The notes below the pieces were generated by a model. The model saw only the letters and a program-made list of their open reading frames with translations. It did no database searches and was not told where the DNA came from. DNA of 64,000 bases from Terebella lapidaria (taxonomy: Eukaryota > Annelida > Polychaeta > Terebellida > Terebellidae). A program made the translations under genes and the position numbers. Position 1 is the first letter of the stretch, and every line of letters begins with the position of its first letter. The stretch spans positions 19,933,809-19,997,808 of the forward strand of contig OX424559.1 of NCBI GenBank assembly GCA_949152475.1. Direction: 5' to 3'. Positions 1 through 64,000 of the stretch are shown piece by piece.

Positions 1-204
1 GTGCTTGCCGCCCAAACCATGGAGCCCGCACCTGCACCAAGGCTGAGAGACAACACGTTGGCTATGGCCTCCGTTGTCCCGGCAATGGATTCTGTGGCCA
101 CGTGGTCCGGATATTCCGCTTTGACTAGTACTCTGGGTGCCAGCTAGCAATCCGCGGCTTCAGCCTTGAGTTATGTCTGATACCCTGCCTCACCCACACC
201 TTAC

Positions 205-801
205 TTGTTAGGGCCGGCAGGGGCTCCTTCCGTACCCAGTGGAACCCGGGTGAACACGGTTCCTACCCATCAGCGGCCCCAGTCCTTGGAGCCAGTTGCA
301 GCTACCCGCATGCTAGCAGTGTCTAGTATAGGGCATTCTGCAAAGACGACCCTGTTTGCTGCAGCCACCAGAGATGATCTCCTCACCCTACCAGAGCATC
401 TGGAATCTCGGGTTCTGAAGGACCGGCTTAAGGGTGAACAACAGCTCACACTTGGCAGACTGGGACTGGTCCGGCATTATGTGGATGTGTTCATGAGTCT
501 AGAGAGTGTGGTTTGCAAAACAGACATGGCCAAACACTGCATCAACCTCCTGGACGAGCGTCCAATCAAGCAATGTCTATCGTGCAGCAAGAGGTCGTTG
601 ACAAGAAGGTGCAGACATTGCTCAAAGCTGTCCAGCGAGTGTGACCTTGAGCCGCCCTCAAATGAACTACTGCATGACCTTGCGGTGGTGACCATGAAGA
701 AGTTTTTGGGGGTGACCAAGAACAAATGCTTCCTGCAGTACTTGTTGGGGCAACACTTACGGTTGCCAACTGGCTTGTCTTGTCAACCTCAACCAGTATG
801 A
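205..801 (+). pseudogene. Ty3/Gypsy pol remnant: segment just upstream of RT
   Basis: This 198-codon open stretch belongs to a decayed Ty3/Gypsy retroelement. Its second half (a run containing LVRHYVDVF followed by a stretch ending DERPIKQ) lines up in character with the linker between protease and reverse transcriptase in the better preserved element at 39698, where the equivalent segment reads HQYQDTFM and then PIRQRQRRVP. The RT and RNase H domains that should follow are absent: within about 350 bases the sequence jumps to integrase-proximal sequence. Upstream sequence (1-204) shows no recognisable domain. The start codon shown is only the first in-frame one. It is not expected to be expressed as a functional protein. 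The assignment rests on similarity to the second element in this window and on gene order. Confidence 0.5.
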
Positions 802-1155
802 TATGCATATCGAACACCGCTCCAGAAAGCAGCATGGCAACACTGACAGCCTGTCATTTTACCATAAGTGCAAGAATCAGAAGTAGGAATGTACCCGTTC
901 TTTGTCCTGAGACTCCGACCTGGATCTTCTGGGGAGACCACAGGTCAGCACAGCCTTCAATACCACGACGGCCCGACCAGCAGCATTTAACCCCTCAGCA
1001 AGGATGTGGCATTACCGTTGCAACCGGCAAGCATTTGACCCAGTAGTGCAACTAGGCCATAGCAGTCCTCCTCATGGTGATGTTGTTCTCCTCATGGGAA
1101 CCCATCCCGTCCTCGCCCCGAGTCTGAGTACGAGTACAGGTGGCAAGTACCACCT

Positions 1156-1764
1156 GTGATGATTCCTGCTAATCCGCAGTCGGATGCACAGGATGAGGAG
1201 CCGACCTACAGCTACTCTCCCGAGCAACTGGCTGCGAACCTATGGGCGGATAGCGCCCTAGTGCCGGGGATCAAGGCCTTGGAGGCTGGAAAGAACCCAC
1301 CGATGGCAGAGCGGAAACCTCACACAGAGGAGACCCAAGCTTTGGTCTCCCAGTGGGAGCAGCTCGTTCTGCGCGAAGGCCTCCTTTACTGGCACTATGA
1401 GCATCCGCACCCAAAGCCTGCCTGCTGGTAGCTGGTGCTTCTCGTGGCACTGCGCAAAGAAATGCTACACCAACTGCATGACCTCTGGGTCACTGGTCAT
1501 CTGGGCATTCAGAAGACTATCCTCTGGCTGCAACAGCGCTTTCACTGGCCTGGTAGCAGCAGCCTGGACGTGCATAGATGGTGCACAGCTTGCTCGTGGT
1601 GTGAGGCTTGCAAGGGAGTTCCAACTCCTGGCCACCACCCCTTGACCACGATCAAGGCTGGCGGGCCTTTTGACCGGATCACCTTGGATATTCTGGATAC
1701 TCACCAGGTCGCTCTGCATGAGTTCTGGTACATCCTGGTGATCTTGGACTATTTCATCAAGTAA
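1156..1764 (+). pseudogene. Ty3/Gypsy integrase remnant: zinc-binding domain and start of catalytic core
   Basis: Two overlapping open frames (1156-1431 and 1435-1764) carry the integrase N-terminal region of a Ty3/Gypsy element. Visible are the HHCC-type zinc-binding motif (HQLHDLWVTGHLGIQ, then a WCTACSWC cluster) and the beginning of the core domain (GGPFDRITLDILDTH, with the first catalytic aspartate). The same motifs occur in the same order at 41590-41860 in the second element. The reading frame changes near 1431, and the frame stops at 1764 inside the core. The remaining catalytic Asp and Glu are missing, so the integrase is dead. Neighbouring 1047-1155 has no open frame. Confidence 0.8.
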
Positions 1765-2184
1765 AGTCACCAGCTGCAACGCCAAACCACGGGCGAGGTG
1801 GCCAGGTGCTAGTGAACAGGTGGGTGTTGTACCATGGCATACCCGAGCAGGTACACTCGGGTCAGGGATGGCCAACTCCCATTCGTCTTAATGGTGTATG
1901 AGTCGTGGGTACACGGCTCCATGCCTTGACCAGGGTGACCCCACGAGCGATGCTGTATGGCCTGGAACTGAATCTGCTCATGGATATTATGTATGAAACT
2001 GCAACAGAGACCGGCCCAGTACTGCAGTGTGGCCCCTAGTACTGAGAGTGGGTTCGCCACACCCTGGGCAACACCCACGACTTTGCAGGAAGGCGCCTGG
2101 GTAATTCCGCTACCTGGCAGAAGCGAGGCTATGACGCCCATGTTTAGGGTAGGCCGGATTTTGCGGAAGGTGAGAAGATGGCCA

Positions 2185-2330
2185 AACAGGGCAACAAATT
2201 TGTCGTTCCATGGATAGGCCCTTTTACCCTAGTTTATCGGGTGACCAAGATAGACTACCAGATTTGTCAGGATTCCGATCCTTGTTGTCCATATTGATAA
2301 CTTGAAGCTGTATGAGGGTATGCTCGTCTT
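2185..2330 (+). pseudogene. Ty3/Gypsy integrase C-terminal (GPY/F-like) remnant
   Basis: Translation around 2205-2320 gives a PWIGPF motif followed by a run like YRVTKIDYQI and, after a frame disturbance, DNLKLYEG. These match the GPY/F module and the LDVLKPYEG ending of the integrase at 42390-42520. Only about 45 codons are recognisable. Between 1765 and 2185 the core domain is lost and the frame is broken. This marks the end of pol in the decayed element. Confidence 0.6.
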
Positions 2331-3071
2331 AGATCCGCTCGTTCAGGTTGTGGAGCTGAATGATGTTCTAATCTGGGATACGTTTGGTCAACATCAAACG
2401 AGTGTGTTGTATGGTAGGCCTTGCGGACCCAACCGATTCATCGGAAAGGAGTCCGGACGACTTACCCTTGGTCATTCTCGACGATCCGCCAGTGCCTCCA
2501 GAGCCTCAGGACACAGTGGATGAACGGCGGCCATGTCGCCAGTCACATGCGCCTTCGTGGTACAGGTGGGACTGACGTTCCGCTCGTTAGGACACGAGTG
2601 TGTTATCATCACAGGTGTGGTATCTGTCTGTGCATGTAGAAATGCTGCCATTTGTTTTTGCTAGATAAGACGTGCAGCCAGCGTAACTGGCTGGTCACTC
2701 ATACGCATGGCACTGGTGGAGACTGTTCTGCTGATTTTGAGTCCCAGTGTTTTACACCAGAATGTTTGAATATGTCCAAACACTCTGACAGGGAGGGCAA
2801 GCGAGGTAACGAGCCTTTGTATTGTGATTGTGAGATCACATAGATCTGGGTATGAGTCCCTTCAGCGTTGAGATCTGGGGATGAGTCCCTTGAGTTCGGG
2901 ATGAACTCTTCCTTCAGACAATGGCCAGTCAACTGTGTACTCTACCAGATAGGAATCGGGCACGAGCAGTGAAGTCAGGAGTGTCCTCAGCAGGACTGAC
3001 CTCACTACATGTACAGGCGACGGTCTTGACGACAGTGGAGCCCAGAAGCTGAGATACATTCGTCTGAGGAG

Positions 3072-5735
3072 ATGCCCATATCTCCTAAGTTGGATGAGGA
3101 AACTTATGCAGATTACGCAGTTCTACAGCTACAGACTCTGGTCCGGCTGTTGAGGGAGTGTCCACAAGTTGGCAGGTTGAGGCAGAACAGGCCGCAACCC
3201 AGGCAATGGGTCACACATAGGAGACTGGTGCATTGGAGGGTGATGATGCTGAACAGTAGCGCTTTATAATGCTTGTGTACAGGTCATCTTGCTGTCAAGC
3301 TCAGAGGGTCGCGCAGACTAAGATGGAAGCAGAGGCGAAAGCTTTTGCTGCCAACTGTGCCACATCTGAGTCCGGTGCCGAGTCCGGCTTGGAAAAGTCT
3401 ACCACCAAGAAGAAGCGGATGCGTGGTAAGAGCCCCAGGACCTTGACTTCAAGTGGCAGCGACCCAGTTCCCCAGTCCGGAAATGGGCTAGTTGGTGCTG
3501 AAGCGCCGGCCCTCTTGAGCGGCTACACGGACGGCACATCCACTCCATCCAAATCGGGTCCAAAGTGTTCCCAGAAATAGGTGCCGATCTAGGCACAAAA
3601 AAGAAGCTCTTCTGATGAGCTGTCCGGACAAAATAAAACATCCGAAGGCGCCACTGGTGAGCAGGCATCCATCGACTCCTAGTCCTGGCCCTTGTCTGCA
3701 GATCTATGCCACAGTTTGATGCACTACGGCTGAAAATTTTGTGCAGTAAGGCTGAACAGATGAGCAGAAGATCTCTGACGATACTTTGATGGCCGGTTGG
3801 TTGAAAGAGAAGGAGACACCAGCCGCGCACTCGTCTAGCACGACTGTTCAACACCGATCACACTCCGGTCTGACCCACTCTCAGCGATCTGCGTCAGAGC
3901 AGCCCGCAGTTGAGCGGCTGTGGCCCGAGATGGGCTTTGAACTGCCCGGAGACTGACAGGGCGAATTATTCCATGTGCGATATTCCAGGGATCCCCACTT
4001 CGGCCGCACTGCCAATGTGATAATGACAGCCGACATCCCCTCACCCACCTGCGACTGCTGAGTACGCTGCCTTCGCAGACAGAAAGGGGATACGAGTGTC
4101 CTTCCTGTCCCACTTCCCTGGACGGATATGAAGACCCTCACTTGGCGCTCATTCGAGATCAGTGGTACCCCACCGCCGATCACCTGAGCCATCACATGTT
4201 GTCTTAACATAACCCATGGATGAGGATGTTTATCTGCAGGCGGTGCTGTTCCCTTGGCCCCCGAGGGAGACACTTCTCACACATTGCACCTCGGCACACT
4301 ACGGTGAAGCTGTCTCAATGGAGCATGACGAGTTAGGGCCTGTATTCAATTATAATTACATCCCCCCCAAGGGACACCTCAGACATGGAGTCATCCAGTT
4401 CGAGGAGAAACATTGTCTGGCACTATGGATGAATGCGGGAAGGACTCTCGCACAGTGTTGATGGGTTTGAGCTACGGGACCGACCTATTCGCCAGCTTGG
4501 ATCAGCAGAAGCCATCTGGCATACTCAGGCTGTTCACAGGATGACAGGCAGTGTGAACAGATGTTCACCATGGTGTCCGAGATGCTCCAGATTGCGGCTG
4601 AGACCCGCATAGCCTCCCAAAAGTGCTGCACCCAGTCCGCATCTTCAGGGAAGAGACAGCGCCTTCCGGAACCAATCCGGAGACTGGGACTCCGCCTAGA
4701 TCGCTGGGTGTGCCCTCAGCTGCAGGGCATTCATCCTAGCCAGGTGGTGTCGGTGACGTAAATGGTGCTTGTTTAAACCACCAAGTCCATGAGCGCAACA
4801 TCTGGGGCCAGGTCTAAGGTCCCAGTTGCCTCGGCAAGGGTGCCATCTGTCACCAGGTTGGCACCCCCCTCCGCATTCTCTCCAGATGGCGAGTCTGCAG
4901 GTTGGCAGAGCACAACCGCCCTGGGCCTGGAGCCTCCGAACCCGGTTGAGGAGGTTCTCAGGCAGTACGACTCTTACACTGCTCGAGCCTACAAGACTCT
5001 TCTCGAGCAGTAGACCATCGAAGAGATGGCCATGAGCCTGTTCTGCCTGATTCAGAGCTCGCCAACCTGCCCGTACCCTGGGCCCTCACCCGCGTCACAG
5101 AATAGGTTGTGGCAGAGATGCACCGCTCTCTGGAGAAGCTACTCCAGTACCAAGCTGAGGCTTGGTGGGTCGCGTACAACCTTGCATCCAATCTGGGGCT
5201 GATGGAAGGGATCCGGGGTAGCCTTGAGACCTACAGGACTCTTGCACCTTCCAAGAACAGCAGGCTTTTCGTAAGGAATAGCCACTGCTAAAAAGGCAGT
5301 ATAGTCCTGGCTAGAGTCAGTTCCTCCAGAGGTAGAAGTTTACAAGGAGTTCAAGCGTTGATTACACAATGCTGAGCTCGCAGAGATTTGCCTATGAGAG
5401 GGCGTCGATGACCCTATGTGGTCTGCCCTTGGACAGGTTGATGCTTGCCGCTTTGACACTCGAGCTGGCCCTCTATCCTATTCTAGTCCGGAAATAGGGA
5501 GAGCAGACCGGCGGACAGCAGTGCGTCCAAGGCCGGGCAGAGATGTTCACTGCCATAGCCCAACTAGACGCGGCGGGTCTCCCCACATCCATCCAGGCAA
5601 CCCCGCCAGTGTCGTCGTCGCAGGGGTCACCTATCGAACCCCAGCGACCACCACCAGGGCTCCAGCCACTGCCTCCGGGGGGTATGCTCTACCGCCCCAC
5701 TACAGGAGAGGGAGCTGCAGCCCTCTGTTAAAAGG
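3072..5735 (+). pseudogene. Decayed extra 3' ORF region of the first Ty3/Gypsy element
   Basis: After pol, this 2.7 kb stretch holds only broken frames (3269-3580, 4216-4461, 4561-4761, 4789-5013, 5109-5291, 5543-5731). Near 4085-4200 a frame reads ERGYECPSCP, closely resembling GRYECPFCIG in the extra ORF at 45208-45240 of the second element, followed at similar distance by paired histidines. A later segment (4951-5010) resembles the C-terminal helical part of that ORF. So both Gypsy elements carried an additional gene downstream of integrase. The product has no family I can name. The Cys-x2-Cys plus His pattern suggests a zinc-binding fold. Confidence 0.5.
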
Positions 5736-5965
5736 ATGACAGCAGGATGGATGATGGCTGCATACCGTCAGCACACCGTCCCTTACGGCTGATGACCTTC
5801 ACAGGACATTATTCTTTCTGGTATACCTCGTTCAAAATTTAAGCTACTAGTAGTTCATCAGGGTTTATTCAAAATTCTTGCATCCTTCTGGTTCAGCCTT
5901 GTGATGTTTTGGTCCTGTTTGCAGGTTGTTGGCCGAGGTGAAGCATGTTGGGGCCCAACATTGTA

Positions 5966-6371
5966 AGAAGGGGGTAATGTGGTGATTTTGCCCAAAGATC
6001 ACAATAAGTATTTGGCCATTCTCCATATGTTTTGGCTGCTCCACGTTTGAATCTACATGTTGTCTTTCATCGATCCACTACACTCCCTCATTGGCTATCG
6101 TCACACTGTTGGTCTCATGCGCTAGCAAATACATGTAGGTAGCTGCCAGACAGCTGAGTGCAACCAAATGCTCCCTGTCCCTTATTTTGGCTAAAAGGGC
6201 TCGGCACACTGGGCTACATAACCATGATGATGTTTTGTCTGATGTTATGTATTAGGCCGGACCCATCTGGCAGACTAGTACCTGGTCATAGTTGAGTGAT
6301 TACAGCGCCTGGCGTAACCGTGCCCAAGGTGCATGGCGCTTGGGCCCTAGGTAGCTGGATCAAACATTACA
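5966..6371 (+). repeat. Probable polypurine tract and 3' LTR of the first Ty3/Gypsy element
   Basis: A purine run (AAGAAGGGGG at about 5965-5974) is followed by TAA and then TGTGGTGATTTTG at 5978. The second element shows the same arrangement: AAGGGGTGTAA followed by TGTAGTAATTTTAG at 50309. That supports 5978 as the LTR start. The end is put near ...AACATTACA (about 6371) by the TG...CA rule. No 5' partner lies in the window, so the end is uncertain. Between 6372 and 6707 I see no gene, only intron or flanking DNA. Confidence 0.45.
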
Positions 6372-6707
6372 ATAGTTTGTCTGGAAGCCATATTTTGGGT
6401 AACGGATAATAATTTGTATGGGGGGTATACGGCTATGCAGTCGTCGGACACCAGAAATTGTCCAGTTCTACATGCATTGTCCAGTAGTAGTAGGGATATA
6501 CATATACATGCAATGTACATGCAAATCTCTAAAACATGTATCAGGAGTATAATGACTTGAAACTGTACCTGAATATGGTGTTTCCAAGATTCTGGGGAGT
6601 GCTCAGAAATTGGAGAAAAATATCGAACATCTACCTGTGACCTGTGTATGTAACTTCATTATCGTTGGTGTACATGGGCAATGCAATGTTCATTTTGTAC
6701 TTCTCAG

Positions 6708-6794
6708 AGACAGATATCAACACAACTGTTGAAATAGATGGAGAGATTTTTAAACTGTCGCTTGTCGGAAATGGAACAGAAATCCCACTACCAG
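6708..6794 (+). CDS. Gene 1, ectodomain exon (first one recognised)
   Basis: The exon follows TTCTCAG and ends before GTGGGT, phase 1 at both ends. It encodes ETDINTTVEIDGEIFKLSL then NGTEIPLPG, with possible N-glycosylation sites (NTT, NGT). The paralogous exon at 58089-58175 gives STINMTVSVGGDIVKLSM and NGTAVSLPG with identical phases. This cross-copy conservation is the main support for calling it coding. Confidence 0.75.
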
Positions 6795-7035
6795 GTGGGT
6801 ATTGTGCATGTTTCAACCAATTGTGCTTAGATTCTTACATGTATCAATGTGCATTCAAAGTTGTGAATTATTGCACATAAACCTACAATTAGTGACATCA
6901 AACTAATGATCCTAGTATGTTTAAAGAAACATACTAGTAAATGTCTTGTCTGACATTCAAAAGGTACAATCAATTTTCACTGGTAACTACTGAACACTGC
7001 ATTGATGTAGGTAACATGTTTATCTCTCTCCACAG

Positions 7036-7183
7036 ATATGATAATCAGTGGTCGAGTCCTTACCAGCGTCATGGTGGAGGTCAACAGTTCTGCCCCCAAA
7101 CCTCGCAAGATCGGCATCCAGAACCGCGTGGACGGAGCTATTTACAACGATCATTCCTGCGAGCGCAGTTTCAAGTGTGAAAG
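7036..7183 (+). CDS. Gene 1, ectodomain exon with CERS...C motif
   Basis: Acceptor CTCTCCACAG and donor AG|GTGCTT, entering in phase 1 and leaving in phase 2. The peptide contains VNSSAPKPRKIGIQNRVDG and CERSFKCER. The paralogue exon 58767-58914 has the same framework (EGTAPKPQSINI, CERSYWCRR). The two conserved cysteines probably form a disulfide in the extracellular domain. No known domain is recognised. Confidence 0.75.
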
Positions 7184-7446
7184 GTGCTTAAATTCTATTT
7201 TATACATCACCAATCTGAACTACTACATTGCTCTTTTTGGATCCTGTGGATCGTTCTGAGTAGAAAACTCGCCTGATTGAAACAAAGCACAATAATATAT
7301 GTCTGCTTCATCATGTTCATGACTCGCACTCACTTTCCTGCCAAAACGCCACGCACCTGCGCATGCACAGCATCATCTCTTTTCAGTCCACTGCCGTTTT
7401 TGCCTGGCAGCTATATATATATTTTAAAATCATTTTATCCTTCCAG

Positions 7447-7583
7447 ACAAGTCCAATTCAACCTCGACCCATCCCAGACAGCCGAGCTCATCATCAATGT
7501 CAGCTTCACCGTGCAGAATCTGCCACCGATCATCATCAGCCGAGCTGTCACACGGAGCGTGGCTGGTGTTACGTCGTCTTCAG
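7447..7583 (+). CDS. Gene 1, ectodomain exon with VQNLPPIII motif
   Basis: Acceptor CCTTCCAG and donor CAG|GTGTGT; it enters in phase 2 and leaves in phase 1. It encodes QVQFNLDPSQTAELIINVSF followed by TVQNLPPIIISRAVTRS. The paralogue exon 59191-59300 encodes LVQFDINPSQSAELVITTSF and VQNLPPIIIF. Alternating hydrophobic residues suggest a beta-sandwich, but the fold is not identified. Confidence 0.75.
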
Positions 7584-8166
7584 GTGTGTGTGCTTGCTGG
7601 TAATGAAAATACTAAAATAGAAACACACATTTTTCAAAAGACGAATAACAGTGATGAGTAACATTGTTTCAAAGTTTTTAATGCAATTGGAAAATTACCA
7701 AAGAGCACCTTGAATGAAAATATTGCCTTAAGTTTAACATAATTATAAACCTAACTTAATTGTATGTCTTAAACAAAGTTTGGACACTGTGGCTTTGTGG
7801 TGATCACGCTGGCTGTGCCACTGCATATACGGTACCCCACCGTATATGCAGACATTTGCTTGTGAGCTTTCTGCGGATTGTATTCCTCGTCGAATCTCGA
7901 TACTTTTGTAGCATGGGCACATATTTTTGTAAAACCATACCACCTTTTGATTTTGAATGCCGTAGCAACTAGCAACCACAATGGCCAGTTGCCTACAGTT
8001 TTCATGATGAAATCTGTTTTTAGGTTACCGTCGCGTTGCGTCCGTCATACGGCGTCCGTCTAAAATTTTATCTTTAAAGTTTACAGACGGATTTTCCTGA
8101 AAATTTGCACAAAAATGCCTAAAAATATTTCAAGAGGGGGTTATTTTTAGGTTACCGGACCTGTGG

Positions 8167-8273
8167 TCCGATAACCTATTGGCATGCCGTTGCGTCCGTC
8201 GTCGGCGTCTGTCCACATTCCGATAACCTATTGGCATGCCGTTGCGTCCGTCGTCGGCGTCTGTCCACATTTT
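8167..8273 (+). repeat. 52-bp direct duplication at an element left end
   Basis: The stretch running from CGATAACCTATTGGCATGCC to GTCTGTCCACATT occurs twice head to tail, just inside a family 1 left end. It is probably a slippage or nested-insertion scar. Confidence 0.7.
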
Positions 8274-9604
8274 AGGTTACCGTACCTATGGTCCGATAAC
8301 CTATTGGCATGGCGTTGCGTTCGTCGTCCGTCCGTCCATCCGTCCGTCCATCCATCGGGCGTTAATATTTTTATCTTTAAAGTTTTCGATCGAATCTTTC
8401 TGAAATTTTGCACAAAAATGCCTAAAAATATTTTGAGAAGGATATATATTTTTTTTTTGGATTTTCGCATTTTTTTCAAAATGGCGGCCGTTTTTGTCGA
8501 AAAACGCTCAATTTTGGACTTTGACGGCCATTTTCTCAAAAACTGTCTGATCAGTTTTGAGTTTTTGGTTTCAAAAGATTCCCCTCATATACCTCTGTGA
8601 TATGTATAAGTTTGGTTGCCCTAAATTCTCCGGTTTCCGTGTGGCGGCCATTTTGAATTTTTGGCGGGTCGGCGAAAAAAATTTTTTTCGCCCCAAATCG
8701 CATTACTATCCATTTTGGGCCATTTCTAGGGCAAAAAAAAATTTTCACCCTTTGAAAAAAATTTTGGACTTAGAAAATTTTCAGCACTTTTTTCCTTCAT
8801 AATGGGAGCTGTCCGGACTGTACTCATAGAACGCTTGAAGATAGAGCTTAGAAATTGGCACTTTCAAATGGGAAGTCATATATGGCGACTTGTGTGGTGA
8901 CCTTGAATTTGACCTTGGATGACCTTGAAAGGTCAAAACAGCCATTTTTGGGTCGAAAAACGCTCAAATTTGCACCTGGTCTGTATTTTCTCAAAAACTG
9001 TCTGACCATTTTTGAGATTTTTGCTTAAGAAGATTCCTCTTATATACCTCTGTGACGTGTATAAGTTTTGTTGCCCTTGAATCGCCGATCTCAGTGTGGC
9101 GGCCATTTTGAATTTTTGACGAGTCGGCGAAAAAGAATTTTTTTCGCCCCAAATCGCATTACTATCCATTTTGGGCCATTTCTAGGCAAAAAAAAATTTT
9201 CACCCTTTGAAACAAATTTTGGACTTCGAAAATTTTCGGCACTTTTTTCCTTCAAAATGGGAGCTGTCCGGACTGTACTCATAGAACGCTTGAAGATAGA
9301 GCTTAGAAATTGGCACTTTCAAATGGGAAGTCATATATGGCGACGTGTGTGGTGACCTTGAATTTGACCTTCGATGACCTTGAAAGGTCAAAACAGCCAT
9401 TTTGGGGTCAAAAAATGCCCAGATTTGCCTCTGTAGATGAAATGCTTGCAGATAGAGCTCATTTATCTTTATCATTTTTATCTTTAAAGTTAACGATCAA
9501 ATCTTTCTGAAATTTTGCACAAAAATGCCTAAAAATATTTTGAGAAGGAGGTATTTTTAGGTTACCGGACCTTTGGTCCGTAACCTATTGGCATGGCGAT
9601 GCGT

Positions 9605-9620
9605 CCGGCGTCGTCGTCGT

Positions 9621-9655
<35 letters not shown>

Positions 9656-9660
9656 CGTCA
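9605..9660 (+). repeat. CGT/CCGT microsatellite in element left end
   Basis: A run of CGT triplets with interspersed CCGT. The same position in other copies (8318-8350, 9903-9955, 14070-14110, 18575-18622, 30676-30722) holds CGT or CCGT runs of different length, so it is a hypervariable part of the element. Confidence 0.9.
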
Positions 9661-10389
9661 ACAATTTTATCTTTAAAGTTTACGATCGAATTTTTCTGAA
9701 ATTTTGCACAAAAATGCCTAAAAATATTTCGAGAGGGAGGTATTTTTTAGTTTTTTGATTTTTGCATTTTTTTCAAAATGGCGGCCGTTTTCGACGAAAA
9801 ATGCCTGATTTTGGACTTTGGCGGCCATTTTCTCAAAATCTGTTCAGTAACTTTTTTTAGGTTACCGGACCTATAGTCCGATAACCTATTGGCATGGCGT
9901 TGCGTCCGTCGTCCGTCGTCCGTCCGTCCGTCCGTCCGTCCGTCGTCCGTCCGTTCACATTTTTATCTTTAAAGTATATGGTCCGATCTTTCTGAAATTT
10001 TGCACAAAAATACCTAAAAATATTTCCAGGAAAGGTTTTTTTTAGTTTTCTGATTTCTGCATTTTTTTCAAAATGGCGGCCGTTTTCGTCGAAAAATGGC
10101 CAATTTTGGACTTTGACGGTTGTTTTCTCAAAATCTGTTCAGTAACTTTTTTTCTTATTGATGCACAACACTCCCCATATGTACCCCTGTGACATGTATA
10201 AATTTCGTTGCCCTTGAATCGCTCGAAGTGGGCCATTTTGGGCCCAAATTCGGCCCAAATGGGACTTTCTCATGTTAAATTCTCCTATGCTTTATAATGG
10301 GACACAATAAGCCTGATATCTCACTTAATATTGCGATTAGAGACTAGGAATCAATTGTGGACATATAGGAAATGATATATGCTGAATAT

Positions 10390-11655
10390 TCTCGTGACCT
10401 TGAATTTGACCTGTGACCTCAGTTTCAAGGTCAGAGAACAAAATGGCTAATATCTCGCTTATTATCGACTTTACAGCTCAGGAATCAATTGTGGACATAT
10501 AGGAAATGATATCAGCCGAATATTCTGATGACCTTGAATTTGACCTTTGACCTCATTTCAAGGTCACACGGCAAAATGGCTAATATTTCGCTTCTTATCG
10601 ACTTTACAGCTTAGGAATCAATTAACAACATATAGGAATTGATATATGCAGATTATTGTCATGACCTTGAATTTGACCTTTGACCTCATTTTCAAGGTCA
10701 CAGGACAAAATGGCTAATATCTCACTTATTATCGATTTTACAGCTTAGGGATCATTTGTGGACATGTAGGAAATGATATATGCTGAATATTCTTGTGACT
10801 GAGAATTTGACCTCTGACCTTTGTTTCAAGGTCCGAGAACAAAATGGCTAATATCTCGCTTATTATCGACTTTACAGCTTAGGAATCAATTGTGGACATA
10901 TAGGGAATGATATCAACCGAATATTCTGATGACTTTGAATTTGACCTTTGACCTCATTTTCAAGGTCAAAGGACAATATGGCTAATATCTCGCTTGTTTC
11001 TGGCTTTACAGCTTAGGAATCAATTATGGACATATAGGAAATGATATCAACCGAATATTCTGATGACCTTGAATTTGACCTTTGACCTCATTTTCAAGGT
11101 CAAAAGACAAAATGGCTAATATCTCGCTTATTATCTACTTTACAGCTTAGGAATCAATTGTGGACATATAGGAAATGATATCAACCGAATATTCTGATGA
11201 CCTTGAATTTGACCTTTGACCTCATTTTCAAGGTCACATGGCAAAATAGCTAGTATCTCGCTTGTTATCGACTTTACAGCTTAGGAATCAATTGTTAACA
11301 TATAGGAAATGATATATGCAGATTATTGTCATGACCTTGAATTTGATCTTTGACCTCTTTTTCAATTTCACAGGACAAAATGGGTAATATATCACTTGTT
11401 ATCAATTTTACAGCTTAGGGATCACTTGTGGATATGTAGGAAATGATATATGCTGAATATTCTCGTGACTTTGAATTTGACCTCTGACCTCATTTTCATG
11501 GTCAAGAACACAAAATGGCTAAAGTCTCACTTATTATCGACTTTACAGCTTAGGAATCAGTTGTGGACATATAGGAAATGATGAAAGCCTAATATTCTGA
11601 TGACCTTGAATTTGACCTTTGATCTCATTTTCAAGGTCACAGGAATATAAAACAT
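10390..11655 (+). repeat. 134-bp satellite array (about 10 units)
   Basis: Tandem units of about 134 bp start with GACCTTGAATTTGACC and contain TTCAAGGTCA, ATCTCGCTTATTATCGAC and GGACATATAGGAAATGAT. The spacing was checked directly (12028 to 12162 in the next array). Units diverge by several percent. Each usually contains TGACCTTGA, TGACCTTTGACCT and TCAAGGTCA. Confidence 0.9.
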
Positions 11656-11999
11656 ATTTTGTCCGGTAACCTGTCTTAGCCCTTGGGCTAATTTTTTTTA
11701 AAAATGGCGGCCGTTTTCGATGAAAAATGCCTGATTTTGGACTTTGGCGGCCATTTTCTCAAAATCTGTTCAGTAACTTTTTTTCTTTTTGATACATAAC
11801 ACTCCTCATATGTACTCCTATGATGTCTATGAATTTCGTTGCGCTTGAATCGCTCGAAGTGGGCCATTTTGGGCCCAAACTCGGCCCAAATTGGACTTTC
11901 CCATGTTAAATTCTCCTATGCTTTATAATGGGACACATTAAAGCCTAATATCTCACTTAATATTGAGATTAGAGACTAGGAATCAATTGTGGACATATA

Positions 12000-13560
12000 G
12001 GAAATGATATATGCTGAATATTCTCGTGACCTTGAATTTGACCTTTGACCTCATTTTCAAGGTCACAGGACAAAATGACTAATATCTCGCTTATTATCGA
12101 CTTTACAGCTTAGGAATCAATTGTGAACATATAGGAAATGATATATGCTGAATATTCTCGTGACCTTGACTTTGACCTTTGACCTCATTTTCAAGGTCAC
12201 ATGACAAAATGGCTAATATCTCGCTTATTATCGACTTTACAGTTTAGGAATCAATTGTGAACATATAGGAAATGATATATGCTGAATATTTTCGTGACCT
12301 TGAATTTGACCTTTGACCTCATTTCCAAGGTCACAGGACAAAATTGCTAATATCTCGCTTATTATCGACTTTACAGCTTAGGAATCAATTGTGAACATAT
12401 AGGAAATGATATATGCTGAATATTCTCGTGACCTTGAATTTGACCTTTGACCTCATTTTCAAGGTCACAGGACAAAATGGCCAATATCTTGCTTATTAGC
12501 GACTTTACAGCTTAGGAATCAATTGTGAACATATAGGGAATGATATATGCTGAAAATTCTCATGACCCTGAATTTGACCTTTGATTTCATTTTCAAGGTC
12601 ACATGATAAAATGGCTAATATCTTGCTTATTATCGACTTTACAGCTTAGGTATCAATTGTGAACATATAGGAAATGATATATGCTGAATATTCTCATGAC
12701 CTTGAATTTGACCTTTGACCTCATTTCCAAGGTCACAGGACAAAATTGCTAATATCTCGCTTATTATCGACTTTACAGCTTAGGAATCAATTGTGAACAT
12801 ATAGGAAATGATATATGCTGAATATCCTCATGACCTTGAATTTGACCTTTGACCTCATTTCCAAGGTCACAGGACAAAATTGCCAATATCTCGCTTATTA
12901 TCGACTTTACAGCTAAGGAATCAATTGTGAACATATAGGAAATGATATATGCTGAATATTCTCGTGACCTTGAATTTGACCTTTGACCTCATTTTCAAGG
13001 TCACAGGACTAAATGGCGAATATCTTGCTTGTTAGCGACTTTACAGCTTAGGAATCAATTGTGAACATATTGGAAATGATATATGCTGAATATTCTAGTG
13101 ACCTTGAATTTGACTTTTGACCTCATTTTCAAGGTCAACAGGACAAAATGGCTAACATCTTGCTTATTATCGACTTTACAGCTTAGGAATCAATTGTGAA
13201 CATATAGGAAATGATATATGCTGAATATTCTAGTGACCTTGAATTTGACTTTTGACCTCATTTTCAAGGTCAACAGGACAAAATGGCTAATATCTTGCTT
13301 ATTATCGACTTTACAGCTTAGGAATCAATTGTGAACATATAGGAAATGATATATTCTGAATATTTTAATGATATTGAATTTGACCTTTGACCTAAATTTC
13401 AAGTTCAGTCATTTTATTTTCAAAGTCAGATTACAAAATGGCTTATATCTCGCTTATTATCAAATTTACATCTTAGGGGTCCATAGTGAACATATAGGAA
13501 ATGATGTATGCTGAATAGTTTGGTGATCTAGAATTTAACCTTTGATCCCATTTTCACGGT
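12000..13560 (+). repeat. 134-bp satellite array (about 12 units)
   Basis: Same unit as at 10390, highly homogeneous in the middle of the array. It follows conserved element sequence with GTGGGCCATTTTGGGCCC and ends at a family 1 right end at 13662. Confidence 0.9.
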
Positions 13561-14519
13561 TAGAGATATGGCGATTTCAGTGGTCACCTTGAATTTGACC
13601 TTCAACTTTCTCGGCTTAACTCTGTATATTTCTCCGGTAACCTTTCTAGCCCATTGGGCTAATTTTTTTATTGATGCATAACACTCCTCATATGTATCCC
13701 TGTGACATGTATAAATTTCGTTGCGCTTGAATTGCTCGAAGTGGGCCATTTTGGACCCAAACTCGGCCCAAATGGGACTTTCCCATGTTAAATTCTCCTA
13801 TGCTTTATAATGGGACACATTAAAGCCTAATATCTCACTTAATATTGAGATTAGAGACTAGGAATCAATTGTGGACATATAGGAAATGATATATGCTGAA
13901 TATTGTCATGACCTTGAATTTGACCTCTGACCTTGGTTTCAAGGCCAGAGCGGCCGTTTTCGTCGAAAAATGGCCAATTTTGGTCTTCGACGGTCGTTTT
14001 CTCAAAATCTGTTCAGTAACTTTTTTTAGGTTACCGGACCTATGGTCCGATAACCTATTGGCATGGCGTTGCGTCCGTCGTCCGTCCGTCCGTCCGTCCG
14101 TCCGTCGTCCGTTCACATTTTTATCTTTAAAGTATATGATCGAATCTTTCTGAAATTTTGCACAAAAATACCTAAAAATATTTCAAGGAAAGGGTTTTTT
14201 TTGTTTTTCGATTTTCGCATTTTTTTCAAAATGGCGGCCGTTTTCGACGAAAAATGCCTGATTTTGGACTTTGGCGGCCATTTCCTCAAAAACTGTTCAG
14301 TAACTTTTTTTCTTTTTGATACACAACACTCCTCATATGTACTCCTGTGATGTGTATAAGTTTCGTTGCGCTTGAATCGCTCGAAGTGGGCCATTTTGGG
14401 CCAAACTTGGCCCAAATGGGACTTTCCCATGTTAAATTTTCCTATGCTTTATAATGGGACACATTATGCCTTATATCTCACTTAATATTGAGATTAGAGA
14501 CTAGGAATCAATTGTGGAC

Positions 14520-15720
14520 ATATAGGAAATGATATATGCTGAATATTCTCGTGACCTTGAGTTTGACCTCTGACCTCAGTTTCAAGGTCAAAGAACAAAG
14601 TGGCTAATATCTCGCTTATTATCGACTTTACAGCTTAGAAATCAATTGTGGACATATAAGAAATGATATATACCGAATATTCTGATGACCTTGAATTTGA
14701 CCTTTGACCTCATTTTCAAGGTCACAGGACAAAATGGCTAATATCTCATTTCTTATCGACTTTACAGCTTAGGAATCAATTATGAACATATAGGAAATGA
14801 TATATGCAGATTATTGTCATGACCTTGAATTTGACCTTCGACCTCATTTTTAAGGTCACGGGACAAAATGGCTAATATCTCACTTATTACCGATTTTACA
14901 GCTTAGTGATCAATTGTGGACATGTAGGAAATGATATATGCTGAATATTCACGTGACCTTGAATTTGACCTTTGACCTCATTTTCAAGGTCACGGGACAA
15001 AATGGCTAATATCTCGCTTATTATCGACTTTACAGCTTAGGAATCAAATATGGACATACAGGAAAGGATATACGCTGAATATTCTGATGACCTCAAATTT
15101 GACCTTTGACCTTATTTTCAAGGTCATAGCACAAAATTGCTAATATCTCGCTTATTATCGACTTTACGGCTTAGGAATCAATTGTGAACATATAGGAAAT
15201 GATATATGCTGAATATTCTCGTGACCTTGAATTTGACCTTTGACCTCATTTCCAAGGTCACAGGACAAAATTGCTAATATCTTGCTTATTATCGACTTTA
15301 CGGCTTAGGAATCAATTGTGAACATATAGGAAATGATATATGCTGAATATTCTCGTGACCTTGAATTGACCTTTGACCTCATTTTCAAGGTCACAGGACA
15401 AAATGGCCAATATCTTGCTCATTAGCGACTTTGCAGCTTGGGAATCAATTGTGAACATATAGGAAATGATATATGCTGAATATTCTAGTGACCTTGAATT
15501 TGACCCTTGACCTAAATTTCAAGGTTAGTCATTTTATTTTCAAGGTCAGAATACAAAATGGCTTATATCTCGCTTATTATCAAATTTACAGCTTAGGGGT
15601 CCATAGTGAACATATAGGAAATGATGTATGCTGAATATTTTGGTGATCTAGAATTTGACTTTTGATCCCATTTTCAAGGTCAGAGAACAAAATGGCTAAT
15701 ATGTCGCTTATTATCATCTT
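14520..15720 (+). repeat. 134-bp satellite array (about 9 units)
   Basis: Same 134-bp unit. The last units are more divergent and run into a unique stretch at about 15720. Confidence 0.9.
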
Positions 15721-15721
15721 T

Positions 15722-16228
15722 ACATCTGCCCCTGATGACGCCAGTGTGTCTTTGGATAAACTATTTGGTCGGGTTCTAATGCAAAATGTTGTATTTTACC
15801 TTTCTTATTGGCATCATCAAAATTTGATTGTATTGGTGGTAATAGATTGATACTTACATTTGTACCACTGAGTTGGTGTCACTGCTGGCAGACGTTAAAT
15901 CTGTCCCCGAGGATACCATCAACTCAGTAGCCTTCGGGCTTGTGATTGGGTACTTTTGTACTTGTCATGTATCTATTCCATGGGGTTAGATTCGGATTTC
16001 TAAATTATTTTCATAGGTTGTTGGGCAGTTGTATACTAATTCCATCTGGTGTACAGTAGAAACAACTACATTTAACACATTGTCTGCCCCTGAAGACGCC
16101 AGTGTGTCTTTGGATAAACTATTTGGTCGGGCTTTGTTTGTTTCTATTGCAAAATGTAATATTTTACGTTTCTTATTGGCATCATCAAAATCTGATTGTA
16201 TTGGTGGTAATACATTTATACTTACATT
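15722..16228 (+). repeat. Diverged direct duplication of a 140-150 bp segment
   Basis: Segments 15725-15865 and 16081-16228 both begin TCTGCCCCTGA and continue GACGCCAGTGTGTCTTTGG, then share TATTGGCATCATCAAAA. They are two diverged copies separated by about 215 bp of non-repetitive sequence, lodged between satellite units. Confidence 0.8.
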
Positions 16229-16739
16229 TACAGCATAGGAATCAATTGCGAATATAGAGGAATGATATATACTGAATATTTTCATAACCTTGAACTTGAA
16301 CTTTGACCTCATTTTCAAGGTCACATCACAGAATGGCTAATGTCTCACTTATTATCGACTTTACAGCTGAGGAATTTATCGTGGACATACTAGAAGTGAT
16401 ATATTTGTTGAAAATTTCATGACCTTGAATTTATCAGTGACTTTATTTTCAAGGTCACTGGACAAAAGGCTAATATCTAAAATGTATATTGTCCGGTAAC
16501 CTTTCTTAGCCCTTGGGCTAATTTTTCTTATTGATGAAAAACACTCCTCATATGTACCCCTGTGACATGTATAAATTTCGTTGCGCTTGAATCGCTTGAA
16601 GTGGGCCATTTTGGGCCCAAACTCGGCCCAAATGTGACTTTCCCATGTTAAATTTTCCTATGCTTTATAATGGCACACATTAAGCCTAATATCTCACTTA
16701 ATATTGAAGTTAGAGACCAGGAATGAATTGTGGACATAT

Positions 16740-18340
16740 AGGAAATGATATATGCTGAATATTCTCGTGACCTTGAATTTGACTTTTGACCTCATTTTCA
16801 AGGTCACAGGACAAAATGGCTAATATCTCGCTTATTGTCGACTTTACAGCTTAGGAATCAATTGTGAATATATAGGAAATGATATATGCTGAATATTCTT
16901 GTGACCTTGAATTTGACCTTTGACCTCATTTTCAAGGTCACATGACAAAATGGCTAATATCTCGCTTATTATCGACTTTACAGTTTAGGAATCAATTGTG
17001 AACATATAGGAAATGATATATGCTGAATATTTTCATGACCTTGAATTTGACCTTTGACCTCATTTCCAAGGTCACAGGACAAAATTGCTAATATCTCGCT
17101 TATTATCGACTTTACAGCTTAGGAATCAATTGTGAACATATAGGAAATGATATATGCTGAATTTTCTTGTGGCCTTGAATTTGAGCTTTGACCTCATTTT
17201 CAAGGTCACAGGACAAAATGGCCAATATCTTGCTTATTAGCGACTTTACAGCTTAGGAATCAATTGTGGACATATAGGAAATGATATATGCTGAATATTC
17301 TGATGACCTTGAATTTGACCTTCGAACTCATTTCCAAGGTCACAGGACAAAATGGCTAATATCTCGCTTATTATCGACTTTACAGCTTAGGAATCAGTTG
17401 TGAACATATAGGAAATGATATATGCTGAATATTCTTGTGACCTTGAATTTGACCTTTGACCTCATTTTCAAGGTCACATGACAAAATGGCTAATATCTCG
17501 CTTATTATCGAATTTACAGTTTAGGAATCAATTGTGAACATATAGGAAATGATATATGCTGAATATTCTAGTGACCTTGAATTTGACTTTTGACCTCATT
17601 TTCAAGGTCAACAGGACAAAATGGCTAATATCTCGCTTATTAGCGACTTTACAGCTTAGGAATCACTTGTGAACATACAGGAAATGATATATGCTGAAAA
17701 TGCTCGTGACCTTGAATTTGACCTTTGGCCTATTTTCAAGGTCACAGGACAAAATGGCCAATATCTTGCTTATTAGCGACTTTACAGCTTAGGAATCAAT
17801 TGTGAACATATAGGAAATGATATATGCTGAAAATGCTCGTGACCTTGAATTTGACCTTTGACCTATTTTCAAGGTCACAGGACAAAATGGCCAATATCTT
17901 GCTTATTAGCGACTTTACAGCTTAGGAATCGATTGTGAACATATAGGAAATGATATATGCTGAAAATTCTCGTGACCTTGAATTTGACCTCATTTTCAAG
18001 GTCACAGGACAAAATGGCCAATATCTTGCTTATCAGCGACTTAACAGCTTAGAAATCAATTGTGAACATATAGGAAATGATATATGCTGAAAATTCTCAT
18101 GACCTTGAATTTGACCTTTGACCTCATTTTGAAGGTCACATGACAAAATGGCTAAGATCTCGCTTATTATCGACTTTACAGCTTAGGAATCAATTGTGAA
18201 CATATAGGAAATGATATACGCAGAATATTCTCATGACCTTGAATTTGACCTTTGACCTCATTTCCAAGGTCACAGGACAAAATTGCTGATATCTCGCTTA
18301 TTATCGACTTTACAGCTTAGGAATCAATTGTGAACATATG
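16740..18340 (+). repeat. 134-bp satellite array (about 12 units)
   Basis: Same unit as the other arrays. Units at 17690-17990 have a small deletion in the TTTGACCTCATTTTC part. A short fragment of the same satellite also lies at 16240-16480, before the right end at 16521. Confidence 0.9.
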
Positions 18341-18586
18341 GGAAATGAGGGACATTTCCCATATGATGTATGCTGAATAGTTTGGTGATCTAGAATTTAA
18401 CCTTTGATCCCATTTTCACGGTGAGAGATATGGCGATTTCAGTGGTCACCTTGAATTTGACTTTCAACTTTCTCGGCTTAACTTTGTATATTTCTCCGGT
18501 AACCTTACTAGCCCATTGGGCTAATTTTTTTAGGTTACCGGACCTATGGTCCGATAACCTATTGGCATGGCGTTGCGTCCGTCGTC

Positions 18587-19446
18587 CGTCGTCGTCCGTC
18601 GTCGTCGTCCGTCGTCGTCGTCCACATTTTTATCTTTTTTGTTTACGGGCGAATTTTTCTGAAATTTTGCACAAAAATACTTAAAAATAATTCAAGAAGG
18701 AGGTATTTTTTAGTTTTTTGATTTTCGCATTTTTTTCAAAATGGCGACCGTTTTCGACGAAAAATGCCTGATTTTGGGCTTTGGCGGCCATTTTCTCAAA
18801 ATCTGTTCAGTAACTTTTTTTCTTTTTGATACAAAAGACTCCTCGTATGTACTCCTATGATGTCTATAAATTTCGTTGCGCTTGAATCGCTCGAAGTGGG
18901 CCATTTTGGCCCAAACTCGGCCCAAATGGGACTTTCCCATGTTAAGGATTGATTGCATGTGATCGTCATGAACCTGGCAGTGACCAGCTGTCCATTCACT
19001 TATAATGTAAATATAAGTCCGTCGTCCGTCGTCGTCGTCCGTCGTCGTCGTCCACATTTTTATCTTTTTTGTTTACGGGCGAATTTTTCTGAAATTTTGC
19101 ACAAAAATACTTAAAAATAATTCAAGATGGAGGTATTTTTTAGTTTTTTGATTTTCGCGTTTTTTTCAAAATGGCGACCGTTTTCGACGAAAAATGCCTG
19201 ATTTTGGGCTTTGGCGGCCATTTTCTCAAAATCTGTTCAGTAACTTTTTTTCTTTTTGATACAAAAGACTCCTCGTATGTACTCCTATGATGTCTATAAA
19301 TTTCGTTGCGCTTGAATCGCTCGAAGTGGGCCATTTTGGCCCAAACTCGGCCCAAATGGGACTTTCCCATGTTAAGGATTGATTGCATGTGATCGTCATG
19401 AACCTGGCAGTGACCAGCTGTCCATTAACTTATAATGTAAATATAA
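18587..19446 (+). repeat. 430-bp tandem duplication
   Basis: The block from the CGT microsatellite through TGTCCATTCACTTATAATG is repeated once with a 430-bp offset (TCCACATTTT at 18621 and 19051). Only a handful of substitutions are seen, so the duplication is recent. It lies within a family 1 element that began at 18532. 19447-20080 is non-repetitive intron with no exon visible. Confidence 0.9.
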
Positions 19447-20109
19447 AGGTAACAAATTCATGAATTTATACACTTCCAATCAACGTGAAACTTTGCCTTT
19501 CTTATTGTTAGCCATCAAGGATTACTAACCGAGACTCTGTTTCTTACTAAGCAATGTTAAATTTGTTAAATTCATCGTTTTCATATGTCATTTTCCGACC
19601 TATTTCTCAGTCTACAAAATACACTCACAACAGGGCGAGCGAAAGGATTAGGTTGTGCAGCAAATAGCTAGTGAGGCCAGTAAAACTCACAGGTGATTTG
19701 CACTCAGGTGCACCGAGGTGTTTGGGATTATGAATGTTCAGCTCATTGTATTCATCTCAGAGAAAGTATAGCCCTAGATATTCTCATTATTTTGACGACA
19801 ACAAGGAATAAATATATGCAACTGCCAGTGCTTGTCAAGCAGAACACTCGAATCTTCGTTTTGGTGAAACGTATAAAATGATTTATATAATCATCAAATT
19901 GCACAGCTTTCGTGATATCATCTATGAAACCATGTCTCGGTTCATCATCCATGAGTATATGTGTGTGTGCTAGCCAAGTTTTAGGTCAGAGGATTGTAAT
20001 GTTTTGGCGATTTTGTTACCTTTACTTTCACATTATAAATCAATGGAAAAGTGCCTCAGTGCAGTCACCGGTAAGTTACATGCAATCACACCTTAAATTC
20101 TCCTATGCT

Positions 20110-21060
20110 TTATAATGGGACACATTATGCCTAATATCTCACTTGATATTGAGATTAGAGACTAGGAATCAATTGTGGACATATAGGAAATGATATATGC
20201 TAAATATTCTCGTGACCTTGAATTTGACCCCTGACCTCAGTTTCAAGGTCAGAGCACAAAATGGCTTATATCTCGCTTATTATCGACTCTACAGCTTAGG
20301 AATCAATTGTGGACATATAGGAAATAATATATGCTGAATATTCTCGTGACCTTGAATTTGACCTCTGACCTCAGTTTCAAGGTCAGAGCACAAAATGGCT
20401 TATATCTCGCTTATTATCGACTCTACAGCTTAGGAATCAATTGTGGACATATAGGAAATGATATATGCTGAATATTCTGATGACCTTGAATTGACCTACG
20501 ACCTCATTTTCAAGGTCACAGGACAAAATGGCTAATATCTCGCTTGTTATCGACTTTACAGCTTAGCAATCAATTATGAACATATAGGAAATGATATATG
20601 CAGATTATTGTCATGACCTTGAATTTGACCTTTGACCTCATTTTCAAGGTCACAGGACAAACAGGCTAATATCTCACTTATTATCGATTTTACAGCTTAG
20701 GAATCAATTGTGGACATATAGGAAATGATATATGCTGAATATTCTCGTGACCTTGAATTTGACCTTTGACCTCATTTTCAAGGTCCAAGGACAAACTAGC
20801 TCATATCTTGCTCCTCTATTGAATGTATGGCTTGGGAATCAATTGTGGACATGATATAGAAAATGATATACATTGAATATTTTGATGACCTTGAATTTGA
20901 CCTTTGCCCCTTCATTTTCAAGGCCACAGCACAAATTGCTAATATCTCTCTGATTATTGAATTTACAGCGTAGCAATCAACTGTGGACATGATATATGCT
21001 TAATGTTATATATGATGAATATTTTCTTGACATTGAATTCAACCAGTGACCTGGCTAACA
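20110..21060 (+). repeat. 134-bp satellite array (about 6-7 units)
   Basis: Same unit, preceded by the conserved CTCCTATGCTTTATAATGGG block and followed by a family 1 right end at 21110. Confidence 0.9.
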
Positions 21061-21114
21061 TCTAAAATATTAAACATTGTCCGGTAACCTATCTTCGGCC
21101 CTTGGCCTAATTTT

Positions 21115-21940
21115 TTTTTTTTTTCGGACTTAGAATTTTTACACTCGCCTGCACCCATGCAGATGTAATACTGTAACTGAGCCATGCTACTGTATTCACT
21201 GACTGCAGCCTGCATGTCCAGCATGAGGCTAGGCTCTGCCCTCTCAGCCAGTGCAGTATATGAGAGCCCTGCTCAGTAATGCCTTACAAGATCAGCCTCT
21301 CTGTCCAGCACAGCGATAGGCTCCGCCCCTCTCAGCCAGCCCTGCTCAGTTAGCCTTACAAGATCAGCCACTCTGTCCAGCACAGCAATAGGCTCTGCCC
21401 TCTCAGCTATCCCTGCTCAGTCATGCCTGACAAGTGATACAGCTAGCATGTCCAACTTGACCCCAGGCTCATATCCATGCATAATCCCTCACTCCCCCCT
21501 CCAAAGCCTGGTTTACTAGTGTGTGTACATGGTAAAAGAATGAAGTTCCACCCCACAGAATACAATGGTTGGTTAATAAGCCAACACACATGACACAACA
21601 TGCTTGGGGGATGATTTGCCATGTCTGCATTTATATTATACAAACATGTATTGTTTGAATATTTTGTTATTCAACTCTATTTCACATGCAATGACCAAAT
21701 CATCATTGATTTAGTTAGCTGGGAAATGTTTGGCTTTGGTTATAATGTGAATGCGAAAATTCCGCTGTATTGTACAAGTTTTGAAATCACAAAATTGGCC
21801 AAGATGACACAGCATTCTTTTAGTCACGTATCATTTTACATTTGACAGGAGCACCTGAAAAATATCACGAACATCCTGATTAAATATACTAGTACTCTGA
21901 ATATTGGCTGGGTAGTACTCTGAATATTGGCTGGGTAATT
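21115..21940 (+). mobile_element. 5'-truncated Helentron-like family 2 element
   Basis: It lacks the family 2 left hairpin but contains the internal minisatellite of roughly 73 bp (CCCTGCTCAGTCATGCC ... CAGCACAGCAATAGG) and the conserved block with GCCAACACACATGACACAAC. It is interrupted by a full-length copy starting at 21941 just after GGCTGGGTAATT. Confidence 0.6.
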
Positions 21941-23449
21941 AGGCATCCCGATTGAAAATCGGGAGGCCTTATGTTTTTGTCTGTTTTTTTTTTTTTTCTT
22001 TTTTTTTTTCTTTTTTTTTTGTTTTTTTTTTTCTTCCGCCGTTTGGTTTCCGGATCATAACTCTTGAACGCCTCGATCTATCTTTCCGAAATTTTCACAG
22101 CTCATCCGAAATACTTTGCTTCTAACCCCTATTGTTTTTCGTCGAGATCCGAAATCCAAGATGGCCGCCAGCGGCCATTTTGGAAAAAAAAATCGGGCGA
22201 TTCCTGTCAATGTCATAATTTGATTCAGGCAATTTCCAGAGGAAAAAAAATTTTGTAGGTGCATTTTTTTTTTTTTTTTGGACTTAGAATTTTTCCCTCG
22301 CCTGCGCCCATGCAGATGTAATACTGTAACTGAGCCATGCTACTGTATTCACTGACTGCAGCCTGCATGTCCAGCATGAGGCTAACCTCTGCCCTCTCAG
22401 CCAGTGCAGGAGATCAGCCAGTCTGCCCAGCACAGCAATGGGCTCTGCCCCTCTCAGCCAGCCCTGCTCAGTCATGCCTTACAAGATCAGCCAGTCTGTC
22501 CAGCACAGAAATAGGCTCCACCCCTCTGAGCCAGCCCTGCTCAGTCATGCCTGACAAGTGATACAGCTAGCATGTCCAACATGACCCTAGGCTCATATCC
22601 ATGCATTATCCCTCACTCCCCCCTCCAAAGCCTGGTTTACTAGTGTGTGTACATGGTAAAAGAATGAAGTTCCATCCCACAGAATACAATAGTTGGTTAA
22701 TAAGCCAACACACATGACACAACATGCTTGGGGAATGATTTGCCCTGTCTGCATTTATATTGTGCAAACATGTATTGTTTGAATGTTTTGTTATTCAACT
22801 CTATTTCACATGCAATGACCAAATCATCATTGTTTTAGTTAGCTGGCAAATGTTTGGCTTTGGTTATGAAAATTCCGCTGTATTGTACAAGTTTTGAAAT
22901 CACAAAATTGGCCAAGATGACACAGCATTCTTTTAGTCACGTATCATTTTATATTTGACAGGAGCACCTGAAAAATATCACGAACATTCTGATTAATATA
23001 CTAGTACGCTGAATAATATTGGCTGGGTAATTGTCCATTCATTTGGGGTGGCAAATGTCTGGTGGACCAAGTTGTCAAGATGATAAAAAGCAGTTCTGGT
23101 AAGAAACTGTCTGATGAGCTCTCACTCTTACCCACATACAATGGCCTATGTATCCTTTTTTCTCAGTCCAGTATGACCATTTGAAATGATAAGAACAAAA
23201 TGGGGGATGCCACAAAGCCTATAGGCTTTTATGTCTAGTTGTTCATTCATTTTGGGTGGCAAATGTCTGGTGGGCCAAGTTGTCAAGATGATAGAAAGCA
23301 GTTCTGGTAAGAAACTGTCTGATGAGCTCTCACTCTTACCCACATACAATGGCCTATGTATCCTTTTTTCTCAGTCCAGTATGACCATTTGAAATGATAA
23401 GAACAAATTGGGGGATGCCACAAAGCCTATAGGCTTTTATGTCTAGTTA
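21941..23449 (+). mobile_element. Helentron-like family 2 element, full length with duplicated 3' end
   Basis: The left end is AGGCATCCCGATT-GAA-AATCGGGAGGCC, a hairpin. The right end has GGGGATGCC, an inverted match to GGCATCCC, followed by a second hairpin AAGCCTATAGGCTT and TATGTCTAGTT. This is the same two-ended plan as family 1 with unrelated sequence. Inside are poly-T, a block with CAAGATGGCCGCC, and a minisatellite of about 73 bp. The last 210 bp (to 23239) are repeated again (to 23449). There is no protein-coding capacity. Confidence 0.65.
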
Positions 23450-23619
23450 GGTGTTAATTTTGGCGGGAAATAATTTGAATAAATCATCATAACTTTAGAA
23501 CGAATAGAGATATCAACATGCTGTAAAAGCCACATTAATTCAAACGATTCACTTTATTCTTATGTGCCAAGACTAATAAATCTCCTACTAGGACCAGACT
23601 CTATCTTTAAATTCTCCTA

Positions 23620-24700
23620 TGCTTTATAATGGGACACATTATGCCTAATATCTCACTTAATATTGAGATTAGAGACAAGGAATCAATTGTGGACACATTG
23701 GAAATGATATATGCTGATTATTGTCATGACCTTGAATTTGACTTTTGACCTCATTTTCAAGGTCACAGGACAAAATGGCTAATATCTCGCCTCTTATCGA
23801 CTTTACAGCTTAGGAATCAATTATGAACATATAGGAAATGATATATGCAGATTATTGTCATGACCTTGAATTCGACCTTTGACCTCATTTTCAAGGTCAC
23901 AGGACAAAATGGCTAATATCTCACTTATTATCGATTTTACAGCTTAGGAATCAATTGTGGACATATAGGAAATGATGTATGCCGAATATTCCCGTGACCT
24001 TGAATTTGACCTCTGACCTCATTTTCAAGGTCAAGAGCACAAAATGGCTAATATCTCGCTTATTATCGACTTCACAGGTTAGGAATCAGCTGTGGACGTA
24101 TAGGAAATGATATACGCCAAATACTCTGATGACTTTGAATTTGACCTTTGACTCTATTTTCACGGTCACAGGAAAAAATGGCTAAAATCTCGATTAATAG
24201 CGACTTTACAGCTTACAAATCAATTTGGGGCCATATAGGAAATGATATATACTTAATCTTGTCATGACCTTGAACTTGACCTTCGACCTCATTTTCAAGG
24301 TCAGAGCATAAAATGGCTAATATCTTGCTTATTATCATTTTTACAGTTAAGGAATCAATTGTGAGATATGTGCTGAATATTGTCATGACCTTGAATTTAA
24401 CATTTGACCTCATTTTCAAGGTCAAAGTGCAAAGTGGTTAATATCTCGTTTATTATCGAACTTACAGCTTTGCAATCAATTGAGCACATATAGGAAATGA
24501 TATATGCTGAATATTCTCATGTCCTTGAATTTGATCTCATCTCCAAGGTCAGATCACAAAATGGTTAATATCTTGCTCATTGTCGATTTTGCAGCTTAGG
24601 AATCAATTGTGGACATGAAATGATATATGCTGAATATTCTTGTGACCTTGAATTTGACATTGTTGTCAAGGTCACGGGAAAAAATGGCTAATATCTAAGA
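23620..24700 (+). repeat. 134-bp satellite array (about 8 divergent units)
   Basis: Same unit but more diverged, with some units shortened. It ends at a family 1 right end at 24742, after which interrupted family 1 sequence resumes to about 25312. Confidence 0.85.
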
Positions 24701-25793
24701 TGTAAAACATTGTCCGGTAACCTTTCTTAGCCCTTGGGCTAATTTTTCCCTTCATAATTGGAGCTGTCAGGACTGTACTCATAAAATGCTTGAAAATAGA
24801 GCTTAGAAATTAGCACTTTAAAATAGGAAGTCATATATGGCGACTTGTGTGGTGACCTTGAATTTGACCTTGGATTACCTTGAAAGGTCAAAACAGCCAT
24901 TTTGGGGTAAAAAAAATGCTCAAATTTGCACCTGGTCTGTATTTTCTCAAAAAGTGTCTGATCAGTTTTGAGATTTCTGTTTAAAAAGATTCCTCTTATA
25001 TACCTCTGTGACGTGTATAATTTGAAACGCCGAGCTGCGTGTGGCAGCCATTTTGAATTTTGGACGAGTCGGCAAAAAAAATTACTATCCATTTTGGGCC
25101 ATTTCTAGGCAAAAAAATTGTTTCACCATTTGAAAAAAGTTTTGGACTTGGAAAATTTTCGCCACTTTTTACCTTCATAATGGGAGCTGTTAGGACTCTA
25201 CGTAAAACACTTGAAGATAGAGCTTAGAAATTGTCATTCTCAAATGGGAAGTCATATATGGTGATTTGTGTGGTGACCTTGAATTTGACCTTCAATGACC
25301 TTGAAATGTCAACTAGCGAATACCCGAGTATATATGCATATTATATGGTATTTGAAATGTTGTTGAAATTGTTTTGGTGTCCAAACAAGTTCATTGGAAA
25401 ATGTTTTGTTCGCTTTGATACTTTATACTTGGGTATTGGTTCCATGTTTATTCGCTAGAGTTTTACTGAACACAATAGAAATAGTTGAGGTCTGAAGCAT
25501 TCATTACTGACATTGATGAAAGGCTCAGGCTTGGCAGTAATGATACTCTGCCAGTATTACCATCATGGCCATACTTTTAGCGATAGGAATGGGCATCAGG
25601 AGAATACACCCACACGGTCGACAAGGTAAGCAGGGTCTAGACCGTCTAGTTGGGAAAAATGGCTGGTGTACCTGTTGATTCCCAACATATTTTGAAAAAG
25701 CAAAGATCATACATACTAGTCAATAAAATTATCGTCCCATGGCTGAGATGTCAGAGTGTGCAACAGTGTCATTCAAAATATGTTATGTTACAG

Positions 25794-25984
25794 TTCCATC
25801 GGATACACTGACTCCTGATGTGAGCGCTGCATCAACAGCCGTGGGAGAGGAGCTATACACCAGGAGAAGTGCTGGAAAGATTGGTCTGGCGGCTGGTGTT
25901 TGTCTGGGATTGATTGTGATTGCAGCTATTCTGGTCTTAGTACTGTATCTGAGAAGAAAGAGACAGGCAAAGCCGGGAAGTTCG
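25794..25984 (+). CDS. Gene 1, transmembrane exon
   Basis: It follows TATGTTACAG (phase 1) and ends TCG|GTATGT in phase 0. The encoded peptide has a Ser/Thr-rich stalk, then a hydrophobic helix (IGLAAGVCLGLIVIAAILVL) and a basic stop-transfer RRKRQ. The paralogous exon 59408-59595 keeps the stalk pattern, a helix of similar length and KRKRR. This gives a type I topology with the Schlafen part in the cytosol, assuming a signal peptide upstream. Confidence 0.8.
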
Positions 25985-26521
25985 GTATGTACAGAAATTC
26001 ATTGTCCACTTGGGTCCCACTTGGGTCCCATATTCTTGTACGCGCATAAATAGTGTTGCGATCATGACACTAATCAGTTCTGCCAGGAGTGACCAAACTG
26101 GCGGACTGTCGGACTGTCAAATCTTTTGCTGAAATAAGCTTATCATGCTTATTGAAGATAATGGCGTGTAATATTCCATAGATTTCAATTTTGTGATAAT
26201 GCACATACTTAATTGTACACTTTCTGCAAGACAACATACAGAACCTGCTGACATTCTAAGATTGAATGCGTGGCATATTATGTCAGTAACGTAAAAACAG
26301 TAAAATAATGAATATTTTTTCAGGAGATTTCTAGAGTGAATTTTCATAATAGCCTTTAAACAAATTTTGAAATGCTCGTTCAATTATACTTTTGAAAAAC
26401 ATTTTAACTAACATTCATTCAATATTTAATTATTGATTAAAGATATTGAATGGCGATTTTACTGAATGGGAGTGTTGTCGATCACCTGTCATAACCTATA
26501 TTTTTCTGGTATTTTGTCCAG

Positions 26522-29373
26522 CTTACTTTTTCGCTAGAAACCCTTGAAGTTGGGTTAAAAGACTACAGTGATCTGACCGATGTCACTGCAGCGGACCTCA
26601 ATAAATACGCAATCAAGGATAATCTTCCAGTGGCTGAGTACATGTTCGAGTTCAGCTATGGTGATATCACTTCCTCAGCCAGGACGAAGAACGAGTATGT
26701 GGCTTGTCTAACAGCTATGATGAACACAAGCGGTGGAATAATTGAAGTTACCAGTAACAGAGGCATTGATGTGAACTCTCTTAAATCTGTCACGTCACCA
26801 ACCATAACAAGACAGCAGCTAAAGGATAGCAGAGTCACTTTCATAGAGCCTGATCTTGCATATGTCATGGTCAATAAATCAAGATACCCAGTGACCTTTG
26901 ACTGTGCAACATTTACAACTCATCAGGGCAGAGTGGAACCTGTCAGAGACCATGAGACTGCTAAACAAATTGTATCTCTTCGAAGACATAATGTGTCTGG
27001 TAATAGCGCAGAGTCAGACATTAATGTTAGTTTTCATTTCGGTATCACAGATAGAACTCAGTTCACTTGTGATGACTCTAAACCACAACATTTTCTTGCC
27101 TTGATGATAGCACTTGCTAACACACCTAGGGGTGGATACATAACATTAACGGGAAAAGTGGGAAATATACCAAACCTGGATCGTGTCATCAATCATGTTA
27201 AGGACACTATAAAGTTGGGTTGTGGTGACGTCTCTTCAAACAAACTGATCTGGGGTCCAAACAGAGGCCTTCCAAAATACAACAAACACTGGACTGTACT
27301 GAAAAATCCAGATGAATCTTCTGCTGGAAAGACAGGGGATCCCTCTTGGTTGATAAGAGTGGAGGAATGTCCAGGTGGGGCCTTTTTGAGGTGTCCTGCT
27401 TGTTTCGTCGTTGGTGATGATGGAGACATTCACACACTTGATTTTGAGGCTTGGAAAAGTATGTTGACGGAATCTGCTGCTGAAGAAGCCATCCTGTCCA
27501 AAATTGGAGATGAACTGGCAGAAGACGAGCCAGACTGTGCCATTCATGTACCTGAACACTTGTCTCCTATGACAGAAGAGATTGAAGATTCTTTTGGTGT
27601 TTTGGCATCAGACCATGGTGCGCAACAGACCTACTCTTGGTCGTACTCTGATGTGTGGAAGAGGGAGATGTATACACAAAGAAAACAATATCCTGCCAAT
27701 TGGAAGGCAGACATTGATTTCAAAATGTTCCAACTGAGCAACCCGAAGACATGCACTCCGAGAAAAGAAGTCATCTATGACATAGTCAAGAGAAGAAGTC
27801 CTGACTTGGCGGAAATCTTCTGTGAGATTTTCCAGAAATTAGATTATGCCTGGGTGATTGCGTTCTCCAGTATAACAAAGGCTTTCAAACATGGGAGTAA
27901 GATTAGAGTTCCAAACACCTTAGTGATGGATCTGCTGATGGCATCTGAAAAGGAAGGTTTACAGCTGTGTTCTGTGTACACTCATAGCTTAGATGCCAAG
28001 TGCAAGCAGTATAGTCTGAAGGCCGCTATCCTCTTGAAGAAATATGCAACCAGGCAATTGTTCATGGTAGAGAAGACCCGACATAAGGTGAAGAAGCAGA
28101 TACATGTCAAAGTTGTTGCGATATCTGACATGGGTTTTTCAGAACTGGAAGACCCAAACCTATCGTATCGTCTACAGGAGTACTTCACATGGCGTGCTGG
28201 GAAGGACACGAGCATCAATCAAACCTTAGCACAGCTGTTCTCAACTGGAGACACCTATGTGAAGAACTCACTTTTCGGCGACTTGATGCTGCACAGGTTG
28301 ACAGAAGGGCAAGAACAAGTTCTGCTCGAGCTAAGTCGTGTGCCTCACGTTTTCGTTCAAGGCCCACCTGGAACTGGCAAGACTTGGATCGCTCGGAACT
28401 TCTGTGCAGCAATGTCTCAGAAGTCAGACAAAAAAAGTGTTGTCTATGTCTGTTCATCACAAGCTGCCTGTGAGCGAATGCGATCTGAAGATACTTGTGA
28501 AATCCACTGGGCTAAAGACTTCAAGACACTTACACTTCTAGCAGATAAGTCCAAGGCTTGGGAGTGTGTTGTACTGGATGATGCTCACACAATCTCAAAC
28601 TATTCACTCTCTCAGTGGGGGGATTTCTTGAAGAGGATCAACACGAAGCAACTGGTCATATTCTTCGACAACGTCCTGGAGCATGCTAAGAGTTCCACAA
28701 ACGTCCTCACTGCATTCGTTGACTACTGTGCGAACAGTCGTTTCACATTCAAGATCATAAACATGGAAGAGTCTCACCGGACCTGCGGGAAAGTAGCTTC
28801 TTTCCTGAAGCATATCTGGAATGACCAGAGGCACGCTAGCTTGCTGCAGGAAGAAGATAGTTGGATGAGAATCGATGGTGATGATGTGTTTTTGCACATC
28901 CTTCCTACGACATTCGAAAGATGTAGAAGTAATGCAATCGAGCTGGCAAACTATGTTGTTGACTTGGCAGACAGGATCATTGTGGAAAGTCAGTCACTTG
29001 ATGGTCCCTACATACACGGCCCTGAAGATGTTGCCATAGTTATTGACACAACTAAAATTGGTGAATTATTCGGCTCGAATGATGTTCAGCGATTGATTGA
29101 TGAATTTGAGAGCAAACATCCCGAGTACAGGGTGCAGAAGGCTGATATTTCGCCAGTGCAGGGAATAATTGTAGACACTCTGAAGAATTTCACTGGACTG
29201 GAGACCAAAGTTCTCATCTATGTCATCCACCATGGCATGAGTCACGATACACTGGACTATCTGTCAGACAAGCGGCATCTGACCCATGTGGTATCTAGAG
29301 CCCTCTGTCGTGTGGATTTCGTCTACCAGGGACCATATGGCCGTGAAGCTGTAGAAAAGCTTGGATTTAGCAG
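26522..29373 (+). CDS. Gene 1, Schlafen-like exon (core plus SF1 helicase-like module)
   Basis: The exon starts after TTTTGTCCAG in phase 0, exactly compatible with the transmembrane exon. It opens with a juxtamembrane segment containing DYSDLTDV, then EYMFEFSYGD. Counting from the internal Met at 26630, residues 24-40 (ACLTAMMNTSGGIIEV) and about 155-175 (ALANTPRGGYITL) resemble the two lobes of the Schlafen/AlbA core. Walker A GPPGTGKT is at about residue 578, Walker B-like CVVLDDAH at about 646, a DTLKNFTGLETKVLIYV segment like motif V at about 845, and HVVSRA like motif VI at about 886. Schlafens of the long class join these same parts. The frame also stays open to a stop at 29431, but CAG|GTATGA at 29373 is a strong donor in phase 2 that fits the next exon. 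The paralogue is broken in this region. Confidence 0.8.
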
Positions 29374-29431
29374 GTATGAAGTCAAGTCCGTATTCAAGCC
29401 AAAAGAATGTTCACATGAATTACTTGTGTAA
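29374..29431 (+). CDS. Alternative C-terminus of gene 1 by intron retention
   Basis: If the donor at 29373/29374 is not used, the Schlafen frame continues for 18 codons (ending CSHELLV) to a TAA at 29429-29431. An AATAAA at 29637-29642 could end such a short transcript. This would give a protein without the tyrosine-motif tail. Whether this form is made cannot be decided from sequence alone. Confidence 0.4.
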
Positions 29432-29491
29432 ATGTGAATAGCAATGAGTATACAAGAAAATGACCAAGCATATATTTATGTCCACACTTTG

Positions 29492-29563
29492 ACCTCTATA
29501 ATAAACACTTCGGGTAATCTTACTTGGCCAAGTAAGATTACCCAAAGTGTTTATTATAGAGGT
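29492..29563. repeat. 72-bp near-perfect palindrome
   Basis: Two 36-base arms, from ACCTCTATAATAAACACTT to TTACTTGG and its reverse complement, meet with no spacer and differ at one position. It lies in the last-but-one intron of gene 1 (or in the 3' UTR of the short form). Sequence just after it (GAGGTAAGTGTGTAATAAATA and beyond) resembles the inverted-repeat element at 63872-63932, suggesting a fold-back MITE fragment. Confidence 0.9.
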
Positions 29564-29636
29564 AAGTGTGTAATAAATACTGGTTTTAATAACTTAAAAC
29601 TTCCTATTTCTTTTAACATGTACATGCACCTCACCA

Positions 29637-29642
29637 AATAAA
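29637..29642 (+). promoter_or_regulatory. Possible polyadenylation signal AATAAA
   Basis: AATAAA sits 206 bases after the read-through stop of the Schlafen exon and just before the acceptor of the tail exon. It could serve a short isoform. I see no clear AATAAA within 500 bases after the full-length stop at 30059. Confidence 0.35.
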
Positions 29643-29665
29643 ATATGTTCTTATTTTGACAACAG

Positions 29666-29782
29666 ATCACCCCCTGTTTCAACTGAAGACAACCCAGATG
29701 GATACCGTGAGGATAATGTCCCATCTTCTGCTCTTGAGGTGCACCAGGAGGACTCTGCTGTGACGTCACCCTTACTGGCCAC
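29666..29782 (+). CDS. Gene 1, cytoplasmic tail exon A
   Basis: Acceptor TTTTGACAACAG and donor AC|GTGAGT, phase 2 at both ends. Only one of three frames is open. It encodes SPPVSTEDNPDGYREDN followed by PSSALEVHQEDSAVTSP, an acidic, Ser/Pro-rich and probably disordered segment with one tyrosine. The entry phase matches the donor at 29373 only, which supports joining to the Schlafen exon. Confidence 0.6.
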
Positions 29783-29923
29783 GTGAGTTTGTTTATGCTG
29801 TTATTGACGATAGTTTATTTCAAGTGAGCATTGTTGCTGTGTATAAGTAGTCCATATCTGTGGGCAAAATTCAAACTCAGAAACATCATATTAGATACAT
29901 ATATATATATCTTCATTTTACAG

Positions 29924-30059
29924 ACCTGACGTCGATGGATCGTCCCCTGCCTACATAAAGTTAGACACGCTTCCCCGCCCGGAGGTGTACCCGTCAGGAC
30001 GTCCTCGTACAACAAACTATGACAACGTGGTCGCCAAGCGCAAAACCTCATACCTTTGA
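29924..30059 (+). CDS. Gene 1, terminal exon with tyrosine motifs (ITSM-like)
   Basis: It follows TTCATTTTACAG and stays open in phase 2 to TGA at 30057-30059. The peptide contains SPAYIKLDTLPRPEVYPSG and TTNYDNVVAKRKTSYL. TNYDNV fits the ITSM pattern (T-x-Y-x-x-V/I) that binds SH2 adaptors in SLAM-family receptors, and YIKL is a Y-x-x-L motif. I infer phosphotyrosine signalling or docking. Such short motifs can arise by chance, so this needs support from the paralogue or other species. 30060-30629 has no gene. Confidence 0.6.
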
Positions 30060-30629
30060 CGCGTATCACACTCCATGCGTGCGGGCATGTGGATCAGCCC
30101 AGTGTCTTGAGTGATTCATCTTGATTTCTTGAATGACTCCCAAGTATTGAGTGATTGTTTACTTGTCACCTGTGATGAGGATAGATAGCAATCCTACTCG
30201 CTTGTCATCATTTCCTTGTTTGTCCAGGCAGCATGTCTGTATATCTTTATCACATAGTCCGCGTTCGTGTATCTATAGTTTACGGATGTGGATTAGTGTA
30301 TCAGTCTCCTCACTTTCACTCAAGCAATCTCCATGGTAGTCCTACCCAACGTGTTCGTACATGTACGCAGAAATTCAGTATATGGTATGGTCTTGTGATT
30401 TGGTATGAAAGAAATCCTGGTGAAATCAATCCTGTACAGAAGCTATATGTCCTAGTCCTACTGTTCCATACCTCACCTGTATGATACCCTACAAGCATGT
30501 GTTCGTATATAGTCTGTTCATTTGAATAATCTGGTAATGAGCACGTTATACTGATCATTTATTTGTGGACAACATTTGAAATATCAATCTACTTGCCATG
30601 TTTAAGTTTGCTGTGGACCAGTTATTGTT

Positions 30630-32088
30630 AGGTTACCGGACCTTTGGTCCGATAACCTATTGGCATGGCGTTGCGTCCGTCGTCCGTCCGTCCGTCCGTC
30701 CGTCCGTCCGTCCGTCCGTCCGGCGTTAACATTTTTATCTTTAAAGTTAGCGATCGAATCTTTCTGAAATTTTGCACAAAAATGCCTAAAAATATTTTGA
30801 GAAGGAGGTATTTTTTTGTTTTTTGATTTTCAAATTTTTTTCAAAATGGCGGCCGTTTTTGTCGAAAAACGCTCAATTTTGGACTTGGACGGCCATTTTC
30901 TCAAAAACTGTCTGATCAGTTTTGAGTTTTTGGTTTCAAAAGATTCCCCTCATATACCTCTGTGATATGTATAAGTTTGGTTGCCCTAAATTCGCCGGTT
31001 TCCGTGTGGCGGCCATTTTGAATTTTTGTCGGGTCGGCGAAAAAATTTTTTTTCGCCCCAAATCGCATTACTATCCATTTTGGGCCATTTCTAGGGCAAA
31101 AAATTTTTTTCACCCTTTGAAAAAAAATTTGGACTTAGAAAATTTTCGGCACTTTTTTCCTTCATGGAAAGTCATATATGGCGACTTGTGTGGTGACCTT
31201 GAATTTGACCTTGGATGACCTTGAAAGGTCAAAACAGCCATTTTTGGGTCGAAAAATGCTCAAATTTGCACCTGGTCTGTATTTTCTCAAAAACTGTCTT
31301 ATCAGTCTTGAGATTTTTGCTTAAAAAGATTCCTCTTATATACCTCTGTGACACGTATAAGTTTTGTTGCCCTTGAAACGCCGATCTTCGTGTGGCGGCC
31401 ATTTTGAATTTTTGACGAGTCGACGAAAACAAATTTTTTCGCCCCAAATCGCATTACTATCCATTTTGGGCCATTTCTAGGCCAAAAAAATTTTTCACCC
31501 TTTGAAAAAAATTTTGGACTTAGAACATTTTCGGCACTTTTTTCCTTCATAATGGGAGCTGTCAGGACTGTACTCATAGAACGCTTGAAGATAGAGCTCA
31601 GAAATTGGCATTTTCAAATGGGAAGTCATATATGGCGACTTGTGTGGTGACCTTGAATTTGACCTTCGATGACCTTGAAAGGTCAAAACAGCCATTTTGA
31701 GGTCAAAAAAATGCCCAGATTGGCCTCTATAGATGAAATGCTTGCAGATAGAGCTCATGTTTGCATTATGAACATATAGGAAGACATATATGGCACAACT
31801 AATGATGACCTTGAACTTGACGTCAGATGACCTTGAGTGCCAAATGTCTGACTTGAAATGTGTAAATTGACCTGAGCGGCCTAAACGATTCCACCCAACA
31901 TATAGAATATCAAATCCCGCACACATACATGTTATGGTAACATCGAAGTTCATACGGATGACCTTGATTGGTAAATCCCAAGGTCATGTTTACACTGCGA
32001 ACCTTGATCTGTAAAAGCTATGTTACCTGCCAATGTTGCCATGGCCAAACCAAAATTGTCCGGTAACCTATCTTAGCCTTTGGGCTAA
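30630..32088 (+). mobile_element. Helentron-like family 1 element, clean single copy
   Basis: Starts AGGTTACCGGACCTTTGGTC with its hairpin partner and ends GTCCGGTAACC ... TTAGCCTTTGGGCTAA, flanked by TTATTGTT on the left and TTTTTCATG on the right. At about 1.46 kb it lacks the 134-bp satellite array. Instead it contains two copies of a block of roughly 500 bp with GGTGACCTTGAATTTGACC and GCGGCCATTTTGAATTTT. It is a good reference copy for the family. Confidence 0.7.
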
Positions 32089-32449
32089 TTTTTCATGTGG
32101 GACTAAAACTTTAGTTTTGTAGAAAACGTGTCAACTTGGCTATTTATGATACTTTATGTAATATCCATGTTTATGTAATAAATCAGCTATACTATATACA
32201 TTCTGATCTGTTCTGAACTTACAAGCTTGAATCATAATTGTGTCTCCGGATGACAAGTCGGAGATACTATGGTTTTGGTCATATTACGCAATGTCTGCGT
32301 CATCGTCCACATCTATGTCATCATTGTTATGTACACATATGTGACGTTTGGTAGGTAATGGTTTGTTTTGTTTTTGGTGTGCCCAAAAACCCGGTTTCTT
32401 GATCGTATAGACTTTTGGTAACTCCCGCTCGTTGTGATTCGAGAGCCGT

Positions 32450-33190
32450 CACTAAATTGGTGTTCCCCAACGCTGGTGTATCATCACTCAGTAGCTCACC
32501 GGCTTCACTTAGGCAAGAAGCAACTCAGATGTAAATAAAATGAAGATTTATCGACATCAAATAAACTTACAATTGTATGGCTGGTCACCCAAGTGACGTA
32601 CAAATATGAAGTCCAGACATGGAACACTGTATGATCACATTTCAAAAATAAATAGTGCACGAGGGCACAACTAAAAAGAGTTCTCAGCCGGCGGCGTCTC
32701 TCTGTCCCTTCCCGTTGAAGTTTCCCGTCCCGTTTAGTCGAATGGTTTCTCGAGGTAGTCGGTCTAAATCCCGGTTGACTCTAAGGCCCTGAAGAAGGAG
32801 TCGTCCGCACGGAGTTCGTCGGGTCCTTTGGCTGTGGCGGTGACGATCTCCCCACGGTCGATGTCGCTGTTGCAGTGCTCTCAGAGCGGCCGTCCGCTCT
32901 CCCTTATATAGCCAGGGTGGCTGCGCGCATCTCCGTCCGCGAACGTCTCTTCCCTACTCTTCTCCACGTGGTGAAGACTGCGTCCGCGAACGGTTCTTCC
33001 GCGAAGGCTCCTCTTCCGCGAACGGTTCTTCCGCGAACGATGCTTCCGCTGATGATGCTTCCGCAATTGTGCTTCCGCGAACGGTTCTTCTGCGAACGGT
33101 GTCTCCGCCAGTGAACTTTGAAGGTCACGTGACCGTTCCTAACGAACGTTTTTAGCGCGGCATTTGCATGTATTTTGTTACACATATATG
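32450..33190 (-). repeat. Possible solo LTR or promoter-bearing repeat
   Basis: A GC-rich island in AT-rich surroundings. On the minus strand it has a TATA-like CTATATAAGG (about 32905-32914) and further downstream AATAAA-like sequence near 32540-32560. Plus-strand 32970-33110 has repeated TTCCGCGAACGG and variants. TG and CA ends can be proposed (minus-strand start TGTAACAAAATAC at about 33182) but no partner LTR is present, so this is tentative. The rest of 32089-34680 shows no gene. A small hairpin TCTCCGGATGACAAGTCGGA lies near 32245. Confidence 0.3.
32960..33110 (+). repeat. TTCCGCGAACGG short tandem-like repeats
   Basis: About eight imperfect 12-21 base units built on CTTCCGCGAACGGT or CTTCCGCTGATGATG. 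Open frames crossing it on both strands (such as 32875-33114) are due to this periodicity rather than a gene. Confidence 0.7.
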
Positions 33191-34729
33191 ATATCTGCAC
33201 ACGTTAAATAAAGTAAAAAATACTTACTTTAGCGGATGATGCATTTGGCGGTAGGGAACGAACTGCTAATTTAAAATTTGCGCCAAATTAAATACTAAGA
33301 AAATATGTGAAGAAATAAATGTTGTTCTGAATCCCCCAGATCGAAACTACACCAAATAATGTGGGAATAGCAATTGCCAAATTAATTAGCTGCGATATTA
33401 TAATGGCTCGATAAAGCTGCTATCCTCTAAAGAGTGCCTCCGTTGAATAAGCGCCTCTCCAAAGAGCGCCTGTATTGCACAAAAGAAATATTGTTTATGT
33501 CACGACGGCATGCATCAAATGCACTTTGCTTAGCTTTAATTCATTATGGTAATTTACTTGGAAACAGTACAATGAATACTGGTAACAATTTACAGTAGTA
33601 CTAACTGTCAAGTGCAAGTGAAATTTCAAATTTACAGTCGGTAACGCATAGGCCTTCCCTATTGGACATATTCAATTTCTGTGCAATAAAAACTTTATGT
33701 AACATGAATAACATGCATTGCGGCTAGGCCTACTGGCTATCAGTGTGAGTTATACCGGGGCAGTAAATATGAGATATGATTCGATTATGCCAAATTTTGG
33801 TGACATTTTTTTCCCAAGTATCATATTCTGCACCTTAAAGTGATATTGGCAGAGAGTTACGGATTTGGTCATACCTTTATGATCGAACGAAGAAAGCATA
33901 ACATACATCTGCACGTGTAAGCCCAAACAGACGCCCCTTTCTAATTGATTTCACGGCTAGTTTCTGATGGAGATAGTTTGAGTGTGTTTACATTACCCCC
34001 ACTCTCGGTGCTTTGTATCCCTTGATGCAATGCGATTCCAGCTTACTCGTATATGTCTGAGCCAATCGAGCGTGAACTAGGTTAAGTCATAGGTAACTCT
34101 GAGTGGCGCACAAAACAAAAGAAAAGCTGCTGCTAGTACTGTCATATGCTTGATTTATCGATCTGATCAAGTATAGTTTGTTTTGTGACCCATATTTCTG
34201 AGACCATAGGCATAGTAATTGATTTGGGAAAAATAGTTTTTCTGCCAATATCACTTAAATACTACTCCCCCACTTAATGAGTGCCATTTAATTCATCTTT
34301 CACCTTTTTAATCCTTATTGAATATAGAAGAAAGCGCAGGATATGATACTTGGGCCACATTTTTCTGGCACTCGAGAGCACAGTTTCGTATTTATCACTT
34401 GAAAATATCTTACCGGACCAAGCTTCATTCGGCCGAAGGTCGTGCGTTGCAATAAATTCTCTTAATTGGCTATCTACTGATTAGCTTGAAATTGAATGTG
34501 GTATGCTAATTGCTTTTAATACCGATTAAAGGCCTGGATATTTGCGTTTACCGGCAACATATGATCGTAGTTTCAACCTTGGAAAGTATGTTGTCAAGTA
34601 AGCGACTCTCTTGAATATGCACCTGTCTTGAAAGAGCACCAGGGGAAAAAAAGTTATTGACAAATAAGTGCCCCGGTGCTTAATTGAACCGATACCCTAT
34701 TAGTATCTTACAGTATTTCACTTTGTTTA

Positions 34730-35083
34730 TGTAGTAATTTTAGCGACTGTAACTCCCGTGCACCTAACCTTCGGCCCCGCGCATTCGAGTGAAGTGAATG
34801 GTCGCACTAGAAGGTTATCGGCCATAATCGTATAAGTTTGGATATATATTCAATAAGAACTGTGATATAAGGATATTATTATACACGAAGGACTATAAGC
34901 TGTGATTATATACTGACTGGGAATATCACCGACGTAGGTGTGAGCGGCCCTGATTGTGAGTGATTGTCGACATCGGACGTTCATCATCACAATAAACAGT
35001 TGAATTAAACTGCCAGCTTGTTGTATTGCACAACGTAATAGACAATTGGCCTGATACGGGCCAGAAGAACCGTATTCATCACA
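34730..35083 (+). repeat. 5' LTR, copy 1 (354 bp)
   Basis: Begins TGTAGTAATTTTAGCGACTG and ends CGTATTCATCACA. Its last 280 bases match the 3' LTR at 50693-50973 with about 3% differences by eye. It contains GGATATATATTC, a TATA-like run. Confidence 0.85.
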
Positions 35084-35084
35084 T

Positions 35085-35102
35085 TGGCGCCGTAGCCCAG
35101 GG
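35085..35102 (+). other. Primer-binding site, copy 1
   Basis: TGGCGCCGTAGCCCAGGG follows the LTR end after one base. It begins TGG as expected for pairing with a tRNA 3' CCA. The tRNA species is not identified. Confidence 0.6.
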
Positions 35103-35559
35103 TCTGAGCTAGTCTCGGATCTTCGACCCAGACCTGACCGGCATTGATGGCATTGGCCCCGGGAGCTTCCCGCGGTGAGCCACTCGACCCCACGGATGAT
35201 GAAATGACAATCAATCCGAATCCGACCTTCCGGCCCTCGCTCAGTTATCATGAGCGATACGGTTCCGCTGTCGCAGGAGCAACAACCGACCAGCCTGTTC
35301 GACTCCTTCGGTGACCATTCGACCCTGAGATCGTCTTCGCCGCCCGTCGACCTGGTGCAGGAGTTTCTCGACGAAGACCCGCTTGCGCCTCTGCACACAG
35401 TAAGTGACATTCTGAGTGCACACGCTAGGGCGTATTCGGCCACGTCGGCTAGAACGACCCAGAGTACGTTCGACCCAGCCAGGCGAGAGCGACAACAGAG
35501 AGCGACAACTTAATTGAACCGATACCCTATTAGTATCTTACAGTATTTCACTTTGTTTA

Positions 35560-35913
35560 TGTAGTAATTTTAGCGACTGTAACTCCCGTGCACCTAACCT
35601 TCGGCCCCGCGCATTCGAGTGAAGTGAATGGTCGCACTAGAAGGTTATCGGCCATAATCGTATAAGTTTGGATATATATTCAATAAGAACTGTGATATAA
35701 GGATATTATTATACACGAAGGACTATAAGCTGTGATTATATACTGACTGGGAATATCACCGACGTAGGTGTGAGCGGCCCTGATTGTGAGTGATTGTCGA
35801 CATCGGACGTTCATCATCACAATAAACAGTTGAATTAAACTGCCAGCTTGTTGTATTGCACAACGTAATAGACAATTGGCCTGATACGGGCCAGAAGAAC
35901 CGTATTCATCACA
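35560..35913 (+). repeat. 5' LTR, copy 2 (354 bp)
   Basis: Same sequence as the LTR at 34730, produced by the 830-bp duplication. Its primer-binding site follows at 35915. This copy is the one continuous with the intact element body. Confidence 0.85.
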
Positions 35914-36079
35914 TTGGCGCCGTAGCCCAGGGTCTGAGCTAGTCTCGGATCTTCGACCCAGACCTGACCGGCATTGATGGCATTGGCCCCGGGAGCTTCC
36001 CGCGGTGAGCCACTCGACCCCACGGATGATGAAATGACAATCAATCCGAATCCGACCTTCCGGCCCTCGCTCAGTTATC

Positions 36080-38345
36080 ATGAGCGATACGGTTCCGCTG
36101 TCGCAGGAGCAACAACCGACCAGCCTGTTTGACTCCTTCGGTGACCATTCGACCCTGAGATCGTCTTCGCCGCCCGTCGACCTGGTGCAGGAGTTTCTCG
36201 ACGAAGACCCGCTTGCGCCTCTGCACACAGTAAGTGACATTCTGAATGCACACGCTAGGGCGTATTCGGCCACGTCGGCTAGAACGACCCAGAGACTATC
36301 GAACTCTGCCGACAGAAATCGTATCGACCCAGAAAATTCAATGTTAAACGTTCGGCCAGTAACCATAGATACATCGATGGTTACACACCCACCGAGTAAC
36401 TCCCGGGTACGACAGTGGGTTTGTCAGTCTGACAATGTTCCGGAACTGATCCCGCCGAGTGCTTATTCGGCAAACCGACCTCTGGCACCGTCAATGACGC
36501 CGAGACAACACGACCCCGCACCAGACATGTACTCGCGCATACCGACCGAGCCGACGGTGGTAGAGTACGTTCGACCCAGCCAGGCGAGAGCGACAACAGA
36601 GAGCATCCCGGCGACGACCGCTGCCCGGATCGCGACACCTCCACGACCGCAGCGGCCCAGCGACATGACGGCAGAATCTCGCGCCACCACACGGCAAGCG
36701 CGACTTCGACAAGCACCGTCGACGTCAGGTCGCCGAACCCGCGACCCCGACATGCCGACTTCCGACACACGCGCTCCCGCGCCGACCATGCACCGAACGC
36801 CGCCGACTACCGGAGAACAACCGCGCTTCGATCCGTCGCAAGAACAGGTTGTGTCTGCCCCGGCAGAAAGTGTTGTGCCGATGATCGGACATCCGATCTC
36901 CCAACCAGTTGGAAACACCAATGGATACGGTGTACCGCCAGTCGGATACCCTGGCGCAACAAGCGGTGTCCCAAATGGAGTAGCTGTTGGATACTATCAA
37001 CCACATATCGGCTATATGAACCCACCACCCGGATATGGTGGCGTTCCAAGTGTGATAGCTGACACCGGCTATCATGGTGCACAAACTGGATTAGTGTACC
37101 ATGGTGTGGGCCCAGACGGATCGACATACCGATATCCACCACCGGCTGTAATCCCACCCTCAGTCGGGATACCATGGGTGACGCCACAATACAGCCAGTC
37201 GGCCCCTGTCACGCAAGCACTACACGACCCCAGTCATGCGATGGCACCACCCGCCGCATCGCTCGCCGTCTGCGCGATGACAGCACCAACCGTCCCCGCT
37301 AACGCGACCCCGGTCGGCCCAGATACAACGGCTCCGGCGACTTCGGCTGTTACGACTCCGACGGCCACTGCAGCGACTGCATCAGTTGCGGTGAGTGTTA
37401 ACACGCCCACGCCACAGAGACTCACGTCTGAGCCCCAAATGTTGGCTACGGCTAAAACGGCTCAATGGCGTGCGACTTTCAAGGAGGGCAACCTCACTCA
37501 GTACATCCGGAGCTTTGAACAGTTCACGGCGGCCTTCACATATACCGACCTCAATAAAACGACCACATTCCGGAGCACGCTACGCGGTCGCGCTGAAGCG
37601 TTGGCTCTAAACATCCCAGTCGAGACTCCCTGGGAGGAGTTCCGTCGCCGACTTTTGGAGGGCTGGGAGCCTGTGCCTCGTCGACAGTCCAAACGGGACG
37701 ATTTCCCGTTCCTCAAACGGGAATGAAAGGAGGACGCGGAGCATTACCTGGAGCGACTCCAAGCCCTGGCTGAACAGGTGTTTGACGACGTCACGCCAGA
37801 GTCGCGACAGCGAACTGTAATCTCGCAATTCGTTAACGGCCAACCCGACCCCATTGCAGACAAACTGTGTGTCTTCACCTTCAATAGCTATGGTGAAGCA
37901 TTAACGGCCGTCCTCAAGGCTGAGAGTCGCCAGCAGAGGACAACCAGAGATCGACACTGGGGCACGCGACATGCCGACATCTCCGCGAGCGGATATGCGA
38001 GGACGACCCTGTTAACGAAGAACAGTCTTGTGCTATGGGACAGGTCACTCAGTGGGAGACACCAACCCCTGAGCAAATTGCGACCTACTACGACCCTGCT
38101 GACAGTGATACGACTGGCCTGCAGGGAGGCGATGAACACTCTGTGCCAGCCTGCTCACGCGAGTGGGTGGCTGAAGCGTTTCAGTGCGTCCTTAGTGACG
38201 AGAACGGACTATGCGAAGAAGCGGCCATCTACTCTGTCTTGTGAACCATGGCCCCGACTAAAGGTGATCGACCCCCACAACCCGGACGGCCCATAGTATG
38301 CTTCTTTTGTAAGAAGCCCGGTCATCGCTGGATGTGATGTTTTCG
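36080..38345 (+). pseudogene. gag: gag (Ty3/Gypsy), interrupted
   Basis: The main frame runs 36080-37726 (548 codons) and resumes in the same frame after a TGA (37724-37726) through 37778-37970. It then shifts frame (38035-38244) and reaches a zinc knuckle. The N-terminal third is Ser/Pro/Arg-rich. Residues about 275-375 are Gly/Tyr/Pro-rich with repeats like GYGVPPVGYPG. A capsid-like helical segment follows (TQYIRSFEQFTAAFTYTD, then ALALNIPVETPWEEFRRRLL). Gag packages element RNA. Three in-frame TGA codons (37724, about 38242, about 38335) sit where an arginine CGA would fit, so this copy cannot make a full protein without read-through. Confidence 0.8.
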
Positions 38346-38350
38346 GCTCA
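38299..38350 (+). other. Gag zinc knuckle (CCHC), broken by a stop
   Basis: Translation gives CFFCKKPGHRWM, a TGA, then CFRLK, fitting C-x2-C-x4-H-x4-C with the stop occupying one of the last four spacer positions. This is the nucleocapsid RNA-binding motif of Gag. Confidence 0.75.
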
Positions 38351-38510
38351 AGGACGTGTTAGTGCGCAATGGTATGAGGCCACTGTCATTCCGACCCAGT
38401 GGTCCTAGTACTGACCGAAGGACAGATCAAGTATTGTCAGTACCTAAACAGACCGGCGACCAAACTAAATCGACCCCGCCAGCGATTCCGGCTCAGCCGC
38501 TAAACCGGTA

Positions 38511-39719
38511 GTGGAAGGTGCTGAGGAGCAAGGGCCTTCCGGACAACAGAACAATGTTCCACGCTCCACACCTGCGGTTGCCACAACTACCGCACCGGTA
38601 TCGACACCAGTAACGACCCCACAGCCGGCTCAGCCCACACCTCAGCTCCTTGAAGGGGTGTGTACCAAGTGCCATGTTCCGACCCCGACGCCGGCTCCTT
38701 TTCATGAAGGGGTGTCCGCACCATGGCCACAACGACCTCCATGTGGGAATCGTTGTCCTGAAGGGGTGTCACCCCCGACTGCCGATGGCACCGGAACGGA
38801 CAGTATGTCCGAGGTTGAGTGGATTTCCAACGATGGCGGATTTTACGCCTTCCCATACGGACCAGAACCTAAGTTGCCGCCCCTGCACACGCTTTTCAAG
38901 CCGCCGCCAGACGACCCCGCTGTACCGCTTGTCATAGACAATTCCCGAGCGGCCCAAGAGTGCTGGAAGTTGTCGGTACGTGTTGGTGATAAAACAATGC
39001 AAGCTGTACTCGATTCCGGAGCCCAGATCTCTTTGCTCCGTCGTGACCAACTCCGACACGTCCCCGCCGACCAACGGCAGTTACGACCCACTTCGGCTAC
39101 GATTCGTGACGTCAACGGACAGTCAAGCCCAATCGATGGACTGATCGACCTTCCAATTCAGGTCGGAACTAACCATATGGTTGTGACATTTTGTGTGGCT
39201 GACATACATGACGGCATGATTCTTGGAATGAACTTCTTTCGGCAAGCTCACGCTGTAGTGAACTATGATGAGGGGACAATACAGGTTCACAAAGAAATCC
39301 TGTTCGCGCACAAGGACATTGAGGCCAATGTCGTTAGAATGGCCGTGCGCCGAGCCATCACCGTCCCTGCACGCAGCGAAGCAATAGTGGAGCTGGTCCC
39401 AACTTCCCGAGTTCGAGTCCGTCGACACCCGCGGACAGTCCAGCCACTGACGGCCTTTCCCGAGGAAACCGACCTCATCATGGGAAGAACACTAACGACC
39501 CTGAATCGTAAATTCATAAAAGTGTCGGTAGTCAATCCGGCAGACACTGGCATTACCTTCACTCGTTCCGACCCTGTTGCGATAGCCAGCCCCATTGAGA
39601 GCGTCGTTGGAGCTCTACCAAGACCCGGGGAGGAGCCCGACCCGTCCACGGTAGACGCTAGTCACTACTGCGACCTGCCGCCATATAACTACAAGAGATG
39701 GTGGATCGCGCCGGACTAG
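38511..39719 (+). CDS. Retropepsin-like aspartic protease region (Ty3/Gypsy)
   Basis: The 402-codon frame has a Pro/Thr-rich N-terminal half and a protease domain with MQAVLDSGAQISLLRRDQL (active-site DSGA at about residue 168), a later ILGMNFF strand and a C-terminal arm. It ends 22 bases into the RT frame. The shift between them is -1, so either frameshifting or a mutation separates protease from RT. The ATG at 38511 is only the first available Met. In gag-pol elements this region is made as part of a polyprotein. Confidence 0.8.
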   Translation: MEGAEEQGPSGQQNNVPRSTPAVATTTAPVSTPVTTPQPAQPTPQLLEGVCTKCHVPTPTPAPFHEGVSAPWPQRPPCGNRCPEGVSPPTADGTGTDSMSEVEWISNDGGFYAFPYGPEPKLPPLHTLFKPPPDDPAVPLVIDNSRAAQECWKLSVRVGDKTMQAVLDSGAQISLLRRDQLRHVPADQRQLRPTSATIRDVNGQSSPIDGLIDLPIQVGTNHMVVTFCVADIHDGMILGMNFFRQAHAVVNYDEGTIQVHKEILFAHKDIEANVVRMAVRRAITVPARSEAIVELVPTSRVRVRRHPRTVQPLTAFPEETDLIMGRTLTTLNRKFIKVSVVNPADTGITFTRSDPVAIASPIESVVGALPRPGEEPDPSTVDASHYCDLPPYNYKRWWIAPD

Positions 39720-41941
39720 CGCCGGAACAACATCGGCGTTGCGCTAACCTGGTCCACCAGTACCAAGACACCTTCATGCACCCGGACGGACAATTGGGAA
39801 GGACTCAAGTCGTTCAACATCGAATTGACACTGGCAACTCTGCCCCGATTCGGCAGCGACAGCGTCGTGTCCCTCAGGCGCAGCAAGGCATCATTGACGA
39901 GGAGGTCGGCAAGATGCTTGGCTTGGGGTGTATTGAGCCGTCAGATTCGCCCTGGAGCTCGCAAGTGGTGCTCGTGCGGAAAAAGAACAGTCAAGTACGC
40001 TTCTGCGTCGACTATCGGCTCCTGAATGATGTGACTCGCAAAGACTCTTATCCTTTGCTTAATATTCAGGATACTCACGACGCCCTGGCGGGCGCTACAT
40101 ACTTTTCGGCCCTGGACCTGGCCTCCGGCTACTGGCAGGTCGAAGTCGACCCCACCGACAGACCGAAAACTGCCTTCGCCACAAGGAAGGGACTGTATCA
40201 GTTTAAGGTCATGCCATTCGGCCTTGGCAACGCCCCGGCAACCTTTGAACGGCTTATGGAGACCATACTTTGTGGTTACTTGTGGACCCGGTGTATGTGC
40301 TATCTCGACGACGTCATAGCTTACGGCAGAACATTTGACCAGGCACTCGCAAACTTGGAAGCAGTCCTGGATCGAATCAGAACAGCAGGCCTGAAACTTC
40401 AGCCCAAGAAGTGTGAACTGTTCCAAAGGGAAATATTGTACTTGGGTTTCATAGTGAGCGGCCAAGGAATTCGCGTCGACCCCAACAAAGTCAAAGCCAT
40501 CAGAGAATGGCCGACCCCGTGCGAGATCACCGACGTCAGGGCCTTCCTTGGTTTCGCCAATTATCACAGGCGATTCATCAGGGACTACGCTGAGATCGCT
40601 GAACCTCTCGTAGCGCTCACCCGAGGTGAATGCCACTTCACTTGGGGACCGGCCCAGCGACGAGCTTTCCAGCGACTCCGCGACGCCCTCATTAAGGCGC
40701 CAAAGCTCGCTCATCCGACCCAGAATCCGGACGACTACTTCATCCTCGACACGGATGCAAGCGGCTTCGCTGTAGGAGGTGCCCTCTCACAAAGGGTTAA
40801 CGGGAAGGAGATCCCCATCGGGTTTGCCAGTAAAACCCTCTCCCGAACCCAACGGAACTATTGCACCACCTATCGGGAACTGTTGGCAGTACTGGAGATG
40901 GTGCAGCATTATCGGCACTACCTCTTGGGTAGAAGGTTCCTCCTCCGGACCGACCATAGCTCGCTGAGGTGGCTAAAGAATTACAGCGATGCCGACGGCA
41001 TGCTCGCCAGGTGGCTCGCCAAGCTACAACAGTACGACTTTCGGAGAGAGCATCGACCTGGTAAATTACACGGCAACGCCGACGGCCTGTCCCGGTGTCA
41101 CAGTTGTAAACACCAAGACTGTCCCGGACGACTCGTCACACCTCCGACCGACCCAGAGACAAGTTCCGGAGAACTTCCAGTTCGTCGGATAACTATTGTT
41201 CCGACCCAGACAAGGGCAGACCTCCTGGACAGTGATTCTATGACATCACCGGTCTTGCCCCAACTAGTTTCGGCACGCCAAGTTGTTCGAGTCCGTGCTT
41301 TGGACGCCACACTTAATGGACAAAAGTGGCTATCGGACTATATGACCCAGGACATTGTCGCGGCCCAGCAAGCTGACCCCAGCGTCGGAAAAGTGCGGCA
41401 ATGGATAATGGCCGGCACGAAACCAGACTCAAAAGAAGTGGCACGCCATGGAGAGGAGGTAAAGACACTTGTTTCCCGCTGGAACCTCCTGGCGCTACAA
41501 GACGGAGTGCTGGTACGACATATGAAACCCGACCCCGCCGGACGAACGGTAGTGCAGACCGTGCTCCCTGCCGCTCTCAAGACCCAAGTCCTGCATCAAC
41601 TGCACGGTCTGAAAGTTGTCGGACATCTCGGCATACAGCGAACCATCGAAAGAGTCAGTCCTCGATTCTACTGGCCCGGCTTGGCGCTGGACGTCGCCCG
41701 CTGGTGTGCCCGTTGTCCGCAATGTGTGACCCGCAAGGATAAACCGGCCCCAAAAAGATCGCCCCTGACACAGCTACCGACGGGAGCGCCGTTCGACCGA
41801 ATAGCGATGGACATCCTCGACACCCACAAGGTCACAGGAAGAGGCCATCGGTACGTACTAGTCGTGTCGGACATACGAAGTATACGGACACCTTTCCGCT
41901 ACGACGACATACGGCCAAAAATGTTGCCGACACCTTGGTGA
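39698..41941 (+). CDS. pol: pol: reverse transcriptase, RNase H and integrase N-terminal half
   Basis: The 747-codon frame shows RT motifs in order: VRFCVDYRLLNDVTRKD, FSALDLASGYWQ, FGLGNAPATFERLM, and the catalytic YLDD at about residue 202. The RNase H domain begins DTDASGFAVGG (about 351) and ends GNADGLSR. The integrase HHCC zinc domain is at about 633 (HQLHGLKVVGHLGIQ, then CARCPQC), and the core begins FDRIAMDILDTH. After YVLVVSD the frame shifts and stops at 41941, inside the core. RT and RNase H look intact; integrase does not. The order RT-RH-IN and the GPY/F module downstream identify Ty3/Gypsy. Confidence 0.9.
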   Translation: MVDRAGLAPEQHRRCANLVHQYQDTFMHPDGQLGRTQVVQHRIDTGNSAPIRQRQRRVPQAQQGIIDEEVGKMLGLGCIEPSDSPWSSQVVLVRKKNSQVRFCVDYRLLNDVTRKDSYPLLNIQDTHDALAGATYFSALDLASGYWQVEVDPTDRPKTAFATRKGLYQFKVMPFGLGNAPATFERLMETILCGYLWTRCMCYLDDVIAYGRTFDQALANLEAVLDRIRTAGLKLQPKKCELFQREILYLGFIVSGQGIRVDPNKVKAIREWPTPCEITDVRAFLGFANYHRRFIRDYAEIAEPLVALTRGECHFTWGPAQRRAFQRLRDALIKAPKLAHPTQNPDDYFILDTDASGFAVGGALSQRVNGKEIPIGFASKTLSRTQRNYCTTYRELLAVLEMVQHYRHYLLGRRFLLRTDHSSLRWLKNYSDADGMLARWLAKLQQYDFRREHRPGKLHGNADGLSRCHSCKHQDCPGRLVTPPTDPETSSGELPVRRITIVPTQTRADLLDSDSMTSPVLPQLVSARQVVRVRALDATLNGQKWLSDYMTQDIVAAQQADPSVGKVRQWIMAGTKPDSKEVARHGEEVKTLVSRWNLLALQDGVLVRHMKPDPAGRTVVQTVLPAALKTQVLHQLHGLKVVGHLGIQRTIERVSPRFYWPGLALDVARWCARCPQCVTRKDKPAPKRSPLTQLPTGAPFDRIAMDILDTHKVTGRGHRYVLVVSDIRSIRTPFRYDDIRPKMLPTPW

Positions 41942-42349
41942 ATCGGTGGATAGTTTACCACGGTGTCCCCAAGGCGATCCATAGCGATACTGGGTGCTAA
42001 GAAGATTCGTACAACCCCATATCGACCTCAGAGCGACGGCCAAGTTGAGCGTTTCAATAGGACATTGCTCACAATGCTGAGTGCATTCGTCAGCGATCTT
42101 GCAAACGACTGGGACGTGCACCTGCCACATGTGTTAATGGCCTACCGAACCTCAGTACACTCGTCCACGGGATGCACCCCGCATCTGATGGTGTACGGAC
42201 GTGAGTGTAACTTGCCAGTCGACCTCATGTTCCCGACAGGATGGCCCACGGATTCGCCCAAGATCACCTCGAAAAAGCGGCAATTCGGCAAAAGATGGGT
42301 TACGACGCCCTCGCAAAACCACGACCCCAGTTTCAACCAGGCGAACTAG
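41942..42349 (+). pseudogene. Integrase core remainder, with internal deletion
   Basis: Frames here carry VYHGVPKAIHSDTG (second catalytic Asp) and, after a stop and frame change, TTPYRPQSDGQVERFNRTL (catalytic Glu region). The interval between them is much shorter than the roughly 35 residues expected for a D,D35E core, so some 20 or more residues have been lost around 41985-42000. The core is non-functional. Confidence 0.75.
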
Positions 42350-42927
42350 TCCGGTACTATTATCTGCCTCTTACGCAGAATAATAAGTTCCCTCTGCCCT
42401 GGACTGGTCCCTGGAGGATCATCGACCGTGTGACCGAGGTAGATTACCGAATCGCCTTGGTTTCTAACCCTCGGAACACTCGAGTTGTTCATCTGGATGT
42501 GCTCAAGCCTTATGAAGGTGACAACCAAGTGGCCCACATCTACTCCGGCCCTGTACGACCCACGTCGTCATTAAGCAAATCCGACCCAGAACAGTCACCC
42601 GACCCTATGGGACTTCTCAAGGAGTTCTACTACACTTGGGAGGTAACAGTCCAAGATCGGCATACCGATTCAGATCAAACAGCTGAGTCTGAGTCGCCAA
42701 CGACCCAGGATCGTCAATCACGATCTCCGACCTCATCCGGCTCAAGTCAACATCGGCAAAGGAAAAGATCGAGCAGATCAAGTTCCGACACACCAAGACC
42801 GGCACGTAAGACACGCAGGCAAAAGCCCGTGGTATCATCCGACCCTGAGACAAGCGAGGCTACGCCCCCGCCTGTACAACCCAGTCGACCCAGACGCAAC
42901 GCACGCAGACCGGCCCGATACAGATAA
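42241..42927 (+). CDS. Integrase C-terminal domain (GPY/F) and Arg/Ser/Pro-rich tail
   Basis: The frame includes FPLPWTGPWRIIDRVTEVDY, a GPY/F-type module, then VVHLDVLKPYEG. It ends with about 100 residues rich in Ser, Arg, Pro and acidic residues, without a chromodomain that I can recognise. It overlaps the previous frame, which reflects a frameshift within integrase. It ends at TAA 42925-42927. 42930-44370 has no credible gene and shows no clear repeat. Confidence 0.75.
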   Translation: MAHGFAQDHLEKAAIRQKMGYDALAKPRPQFQPGELVRYYYLPLTQNNKFPLPWTGPWRIIDRVTEVDYRIALVSNPRNTRVVHLDVLKPYEGDNQVAHIYSGPVRPTSSLSKSDPEQSPDPMGLLKEFYYTWEVTVQDRHTDSDQTAESESPTTQDRQSRSPTSSGSSQHRQRKRSSRSSSDTPRPARKTRRQKPVVSSDPETSEATPPPVQPSRPRRNARRPARYR

Positions 42928-44380
42928 CCCTGGCCTTGTTATCTGATTGATATCATTGATGATGAATTATGCATGTCTAATGGACTATGATATCGTGTCA
43001 TTCCTCACAATAATATATTATATTACAGTAACAATATATGCATTTAACATGTACAAGATGTCAGTGAGGCAATTTCAGTATATATACACTTGATATGATG
43101 TCATAATTACGATGCTGGTGAATAATTGGTTGCATTATGATATGCGTTTCGACTCCGTATAACATGTACCATTGCTCAAGGCGTATGTTACGCACTAACT
43201 AAAAAGTTATCATGTCAAGCTTCTATCCATGTGTCAGCCGAAGAGGATAATACTCATGTCACACCGTGAGTAAGGCCACTTAGTTGTCGAAGAGGTGGTA
43301 GTGTGATTCGTTCCGGGGTATGCGTCGACCGAGCCTCTACCCACTCCATGTAATATTCGGAGGAACGGCCCAGTGGTACGGGAACCAGTCACAGAAAAAG
43401 CTATCATGCCAAGATGCGGCCTGTCAACAAATTCATCACCCAAAAATATTCAAAGCGCCACGGTGTGACCGACCCAGTTCATTGCAATTTCGACCCCTAC
43501 GATATTGCGGCCCGTCGTCCTGTGAACTGGCTGAAAATGAACTGAACGATGTCCGCCCCTGTGAGTGATTGATATTAATATCTCAGCCTATATTTACTGT
43601 GTGTCGTCTGCCAAACAGCAATTCGACCCCGTAGTTTATTGTGTGCTAATTGGTTGGAAAAGGAACGATCAAAGAATCAGTTCACAAGGTACGCACGAGC
43701 GCAGATAGACATGAAACTGTTTACAGCACCCACATGAATTCCCCTGTTAAAGACAATAGTGTGTGGTAGGGCAAAAAGAGCCCCGCATTTCGAACAGTCG
43801 ATTAGCACAAATAGACAATGTATTGGAACGTGTAATCCAGGGGACGGCAGCCGGATACTGGGAAAAATGGACAGTGTGAGGACACCCCTACTGTCGTAAT
43901 GGACTGACCCAAATAGGTCAGAGAATGATCGCACAGCGTTTCCTTGACGACGGCCCCGCCTTGCTACAGATGCGCTTGGAACAATGGTATATAGCGTAAA
44001 GACGTTTTCTATACAGATAGAGAGCGCCCCCCGGCCCAGTTCTAAGAATTGAGATGCTGTCAGCATCTTTGTGTACGGCTGAAGTGATTAGCGGCAATCG
44101 GGTCATTCGCGCCTGAGACTTTGGAGGAGAAGGACTGTTGTTGGAAGTTTCGGATATACCTAAAGTGCGGACTATTGTTGCAAAAGCTGTGAAATAGTTG
44201 GATAGTATTGTCGGCCTGTGAACTTTGACACTGTTAGAATCCTGGTCACACGACTTTGGAAATAATTCGGCATTGTGTTATCGGCATTAAAACTAGGCTG
44301 GTTTTGAAGAAATCGGGACTTAGTTACAGCCGGCCTAGTTAATACTTGGGAGTATTTCGGCTTAGTTTCGGCCCGTCAGC

Positions 44381-46201
44381 ATGGCTGACAAACCCGGGGA
44401 TGACCAGGATAAAGGCGACCCTGATGATAATCGGCCCCGCACGGTAAAAGTGGACGGAGAAAAGATCACCGTCCAAGTTGTCGACCAGGGTGAGGAATCC
44501 GATCACACGATAATCGTCCCCGACGACGATTCAACGTCCGGCCCTGAATCTCAATCCGAGCAATTCGCCCAGAACGGCCCCCGGAGATACCGCGAGTGGA
44601 TCGGAGAAGGGTGATGATGAGAAAAGTTGGCGCAACGAGGAGCGCATCATACACCAAGTCCGACCCAGGACGACATTTTCAATATCGACCCCGAGCGCTT
44701 CCGCCGCCTCGAGGAAGGCGGGAGTATTGTCCAGCGTGCGATTGAGGCACGACAAGCGGCCCAGGAGGCTCAGCGAATCCCCGTCGCGAGTCGCCAACCC
44801 GACCCAGCGAACCAAGTGATCGCCCCGATCGCTCCGGCCCTGACTTCGCCAGTTACCGGCTCTGTGGTAGCCCGACCCACGGTCTCCCGGTCTCCAAACA
44901 AACGGACTTATACGTCATACAAAAAGAAACACGGAGCGGGGGCCCGATCGGCATCTAGTAGTTCGTCACGCTCCAGTGGCAGATCTGCTATTTCGACCCC
45001 GACATCGACTTTCCGTCGCCAAGTGGCGGAACTTGTGGAGCTGGTGCCACCTCCCGTGACACCCTACGGAACTCGGCCCATTGACTGGAACCAGATTCCA
45101 CTCGGCAAGAGAAATCGGAGCGCTGGATACGGCCATATCCACAACTTCGACGAGCCTTTGACCCTGTCGGAGAGTAATCTCCTTACGCTAGCCCCACTTC
45201 AGCATGGAGACGGCCGATATGAATGCCCCTTCTGCATCGGCGAAGAGGAGGGAGCAGGAGAACGGCAGTGGTCCACCGTACCACGACGCGGACCTTTCCG
45301 GACGGCCCAGATCCTTGACGCGCACGTTTTGGCATACCACTTCCCGTTTTTACGCTTCTTCGTGTGCCCGGCCCGTGACGACTTCCGGACATTGGCCCAG
45401 GAGGAAATGTTCCGGCACTTGTCACAAGCGACCCCGCAACACGTGACGTCGTTCCCGTTCTATCAAGAAGGACGACTATCAGCATCCGGCCCCATGCTCG
45501 TCAGGTTCGACATGCAGCCGAACCCCAATTATCGACCCCCAAGAGTTCCGGCCAACATCCCAATCTTCAGGAGGGATGTCAACACGGTCCTGACCTTCGG
45601 CATCTGGCACATGGCGCCAGAACTGTTTGACCAATATCCGCCTAACTCGGCCCCAGAAATTCAGCAAGTACTGCGTCGACTAGAGTACAACCGCGCTACG
45701 ACCCCAGCAGACGAAATTCGGTGGACAGAATTTGCGGTGGACTTCCAGTTTCTCCAGCAGCATGGAGGGCGTCTGGCGACCCGCGCGCTACCCGGCTTGC
45801 AGGCGTTACCCGGCCAAAACCCCGACCTCCGAGACTTCCTGCGGGATGAGGATGCCCAGCGACTCCCGAATTACCTCGGCTTCCATGAGGATTTCTGGAC
45901 GGCCCGCCTCGAACAGGCCGCCCATAATGCCGACCCATTGCTTCTACCCTCGGAACGGGAGGAGCATCTACCGACCCTGGCACTCGCTCGCGCAGATGAT
46001 TTGGTGCACCAGTACTTGCGGCTAATTCATCGGGAGTACTTGTCGGCCCTGGACCACCACATCAGACAGGCAGAATACAACGGCCTGTCTGTCGGCTTTG
46101 GGATGGGCGCCCTGCATGAGCGCCACAGTCCCGGACGCCCTGTCCGAGGAGAATCTTCGGCTTCGAGTCCGCGTGACTCAATTGGAGGACCGGGTTGCTG
46201 A
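44381..46201 (+). CDS. Extra 3' ORF of the Gypsy element: putative zinc-binding protein
   Basis: Frames 44381-44614 and 44627-46201 are in the same register, separated by tandem TGA codons at about 44612-44620. The first part is acidic (DDQDKGDPDDNRP). The second (524 codons) has a Ser-rich linker, then YECPFCIGEEEGAGERQ with histidines about 45 residues on (LDAHVLAYHF), then FFVCPARDDF and MFRHL, suggesting one or two Cys/His zinc-binding units. A helical C-terminal half follows. There is no signal peptide or membrane segment, so it is not an envelope-like gene. The same motif occurs downstream of pol in the decayed element at 4085-4200. Function unknown. Confidence 0.6.
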
Positions 46202-46427
46202 TCTTCAGCAAGAGAACGCCCGGCTTCAAGCAGCTTCGACTCCAACCCCATCAGAAGCACCGGCTTCGTCGACCCCGACCACACCGACCATTCCGGGGGA
46301 GTTTTTGGCCACAATCGTGTCCATCCTGCCAAGATTGCCCCCGGACAAACAGCTTCAGCTGATGCGGCAGGCATCGTCAGCGGCCCCGCCTCCTCCCGCC
46401 AACAGGCGTGAGCGGGAATCGAAGTAG
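46098..46427 (+). CDS. Coiled-coil segment of the extra Gypsy ORF
   Basis: It overlaps the end of the previous frame in a different register. It encodes LSEENLRLRVRVTQLEDRV and DLQQENARLQ, heptads with leucines expected for a coiled coil, then a Ser/Thr/Pro-rich linker and a short helix (FLATIVSILPRLPPDKQ). It may be the natural C-terminus of the extra protein, reached by frameshift or separated by mutation. Confidence 0.5.
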   Translation: MGWAPCMSATVPDALSEENLRLRVRVTQLEDRVADLQQENARLQAASTPTPSEAPASSTPTTPTIPGEFLATIVSILPRLPPDKQLQLMRQASSAAPPPPANRRERESK

Positions 46428-46577
46428 ATTCCGACCCTGAACTGCCGGCCCTGTTATCTCAGCCCCATAGGACAGTGACCCAGCAATCCTGGTCACGTTG
46501 TAAATAGTTGTACATATATATATCATCCTGGTCACGTTGTGTTACATGTTAATTAGTTAAGTTTAATCATCATTTTT

Positions 46578-49500
46578 AGGTTACCGCACCTTTGGTCCGA
46601 TAACCTATTGGCATGGCGTTGCGTTTGTTGTCCGTCCGTCCGTCCGGCGTTAACATTTTTATCTTTAAAGTTTACGATCGAATCTTTCTGAAATTTTGCA
46701 CAAAAATGCCTAAAAATATTTTGAGAAGGAGGTATTTTTTTGTTTTTTAATTTTCGCATTTTTGATTTTCGCGGCCATTTTTGTCGAAAAACGCTCAATT
46801 TTAGACTTTGACGGCCATTTTCTCAAAAACTGTCTGATCAGTTTTGAGTTTTTGGTTTCAAAAGATTCCCCTCATATACCTCTGTGATATGTATAAGTTT
46901 TGTTGCCCTTGAATCGCCGGTCTCCGTGTGGCGGCCATTTTGAATTTTTGACGGGTCGGCGAAAAAAAAATTTTTTGCCCCAAATCGCGTTACTATCCAT
47001 TTTGGGCCATTTCTAGGCAAAAAAAAATTTTTCACCCTTTCAAAAAAATTTTGGACTTAGAAAATTTTCGGCACTTTTTTCCTTCATAATGGGAGCTGCC
47101 CAGACTGTACTCATAGAACGCTTGAAGATAGAGCTTAGATATTGGCACTTTCAAATGGGAAGTCATATATGGCGACTTGTGTGGTGACCTTGAATTTGAC
47201 GTTGGATGACCTTGAAAGGTCAAAACAGCCATTTTTGGGTCGAAAAATGCTCAAATTTGCACATGGTCTGTCTTTTCTCGGAAAACTGTCTGATCAGTTC
47301 TGAGATTATTGTTCCAAAACATTCCCCTTATGTACGTTTATGATGTGTATAAGTTTTGTTGCCCTTGAATCGCCGGTCTCCGTGTGGCGGTAATTTTGAA
47401 TTTTTGACGAGTCGGCGAAAAAAATTTGTTTCACCCCAAATCGCATTACTATCCATTTTGGGCCATTTCTAGGCAAAAAAAAAATTTCACCCTTTGAAAA
47501 AAATTTTGGACTTGGAAAATTTTCGGCACTTTTTTCCTTCATAATGGGAACTGTACAGACTGTGCTCATAGAACGCTTGAAGATAGAGCTTAGAAATTGG
47601 CACTTTCAAATGGGAAGTCATATATGGCGACTTGTGTGGTGACCTTGAATTTGACCTTGGATGACCTTGAAAGGTCAAAACAGCCATTTCTGGGTCGAAA
47701 AATGCTCAAATTTGCACCTGGTCTGTAGTTTCTCAAAAACTGTCTGATCAGTTTTGAGATTTTTGTTTAAAAAGATTCCTCTTATATACCCCTGTGACAT
47801 GTATACGTTTTGTTGCCCTTGAATCGTCGATTTCCGCGTGGCGGCAATTTCAATTTTTTCAACGGATCCCAAATGGCACTTTCCCATGTTAAATTCTCCT
47901 ATGCTTTATAATGGGGCACATTTTTTCCAAATATCTCATTTAATATTGAGATTAGAGATTAGGAATCAATTGTATACATATAGGAAATGATGTATGCTGA
48001 ATATTCTCATGAACTTGAATTTGACCTTTGACGTAATATTCAAGGTCATAGGACAGAAAGGCTATATATCTTGCTTATTATCAATTTTTTTAGGAATCAA
48101 TTGTGAACATATAGGAAATGATATATATAGATTATTCTCGTGACCTTGAATTTGACCTAGAAAACTAGACATAAAGCAGGCTTTGTGGCATCCCCCAATT
48201 TGTTCTTATCATTTCAAATGATCATACTGGACTGAGAAGAGAGGATACATGGGCCATTGTATGTGGGTAAGAGTGAGAGCTCATCTGACAGTTTCTTACC
48301 AGAACTACTTTCTATCATCTTGACAGCTTGGCCCACCAGATAATTGCCACCCAAAATGAATGGACAATTACCCGGCCAATATTGTTCAGAGTACTAGTAT
48401 ATTTAATCAGGATGTTCGTGATATTTTTCAGGTGCCCCTGTCAAATGTAAAATAATATGTGACTAAAAGAATGCTGTGTCATCTTGGCCAATTTTGTGAT
48501 TTCAAAACTTGTACAATACAGCAGAATTTTCGCATTCATATTATAACCAAAGCCAAACATTTCCCAGCTAACTAAAACAATGATGATCTGGTCATTGCAT
48601 GTGAACTAGAGTTGAATAACAAAACATTCAAACAATACATGTTTGTACAATATAAATGTAAACAGGGCAAATAATTCCACAAGCATGTTGTGTCATATGT
48701 GTTGGTTTATTAACCAACTATTGTTTTCTGTGGAACTTCATTCTTTTACCTACATGATGTACACACACTAGTACACCAGGCTTTGGAGGGGGGGGGGGGG
48801 GTGGCGATTATGCATGGATATGAGCCTAGGGTCATGTTGGACATGCTAGCTTCACTGCTGTATCACTTGTCAGGCATGACTGAGCAGGGCTGGCTGAGAG
48901 GGGTGGAGCCTATTGCTGTGCTGGACAGACTGGCTGATCTTGTACATGTTGTAAGGCATGACTGAGCAGGGCTCTCATATACTGCACTGGCTGAGAGGGC
49001 AGAGCCTAGCCTCATGCTGGACATGCAGGCTGCTGTCTATGAATACAGTAGCATGGCTCAGTTATAGTATTGACTGCATGACTGACCAGGCTTTAAATAA
49101 GTATCTGGCTGTATGGAGAGCCAGCATCTGCATGGGTGCAGGCAAGGGAAAAATTCTAAGCCCCCCCCCCCCCAAAAAAAATAATGCACCCAAAATTTTT
49201 TTCCCCCCTGGAAATAGCCTGAATCAAATTATGACATTGACAGGCATCGCCCGAGAAAAAAAAAAAAAAACAGACAAAAACCGATTTTCACTCGGGATGC
49301 CTGATAATATATGCTGAATATTGTCATGACCTTGAATTTGATCTTTGACCTCATTTTCAAGGTCAAAGGACAAAATAGCTAAACATCTTGCTTTTCTATT
49401 GGCTTTATAGATTGGGAACCAATTGTGGACATATAGAAAATGATATACACTGAATATTTTGATGACCTTGAATTTGACCTTGACTTTACTTTCAAGGTCA

Positions 49501-49968
49501 GAGCACAGAATGGCTTATACATGTTATATCTCGCTTATAATCGATTTCACAGCTTAGGAATCCATAGTGAACATTTTGGAAAGGATATATACTGAATATT
49601 TTGGTAACCAAATAATTTGACCTTTGACCTCATTTGCAAGGTCAGAGAACAAAATGGCTGATATCTCGCTTATTATCGACTTTACAGCTTAGGAATCAAT
49701 TGCAAACATAGAGGAAATGATATATACTTAATATTTTCATGAACTTGACCTTTGACCTCATTTTCAGGGTCACATCACAAAATGGCTAATATCTCACTTA
49801 TTATCGACTTCACAGCTTAGGAATCAATGAGGATATACTAGAAATGATATGTGCTGAATATTTTCATGACCTTGAGTTGACCGATGACCTTATTTTCAAG
49901 GCCTTGGGTCAAAAGGCTAATATCTAAAATATATATTGTCCGGTAACCTTTCTTAGCCATTGGGCTAA
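46578..49968 (+). mobile_element. Helentron-like family 1 element inserted in the Gypsy element
   Basis: The left end AGGTTACCGCACCTTTGGTC follows CATTTTT. The right end GTCCGGTAACCTTTCTTAGCC-ATTGGGCTAA precedes TTTCTATTTCAG. Inside are the CCGT run, repeated 500-bp blocks, some 134-bp satellite units (47950-48160 and 49303-49930), and a reverse family 2 element at 48163-49302. It separates the extra ORF from the polypurine tract and 3' LTR. Confidence 0.7.
48163..49302 (-). mobile_element. Helentron-like family 2 element, reverse orientation, nested
   Basis: Read on the minus strand it starts AGGCATCCCGAGTGAAAATC and ends GGGGGATGCCACAAAGCCTG ... TATGTCTAGTT, the family 2 ends. On both sides the host family 1 satellite sequence continues. 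It includes G- and C-homopolymer runs at 48790 and 49165. Confidence 0.65.
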
Positions 49969-50295
49969 TTTCTATTTCAGCAATGAACTTTAAAAGTAAT
50001 TTTTTCATTCTGCTAGAGAATGTCGAGGAGTTTTGTTCATCATTCCATACATTTCATTCCATTCATTGTTGTGCATGTATTTGTAAATGTATCATCGTAG
50101 TGACTGCTGACAGACTGAATGCTGACGTTTATTTTGACGGTTAGGAATTTTTATTGTATAAAGTGTTTTTGCATTTTCGCGCGGCGTGTGTGTGTGAGTG
50201 TTAGGGTTTGACCTTTTAGGACTTCTTAGCTCTTTATTGTTTAGTTTTCGCGACGGTAGGGTCCGGGGAGGGTAATCTCCGAGGGCGTAGATTAA

Positions 50296-50308
50296 TGAAG
50301 GGGTGTAA
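50296..50308 (+). other. Polypurine tract of the Gypsy element
   Basis: GAAGGGGTGTAA lies directly before the LTR start TGTAGTAATTTT. The equivalent in the first element (AAGAAGGGGGTAA before TGTGGTG) supports the call. Confidence 0.6.
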
Positions 50309-50973
50309 TGTAGTAATTTTAGCGACTGTAACTCCCATCCCTCCCGCGCTACACATTTCCACAACAACATTTCATTCTACAAGACTTACATACAGGACAG
50401 GTACACACTATACGATCACAAGCATAAACTTCACTGTAGTCATGGTTACATACACAGGTCAAACCACATGCACCGGCGGCCCCATTTACTCAGTACACTC
50501 GACCCAGTATATTCGGCCTTGACCTTCACAAGCACAGATTTCTAAACATAGAACATAACACGCACAACACTCACGTCACGTGCACAGTTACAGACAAGAC
50601 AAGTCAAGACATACACCAGGGAATTCCACCTTCCCGTTGAGATCAGCATACATACAGCCAATGACACGACCCCGTATACTTTAGGCGGGAAAATAGAAGG
50701 TTATCGGCCATAATCGTATAAGTTTGGATATATATTCAATAAGAACTGTGATATAAGGATATTATTATACACGAAAGACTATAAGCTGTGATTATAATTA
50801 TACTGACTGGGAATATCACCGACGTAGGTGTGAGCGGCCCTGATTGTGAGTGATTGTCGACATCGGACGTTTATCATCACAATAAACAGTTGAATTAAAC
50901 TGCTGGCTTGTTGTATTGCACAACGTAATAAACAATCGGCCTGATACGGTCCAGAAGAACCGTATTCATCACA
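50309..50973 (+). repeat. 3' LTR (665 bp)
   Basis: Starts TGTAGTAATTTTAGCGACTG and ends CGTATTCATCACA like the 5' LTRs, but is 311 bp longer. After the first 28 shared bases it has about 355 bp not present in the 5' LTRs, which have about 45 bp instead. The last 280 bp match again. It is followed by TTTA, the probable target-site copy. Confidence 0.8.
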
Positions 50974-51374
50974 TTTAACAACCGATTACATTTTCCATGA
51001 TTATCGGTGATAAAAAAATGACAGTTCTATGGCAGTTCACCTCGTGTATGAAGGAGTGAGTTGCGTAATCTGACGAAAAGCCAGATCGCCGGATTTTCCG
51101 ACCACATACTCCTTGACAAACTGCCGATGCCGTTGTTGAAACTCAAATGTAGACTAAATGCATTGGAGAGAAGCCAGCCATCATGCGAATTAAATCAGAT
51201 GGGCTACAACAGCTGACATAGACGGATACTGAACTGTCTAGTATATAACAGCTGTATAGTGCAAAGTTATGCGAGACACACATGAATTAACTGTTGATTT
51301 ATAGGCGTATTTTCCCATACAATATACAGAACATGTGATTCTATTCATTTGTCTTGTTCAAAATGAACTGTAAT

Positions 51375-51546
51375 CAAGGGGTGATCCAGGAAGAACTGAG
51401 GGTGGGGAATGCATATTTATAGTTTTTATAGCACTTATGGTGTGTGTTTTAGGGGTCCTTTGGAGTTAATAATGGAGCAAAAAATCAATTATTAAAAAAA
51501 AATTTTCATGGGTATGCACCTCCCTCCCTCCCTGGATCCGCCTCTG
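51375..51546. mobile_element. hAT-type MITE (172 bp) with 8-bp target-site duplication
   Basis: The ends CAAGGGGTGATCCAGG and CCTGGATCCGCCTCTG are imperfect terminal inverted repeats of the CAGGGGCGGATCCAGG type common in hAT elements. The element is flanked on both sides by ACTGTAAT (51367-51374 and 51547-51554), a perfect 8-bp duplication as expected for hAT. The rest of 50978-51732 shows nothing else. Confidence 0.85.
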
Positions 51547-51732
51547 ACTGTAATCCAACCGTTGAACAGTGACCTGAAACCACGGTCCATATTTACATCA
51601 CACATCATACGATGTATGATGCGTTGATACTATGGTTAAGGCAATGATTAAAATCGTTACCATTGTCGACCTGCTGACTTCAGACTCGTGATATCTCTAA
51701 AGTCAAGTCACTGACAACATGTGACATTTATC

Positions 51733-51774
51733 AGGCATCCCGATTGAAAATCGGGAGGCCTTATGTTTTTGTCT

Positions 51775-51806
<32 letters not shown>

Positions 51807-53158
51807 CTTCCGCCGTTTGGTTTCCGGATCATAACTCTTGAACGCCTTGATCCATCTTTCCAAAATTTTCACAGCTCATCCGAAATACTTTGCTCCTAAC
51901 CCCTATTGTTTTTCGTCGAGATCCGAAATCCAAGATGGCCGCCAGCGGCCATTTTGGAAAAAAAAATCGGGCGATTCCTGTCAATGTCATAATTTGATTC
52001 AGGCAATTTCCAGGAGAAAAAAATTTTTTGGGTGTATTTTTTTTGTTTTTGGACTTGGAATTTTTCCCTTGCCTGCCCCCATGCAGATGTAATACTGTAA
52101 CTGAGCCATGCTACTGTATTCACTGACTGCAGCCTGCATGTCCAGCATGAGGCTAGGCTCTGCCCTCTCAGCTAGTGCAGTATATGAGAGCCCTGCTCAG
52201 TAATGCCTTACAAGATCAGCCACTCTGTCCAGCACAGCGATAGGCTCCGCCCCTCTCAGCCAGCCCTGCTCAGTTAGCCTTACAAGATCAGCCAGTCTGT
52301 CCAGCACAGCAATATAGGCTCCGCCCTCTTAGCCAGCCCTGCTCAGTCATGCCTGACAAGTGATACAGCTAGCATGTCCAACTTGACCCCAGGCTCATAT
52401 CCATGCATAATCCCTCACTCCCCCCTCTTAGCCAGCCCTGCTCAGTCATGCCTGACAAGTGATACAGCTAGCATGTCCAACTTGACCCCAGGTTCATATC
52501 CATGCATAATCCCTCACTCCCCCCTCCAAAGCCTGGTTTACTAGTGTGTGTACATGGTAAAAGAATGAAGTTCCACCCCACAGAATACAATAGTTGGTTA
52601 ATAAGCCACACACATGACACAACATGCTTGGGGGATGATTTGCCCTGTCTGCATTTATATTGTACAAACATGTATTGTTTGAATGTTTTGTTATTCAACT
52701 CTATTTCACATGCAATGACCAAATCATCATTGTTTTAGTTAGCTGGGAAATGTTTGGCTTTGGTTATAATGTGAATGCGGAAATTCCGCTGTATTTGAAA
52801 TCACAAAATTGGCCAAGATGACACAGCATTCTTTTAGTCACGTATCATTTTACATTTGACAGGAGCACCTGAAAATATCACGAACATCCTGATTAAATAT
52901 ACTAGTATTCTGAATATTGGCTGGGTAGTACTCTGAATATTGGCTGGGTAATTGTCCATTCATTTTGGGTGGCAAATGTCTGGTGGGCCAAGTTGTCAAG
53001 ATGATAGAAAGCAGTTCTGGTAAGAAACTGTCTGATGAGCTCTCACTCTTACCCACATACAATGGCCTATGTATCCTTTTTTCTCAGTCCAGTATGACCA
53101 TTTGAAATAATAACAAATTGGGGGATGCCACAAAGCCTATAGGCTTTTATGTCTAGTT
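51733..53158 (+). mobile_element. Helentron-like family 2 element, full length
   Basis: Left hairpin AGGCATCCCGATTGAAAATC and right end GGGGATGCCACAAAGCC with the AAGCCTATAGGCTT hairpin, then TATGTCTAGTT. It contains a long poly-T, the CAAGATGGCCGCC block, and the minisatellite of about 73 bp (52150-52500). It lies just upstream of gene 2. 53159-53574 has no recognisable promoter element. Confidence 0.7.
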
Positions 53159-53574
53159 ATTTTGGTGACATTGTGAAGGTGATCATACGATATATAGTGA
53201 GATAAACATGACACACAATGCCCAGGTAACAATGTAATGAATATACCCATGTATAAGACATATATCAGTTGACAACTACAGTATGTCCAGTATTAATAAC
53301 TTAATCACTCCATACTCAGTGAAGAATACTGATATTTGTCTGGTGTCAACAATTGAGCGATATGGGCGCTTTTAGATGACATATATTAGATACCTATTGT
53401 ATCCACACCATTTGTGTGCTGGTAAGATTGCTATGCTAGGCTGTTCAACCATTGTCAAGCAAATGGTTGACATTCACAAACTCTAGTGTATGTTGTGTGT
53501 GTATGCGAAATGGAACGTAGAAGTTGAAATCTCTATAAGGTCTGAATCATCAGCATACGAGTCCAAGGTTTGAA

Positions 53575-53656
53575 ATGGAATATCTTATCAAAGTTTTGCG
53601 AACTTTCATCTTTCACGCATGTCTGTACTTGATGGTGGCTGTTGGAACCAGCACAG
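53575..53656 (+). CDS. Gene 2, signal-peptide exon
   Basis: ATG at 53575 opens MEYLIKVLRTFIFHACLYLM followed by VAVGTST, a typical signal peptide (short basic n-region, hydrophobic core, small residues at the cleavage site). It ends AG|GTACGT in phase 1, which fits the acceptor at 58089. The 4.4 kb intron that follows contains a SINE and a decayed reverse-strand ORF. This exon predicts that the encoded receptor is secreted through the membrane pathway. Confidence 0.65.
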
Positions 53657-54244
53657 GTACGTTTTTGTCAGTGGGGTGGGGATGGGCTCAAGCACTATGA
53701 TCATGTGGTCAATAATATTCATGGTGTATTCTGATAATGATAATAATGACATTTAATCAAAAAGGCTTCAGTCCCATATGTATGAAAATTTATGAGAAAT
53801 ATTTAACCATATTTAACCATACACTTGAAGATAATGTAGACTACATACATTCTATATAATCAGATGAATTCGATATTGAGAATAATACAGCATCATACCT
53901 GGACCTATTACTAGATATTCCTGCTAATAACCTGTGTACCGAATCGTATGGCAGACAAGATGACTTAATTGTACTTTTGTGAACGTTCCATTCCTTGATA
54001 GTAATCAAGGTTGTTATGCACAAGCAAAACTGATCGCTACATGCAAAAAAATATGACGTCATCACTATTATTCGACAATTACAGTGTGACAGTGTCTCAG
54101 CAGATAGCAGATCTGTTTCCATCTATATGATTGCTTCATGTTGGGTGCCGCAAGTGGGGCAGGAAAAGCTGACTTGTCTGGTACACGTGTTTCACTCCTG
54201 TTATTTATGGGGTCCATGTTGTTTTCGTTGTATGGTAACATGTG

Positions 54245-55341
54245 TTAATTTTCATCATCTTTTAATTTTGTATTTTTGGACTCGTCTTGATCGTCTTTCA
54301 TGGGTGAATGATCATGACAAGTGACTCCAATTTGTTGATTCCGTGTTTGATAGCATCGTGTCTCTGTATGGGATACTTCTGGGTACAAACACATGTATGA
54401 CTGCAGGGTCCACATCAAGTGGTACTTTCTTGTGAAGTTTCCCAGCACGTCAAAGAAGTTTGGACGCTTCCTCAGCAGATCTTCGATAGACTTGGTCCTG
54501 TGCTCCTCTGGTTTGCTGTTATCGGCTTTCCTGGCAGAAAACTTAACTCCAATGTTGTCGCACACTAACTTTACGGTTTACCAGCTGTTTGCAGCTTGGC
54601 AATCTGAGTATTGGGAAACCATCGCAATCCACAACATAGAATTTCAGTGAGGTCCATGAAGAGTCGCTGAATTGGCAGTGACCTGTCATACGCTTTTCTG
54701 TTGTTGTATTTGAGATTGCTCTGCCTTACCTTCAACCAGTCTTGCACAGGTTTTTTTTTGTAGCTGTATGTTGAGTGTTGCATAGGTTGATGCGTTTTCT
54801 GACACATTTCCAACATGTTTGGCATGAAATAAAATGCTGTTGAAGTATGTGCCATGACTGTTCTCTGGTTCGCTATCATTGGTAAGCCTCAGTTCGTGTA
54901 AATGTACATGTGGCAACTATGTGATAAGCTGCTGCTAACGACCGCATGATGCATTGTGGTGGTGGCGTTCTCGTGAATGGGCTCTGCCCAATCCTCTGCA
55001 ACCTCGCCATTGTACAGGTTTGCTGATAAATTTTCTGGGCGGCCTTGTGCTTGTGCCCATTGGTCAGCACCTCCACATTTTTGGGAAAAAATTATCTTAG
55101 CTTGGCATCTTCTGTATGGCGTTTTTTGCGTGCATTGACAGATGTTGCCCCAACTTAGATGAGACAACTTCAACAAATCCGAATACAACTGGATGCGACA
55201 CATCTCCATTAGTGACTGGTCATTAGGCGTTGGGAGGAGCGGTTGTATAATTTTTTCTAAATCCCTCACTGATATCAAAAAATAATCTATACCCCGCCCC
55301 CCCCCCCACCCCACAACCAGATAATATGAGAGTATGATCAT
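54245..55341 (-). pseudogene. Decayed protein-coding sequence of unknown family
   Basis: Successive minus-strand frames (54889-55341, 54686-54916, 54571-54879, 54245-54565) read as one ancestral protein with frame changes. Peptides such as AEPIHENATTTMHHAVVSSS, then ELRLTNDSEPENSHGTYFN, then SIEDLLRKRPNFFDVLGNF are of normal composition and are not repeat-like. It sits in the first intron of gene 2. I do not recognise the family; a degraded transposon gene or processed gene copy is possible. Low-complexity C runs break it near 55300. Confidence 0.35.
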
Positions 55342-56314
55342 GATTTTTTATCCGACGCTGATGGCAAGTTTCCATCAGAACAAAACAATCTATATCCAGG
55401 ATCACGTTCCCTTAGAATATTGGCATTTTCATTTTCACTCCACCATTTCGGAGCCCTTCTGGAATGCTCAAGAGCTAGACCAAAGGTCATTAATCTCATT
55501 CAATGACATCAAAATTTCTTTGTAGAATGATTACTTAAATGCCATCCTCCAGAAATATAATCCTGAATTCTGATTTAAAAACTGATTTCTTCCTTTCGAA
55601 CTAAAATGAACCCCAGAGCAAAATCGGCAAAATGAATTTAAGGCCCCTCCACCTATCATTGATGTCGTGTGGAAAATTGGTAAATCAGGTCATCCTAGAC
55701 TGGTATTTTGCCAGTTTTGGATCAGATCCATGTGGATTTCAAGCTGGATTATTAATGTTCTGTAACAGTCTGCGATTATAAAACTTATGTCTTGGCTGCC
55801 ATCCGAGGTATTGTAATCATGGTAATACTTGCATGTATGATCAATTTCTTGGGGTCATTCGAGAGGATCCAGGAAATATTTTGTAATCCTGGGAACATGA
55901 GAAAATACATGTTTGGAGCAAGGTGGTATGAGATCATAGCACATCGAGGATAATCTTCGGTTTTCCAAGGTCATGTGTTGACGACATGTTGTGTGGGAGA
56001 TCAGGCCGTGGTTGTTCATGTTTATTGCTACTGGCTTCAAATTCATCTGCAGGGTTGACATGTTGGTTGGGGTGGTATATTTATGGGGTGGTCTGTAGAC
56101 ATTCTATGGCTTGTCTGGATTCATGTGTTGGTGCTGTGCTCAATAATGATGCTGCTGTGTTGGGCCCTGAGTTGATCCTTGATGACCATCCAGGACCATC
56201 TCTGCATTTTCACCCAAATGCGACATTTTGGTTTCGACTGGAATGATTGTTGGACATAAGGATAAATTTTTTTATATTTCAAACAGGCTGGAATTAAACA
56301 CGCTGTTTTCATAA

Positions 56315-56625
56315 ATTAAAGTTAAAGTTAAAGTTATCACATTTGATATAGCGCTCTTTACAGCCGAACTAAATCCGCTTTCAAAGGCGCTTTGCACTTT
56401 AACCCCAGTCTGAGTGATTGTACTTGGAGCAGCCACACTCAAAGCGCTCTATACAACACCCATTAGCAACTGGTACCCATTTGATCCTGGGTGAAGATAG
56501 ACACATTAGTGGTAAATGCCTTGCCTAGGGACACTAGTGAAATAACTCAGCAGTCCAGCTCGAGACTCGAACCCATGATCTTTGGATTACGAGTCCGACG
56601 CCTTATCCACTGCGCCACCCACTCC
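56315..56625 (-). mobile_element. tRNA-derived SINE
   Basis: Read on the minus strand it starts GGCGCAGTGGATAAGGCG (tRNA-like box A region), has ACTCGTAATCC in the anticodon position and GGTTCGAGTCT (box B), so a Thr-CGT-like head. The body follows (CCTAGGCAAGGCATTTACC, TTCACCCAGG, GGGTACC, GAGCGCTATATCAAATG), ending in a TAACTTTAACTTTAAC tail. Such SINEs occur in several marine invertebrate groups. 55342-56314 holds no clear gene. Confidence 0.85.
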
Positions 56626-57350
56626 ACTATTAACTCTCTCACCATTCATATTTTCATATTCATATTTTCTAAAGAGAAATGTATTTCAAACTCCATACCG
56701 CCCCCTACCCCCAAGGTTCAAGTGAAACTGAGAGTATGACCTTTCCCCAATTGTGTTGAGAATTTGAAAAAAAAAGAATGTCCCCTCCCCTGCAGTTTTC
56801 ACCCAGCCAGCCACCCTCATCCCCCGCCTGATGAAGAGTGACTTGTGCTTTGTGCGAGCGTGTAATTGTCGTCTTGAACTAGCGATGTTTTTTCACACTT
56901 CCATAAGTTATTTGCTTGATAATGCGCTCATCATTGTTTTGAACTTGCATAATCTTGCTTGGTGCAATCTTGCTTAATGGACAGCTCCTCTGTGCACTGA
57001 AATGTTGATTTTTCCACCCTGAAGCTTCATTTTGGCTCAATATGCTGATCAACTTTCTCCCAGACCTTGATAGTTTCTTTTATCTGTGCCATTTATCTGC
57101 CCCAGCTGTTGAACATGGCTACACCTTCATCGCCAATCATCAACAGGGTATGCCACATAATCAAGTACATCCTGGCTTTTTGCTTGATCAGCTTGTACAC
57201 TTGACTCTGTCTGGCCGCCTCCATTTTGCATATCAGCATTGGACACTTGGTGCGATTTTCTAGCAGTTTAGCGAGGGAGGTTTGAATTATGAACAGTCTA
57301 GGCCTAATTGGGACACTAAATGTTTATACAATGTTCCTACTGCCACTGCT

Positions 57351-57425
57351 GGGGGTCACAGTAGATCAGTGACAGCACGCTGGGCTGCAGACCAACAGGT
57401 CCTGTGTTCGAATCTTGGCCTGGGA
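57351..57425 (+). mobile_element. Fragment of a second tRNA-derived SINE
   Basis: GGGGGTCACAGTAGATCAGT and TGTTCGAATCTTGG have the spacing and character of boxes A and B of a tRNA-like head, with no A or repeat tail identified. It is too diverged to be a working tRNA. Confidence 0.45.
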
Positions 57426-57891
57426 ACCTGCTCCGTATGTGTGTTTCATATAATCTTTCATCTCAGTATCCCACTCTGTTTCTCGATATGATATGATTGG
57501 TTCGTATACAAAAGCAATGGACATAAAGATGACGTCATTCAGTACGGTGCATAAATAACAATTAGAAATCGACATTGCAATAAAAGGCAAACTGGAAAAT
57601 AAAATAAGTGAGCTATTACAACCATATTATCGCAACCAAAAGTACATATATGAATCACGATGCTAAGATTCAGTGCCGTACTTGGGAGAATAACCCCCCT
57701 CGCCTAGCCTACACAATTAGACCTATTCAGACGGCTTCAGCCAAAATGCAGTATTGGCTATGCCATATTTGAATCCCCCATGGCTCTTATGGATTTGTGA
57801 AAACATAACCAACATGGTAATTAGGCGATGTTGGTAAAAAATAGTCAATCCAATTTTGTTTAAGAGTTAAAAAAAACAAAATTATATGCCA

Positions 57892-57892
<1 letters not shown>

Positions 57893-57922
<30 letters not shown>
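57893..57922 (+). repeat. (GT)n microsatellite
   Basis: About fourteen GT dinucleotides in the first intron of gene 2. Confidence 0.95.
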
Positions 57923-57923
<1 letters not shown>

Positions 57924-58088
57924 GAAATAGATGACATCGAGTACTCAGAGTCAAAGCTACATCCTCAATCACATAAAAGATTGAATAATAAAAACAAATT
58001 ATTTGGGAAAGGGCCCTAAACTTGGCATTTGTTCCATTGTCTATGACTCATTGTCATTTTTGTACAAATCCTTTAATTTGTATTCTAG

Positions 58089-58175
58089 CATCAACTATCA
58101 ACATGACCGTGTCAGTCGGTGGGGATATAGTCAAGTTGTCAATGCGTGAAAATGGAACCGCCGTCTCACTGCCCG
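58089..58175 (+). CDS. Gene 2, ectodomain exon
   Basis: Acceptor TTGTATTCTAG, donor CCCG|GTGGGT, phase 1 at both ends. It encodes STINMTVSVGGDIVKLSM and NGTAVSLP. It is the counterpart of 6708-6794 in gene 1, with the same length and phases. Confidence 0.75.
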
Positions 58176-58766
58176 GTGGGTGGTTGTAGTGTGTCCGTTT
58201 TAAACTTGAACTTAATGTAGTCCGCTACAAACAGTGAGGTAACGAAGAGTAAAAATTTGGAAGTCATTTCTTGAATATTATCTCTTCAAAATGACATATT
58301 TTATAGAGTAAATGATCAGCATCCTAATACTGAAAAGAAAATAGGGGGTCACCGTGCTCGTTTCTTCTACATATTCGATCAAAATCACACACATTTAGCT
58401 AAAATGACATAAATTATGGCATTTTTGCACATTTTTTCGTCCATATTCACATCTTGCATCGTGTTTTCCATGCGAACGGATACGGTGACCCCCTATTTTC
58501 TTTTCAGTTTTAGGATGCTGAACAGTTAGTCTATAAAATAAATCATTTTGAAGCTCTAGAATATATTGATACAGTTGTTTATAATAATAAATGCTTCGAC
58601 CCCCTCCCCTCACTGTTTGGAGCGGACTACCTTAAGATGACTGCTGTTCTCATTATTGCCGTGAACTACATTGAGTTAGGCGAACTAATTGATGAATGTA
58701 TAGAAATGAAAATTTTTTTTTTATTATTAATACAACCCTTCAATGTTTCACATCTTGTGATGACAG

Positions 58767-58914
58767 TCATGCTGATAACAGCTCCTATGACCACGAACAT
58801 CACAGTTAATATTGAAGGTACAGCTCCAAAGCCCCAAAGCATCAATATTGATAATTATGTGGACAAAATGATCCGTCATACATTGCAATGTGAGCGCAGT
58901 TACTGGTGCAGAAG
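58767..58914 (+). CDS. Gene 2, ectodomain exon with CERS...C motif
   Basis: Acceptor GTGATGACAG, donor AG|GTGAGC, phases 1 and 2, length 148 as in gene 1. It encodes TTNITVNIEGTAPKPQSINI and CERSYWCRR. Cysteines are conserved with gene 1. Confidence 0.75.
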
Positions 58915-59190
58915 GTGAGCGAAAATTATCAAAAAAGTTTACTAATTGTAATAAACCAGCAATCATTGACGCAAAATTGGATTTGGAATTAATACTTGAG
59001 ATACGTTCATTATGCTAATTGGAACCCTTCTCTTGTCTAACCACGCCAAATTAGCATCCAAAGTTTAAAAACTAAATGACATAAAAACGAACAGGGAATG
59101 TAATTCTAAAAGCGTGCCATGTCATGTTTTGTCCGTAGTAAATGTTGTATAAGATTATGAATCAATATTAATTCGTATTTCGATTGCCAG

Positions 59191-59300
59191 GCTTGTCCAG
59201 TTTGACATCAATCCATCTCAGTCAGCTGAGCTCGTAATCACAACCAGCTTCATCGTGCAGAATCTGCCACCGATCATCATCTTCCAAGATGTCAAGATGA
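59191..59300 (+). CDS. Gene 2, ectodomain exon with VQNLPPIII motif
   Basis: Acceptor GATTGCCAG and donor ATGA|GTATGT, phases 2 and 1. It encodes LVQFDINPSQSAELVITTSF and VQNLPPIIIF. The C-terminal part is shorter than the gene 1 exon by nine codons. Confidence 0.75.
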
Positions 59301-59407
59301 GTATGTCCATAATTAATCATTTTCTAAATGCCCGGAGATGATTTGAAAGAATGCAGTCGTATGTCACATAACATATCAATGAAATAAACTGATAAATATT
59401 TGCACAG

Positions 59408-59595
59408 TTTCGTCAGAGACACTTACAACTGATATCAACACTGTATCAACATTAGTGAATGAGGAGTTTTACAACATGGTGGGTACCATGGAGATCGTAC
59501 TGACTGTTGGATTGGCTCTCACAATAAGCGTGATTGCTTTAGCAGTTACTGTTCTGTGTGTTAAAAGGAAAAGAAGGCTAAACCCGGGGATTCAG
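59408..59595 (+). CDS. Gene 2, transmembrane exon
   Basis: It follows TTTGCACAG and ends CAG|GTATGT in phase 0. It encodes a Thr-rich stalk, a hydrophobic helix (VLTVGLALTISVIALAVTVL) and basic KRKRR. It matches gene 1 exon 25794-25984 in layout. Confidence 0.75.
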
Positions 59596-60029
59596 GTATG
59601 TACTTCACATCTTCATGGTAGTCATGTGATACCAGTTTTTCAACAAAAAAGTAGTACATGCACTCGAAAAGAGAATTGACAGAGGATGGAGTTCCTTCAG
59701 TATTATCAGCTGATTCCAGACAAAATTCATCTGATGTTTACTCATGAGCAATCCTCATGCAGCTTTTGCCATTGCCACTTTTGCCAAATTTTTTCTCTCC
59801 AAAACATGAACACTGGCCAGATTTAACAACGGAAACTCGATCTAAATTGTCTGTAAACCCATGGCAATCACATTTATATTGACCAATGTTTGTATTGTCA
59901 AATCCTTCAAATTGCAAGAATCTGCTTAGCGAGTCAGACGCATACATACCAATGTATTGACAAGTCATACCATTAACCATATTTATTTACATGTATATAA
60001 CAATGAGTTGATTTATTTCATTTCTTCAG

Positions 60030-60790
60030 CTTTTGATAGAGTAGAAATGGCTGAGTACGGAGGCATGTATGAGAACCCACTGAGTGGCATCACTGCACCG
60101 GACCTCAAGAAATACGCAGTCCAGGATGGTCTTCCGGTGGCTGAATACATGTTCGAGTTCAGCTATGATGATATCACTTCCTCGGCGAGGACAAGGAACG
60201 AGTATGTGGCTTGTCTCACAGCTTTGATGAACACCAGCGGCGGAGTGATTAAATTACAAGTGATAGAGGCATTGACAGGAACACACTGACTTCCATCCCG
60301 TCACCAATTATACCACAACAGCAGTTCAAACATGTGAAAGTAATTCACATGGAGCCTAATCTCTTCTACATCCTGTGACGTTTTCCTATGCAACATACAC
60401 AGCTCGAAATAGCTCAGTGGAACCTGTAATGACATACCATGACATGAAACGAATATTAAACAATGCAAAAGGATATAACTCGGACGATGAGACTGACACT
60501 CAGTCCAGTATTCCGGAAAACATTTGCATGACATCTGATGGATCGATCCCTCGAAGATTTCTTGCTATGCTGATAGCGTTAGTTAACACACCAAGGGGCG
60601 GATATATCACGCTAAAAGGGAGAATTGGAAGTATACCAAACATGCAGGATCTGATCAAATGTATTGAGGACAGCATAGAGACTGGCTGTGGTGGGTCAAT
60701 CAGGGAAAGGATATTGGGTTCCACCAGAGTTTTATGGCAATACAATAAACAGTGGACAGTGCTTAAAAATCGAGAAAATATTGCTGGTAA
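60030..60790 (+). pseudogene. Gene 2, decayed Schlafen-like exon
   Basis: It starts after TTTCTTCAG and shows a juxtamembrane segment with YGGMYENPLSGIT, then the conserved VAEYMFEFSYDDITSSARTR and NTSGGVI. Compared with gene 1 it is one base short near its start (77 versus 78 bases to the shared GACCTC), which breaks the phase with the transmembrane exon. It loses another base at about 60255, stopping at 60289, and has a further deletion near 60385. The reopened frame (60375-60821) carries the second lobe (NTPRGGYITLKGRIG) before running into a repeat at 60794. No helicase-like part remains. Confidence 0.75.
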
Positions 60791-60793
60791 TGT

Positions 60794-60840
60794 CAGGGGC
60801 GGATCCAGGATTTTTCAATAGGGGGGGGGGGGGGGGGTGC
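60794..60840 (+). mobile_element. hAT-like terminus and G tract interrupting gene 2
   Basis: CAGGGGCGGATCCAGGATTT is the same kind of end as the MITE at 51375. It is followed by ATAG and a run of about 18 G. The other end is not found, so the element's extent is unknown. 60841-62078 contains another long G run at 61322 and no gene. Confidence 0.55.
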
Positions 60841-62087
60841 TTTTCTTAGATGTACTAATCCCGACTGCACATGTCGTACTTTAGTCACACTTTAAGAAAA
60901 GTTCAACTCAAGTCACACTTTGCTATTGCACACCTCTCACTTTATGTCGAAGTGACACTTTAAAAGCCCTCAAAGTTAATGAAATGTTAGTGATGCATGA
61001 GCCTCCCTAAAGCCGCACTTAGCGCAGTATGTCATGTATAATGTACGTATTTTTGAAGTTATTTGTACAACTATAGCATTGGGGGTTCTCAGATGTATAT
61101 AATAATAATAGATATATGTATGACGATATAGATAAAACCGATATTTCAGATTTTTTTTTTCAATTTTGCCATTCTTGTATAATGATTACAGATTGCAAAA
61201 TCGTAGGACAAACTATGAAGATGTCGAAGACAGCATGGGGATTGCTATCTTCAAGCACGGATCTCTCACTAATGATGACAAATGAAACAAAAACTACATT
61301 CTCGTGATATGTATGTTGCGTGGGCGGGGGGGGGGGGGGGGGGAATGCACCGAATATTGAGTTATATATTATTCCAAATCCATAGGATTAACTTCAAAAC
61401 GCGTGGTCATGGGCTGTACATTTGTACAGAATAATTGTGATGACAACAATCTATATCTTGTTTTATATTTCCACATCTAACGTGATATTATTTCGCAAGA
61501 CGTACCAATATACAAAGATGGGCGCAGGACACATCCAATTAAAACATATTGTATCTGTGACATCTGTTATGATTTAACAGTTATTATGAATAATAATAAA
61601 TAATTTCATATATCCACTCGCTTGAGGTGACCATAAGTTGACACAAACTTCGTGATATCTATAAAACGGATATTATATAATTCTATGAACATTCCATGGA
61701 ATCAGATAATATTATGGGAATTGATGCCATGGGGTTACGTTCTGAATTTACTTGGGTTTTAATCCATGCCATTTTTTCCCGTGTGATGCTCTCATCAATA
61801 TTTCTTGCTTTTAGTAGCATGTTCATAGATCTAGCTATGAATTATCGATAGCAGATTTCCTTGTTCATATGTTGTAGAAGTTGAAAATGCAAGTCCTTGT
61901 GACATGAGTATTGTGTTCTGCAGTTCGCGAATGCTCAAGCAATTCCTCGTTAGATACACTCCGCTGCACACTAACCAAAGTGAGGACCTAAGTTGAACAT
62001 GTGCAATCCAAGCTACGTATAGGATAATGCCCTAGGCTGAGTATTTCTCACGAATAGAGACCGAGGCCGCCTGTTGAACCCACAAAT

Positions 62088-62305
62088 GTTAAAACGCCCA
62101 CAAATGTGAAAACAAATTTTGTAAATCACCCACAAATGTAAAAAAAATCAACCACAAATGTGAAAACGTTTTTTGTCAACTACCCACAAATGTGAAAATC
62201 TTCACCCACAAATGTGAAAAAAACTTCACCCACAAATGTGAAAAAAAAAATCAACCACAAATGTGAAAACGATTTTTGTCAATTGCCCACAAATGTGAAA
62301 ATCTT
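62088..62305 (+). repeat. Minisatellite of CCACAAATGTGAAAA units
   Basis: About nine imperfect 14-35 base units each holding CCCACAAATGTGAAAA, where CACAAATGTG is itself a near-palindrome. The open frame at 62214-62432 partly crosses it and is not a gene. Confidence 0.85.
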
Positions 62306-62339
62306 ACACAACATTAGCTTCAACATGAGGAATGTTTTT

Positions 62340-63410
62340 AGGTTACCGACCTTTGTTCTGAAAACCTATTACACAATTAATACTTTACCCTATTATCATC
62401 ATTTTTCCATAAAAACCTTCATATCTCAGTAAATATTGATCGTAGAGCAAAAAGGACATTATTTTCGAACCCATAGGGCTAATTGGCAATATACTAGGCG
62501 TGGTTTGGTATCAAATTACACCTGTGATGTCAAATTACACCAAACCGGAAGTAGAAATATTTTTCAAGGAAATGGGCTCAGGATGCCCAAGGATCAGTTA
62601 TTAGGCCGTTTTGGTGTGTTTGAAGGCCAAAAATTTACACTTTCCCCTATTATCACCCACTTTTCCATAAAAACCTTCATATCTCAGTAAAGATTGATCG
62701 TAGAGCAAAAAGGACATTATTTTCGAACCCATAGGGCTAATTGGCAATATACTAGGCGTGGTTTGGTATCAAATTACACCTGTGATGTCAAATTACACCA
62801 AACCGGAAGTAGAAATATTTTTCAAGGAAATGGGCTCAGGATGCCCAAGGATCAGTTATTAGGCCGTTTTGGTGTGTTTGAAGGCCAAAAATTTACACTT
62901 TCCCCTATTATCACCCACTTTTCCATAAAAACCTCCATATCTCTGTAAATATTGATCGTAGAGCAAAAAGGACATTATTTTCGAACCCGTAGGGCTAATT
63001 GGCATTATACTAGGTGTGGTTTGGTATCAGATTACACCTGTGGTGTCAAATGACACCAAACCGGAAGTAGAATTATTTTTCAAGGAAATGGGCTCAGGAT
63101 GCCCAAGGATCAACAAAACCGGACGAACAACACGCCCAAGCGTTGTGGTTCCGGGGACCCCTCCCATGGTTCTCGGGCCTCACGTAACGGCAACATTACT
63201 ATTATTATTCATTATATGATGTGTGATATGTGATGTGATGTTTGTCTACTAACCATGCTATGACGGTACTAACCTGGTTGCTACTTAACGAAGTCCCATT
63301 CGTTACAAAAATTTAAAGATAAAATTGTTTACGGACGACGGACGACGGATGGATGGACGACGGACGCAACGCGATGCCAATAGGTTATCGGACCAAAGGT
63401 CCGGTAGCCC
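62340..63410. mobile_element. Possible decayed family 1-like element with opposed ends
   Basis: AGGTTACCGACCTTTGTTCT at 62340 resembles a family 1 left end. In reverse, 63386-63410 (GGTTATCGGACCAAAGGTCC, then GGTAGCC) preceded by GGACGACGGACG runs is a second left end on the minus strand. They may be two separate truncated insertions rather than one element. Confidence 0.4.
62392..63119 (+). repeat. 258-bp tandem triplication
   Basis: Units start at about 62392, 62650 and 62908 with AAAAACCTTCATATCTCAG-type sequence and include GGTTTGGTATCAAATTACAC. The first two encode the same 84-residue open frame (62436-62690, 62694-62948); the third is slightly diverged and truncated. The frame begins with TTG and has no conserved domain, so I treat it as a repeat. 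Confidence 0.9.
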
Positions 63411-63620
63411 AAAAAATCTTTCAGAAAAGTGCTTCCCTGTATTCTTAGGCATTTTAGCGCAAATTTCGAAAAGATTCGACCGTAAATTCGAGATAAAAAT
63501 AAAAATGTAAGACGTATGACGGACGGCGACGGATGAAGGACGCATTTCCATGCAATGGGTTATCAGAACAAGGTTCCGTAAAAAGACATAACAATAAAAG
63601 ACATTCCTCATGTGGAACCT

Positions 63621-63932
63621 AATTCGTCGTTTTAAAGGATAAAACTAGTATTACTTACTATACTTACCTCCATAATACTACACGGGTAACTCCTAACAGC
63701 CTACTTAAATTAGGCTCCCCCATAGAGAAACCTCTCATATGGGGAAGAATAAAGAATGACCCCTCCCTTGCTGCCACCAGGGGCAGCACCGTAGCCACTT
63801 CCTCCATTCCCAATTCCTTGTCTCAGGGACGAGTACAAAGGAAACGGGGTAGGTTGGGTGGGCACTTTCGTAGTATTATGGAGGTAAGTGTAGTAAATAA
63901 TACTAGTTTTAACCTTTAAAACGACGAATTAT
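63621..63932. mobile_element. MITE-like element with about 60-bp terminal inverted repeats
   Basis: The left arm AATTCGTCGTTTTAAAGGAT ... TTACCTCCATAATACTAC (63621-63681) is the inverted, slightly diverged counterpart of GTAGTATTATGGAGGTAAGT ... TTTAAAACGACGAATT (63872-63932). About 190 bp lie between. Another arm begins at 63947, so a second copy runs off the window. The inner motif also appears at 29551-29605. Confidence 0.75.
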
Positions 63933-64000
63933 TGTCCTATACATTACCTCCATAATACTACACGGGTAAAATTCAGAATAGACATTGGAGGTGGGATTTG

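Follow-up and report, generated by a model that had tools for sequence, protein, structure and literature searches.

Exon order, phases, and splice sites at the locus

Does the annelid Terebella lapidaria encode a Schlafen that is built into a membrane protein? This question was raised by a window of 64,000 nt (the whole stretch analyzed; GCA_949152475.1, OX424559.1:19,933,809-19,997,808, forward strand), in which the initial annotation had proposed a receptor joining a transmembrane (TM) exon to a Schlafen core and helicase-like module. The first copy of the arrangement in the window (copy 1) was read as follows.

6708..6794, + strand: ectodomain exon E1, phase 1 to 1; conserved with copy 2 (58089-58175), L036, and L037
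7036..7183, + strand: ectodomain exon E2, encoding CERSFKCER, phase 1 to 2; conserved with copy 2, L035, L036, L037, and L040
7447..7583, + strand: ectodomain exon E3, phase 2 to 1; conserved with copy 2, L035-L038, and L040
25794..25984, + strand: TM exon, phase 1 in, 0 out; acceptor TTACAG, donor GTATGT
26522..29373, + strand: Schlafen exon, phase 0 to 2; diverged core, linker, and SF1 helicase/ATPase-like C-domain
29374..29431, + strand: in-frame read-through beyond the Schlafen donor, up to a stop
29666..29782, + strand: tail exon A, phase 2 to 2
29924..30059, + strand: tail exon B, with TNYDNV and a stop, phase 2 to stop

On this reading of the window, the TM, Schlafen, and two tail exons of copy 1 are consecutive and compatible in phase. 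The TM exon, which also encodes a basic juxtamembrane stretch (LRRKRQAK), ends in phase 0 at 25984, and the Schlafen exon starts in phase 0 at 26522, with the acceptor TTTTGTCCAG; both boundaries are as initially annotated. The Schlafen donor after 29373 (GCAG|GTATGA) is in phase 2 and does fit a phase-2 tail exon, as had also been claimed, with 29666-29782 running from phase 2 to 2. The first ATG of the Schlafen frame falls at residue 41, already within a conserved block. The read-through at 29374..29431 is most likely the start of the intron, or the end of a tail-less isoform.

Further along, from 59408 to 61285, the window holds a diverged repeat of the TM-Schlafen-tail order (copy 2), with ectodomain exons ahead of it.

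58089..58175, + strand: exon E1
58767..58914, + strand: exon E2
59191..59300, + strand: exon E3
59408..59595, + strand: TM exon, phase 1 to 0, donor GTATGT
60030..60800, + strand: Schlafen remnant, truncated, in three different frames
61192..61285, + strand: tail exon, phase 2, LQNRRTNYEDV...DDK stop; TxYxx[VI] encoded

Copy 2, which the initial annotation had overlooked, is degraded, and no Ig-like exon was seen for it. The phases of E1 are identical in both window copies. Because the TM-Schlafen-tail order recurs in this diverged repeat and again elsewhere in the genome, in other copies, it is more than chance.

Recurrence of the TM-Schlafen order in the genome

Searching the species' own genome with the TM exon at E 0.01 returned 11 matches. 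Each is followed on its own strand by a Schlafen exon, within 3.4 kb in nine cases and at about 20 and 45 kb in two, and no TM exon without a downstream Schlafen was found in the genome at this threshold. Seen from the other side, every near-full-length Schlafen copy (L001-L010) has a TM exon upstream (10/10), eight of them within 3.4 kb; for L003 and L009, where the TM exon lies at about 20 and 45 kb, the pairing is by position alone. The flanking splice sites are also kept: across L001-L009, the phase-0 Schlafen acceptor CAG|C, the donor GCAG|GT, and the tail A acceptor are each present in 9/9 copies. The length of the Schlafen exon is a multiple of 3 in all nine, and the exon is stop-free in eight, with a stop inside that of L006. 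Exons, phases, and splice sites that recur across many copies thus give good support to the initially proposed joining of ectodomain, TM, and Schlafen, helicase-like module included.

The tail and its TxYxxV motif

The copy 1 tail reads ...RTTNYDNVVAKRKTSYL, which fits TxYxxV. An ITSM-like motif had been proposed for the end of the protein, and this holds for copy 1 and, more broadly, for the six of nine copies (L001-L009) in which the Schlafen and both tail exons run in frame to TxYxxV; in the other three (L004, L008, and L009) it is broken. L010, a copy of the copy 2 type with no tail A found, is left out of these tail-frame counts. Tail A measures 117 nt in 7/9 copies, 116 in L004, where the frame is lost, and 111 in L009, where the nearest tail B-like acceptor meets a stop 3 codons in; L008 has a tail B frameshift by which the tyrosine is lost. 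TxYxx[VI] is encoded in 7/8 copies having tail B. One such motif arose in 4.2% of shuffles of a tail with the same make-up, and since the copies are related, its conservation does not amount to many independent events. The tail may have an ITSM-like function.

TM and Schlafen might be joined but the main protein terminate at 29429-29431, the stop belonging to the Schlafen exon itself, which would leave the tail to a minor isoform or unused. That in-frame stop lies shortly after the donor, AATAAA occurs in the intron preceding tail A in 6/9 copies, and the tail frame is lost in 3/9. We nevertheless consider this rather unlikely, as the tail is in frame in 6/9 copies, dN is below dS in 29/35 pairs for tail A and 26/27 for tail B, and all nine copies retain both the phase-2 donor and the acceptor of tail A. 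Moreover, the sequence after the Schlafen donor differs between copies by non-triplet indels, whereas the Schlafen exons keep frame.

The ectodomain

Exons E1-E3 of copy 1 sit 18 kb upstream of the TM exon, and an Ig-like exon is found about 1 kb beyond the window edge; the initial annotation had overlooked both. The "small ectodomain" of the initial annotation was therefore an underestimate, an Ig-like exon and about 120 residues being present. Compared with Pfam V-set, the Ig-like exon of L036 reached E 0.0024 and 18.5 bits, below the cut-off of 26, and that of L041 was weaker; the domain is without the canonical Cys pair. N-glycosylation sequons number 7 in 262 ectodomain residues versus 8 in 950 residues of the Schlafen exon. 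A signal-peptide exon was sought, and none was found.

An Ig-like ectodomain with a tyrosine-type tail is usual for surface receptors, and this speaks against an organelle-anchored Schlafen, fixed by its TM in an internal membrane such as that of the ER or endosome, its Ig-like part lumenal, and thus no surface receptor. The sequon counts are compatible with any secretory membrane. On the other side, neither a signal peptide nor a ligand is known, and by sequence the plasma membrane is indistinguishable from the rest of the secretory membranes. We regard an organelle anchor as unlikely.

Selection on the Schlafen exon, and one gene or two

Purifying selection acts on the Schlafen exon, with dN 0.149, dS 0.370, and dN<dS in 36/36 pairs (selection counts leave out L010, identical pairs, and pairs with dS 0). 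The TM exon has little synonymous excess (dN 0.169, dS 0.209; dN<dS in 8/14 pairs). When copies are compared, introns are nearly as similar as exons (82-99.6% ungapped), and part of the conservation is thus due to recent duplication or conversion.

Could two genes be interleaved, with a Schlafen gene, transcribed as a separate mRNA, lying inside an intron of an Ig-like receptor gene that has a tail of its own? The Schlafen is one large exon, which is retrocopy-like, but skipping it produces early stops: a direct splice from TM to tail A runs into a stop after 6 residues in 8/8 copies, and one from TM to tail B after a single residue in 7/7. Copy 1 has no ATG ahead of the conserved block, the splice sites on both sides of the Schlafen exon are retained in 9/9 copies, and no TM exon lacking a downstream Schlafen was found in the genome at E 0.01, so this arrangement is very improbable. 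That the array consists of decaying pseudogenes and yields no working product is about as improbable: stops, frameshifts, or truncations do occur in copy 2, in the tails of L004 and L009, in L006, in L008, and in many fragments, but the Schlafen exon is open in 8/9 copies with a dN/dS of about 0.40, and is open together with an in-frame tail in 5/9 (L001, L002, L003, L005, and L007).

Identity of the Schlafen part

The copy 1 protein scores 32.3 bits against Pfam SLFN-g3_helicase (cut-off 24). A profile of 14 rows, three of them Schlafens with their own ATG and with L006 left out for its stop (A1), matched SLFN5 at E 1.9e-22 and SLFN11 at 1.3e-18, aligning with SLFN5 across core and C-domain and with SLFN11 mainly across the C-domain. 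For the two-lobed SLFN core, A1 gave E 2.4e-5 to 4.7e-5 against SLFN5 cores, and a profile of nine TM-type rows plus L042 (A2) gave solely negative-scoring core stretches. Taken singly, 8/14 A1 rows match SLFN-g3_helicase and 10/14 match nSTAND3, whose score on the window protein nearly equals that of the Schlafen helicase model. As in group III Schlafens, the C-domain is SF1 helicase-like with Walker motifs; Walker A (G-x4-GK[ST]) is present in 7/9 TM-type rows and missing from L008 and L010 (L006 is outside A1). The SLFN box model AlbA_2 (Pfam PF04326) was not matched by the window protein at E 0.01, and 3/14 A1 rows match it. AlphaFold on the Schlafen exon alone gave no usable model (mean pLDDT 33.9). 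Protein-database searches, including one with the 14-row alignment, matched no Schlafen, and one of them scored only the 7999 candidates sharing most words; this negative is uninformative because even the 14-row alignment met no Schlafen, and animal Schlafens are probably absent there. Sequence places this part of the protein among group III-type Schlafens, as a diverged member.

Sections of one review give group III Schlafens an EED ribonuclease triad (PMC9256597). In our alignment, which is loose at these positions, the first RNase glutamate column has no acid in 9/9 TM-type rows, the second is never Glu in those nine (Asp in 6, Ser in 2, Gly in 1), and the third acid of the triad was not located. 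Since the glutamates are replaced, direct RNA cleavage by the receptor appears unlikely. The SWADL motif, with the consensus S-W-[AS]-[VGL]-D-[LIV] in part of PMC8875196, occurs in 0/14 A1 rows and is non-discriminating here, as the own-ATG rows also lack it.

These own-ATG relatives (L044, L045, and L046) share the Schlafen architecture of the TM-type copies, to which they are 21-22% identical. Unlike the TM-type copies, they have their own ATG ahead of the core and keep both RNase glutamates (3/3) and the GGxIxIG form of the SLFN box, for which 9/9 TM-type rows have GG[YC]I-type variants instead. No TM-like exon was found upstream of the three. A tree of the 14 A1 rows set them apart from the other 11 (100/100), a midpoint-rooted result with long branches in which the bootstrap is not settled. 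L042, 28-31% identical, has a TM-like stretch immediately upstream and, read from the DNA, a phase-0 donor (GAG|GTGAAA), a phase-0 acceptor, and a phase-2 GTGAGT at the equivalent of the 29373 donor. We did not count it as a further TM-Schlafen member because its TM donor is weak, a looser scan demanding G at donor +5 missed it, and no ectodomain or tail was found for it.

A candidate receptor family and its relation to known systems

Overall, the copies are best explained as one gene family, probably of type I membrane proteins that join an Ig-like ectodomain, TM, Schlafen, and tail, and that may serve as surface receptors in an innate or stress response. Outside the cell, each would present an Ig-like domain and a stalk of roughly 120 residues (E1-E3), followed by a single TM helix; the part inside would comprise a complete group III-type Schlafen, to which most copies add a tail of 83 residues bearing the TxYxxV phosphotyrosine-type motif. 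Ligand binding or clustering would gather Schlafen modules at the membrane, where the ATPase module may act as a switch or oligomeriser on nucleic-acid or ribosome-linked partners. With its catalytic glutamates replaced, the Schlafen module is probably no RNase. The tail tyrosine, when phosphorylated, would recruit SH2-domain proteins. A surface signal may in this way be coupled to a Schlafen.

Ig-superfamily receptors with ITIM/ITSM tails are represented by the SLAM and PD-1 types. Like the predicted Terebella proteins, these have an Ig-like ectodomain, one TM helix, and TxYxxV near the C-terminus; the Terebella family differs in the 950-residue Schlafen between TM and motif, and in an Ig-like domain that is below the Pfam cut-off and without the canonical cysteine pair.

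Group III Schlafens (SLFN5, SLFN11, SLFN13, and SLFN14) share the order of core, linker, and SF1 helicase-like C-domain with the Terebella family, which differs by other residues at the RNase glutamates, an altered SLFN box, and a TM exon ahead of the core. The initial annotation took vertebrate Schlafens to be intracellular factors and not membrane receptors. The relevant sections of PMC9256597 place known group III members in the cytoplasm or nucleus and do not mention a TM or ectodomain. Schlafens are likewise presented, in parts of PMC8875196 and PMC9256597, as soluble proteins acting on tRNA, ribosomes, or DNA, and as vertebrate, nearly only mammalian in one of the two reviews. Bacterial Schlafen-domain fusions join Schlafen to conflict- or defence-linked domains; those covered in part of PMC3710099 are HEPN-domain fusions with no membrane receptor, unlike the Terebella family.

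More tentatively, the family could represent a novel type of immune receptor in animals, each receptor carrying as its cytosolic effector a Schlafen that is competent as an ATPase but probably dead as an RNase. Its members would form a clustered birth-and-death family, with ligand clustering and the phosphotyrosine tail switching membrane-tethered control of nucleic acids or translation.

If transcripts confirm the TM-Schlafen joining, this would be a new kind of receptor, as Schlafens have so far been described as unanchored inside cells. A Schlafen directly controlled by a surface signal would be a new mode of regulation for the family, and would hint at the role of the Schlafen ATPase where the RNase site is changed. 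It also makes testable the question of whether animal Schlafens act in immune signalling, and not in RNA cleavage alone.

Gene architecture and topology

Re-reading the window sequence bore out the frames and splice sites that the initial annotation had proposed for copy 1. In this copy, exons E1–E3 precede a transmembrane (TM) exon, a Schlafen exon (26522–29373), and tail exons A and B. The TM exon encodes AGKIGLAAGVCLGLIVIAAILVLVLYLRRKRQAK, a hydrophobic part followed by a basic part. As the basic flank of a TM helix lies on the cytosolic side (the positive-inside rule), this order places the Schlafen side in the cytosol. The Schlafen exon contains 969 open codons up to a stop at 29431, with an alternative end at the phase-2 donor after 29373, and the first ATG in its frame comes no earlier than residue 41, within a conserved block.

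Joined E1–E3 of copy 1 matched no Pfam family at E 1. A further ectodomain-type exon was located outside the window:

L041 8656–9012, ~1 kb before the window: Ig-like exon, also present in the own-genome loci L036 and L037

The top model for the L036 exon was V-set (E 0.0024, below cut-off), and the usual cysteine pair is absent. N-glycosylation sequons number 7 per 262 residues of assembled ectodomain versus 8 per 950 of the Schlafen exon.

Several repeats were also observed. The 18 kb E3–TM intron holds large arrays (11700–18530) with copies offset by ~134 nt and 90–93% identical, and the Schlafen–tail intron holds a palindrome (29484–29571) with two 44-nt arms, 91% complementary, and an AATAAA. 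Across nine copies, the latter intron measures 293 nt in L001 (copy 1) and L002, and 128–165 nt in the other seven. Two tandem 786-nt repeats, 99.7% identical, occupy 34679–36294, with a 96% identical 282-nt match at 50694–50975; the long GC-rich ORFs between them resemble gag-pol of an LTR retroelement in their motifs.

Comparison of the two window halves over conserved segments outside repeats detected the exons of copy 2, a second, degraded gene (E1 at 58089 to a tail exon at 61285). Among the matches listed, E1, E2, E3, TM, and the initial portion of the Schlafen exon are common to both halves, and none is a copy 2 counterpart of the Ig-like exon present in L036, a relative of copy 2; a copy 2 tail exon with TNYxxV was also read in the window. 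E1–TM phases are identical between the two copies, with dN 0.46 and dS 1.11 over 177 codons. The copy 2 Schlafen exon is broken into three frames and ends near 60800.

Identity of the Schlafen exon

Above cut-off, the window exon matched SLFN-g3_helicase (E 8.2e-8), nSTAND3 (1.9e-7), AAA_19, and other P-loop models; because it passes these other models too, the P-loop alone is not specific. In a 14-row Schlafen alignment including three relatives with their own ATG, 10 rows matched nSTAND3 and 8 SLFN-g3_helicase. Against solved structures, the profile of this alignment ranked SLFN5 (1.9e-22), SLFN11 (1.3e-18), and SLFN14 at the top, with matches extending over the linker, Walker motifs, and a later FSGLE-type helicase motif, and it matched SLFN5 cores further down (2e-5 to 5e-5). 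A ten-row profile leaving out the distant locus L043 and the own-ATG relatives ranked SLFN11 first (1.4e-4) and gave no match to the Schlafen core among solved structures.

Motif columns were scored on nine TM-type rows, leaving out L006. Schlafens carry an EED triad, according to PMC9256597, and the SWADL consensus was taken from PMC8875196. Both RNase-site glutamates (E-x4-E) are present in the own-ATG relatives L044–L046. In the TM-type rows, the first column is Ser in seven, Ala in one, and a gap in one, and the second is Asp in six, Ser in two, and Gly in one. Seven of the nine rows have a canonical Walker A.

The Schlafen family across the genome

The search of the 762 Mb genome, in which the window spans C5:19933809–19997808, returned, among best candidates, at least 52 matches to the Schlafen exon. 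Ten are near full length (L001–L010), comprising the window exon and nine others at 56–83% identity, with a stop inside L006; the rest are fragments and 19 distant loci at 23–31%. Among the matches listed, these 19 lie on C2, C5, C6, C14, C16, C17, and C273, and 17 have a frame exceeding 950 aa, one of them with stops within the match.

Each of the 11 matches to the TM exon (E 0.01) is followed downstream by a same-strand Schlafen exon. The distance is at most 3.4 kb in copy 1, L002, L004–L008, L010, and copy 2, and ~20 kb in L003 and ~45 kb in L009, both paired by position alone. An additional, stop-bearing TM exon in L035 lies ahead of a broken Schlafen copy. L004 and L037 together contain an Ig-like exon, E1, E2, E3, TM, Schlafen, tail A, and tail B inside ~7 kb, with the L004 tail A 1 nt short.

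These copies are not independent: their introns are 82–99.6% identical, gaps excluded, and some copies are therefore recent or converted. L006 is 99.6% identical to L002 in the TM–Schlafen intron; in the Schlafen exon it is 96.7% identical to L005 and 89.2% to L002. This mosaic similarity points to gene conversion or unequal exchange. Part of contig C59 (444 kb) could be a second haplotype of C5; besides C59, near-full copies occur on C5 (L001, L004, L006, L008, L010) and C16 (L009).

Five of the 19 distant loci were inspected (L042–L046). In L044, L045, and L046 an ATG of their own precedes the core, and the flanks examined showed no TM-like exon. L042 (reverse complement, 6070–8524) is 28–31% identical. 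It is directly preceded by a TM-like stretch, may have a phase-0 intron, and carries a phase-2 GTGAGT where copy 1 has its 29373 donor. Judging from L042, the TM–Schlafen fusion may predate the array.

Maintenance of splice sites and reading frame

The phase-0 Schlafen acceptor, the phase-2 donor (GCAG|GT), and the tail A acceptor are each present in 9/9 copies (L001–L009). L010, of the copy 2 type, reads GA|GTATGT at the donor position, and no tail A was found in it. Tail A measures 117 nt in seven of the nine copies, 116 in L004, and 111 in L009. When the frame is followed from the Schlafen donor across tails A and B, six of nine copies (L001, L002, L003, L005, L006, L007) arrive at a common 84-residue end with TxYxxV, and the tail frame ends early in L004, L008, and L009. 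Direct joining of TM to tail A meets a stop after 6 residues (8/8), and to tail B after 1 residue (7/7). Schlafen exon length is a multiple of three in all compared copies, with non-triplet indels in the stretch 3′ of the donor.

Selection was estimated by NG86. The tail values include L004 and L008, whose shifted tails were read in the homologous frame for most of their length. For the Schlafen exon (nine copies), dN was 0.149 and dS 0.370, with dN<dS in 36/36 pairs; the corresponding values were 0.195, 0.336, and 29/35 for tail A (nine copies), and 0.205, 0.454, and 26/27 for tail B (eight copies). For the TM exon (six copies; 0.169, 0.209, and 8/14) the evidence is weak, since a helix can accommodate substitutions. 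In small samples, dN<dS held for the Ig-like exon (3/3), E2 (3/3), and E3 (6/6).

Discussion

PMC9256597 describes Schlafens as vertebrate proteins, cytoplasmic or nuclear, and PMC8875196 states that Schlafen-like genes were found only in mammals, Xenopus, and a single fish. The up-regulated genes named in a mussel study (PMC7772429) include Schlafen proteins, and annotation thus already places Schlafens in molluscs; Schlafen-domain fusions are reported in bacteria in PMC3710099. Among the papers listed by searches of open-licence literature, none concerned a transmembrane Schlafen.

Our analysis establishes the exon architecture and its maintenance. Going by domain types, ligand would cause clustering, which would set an ATPase switch and lead to SH2 recruitment.
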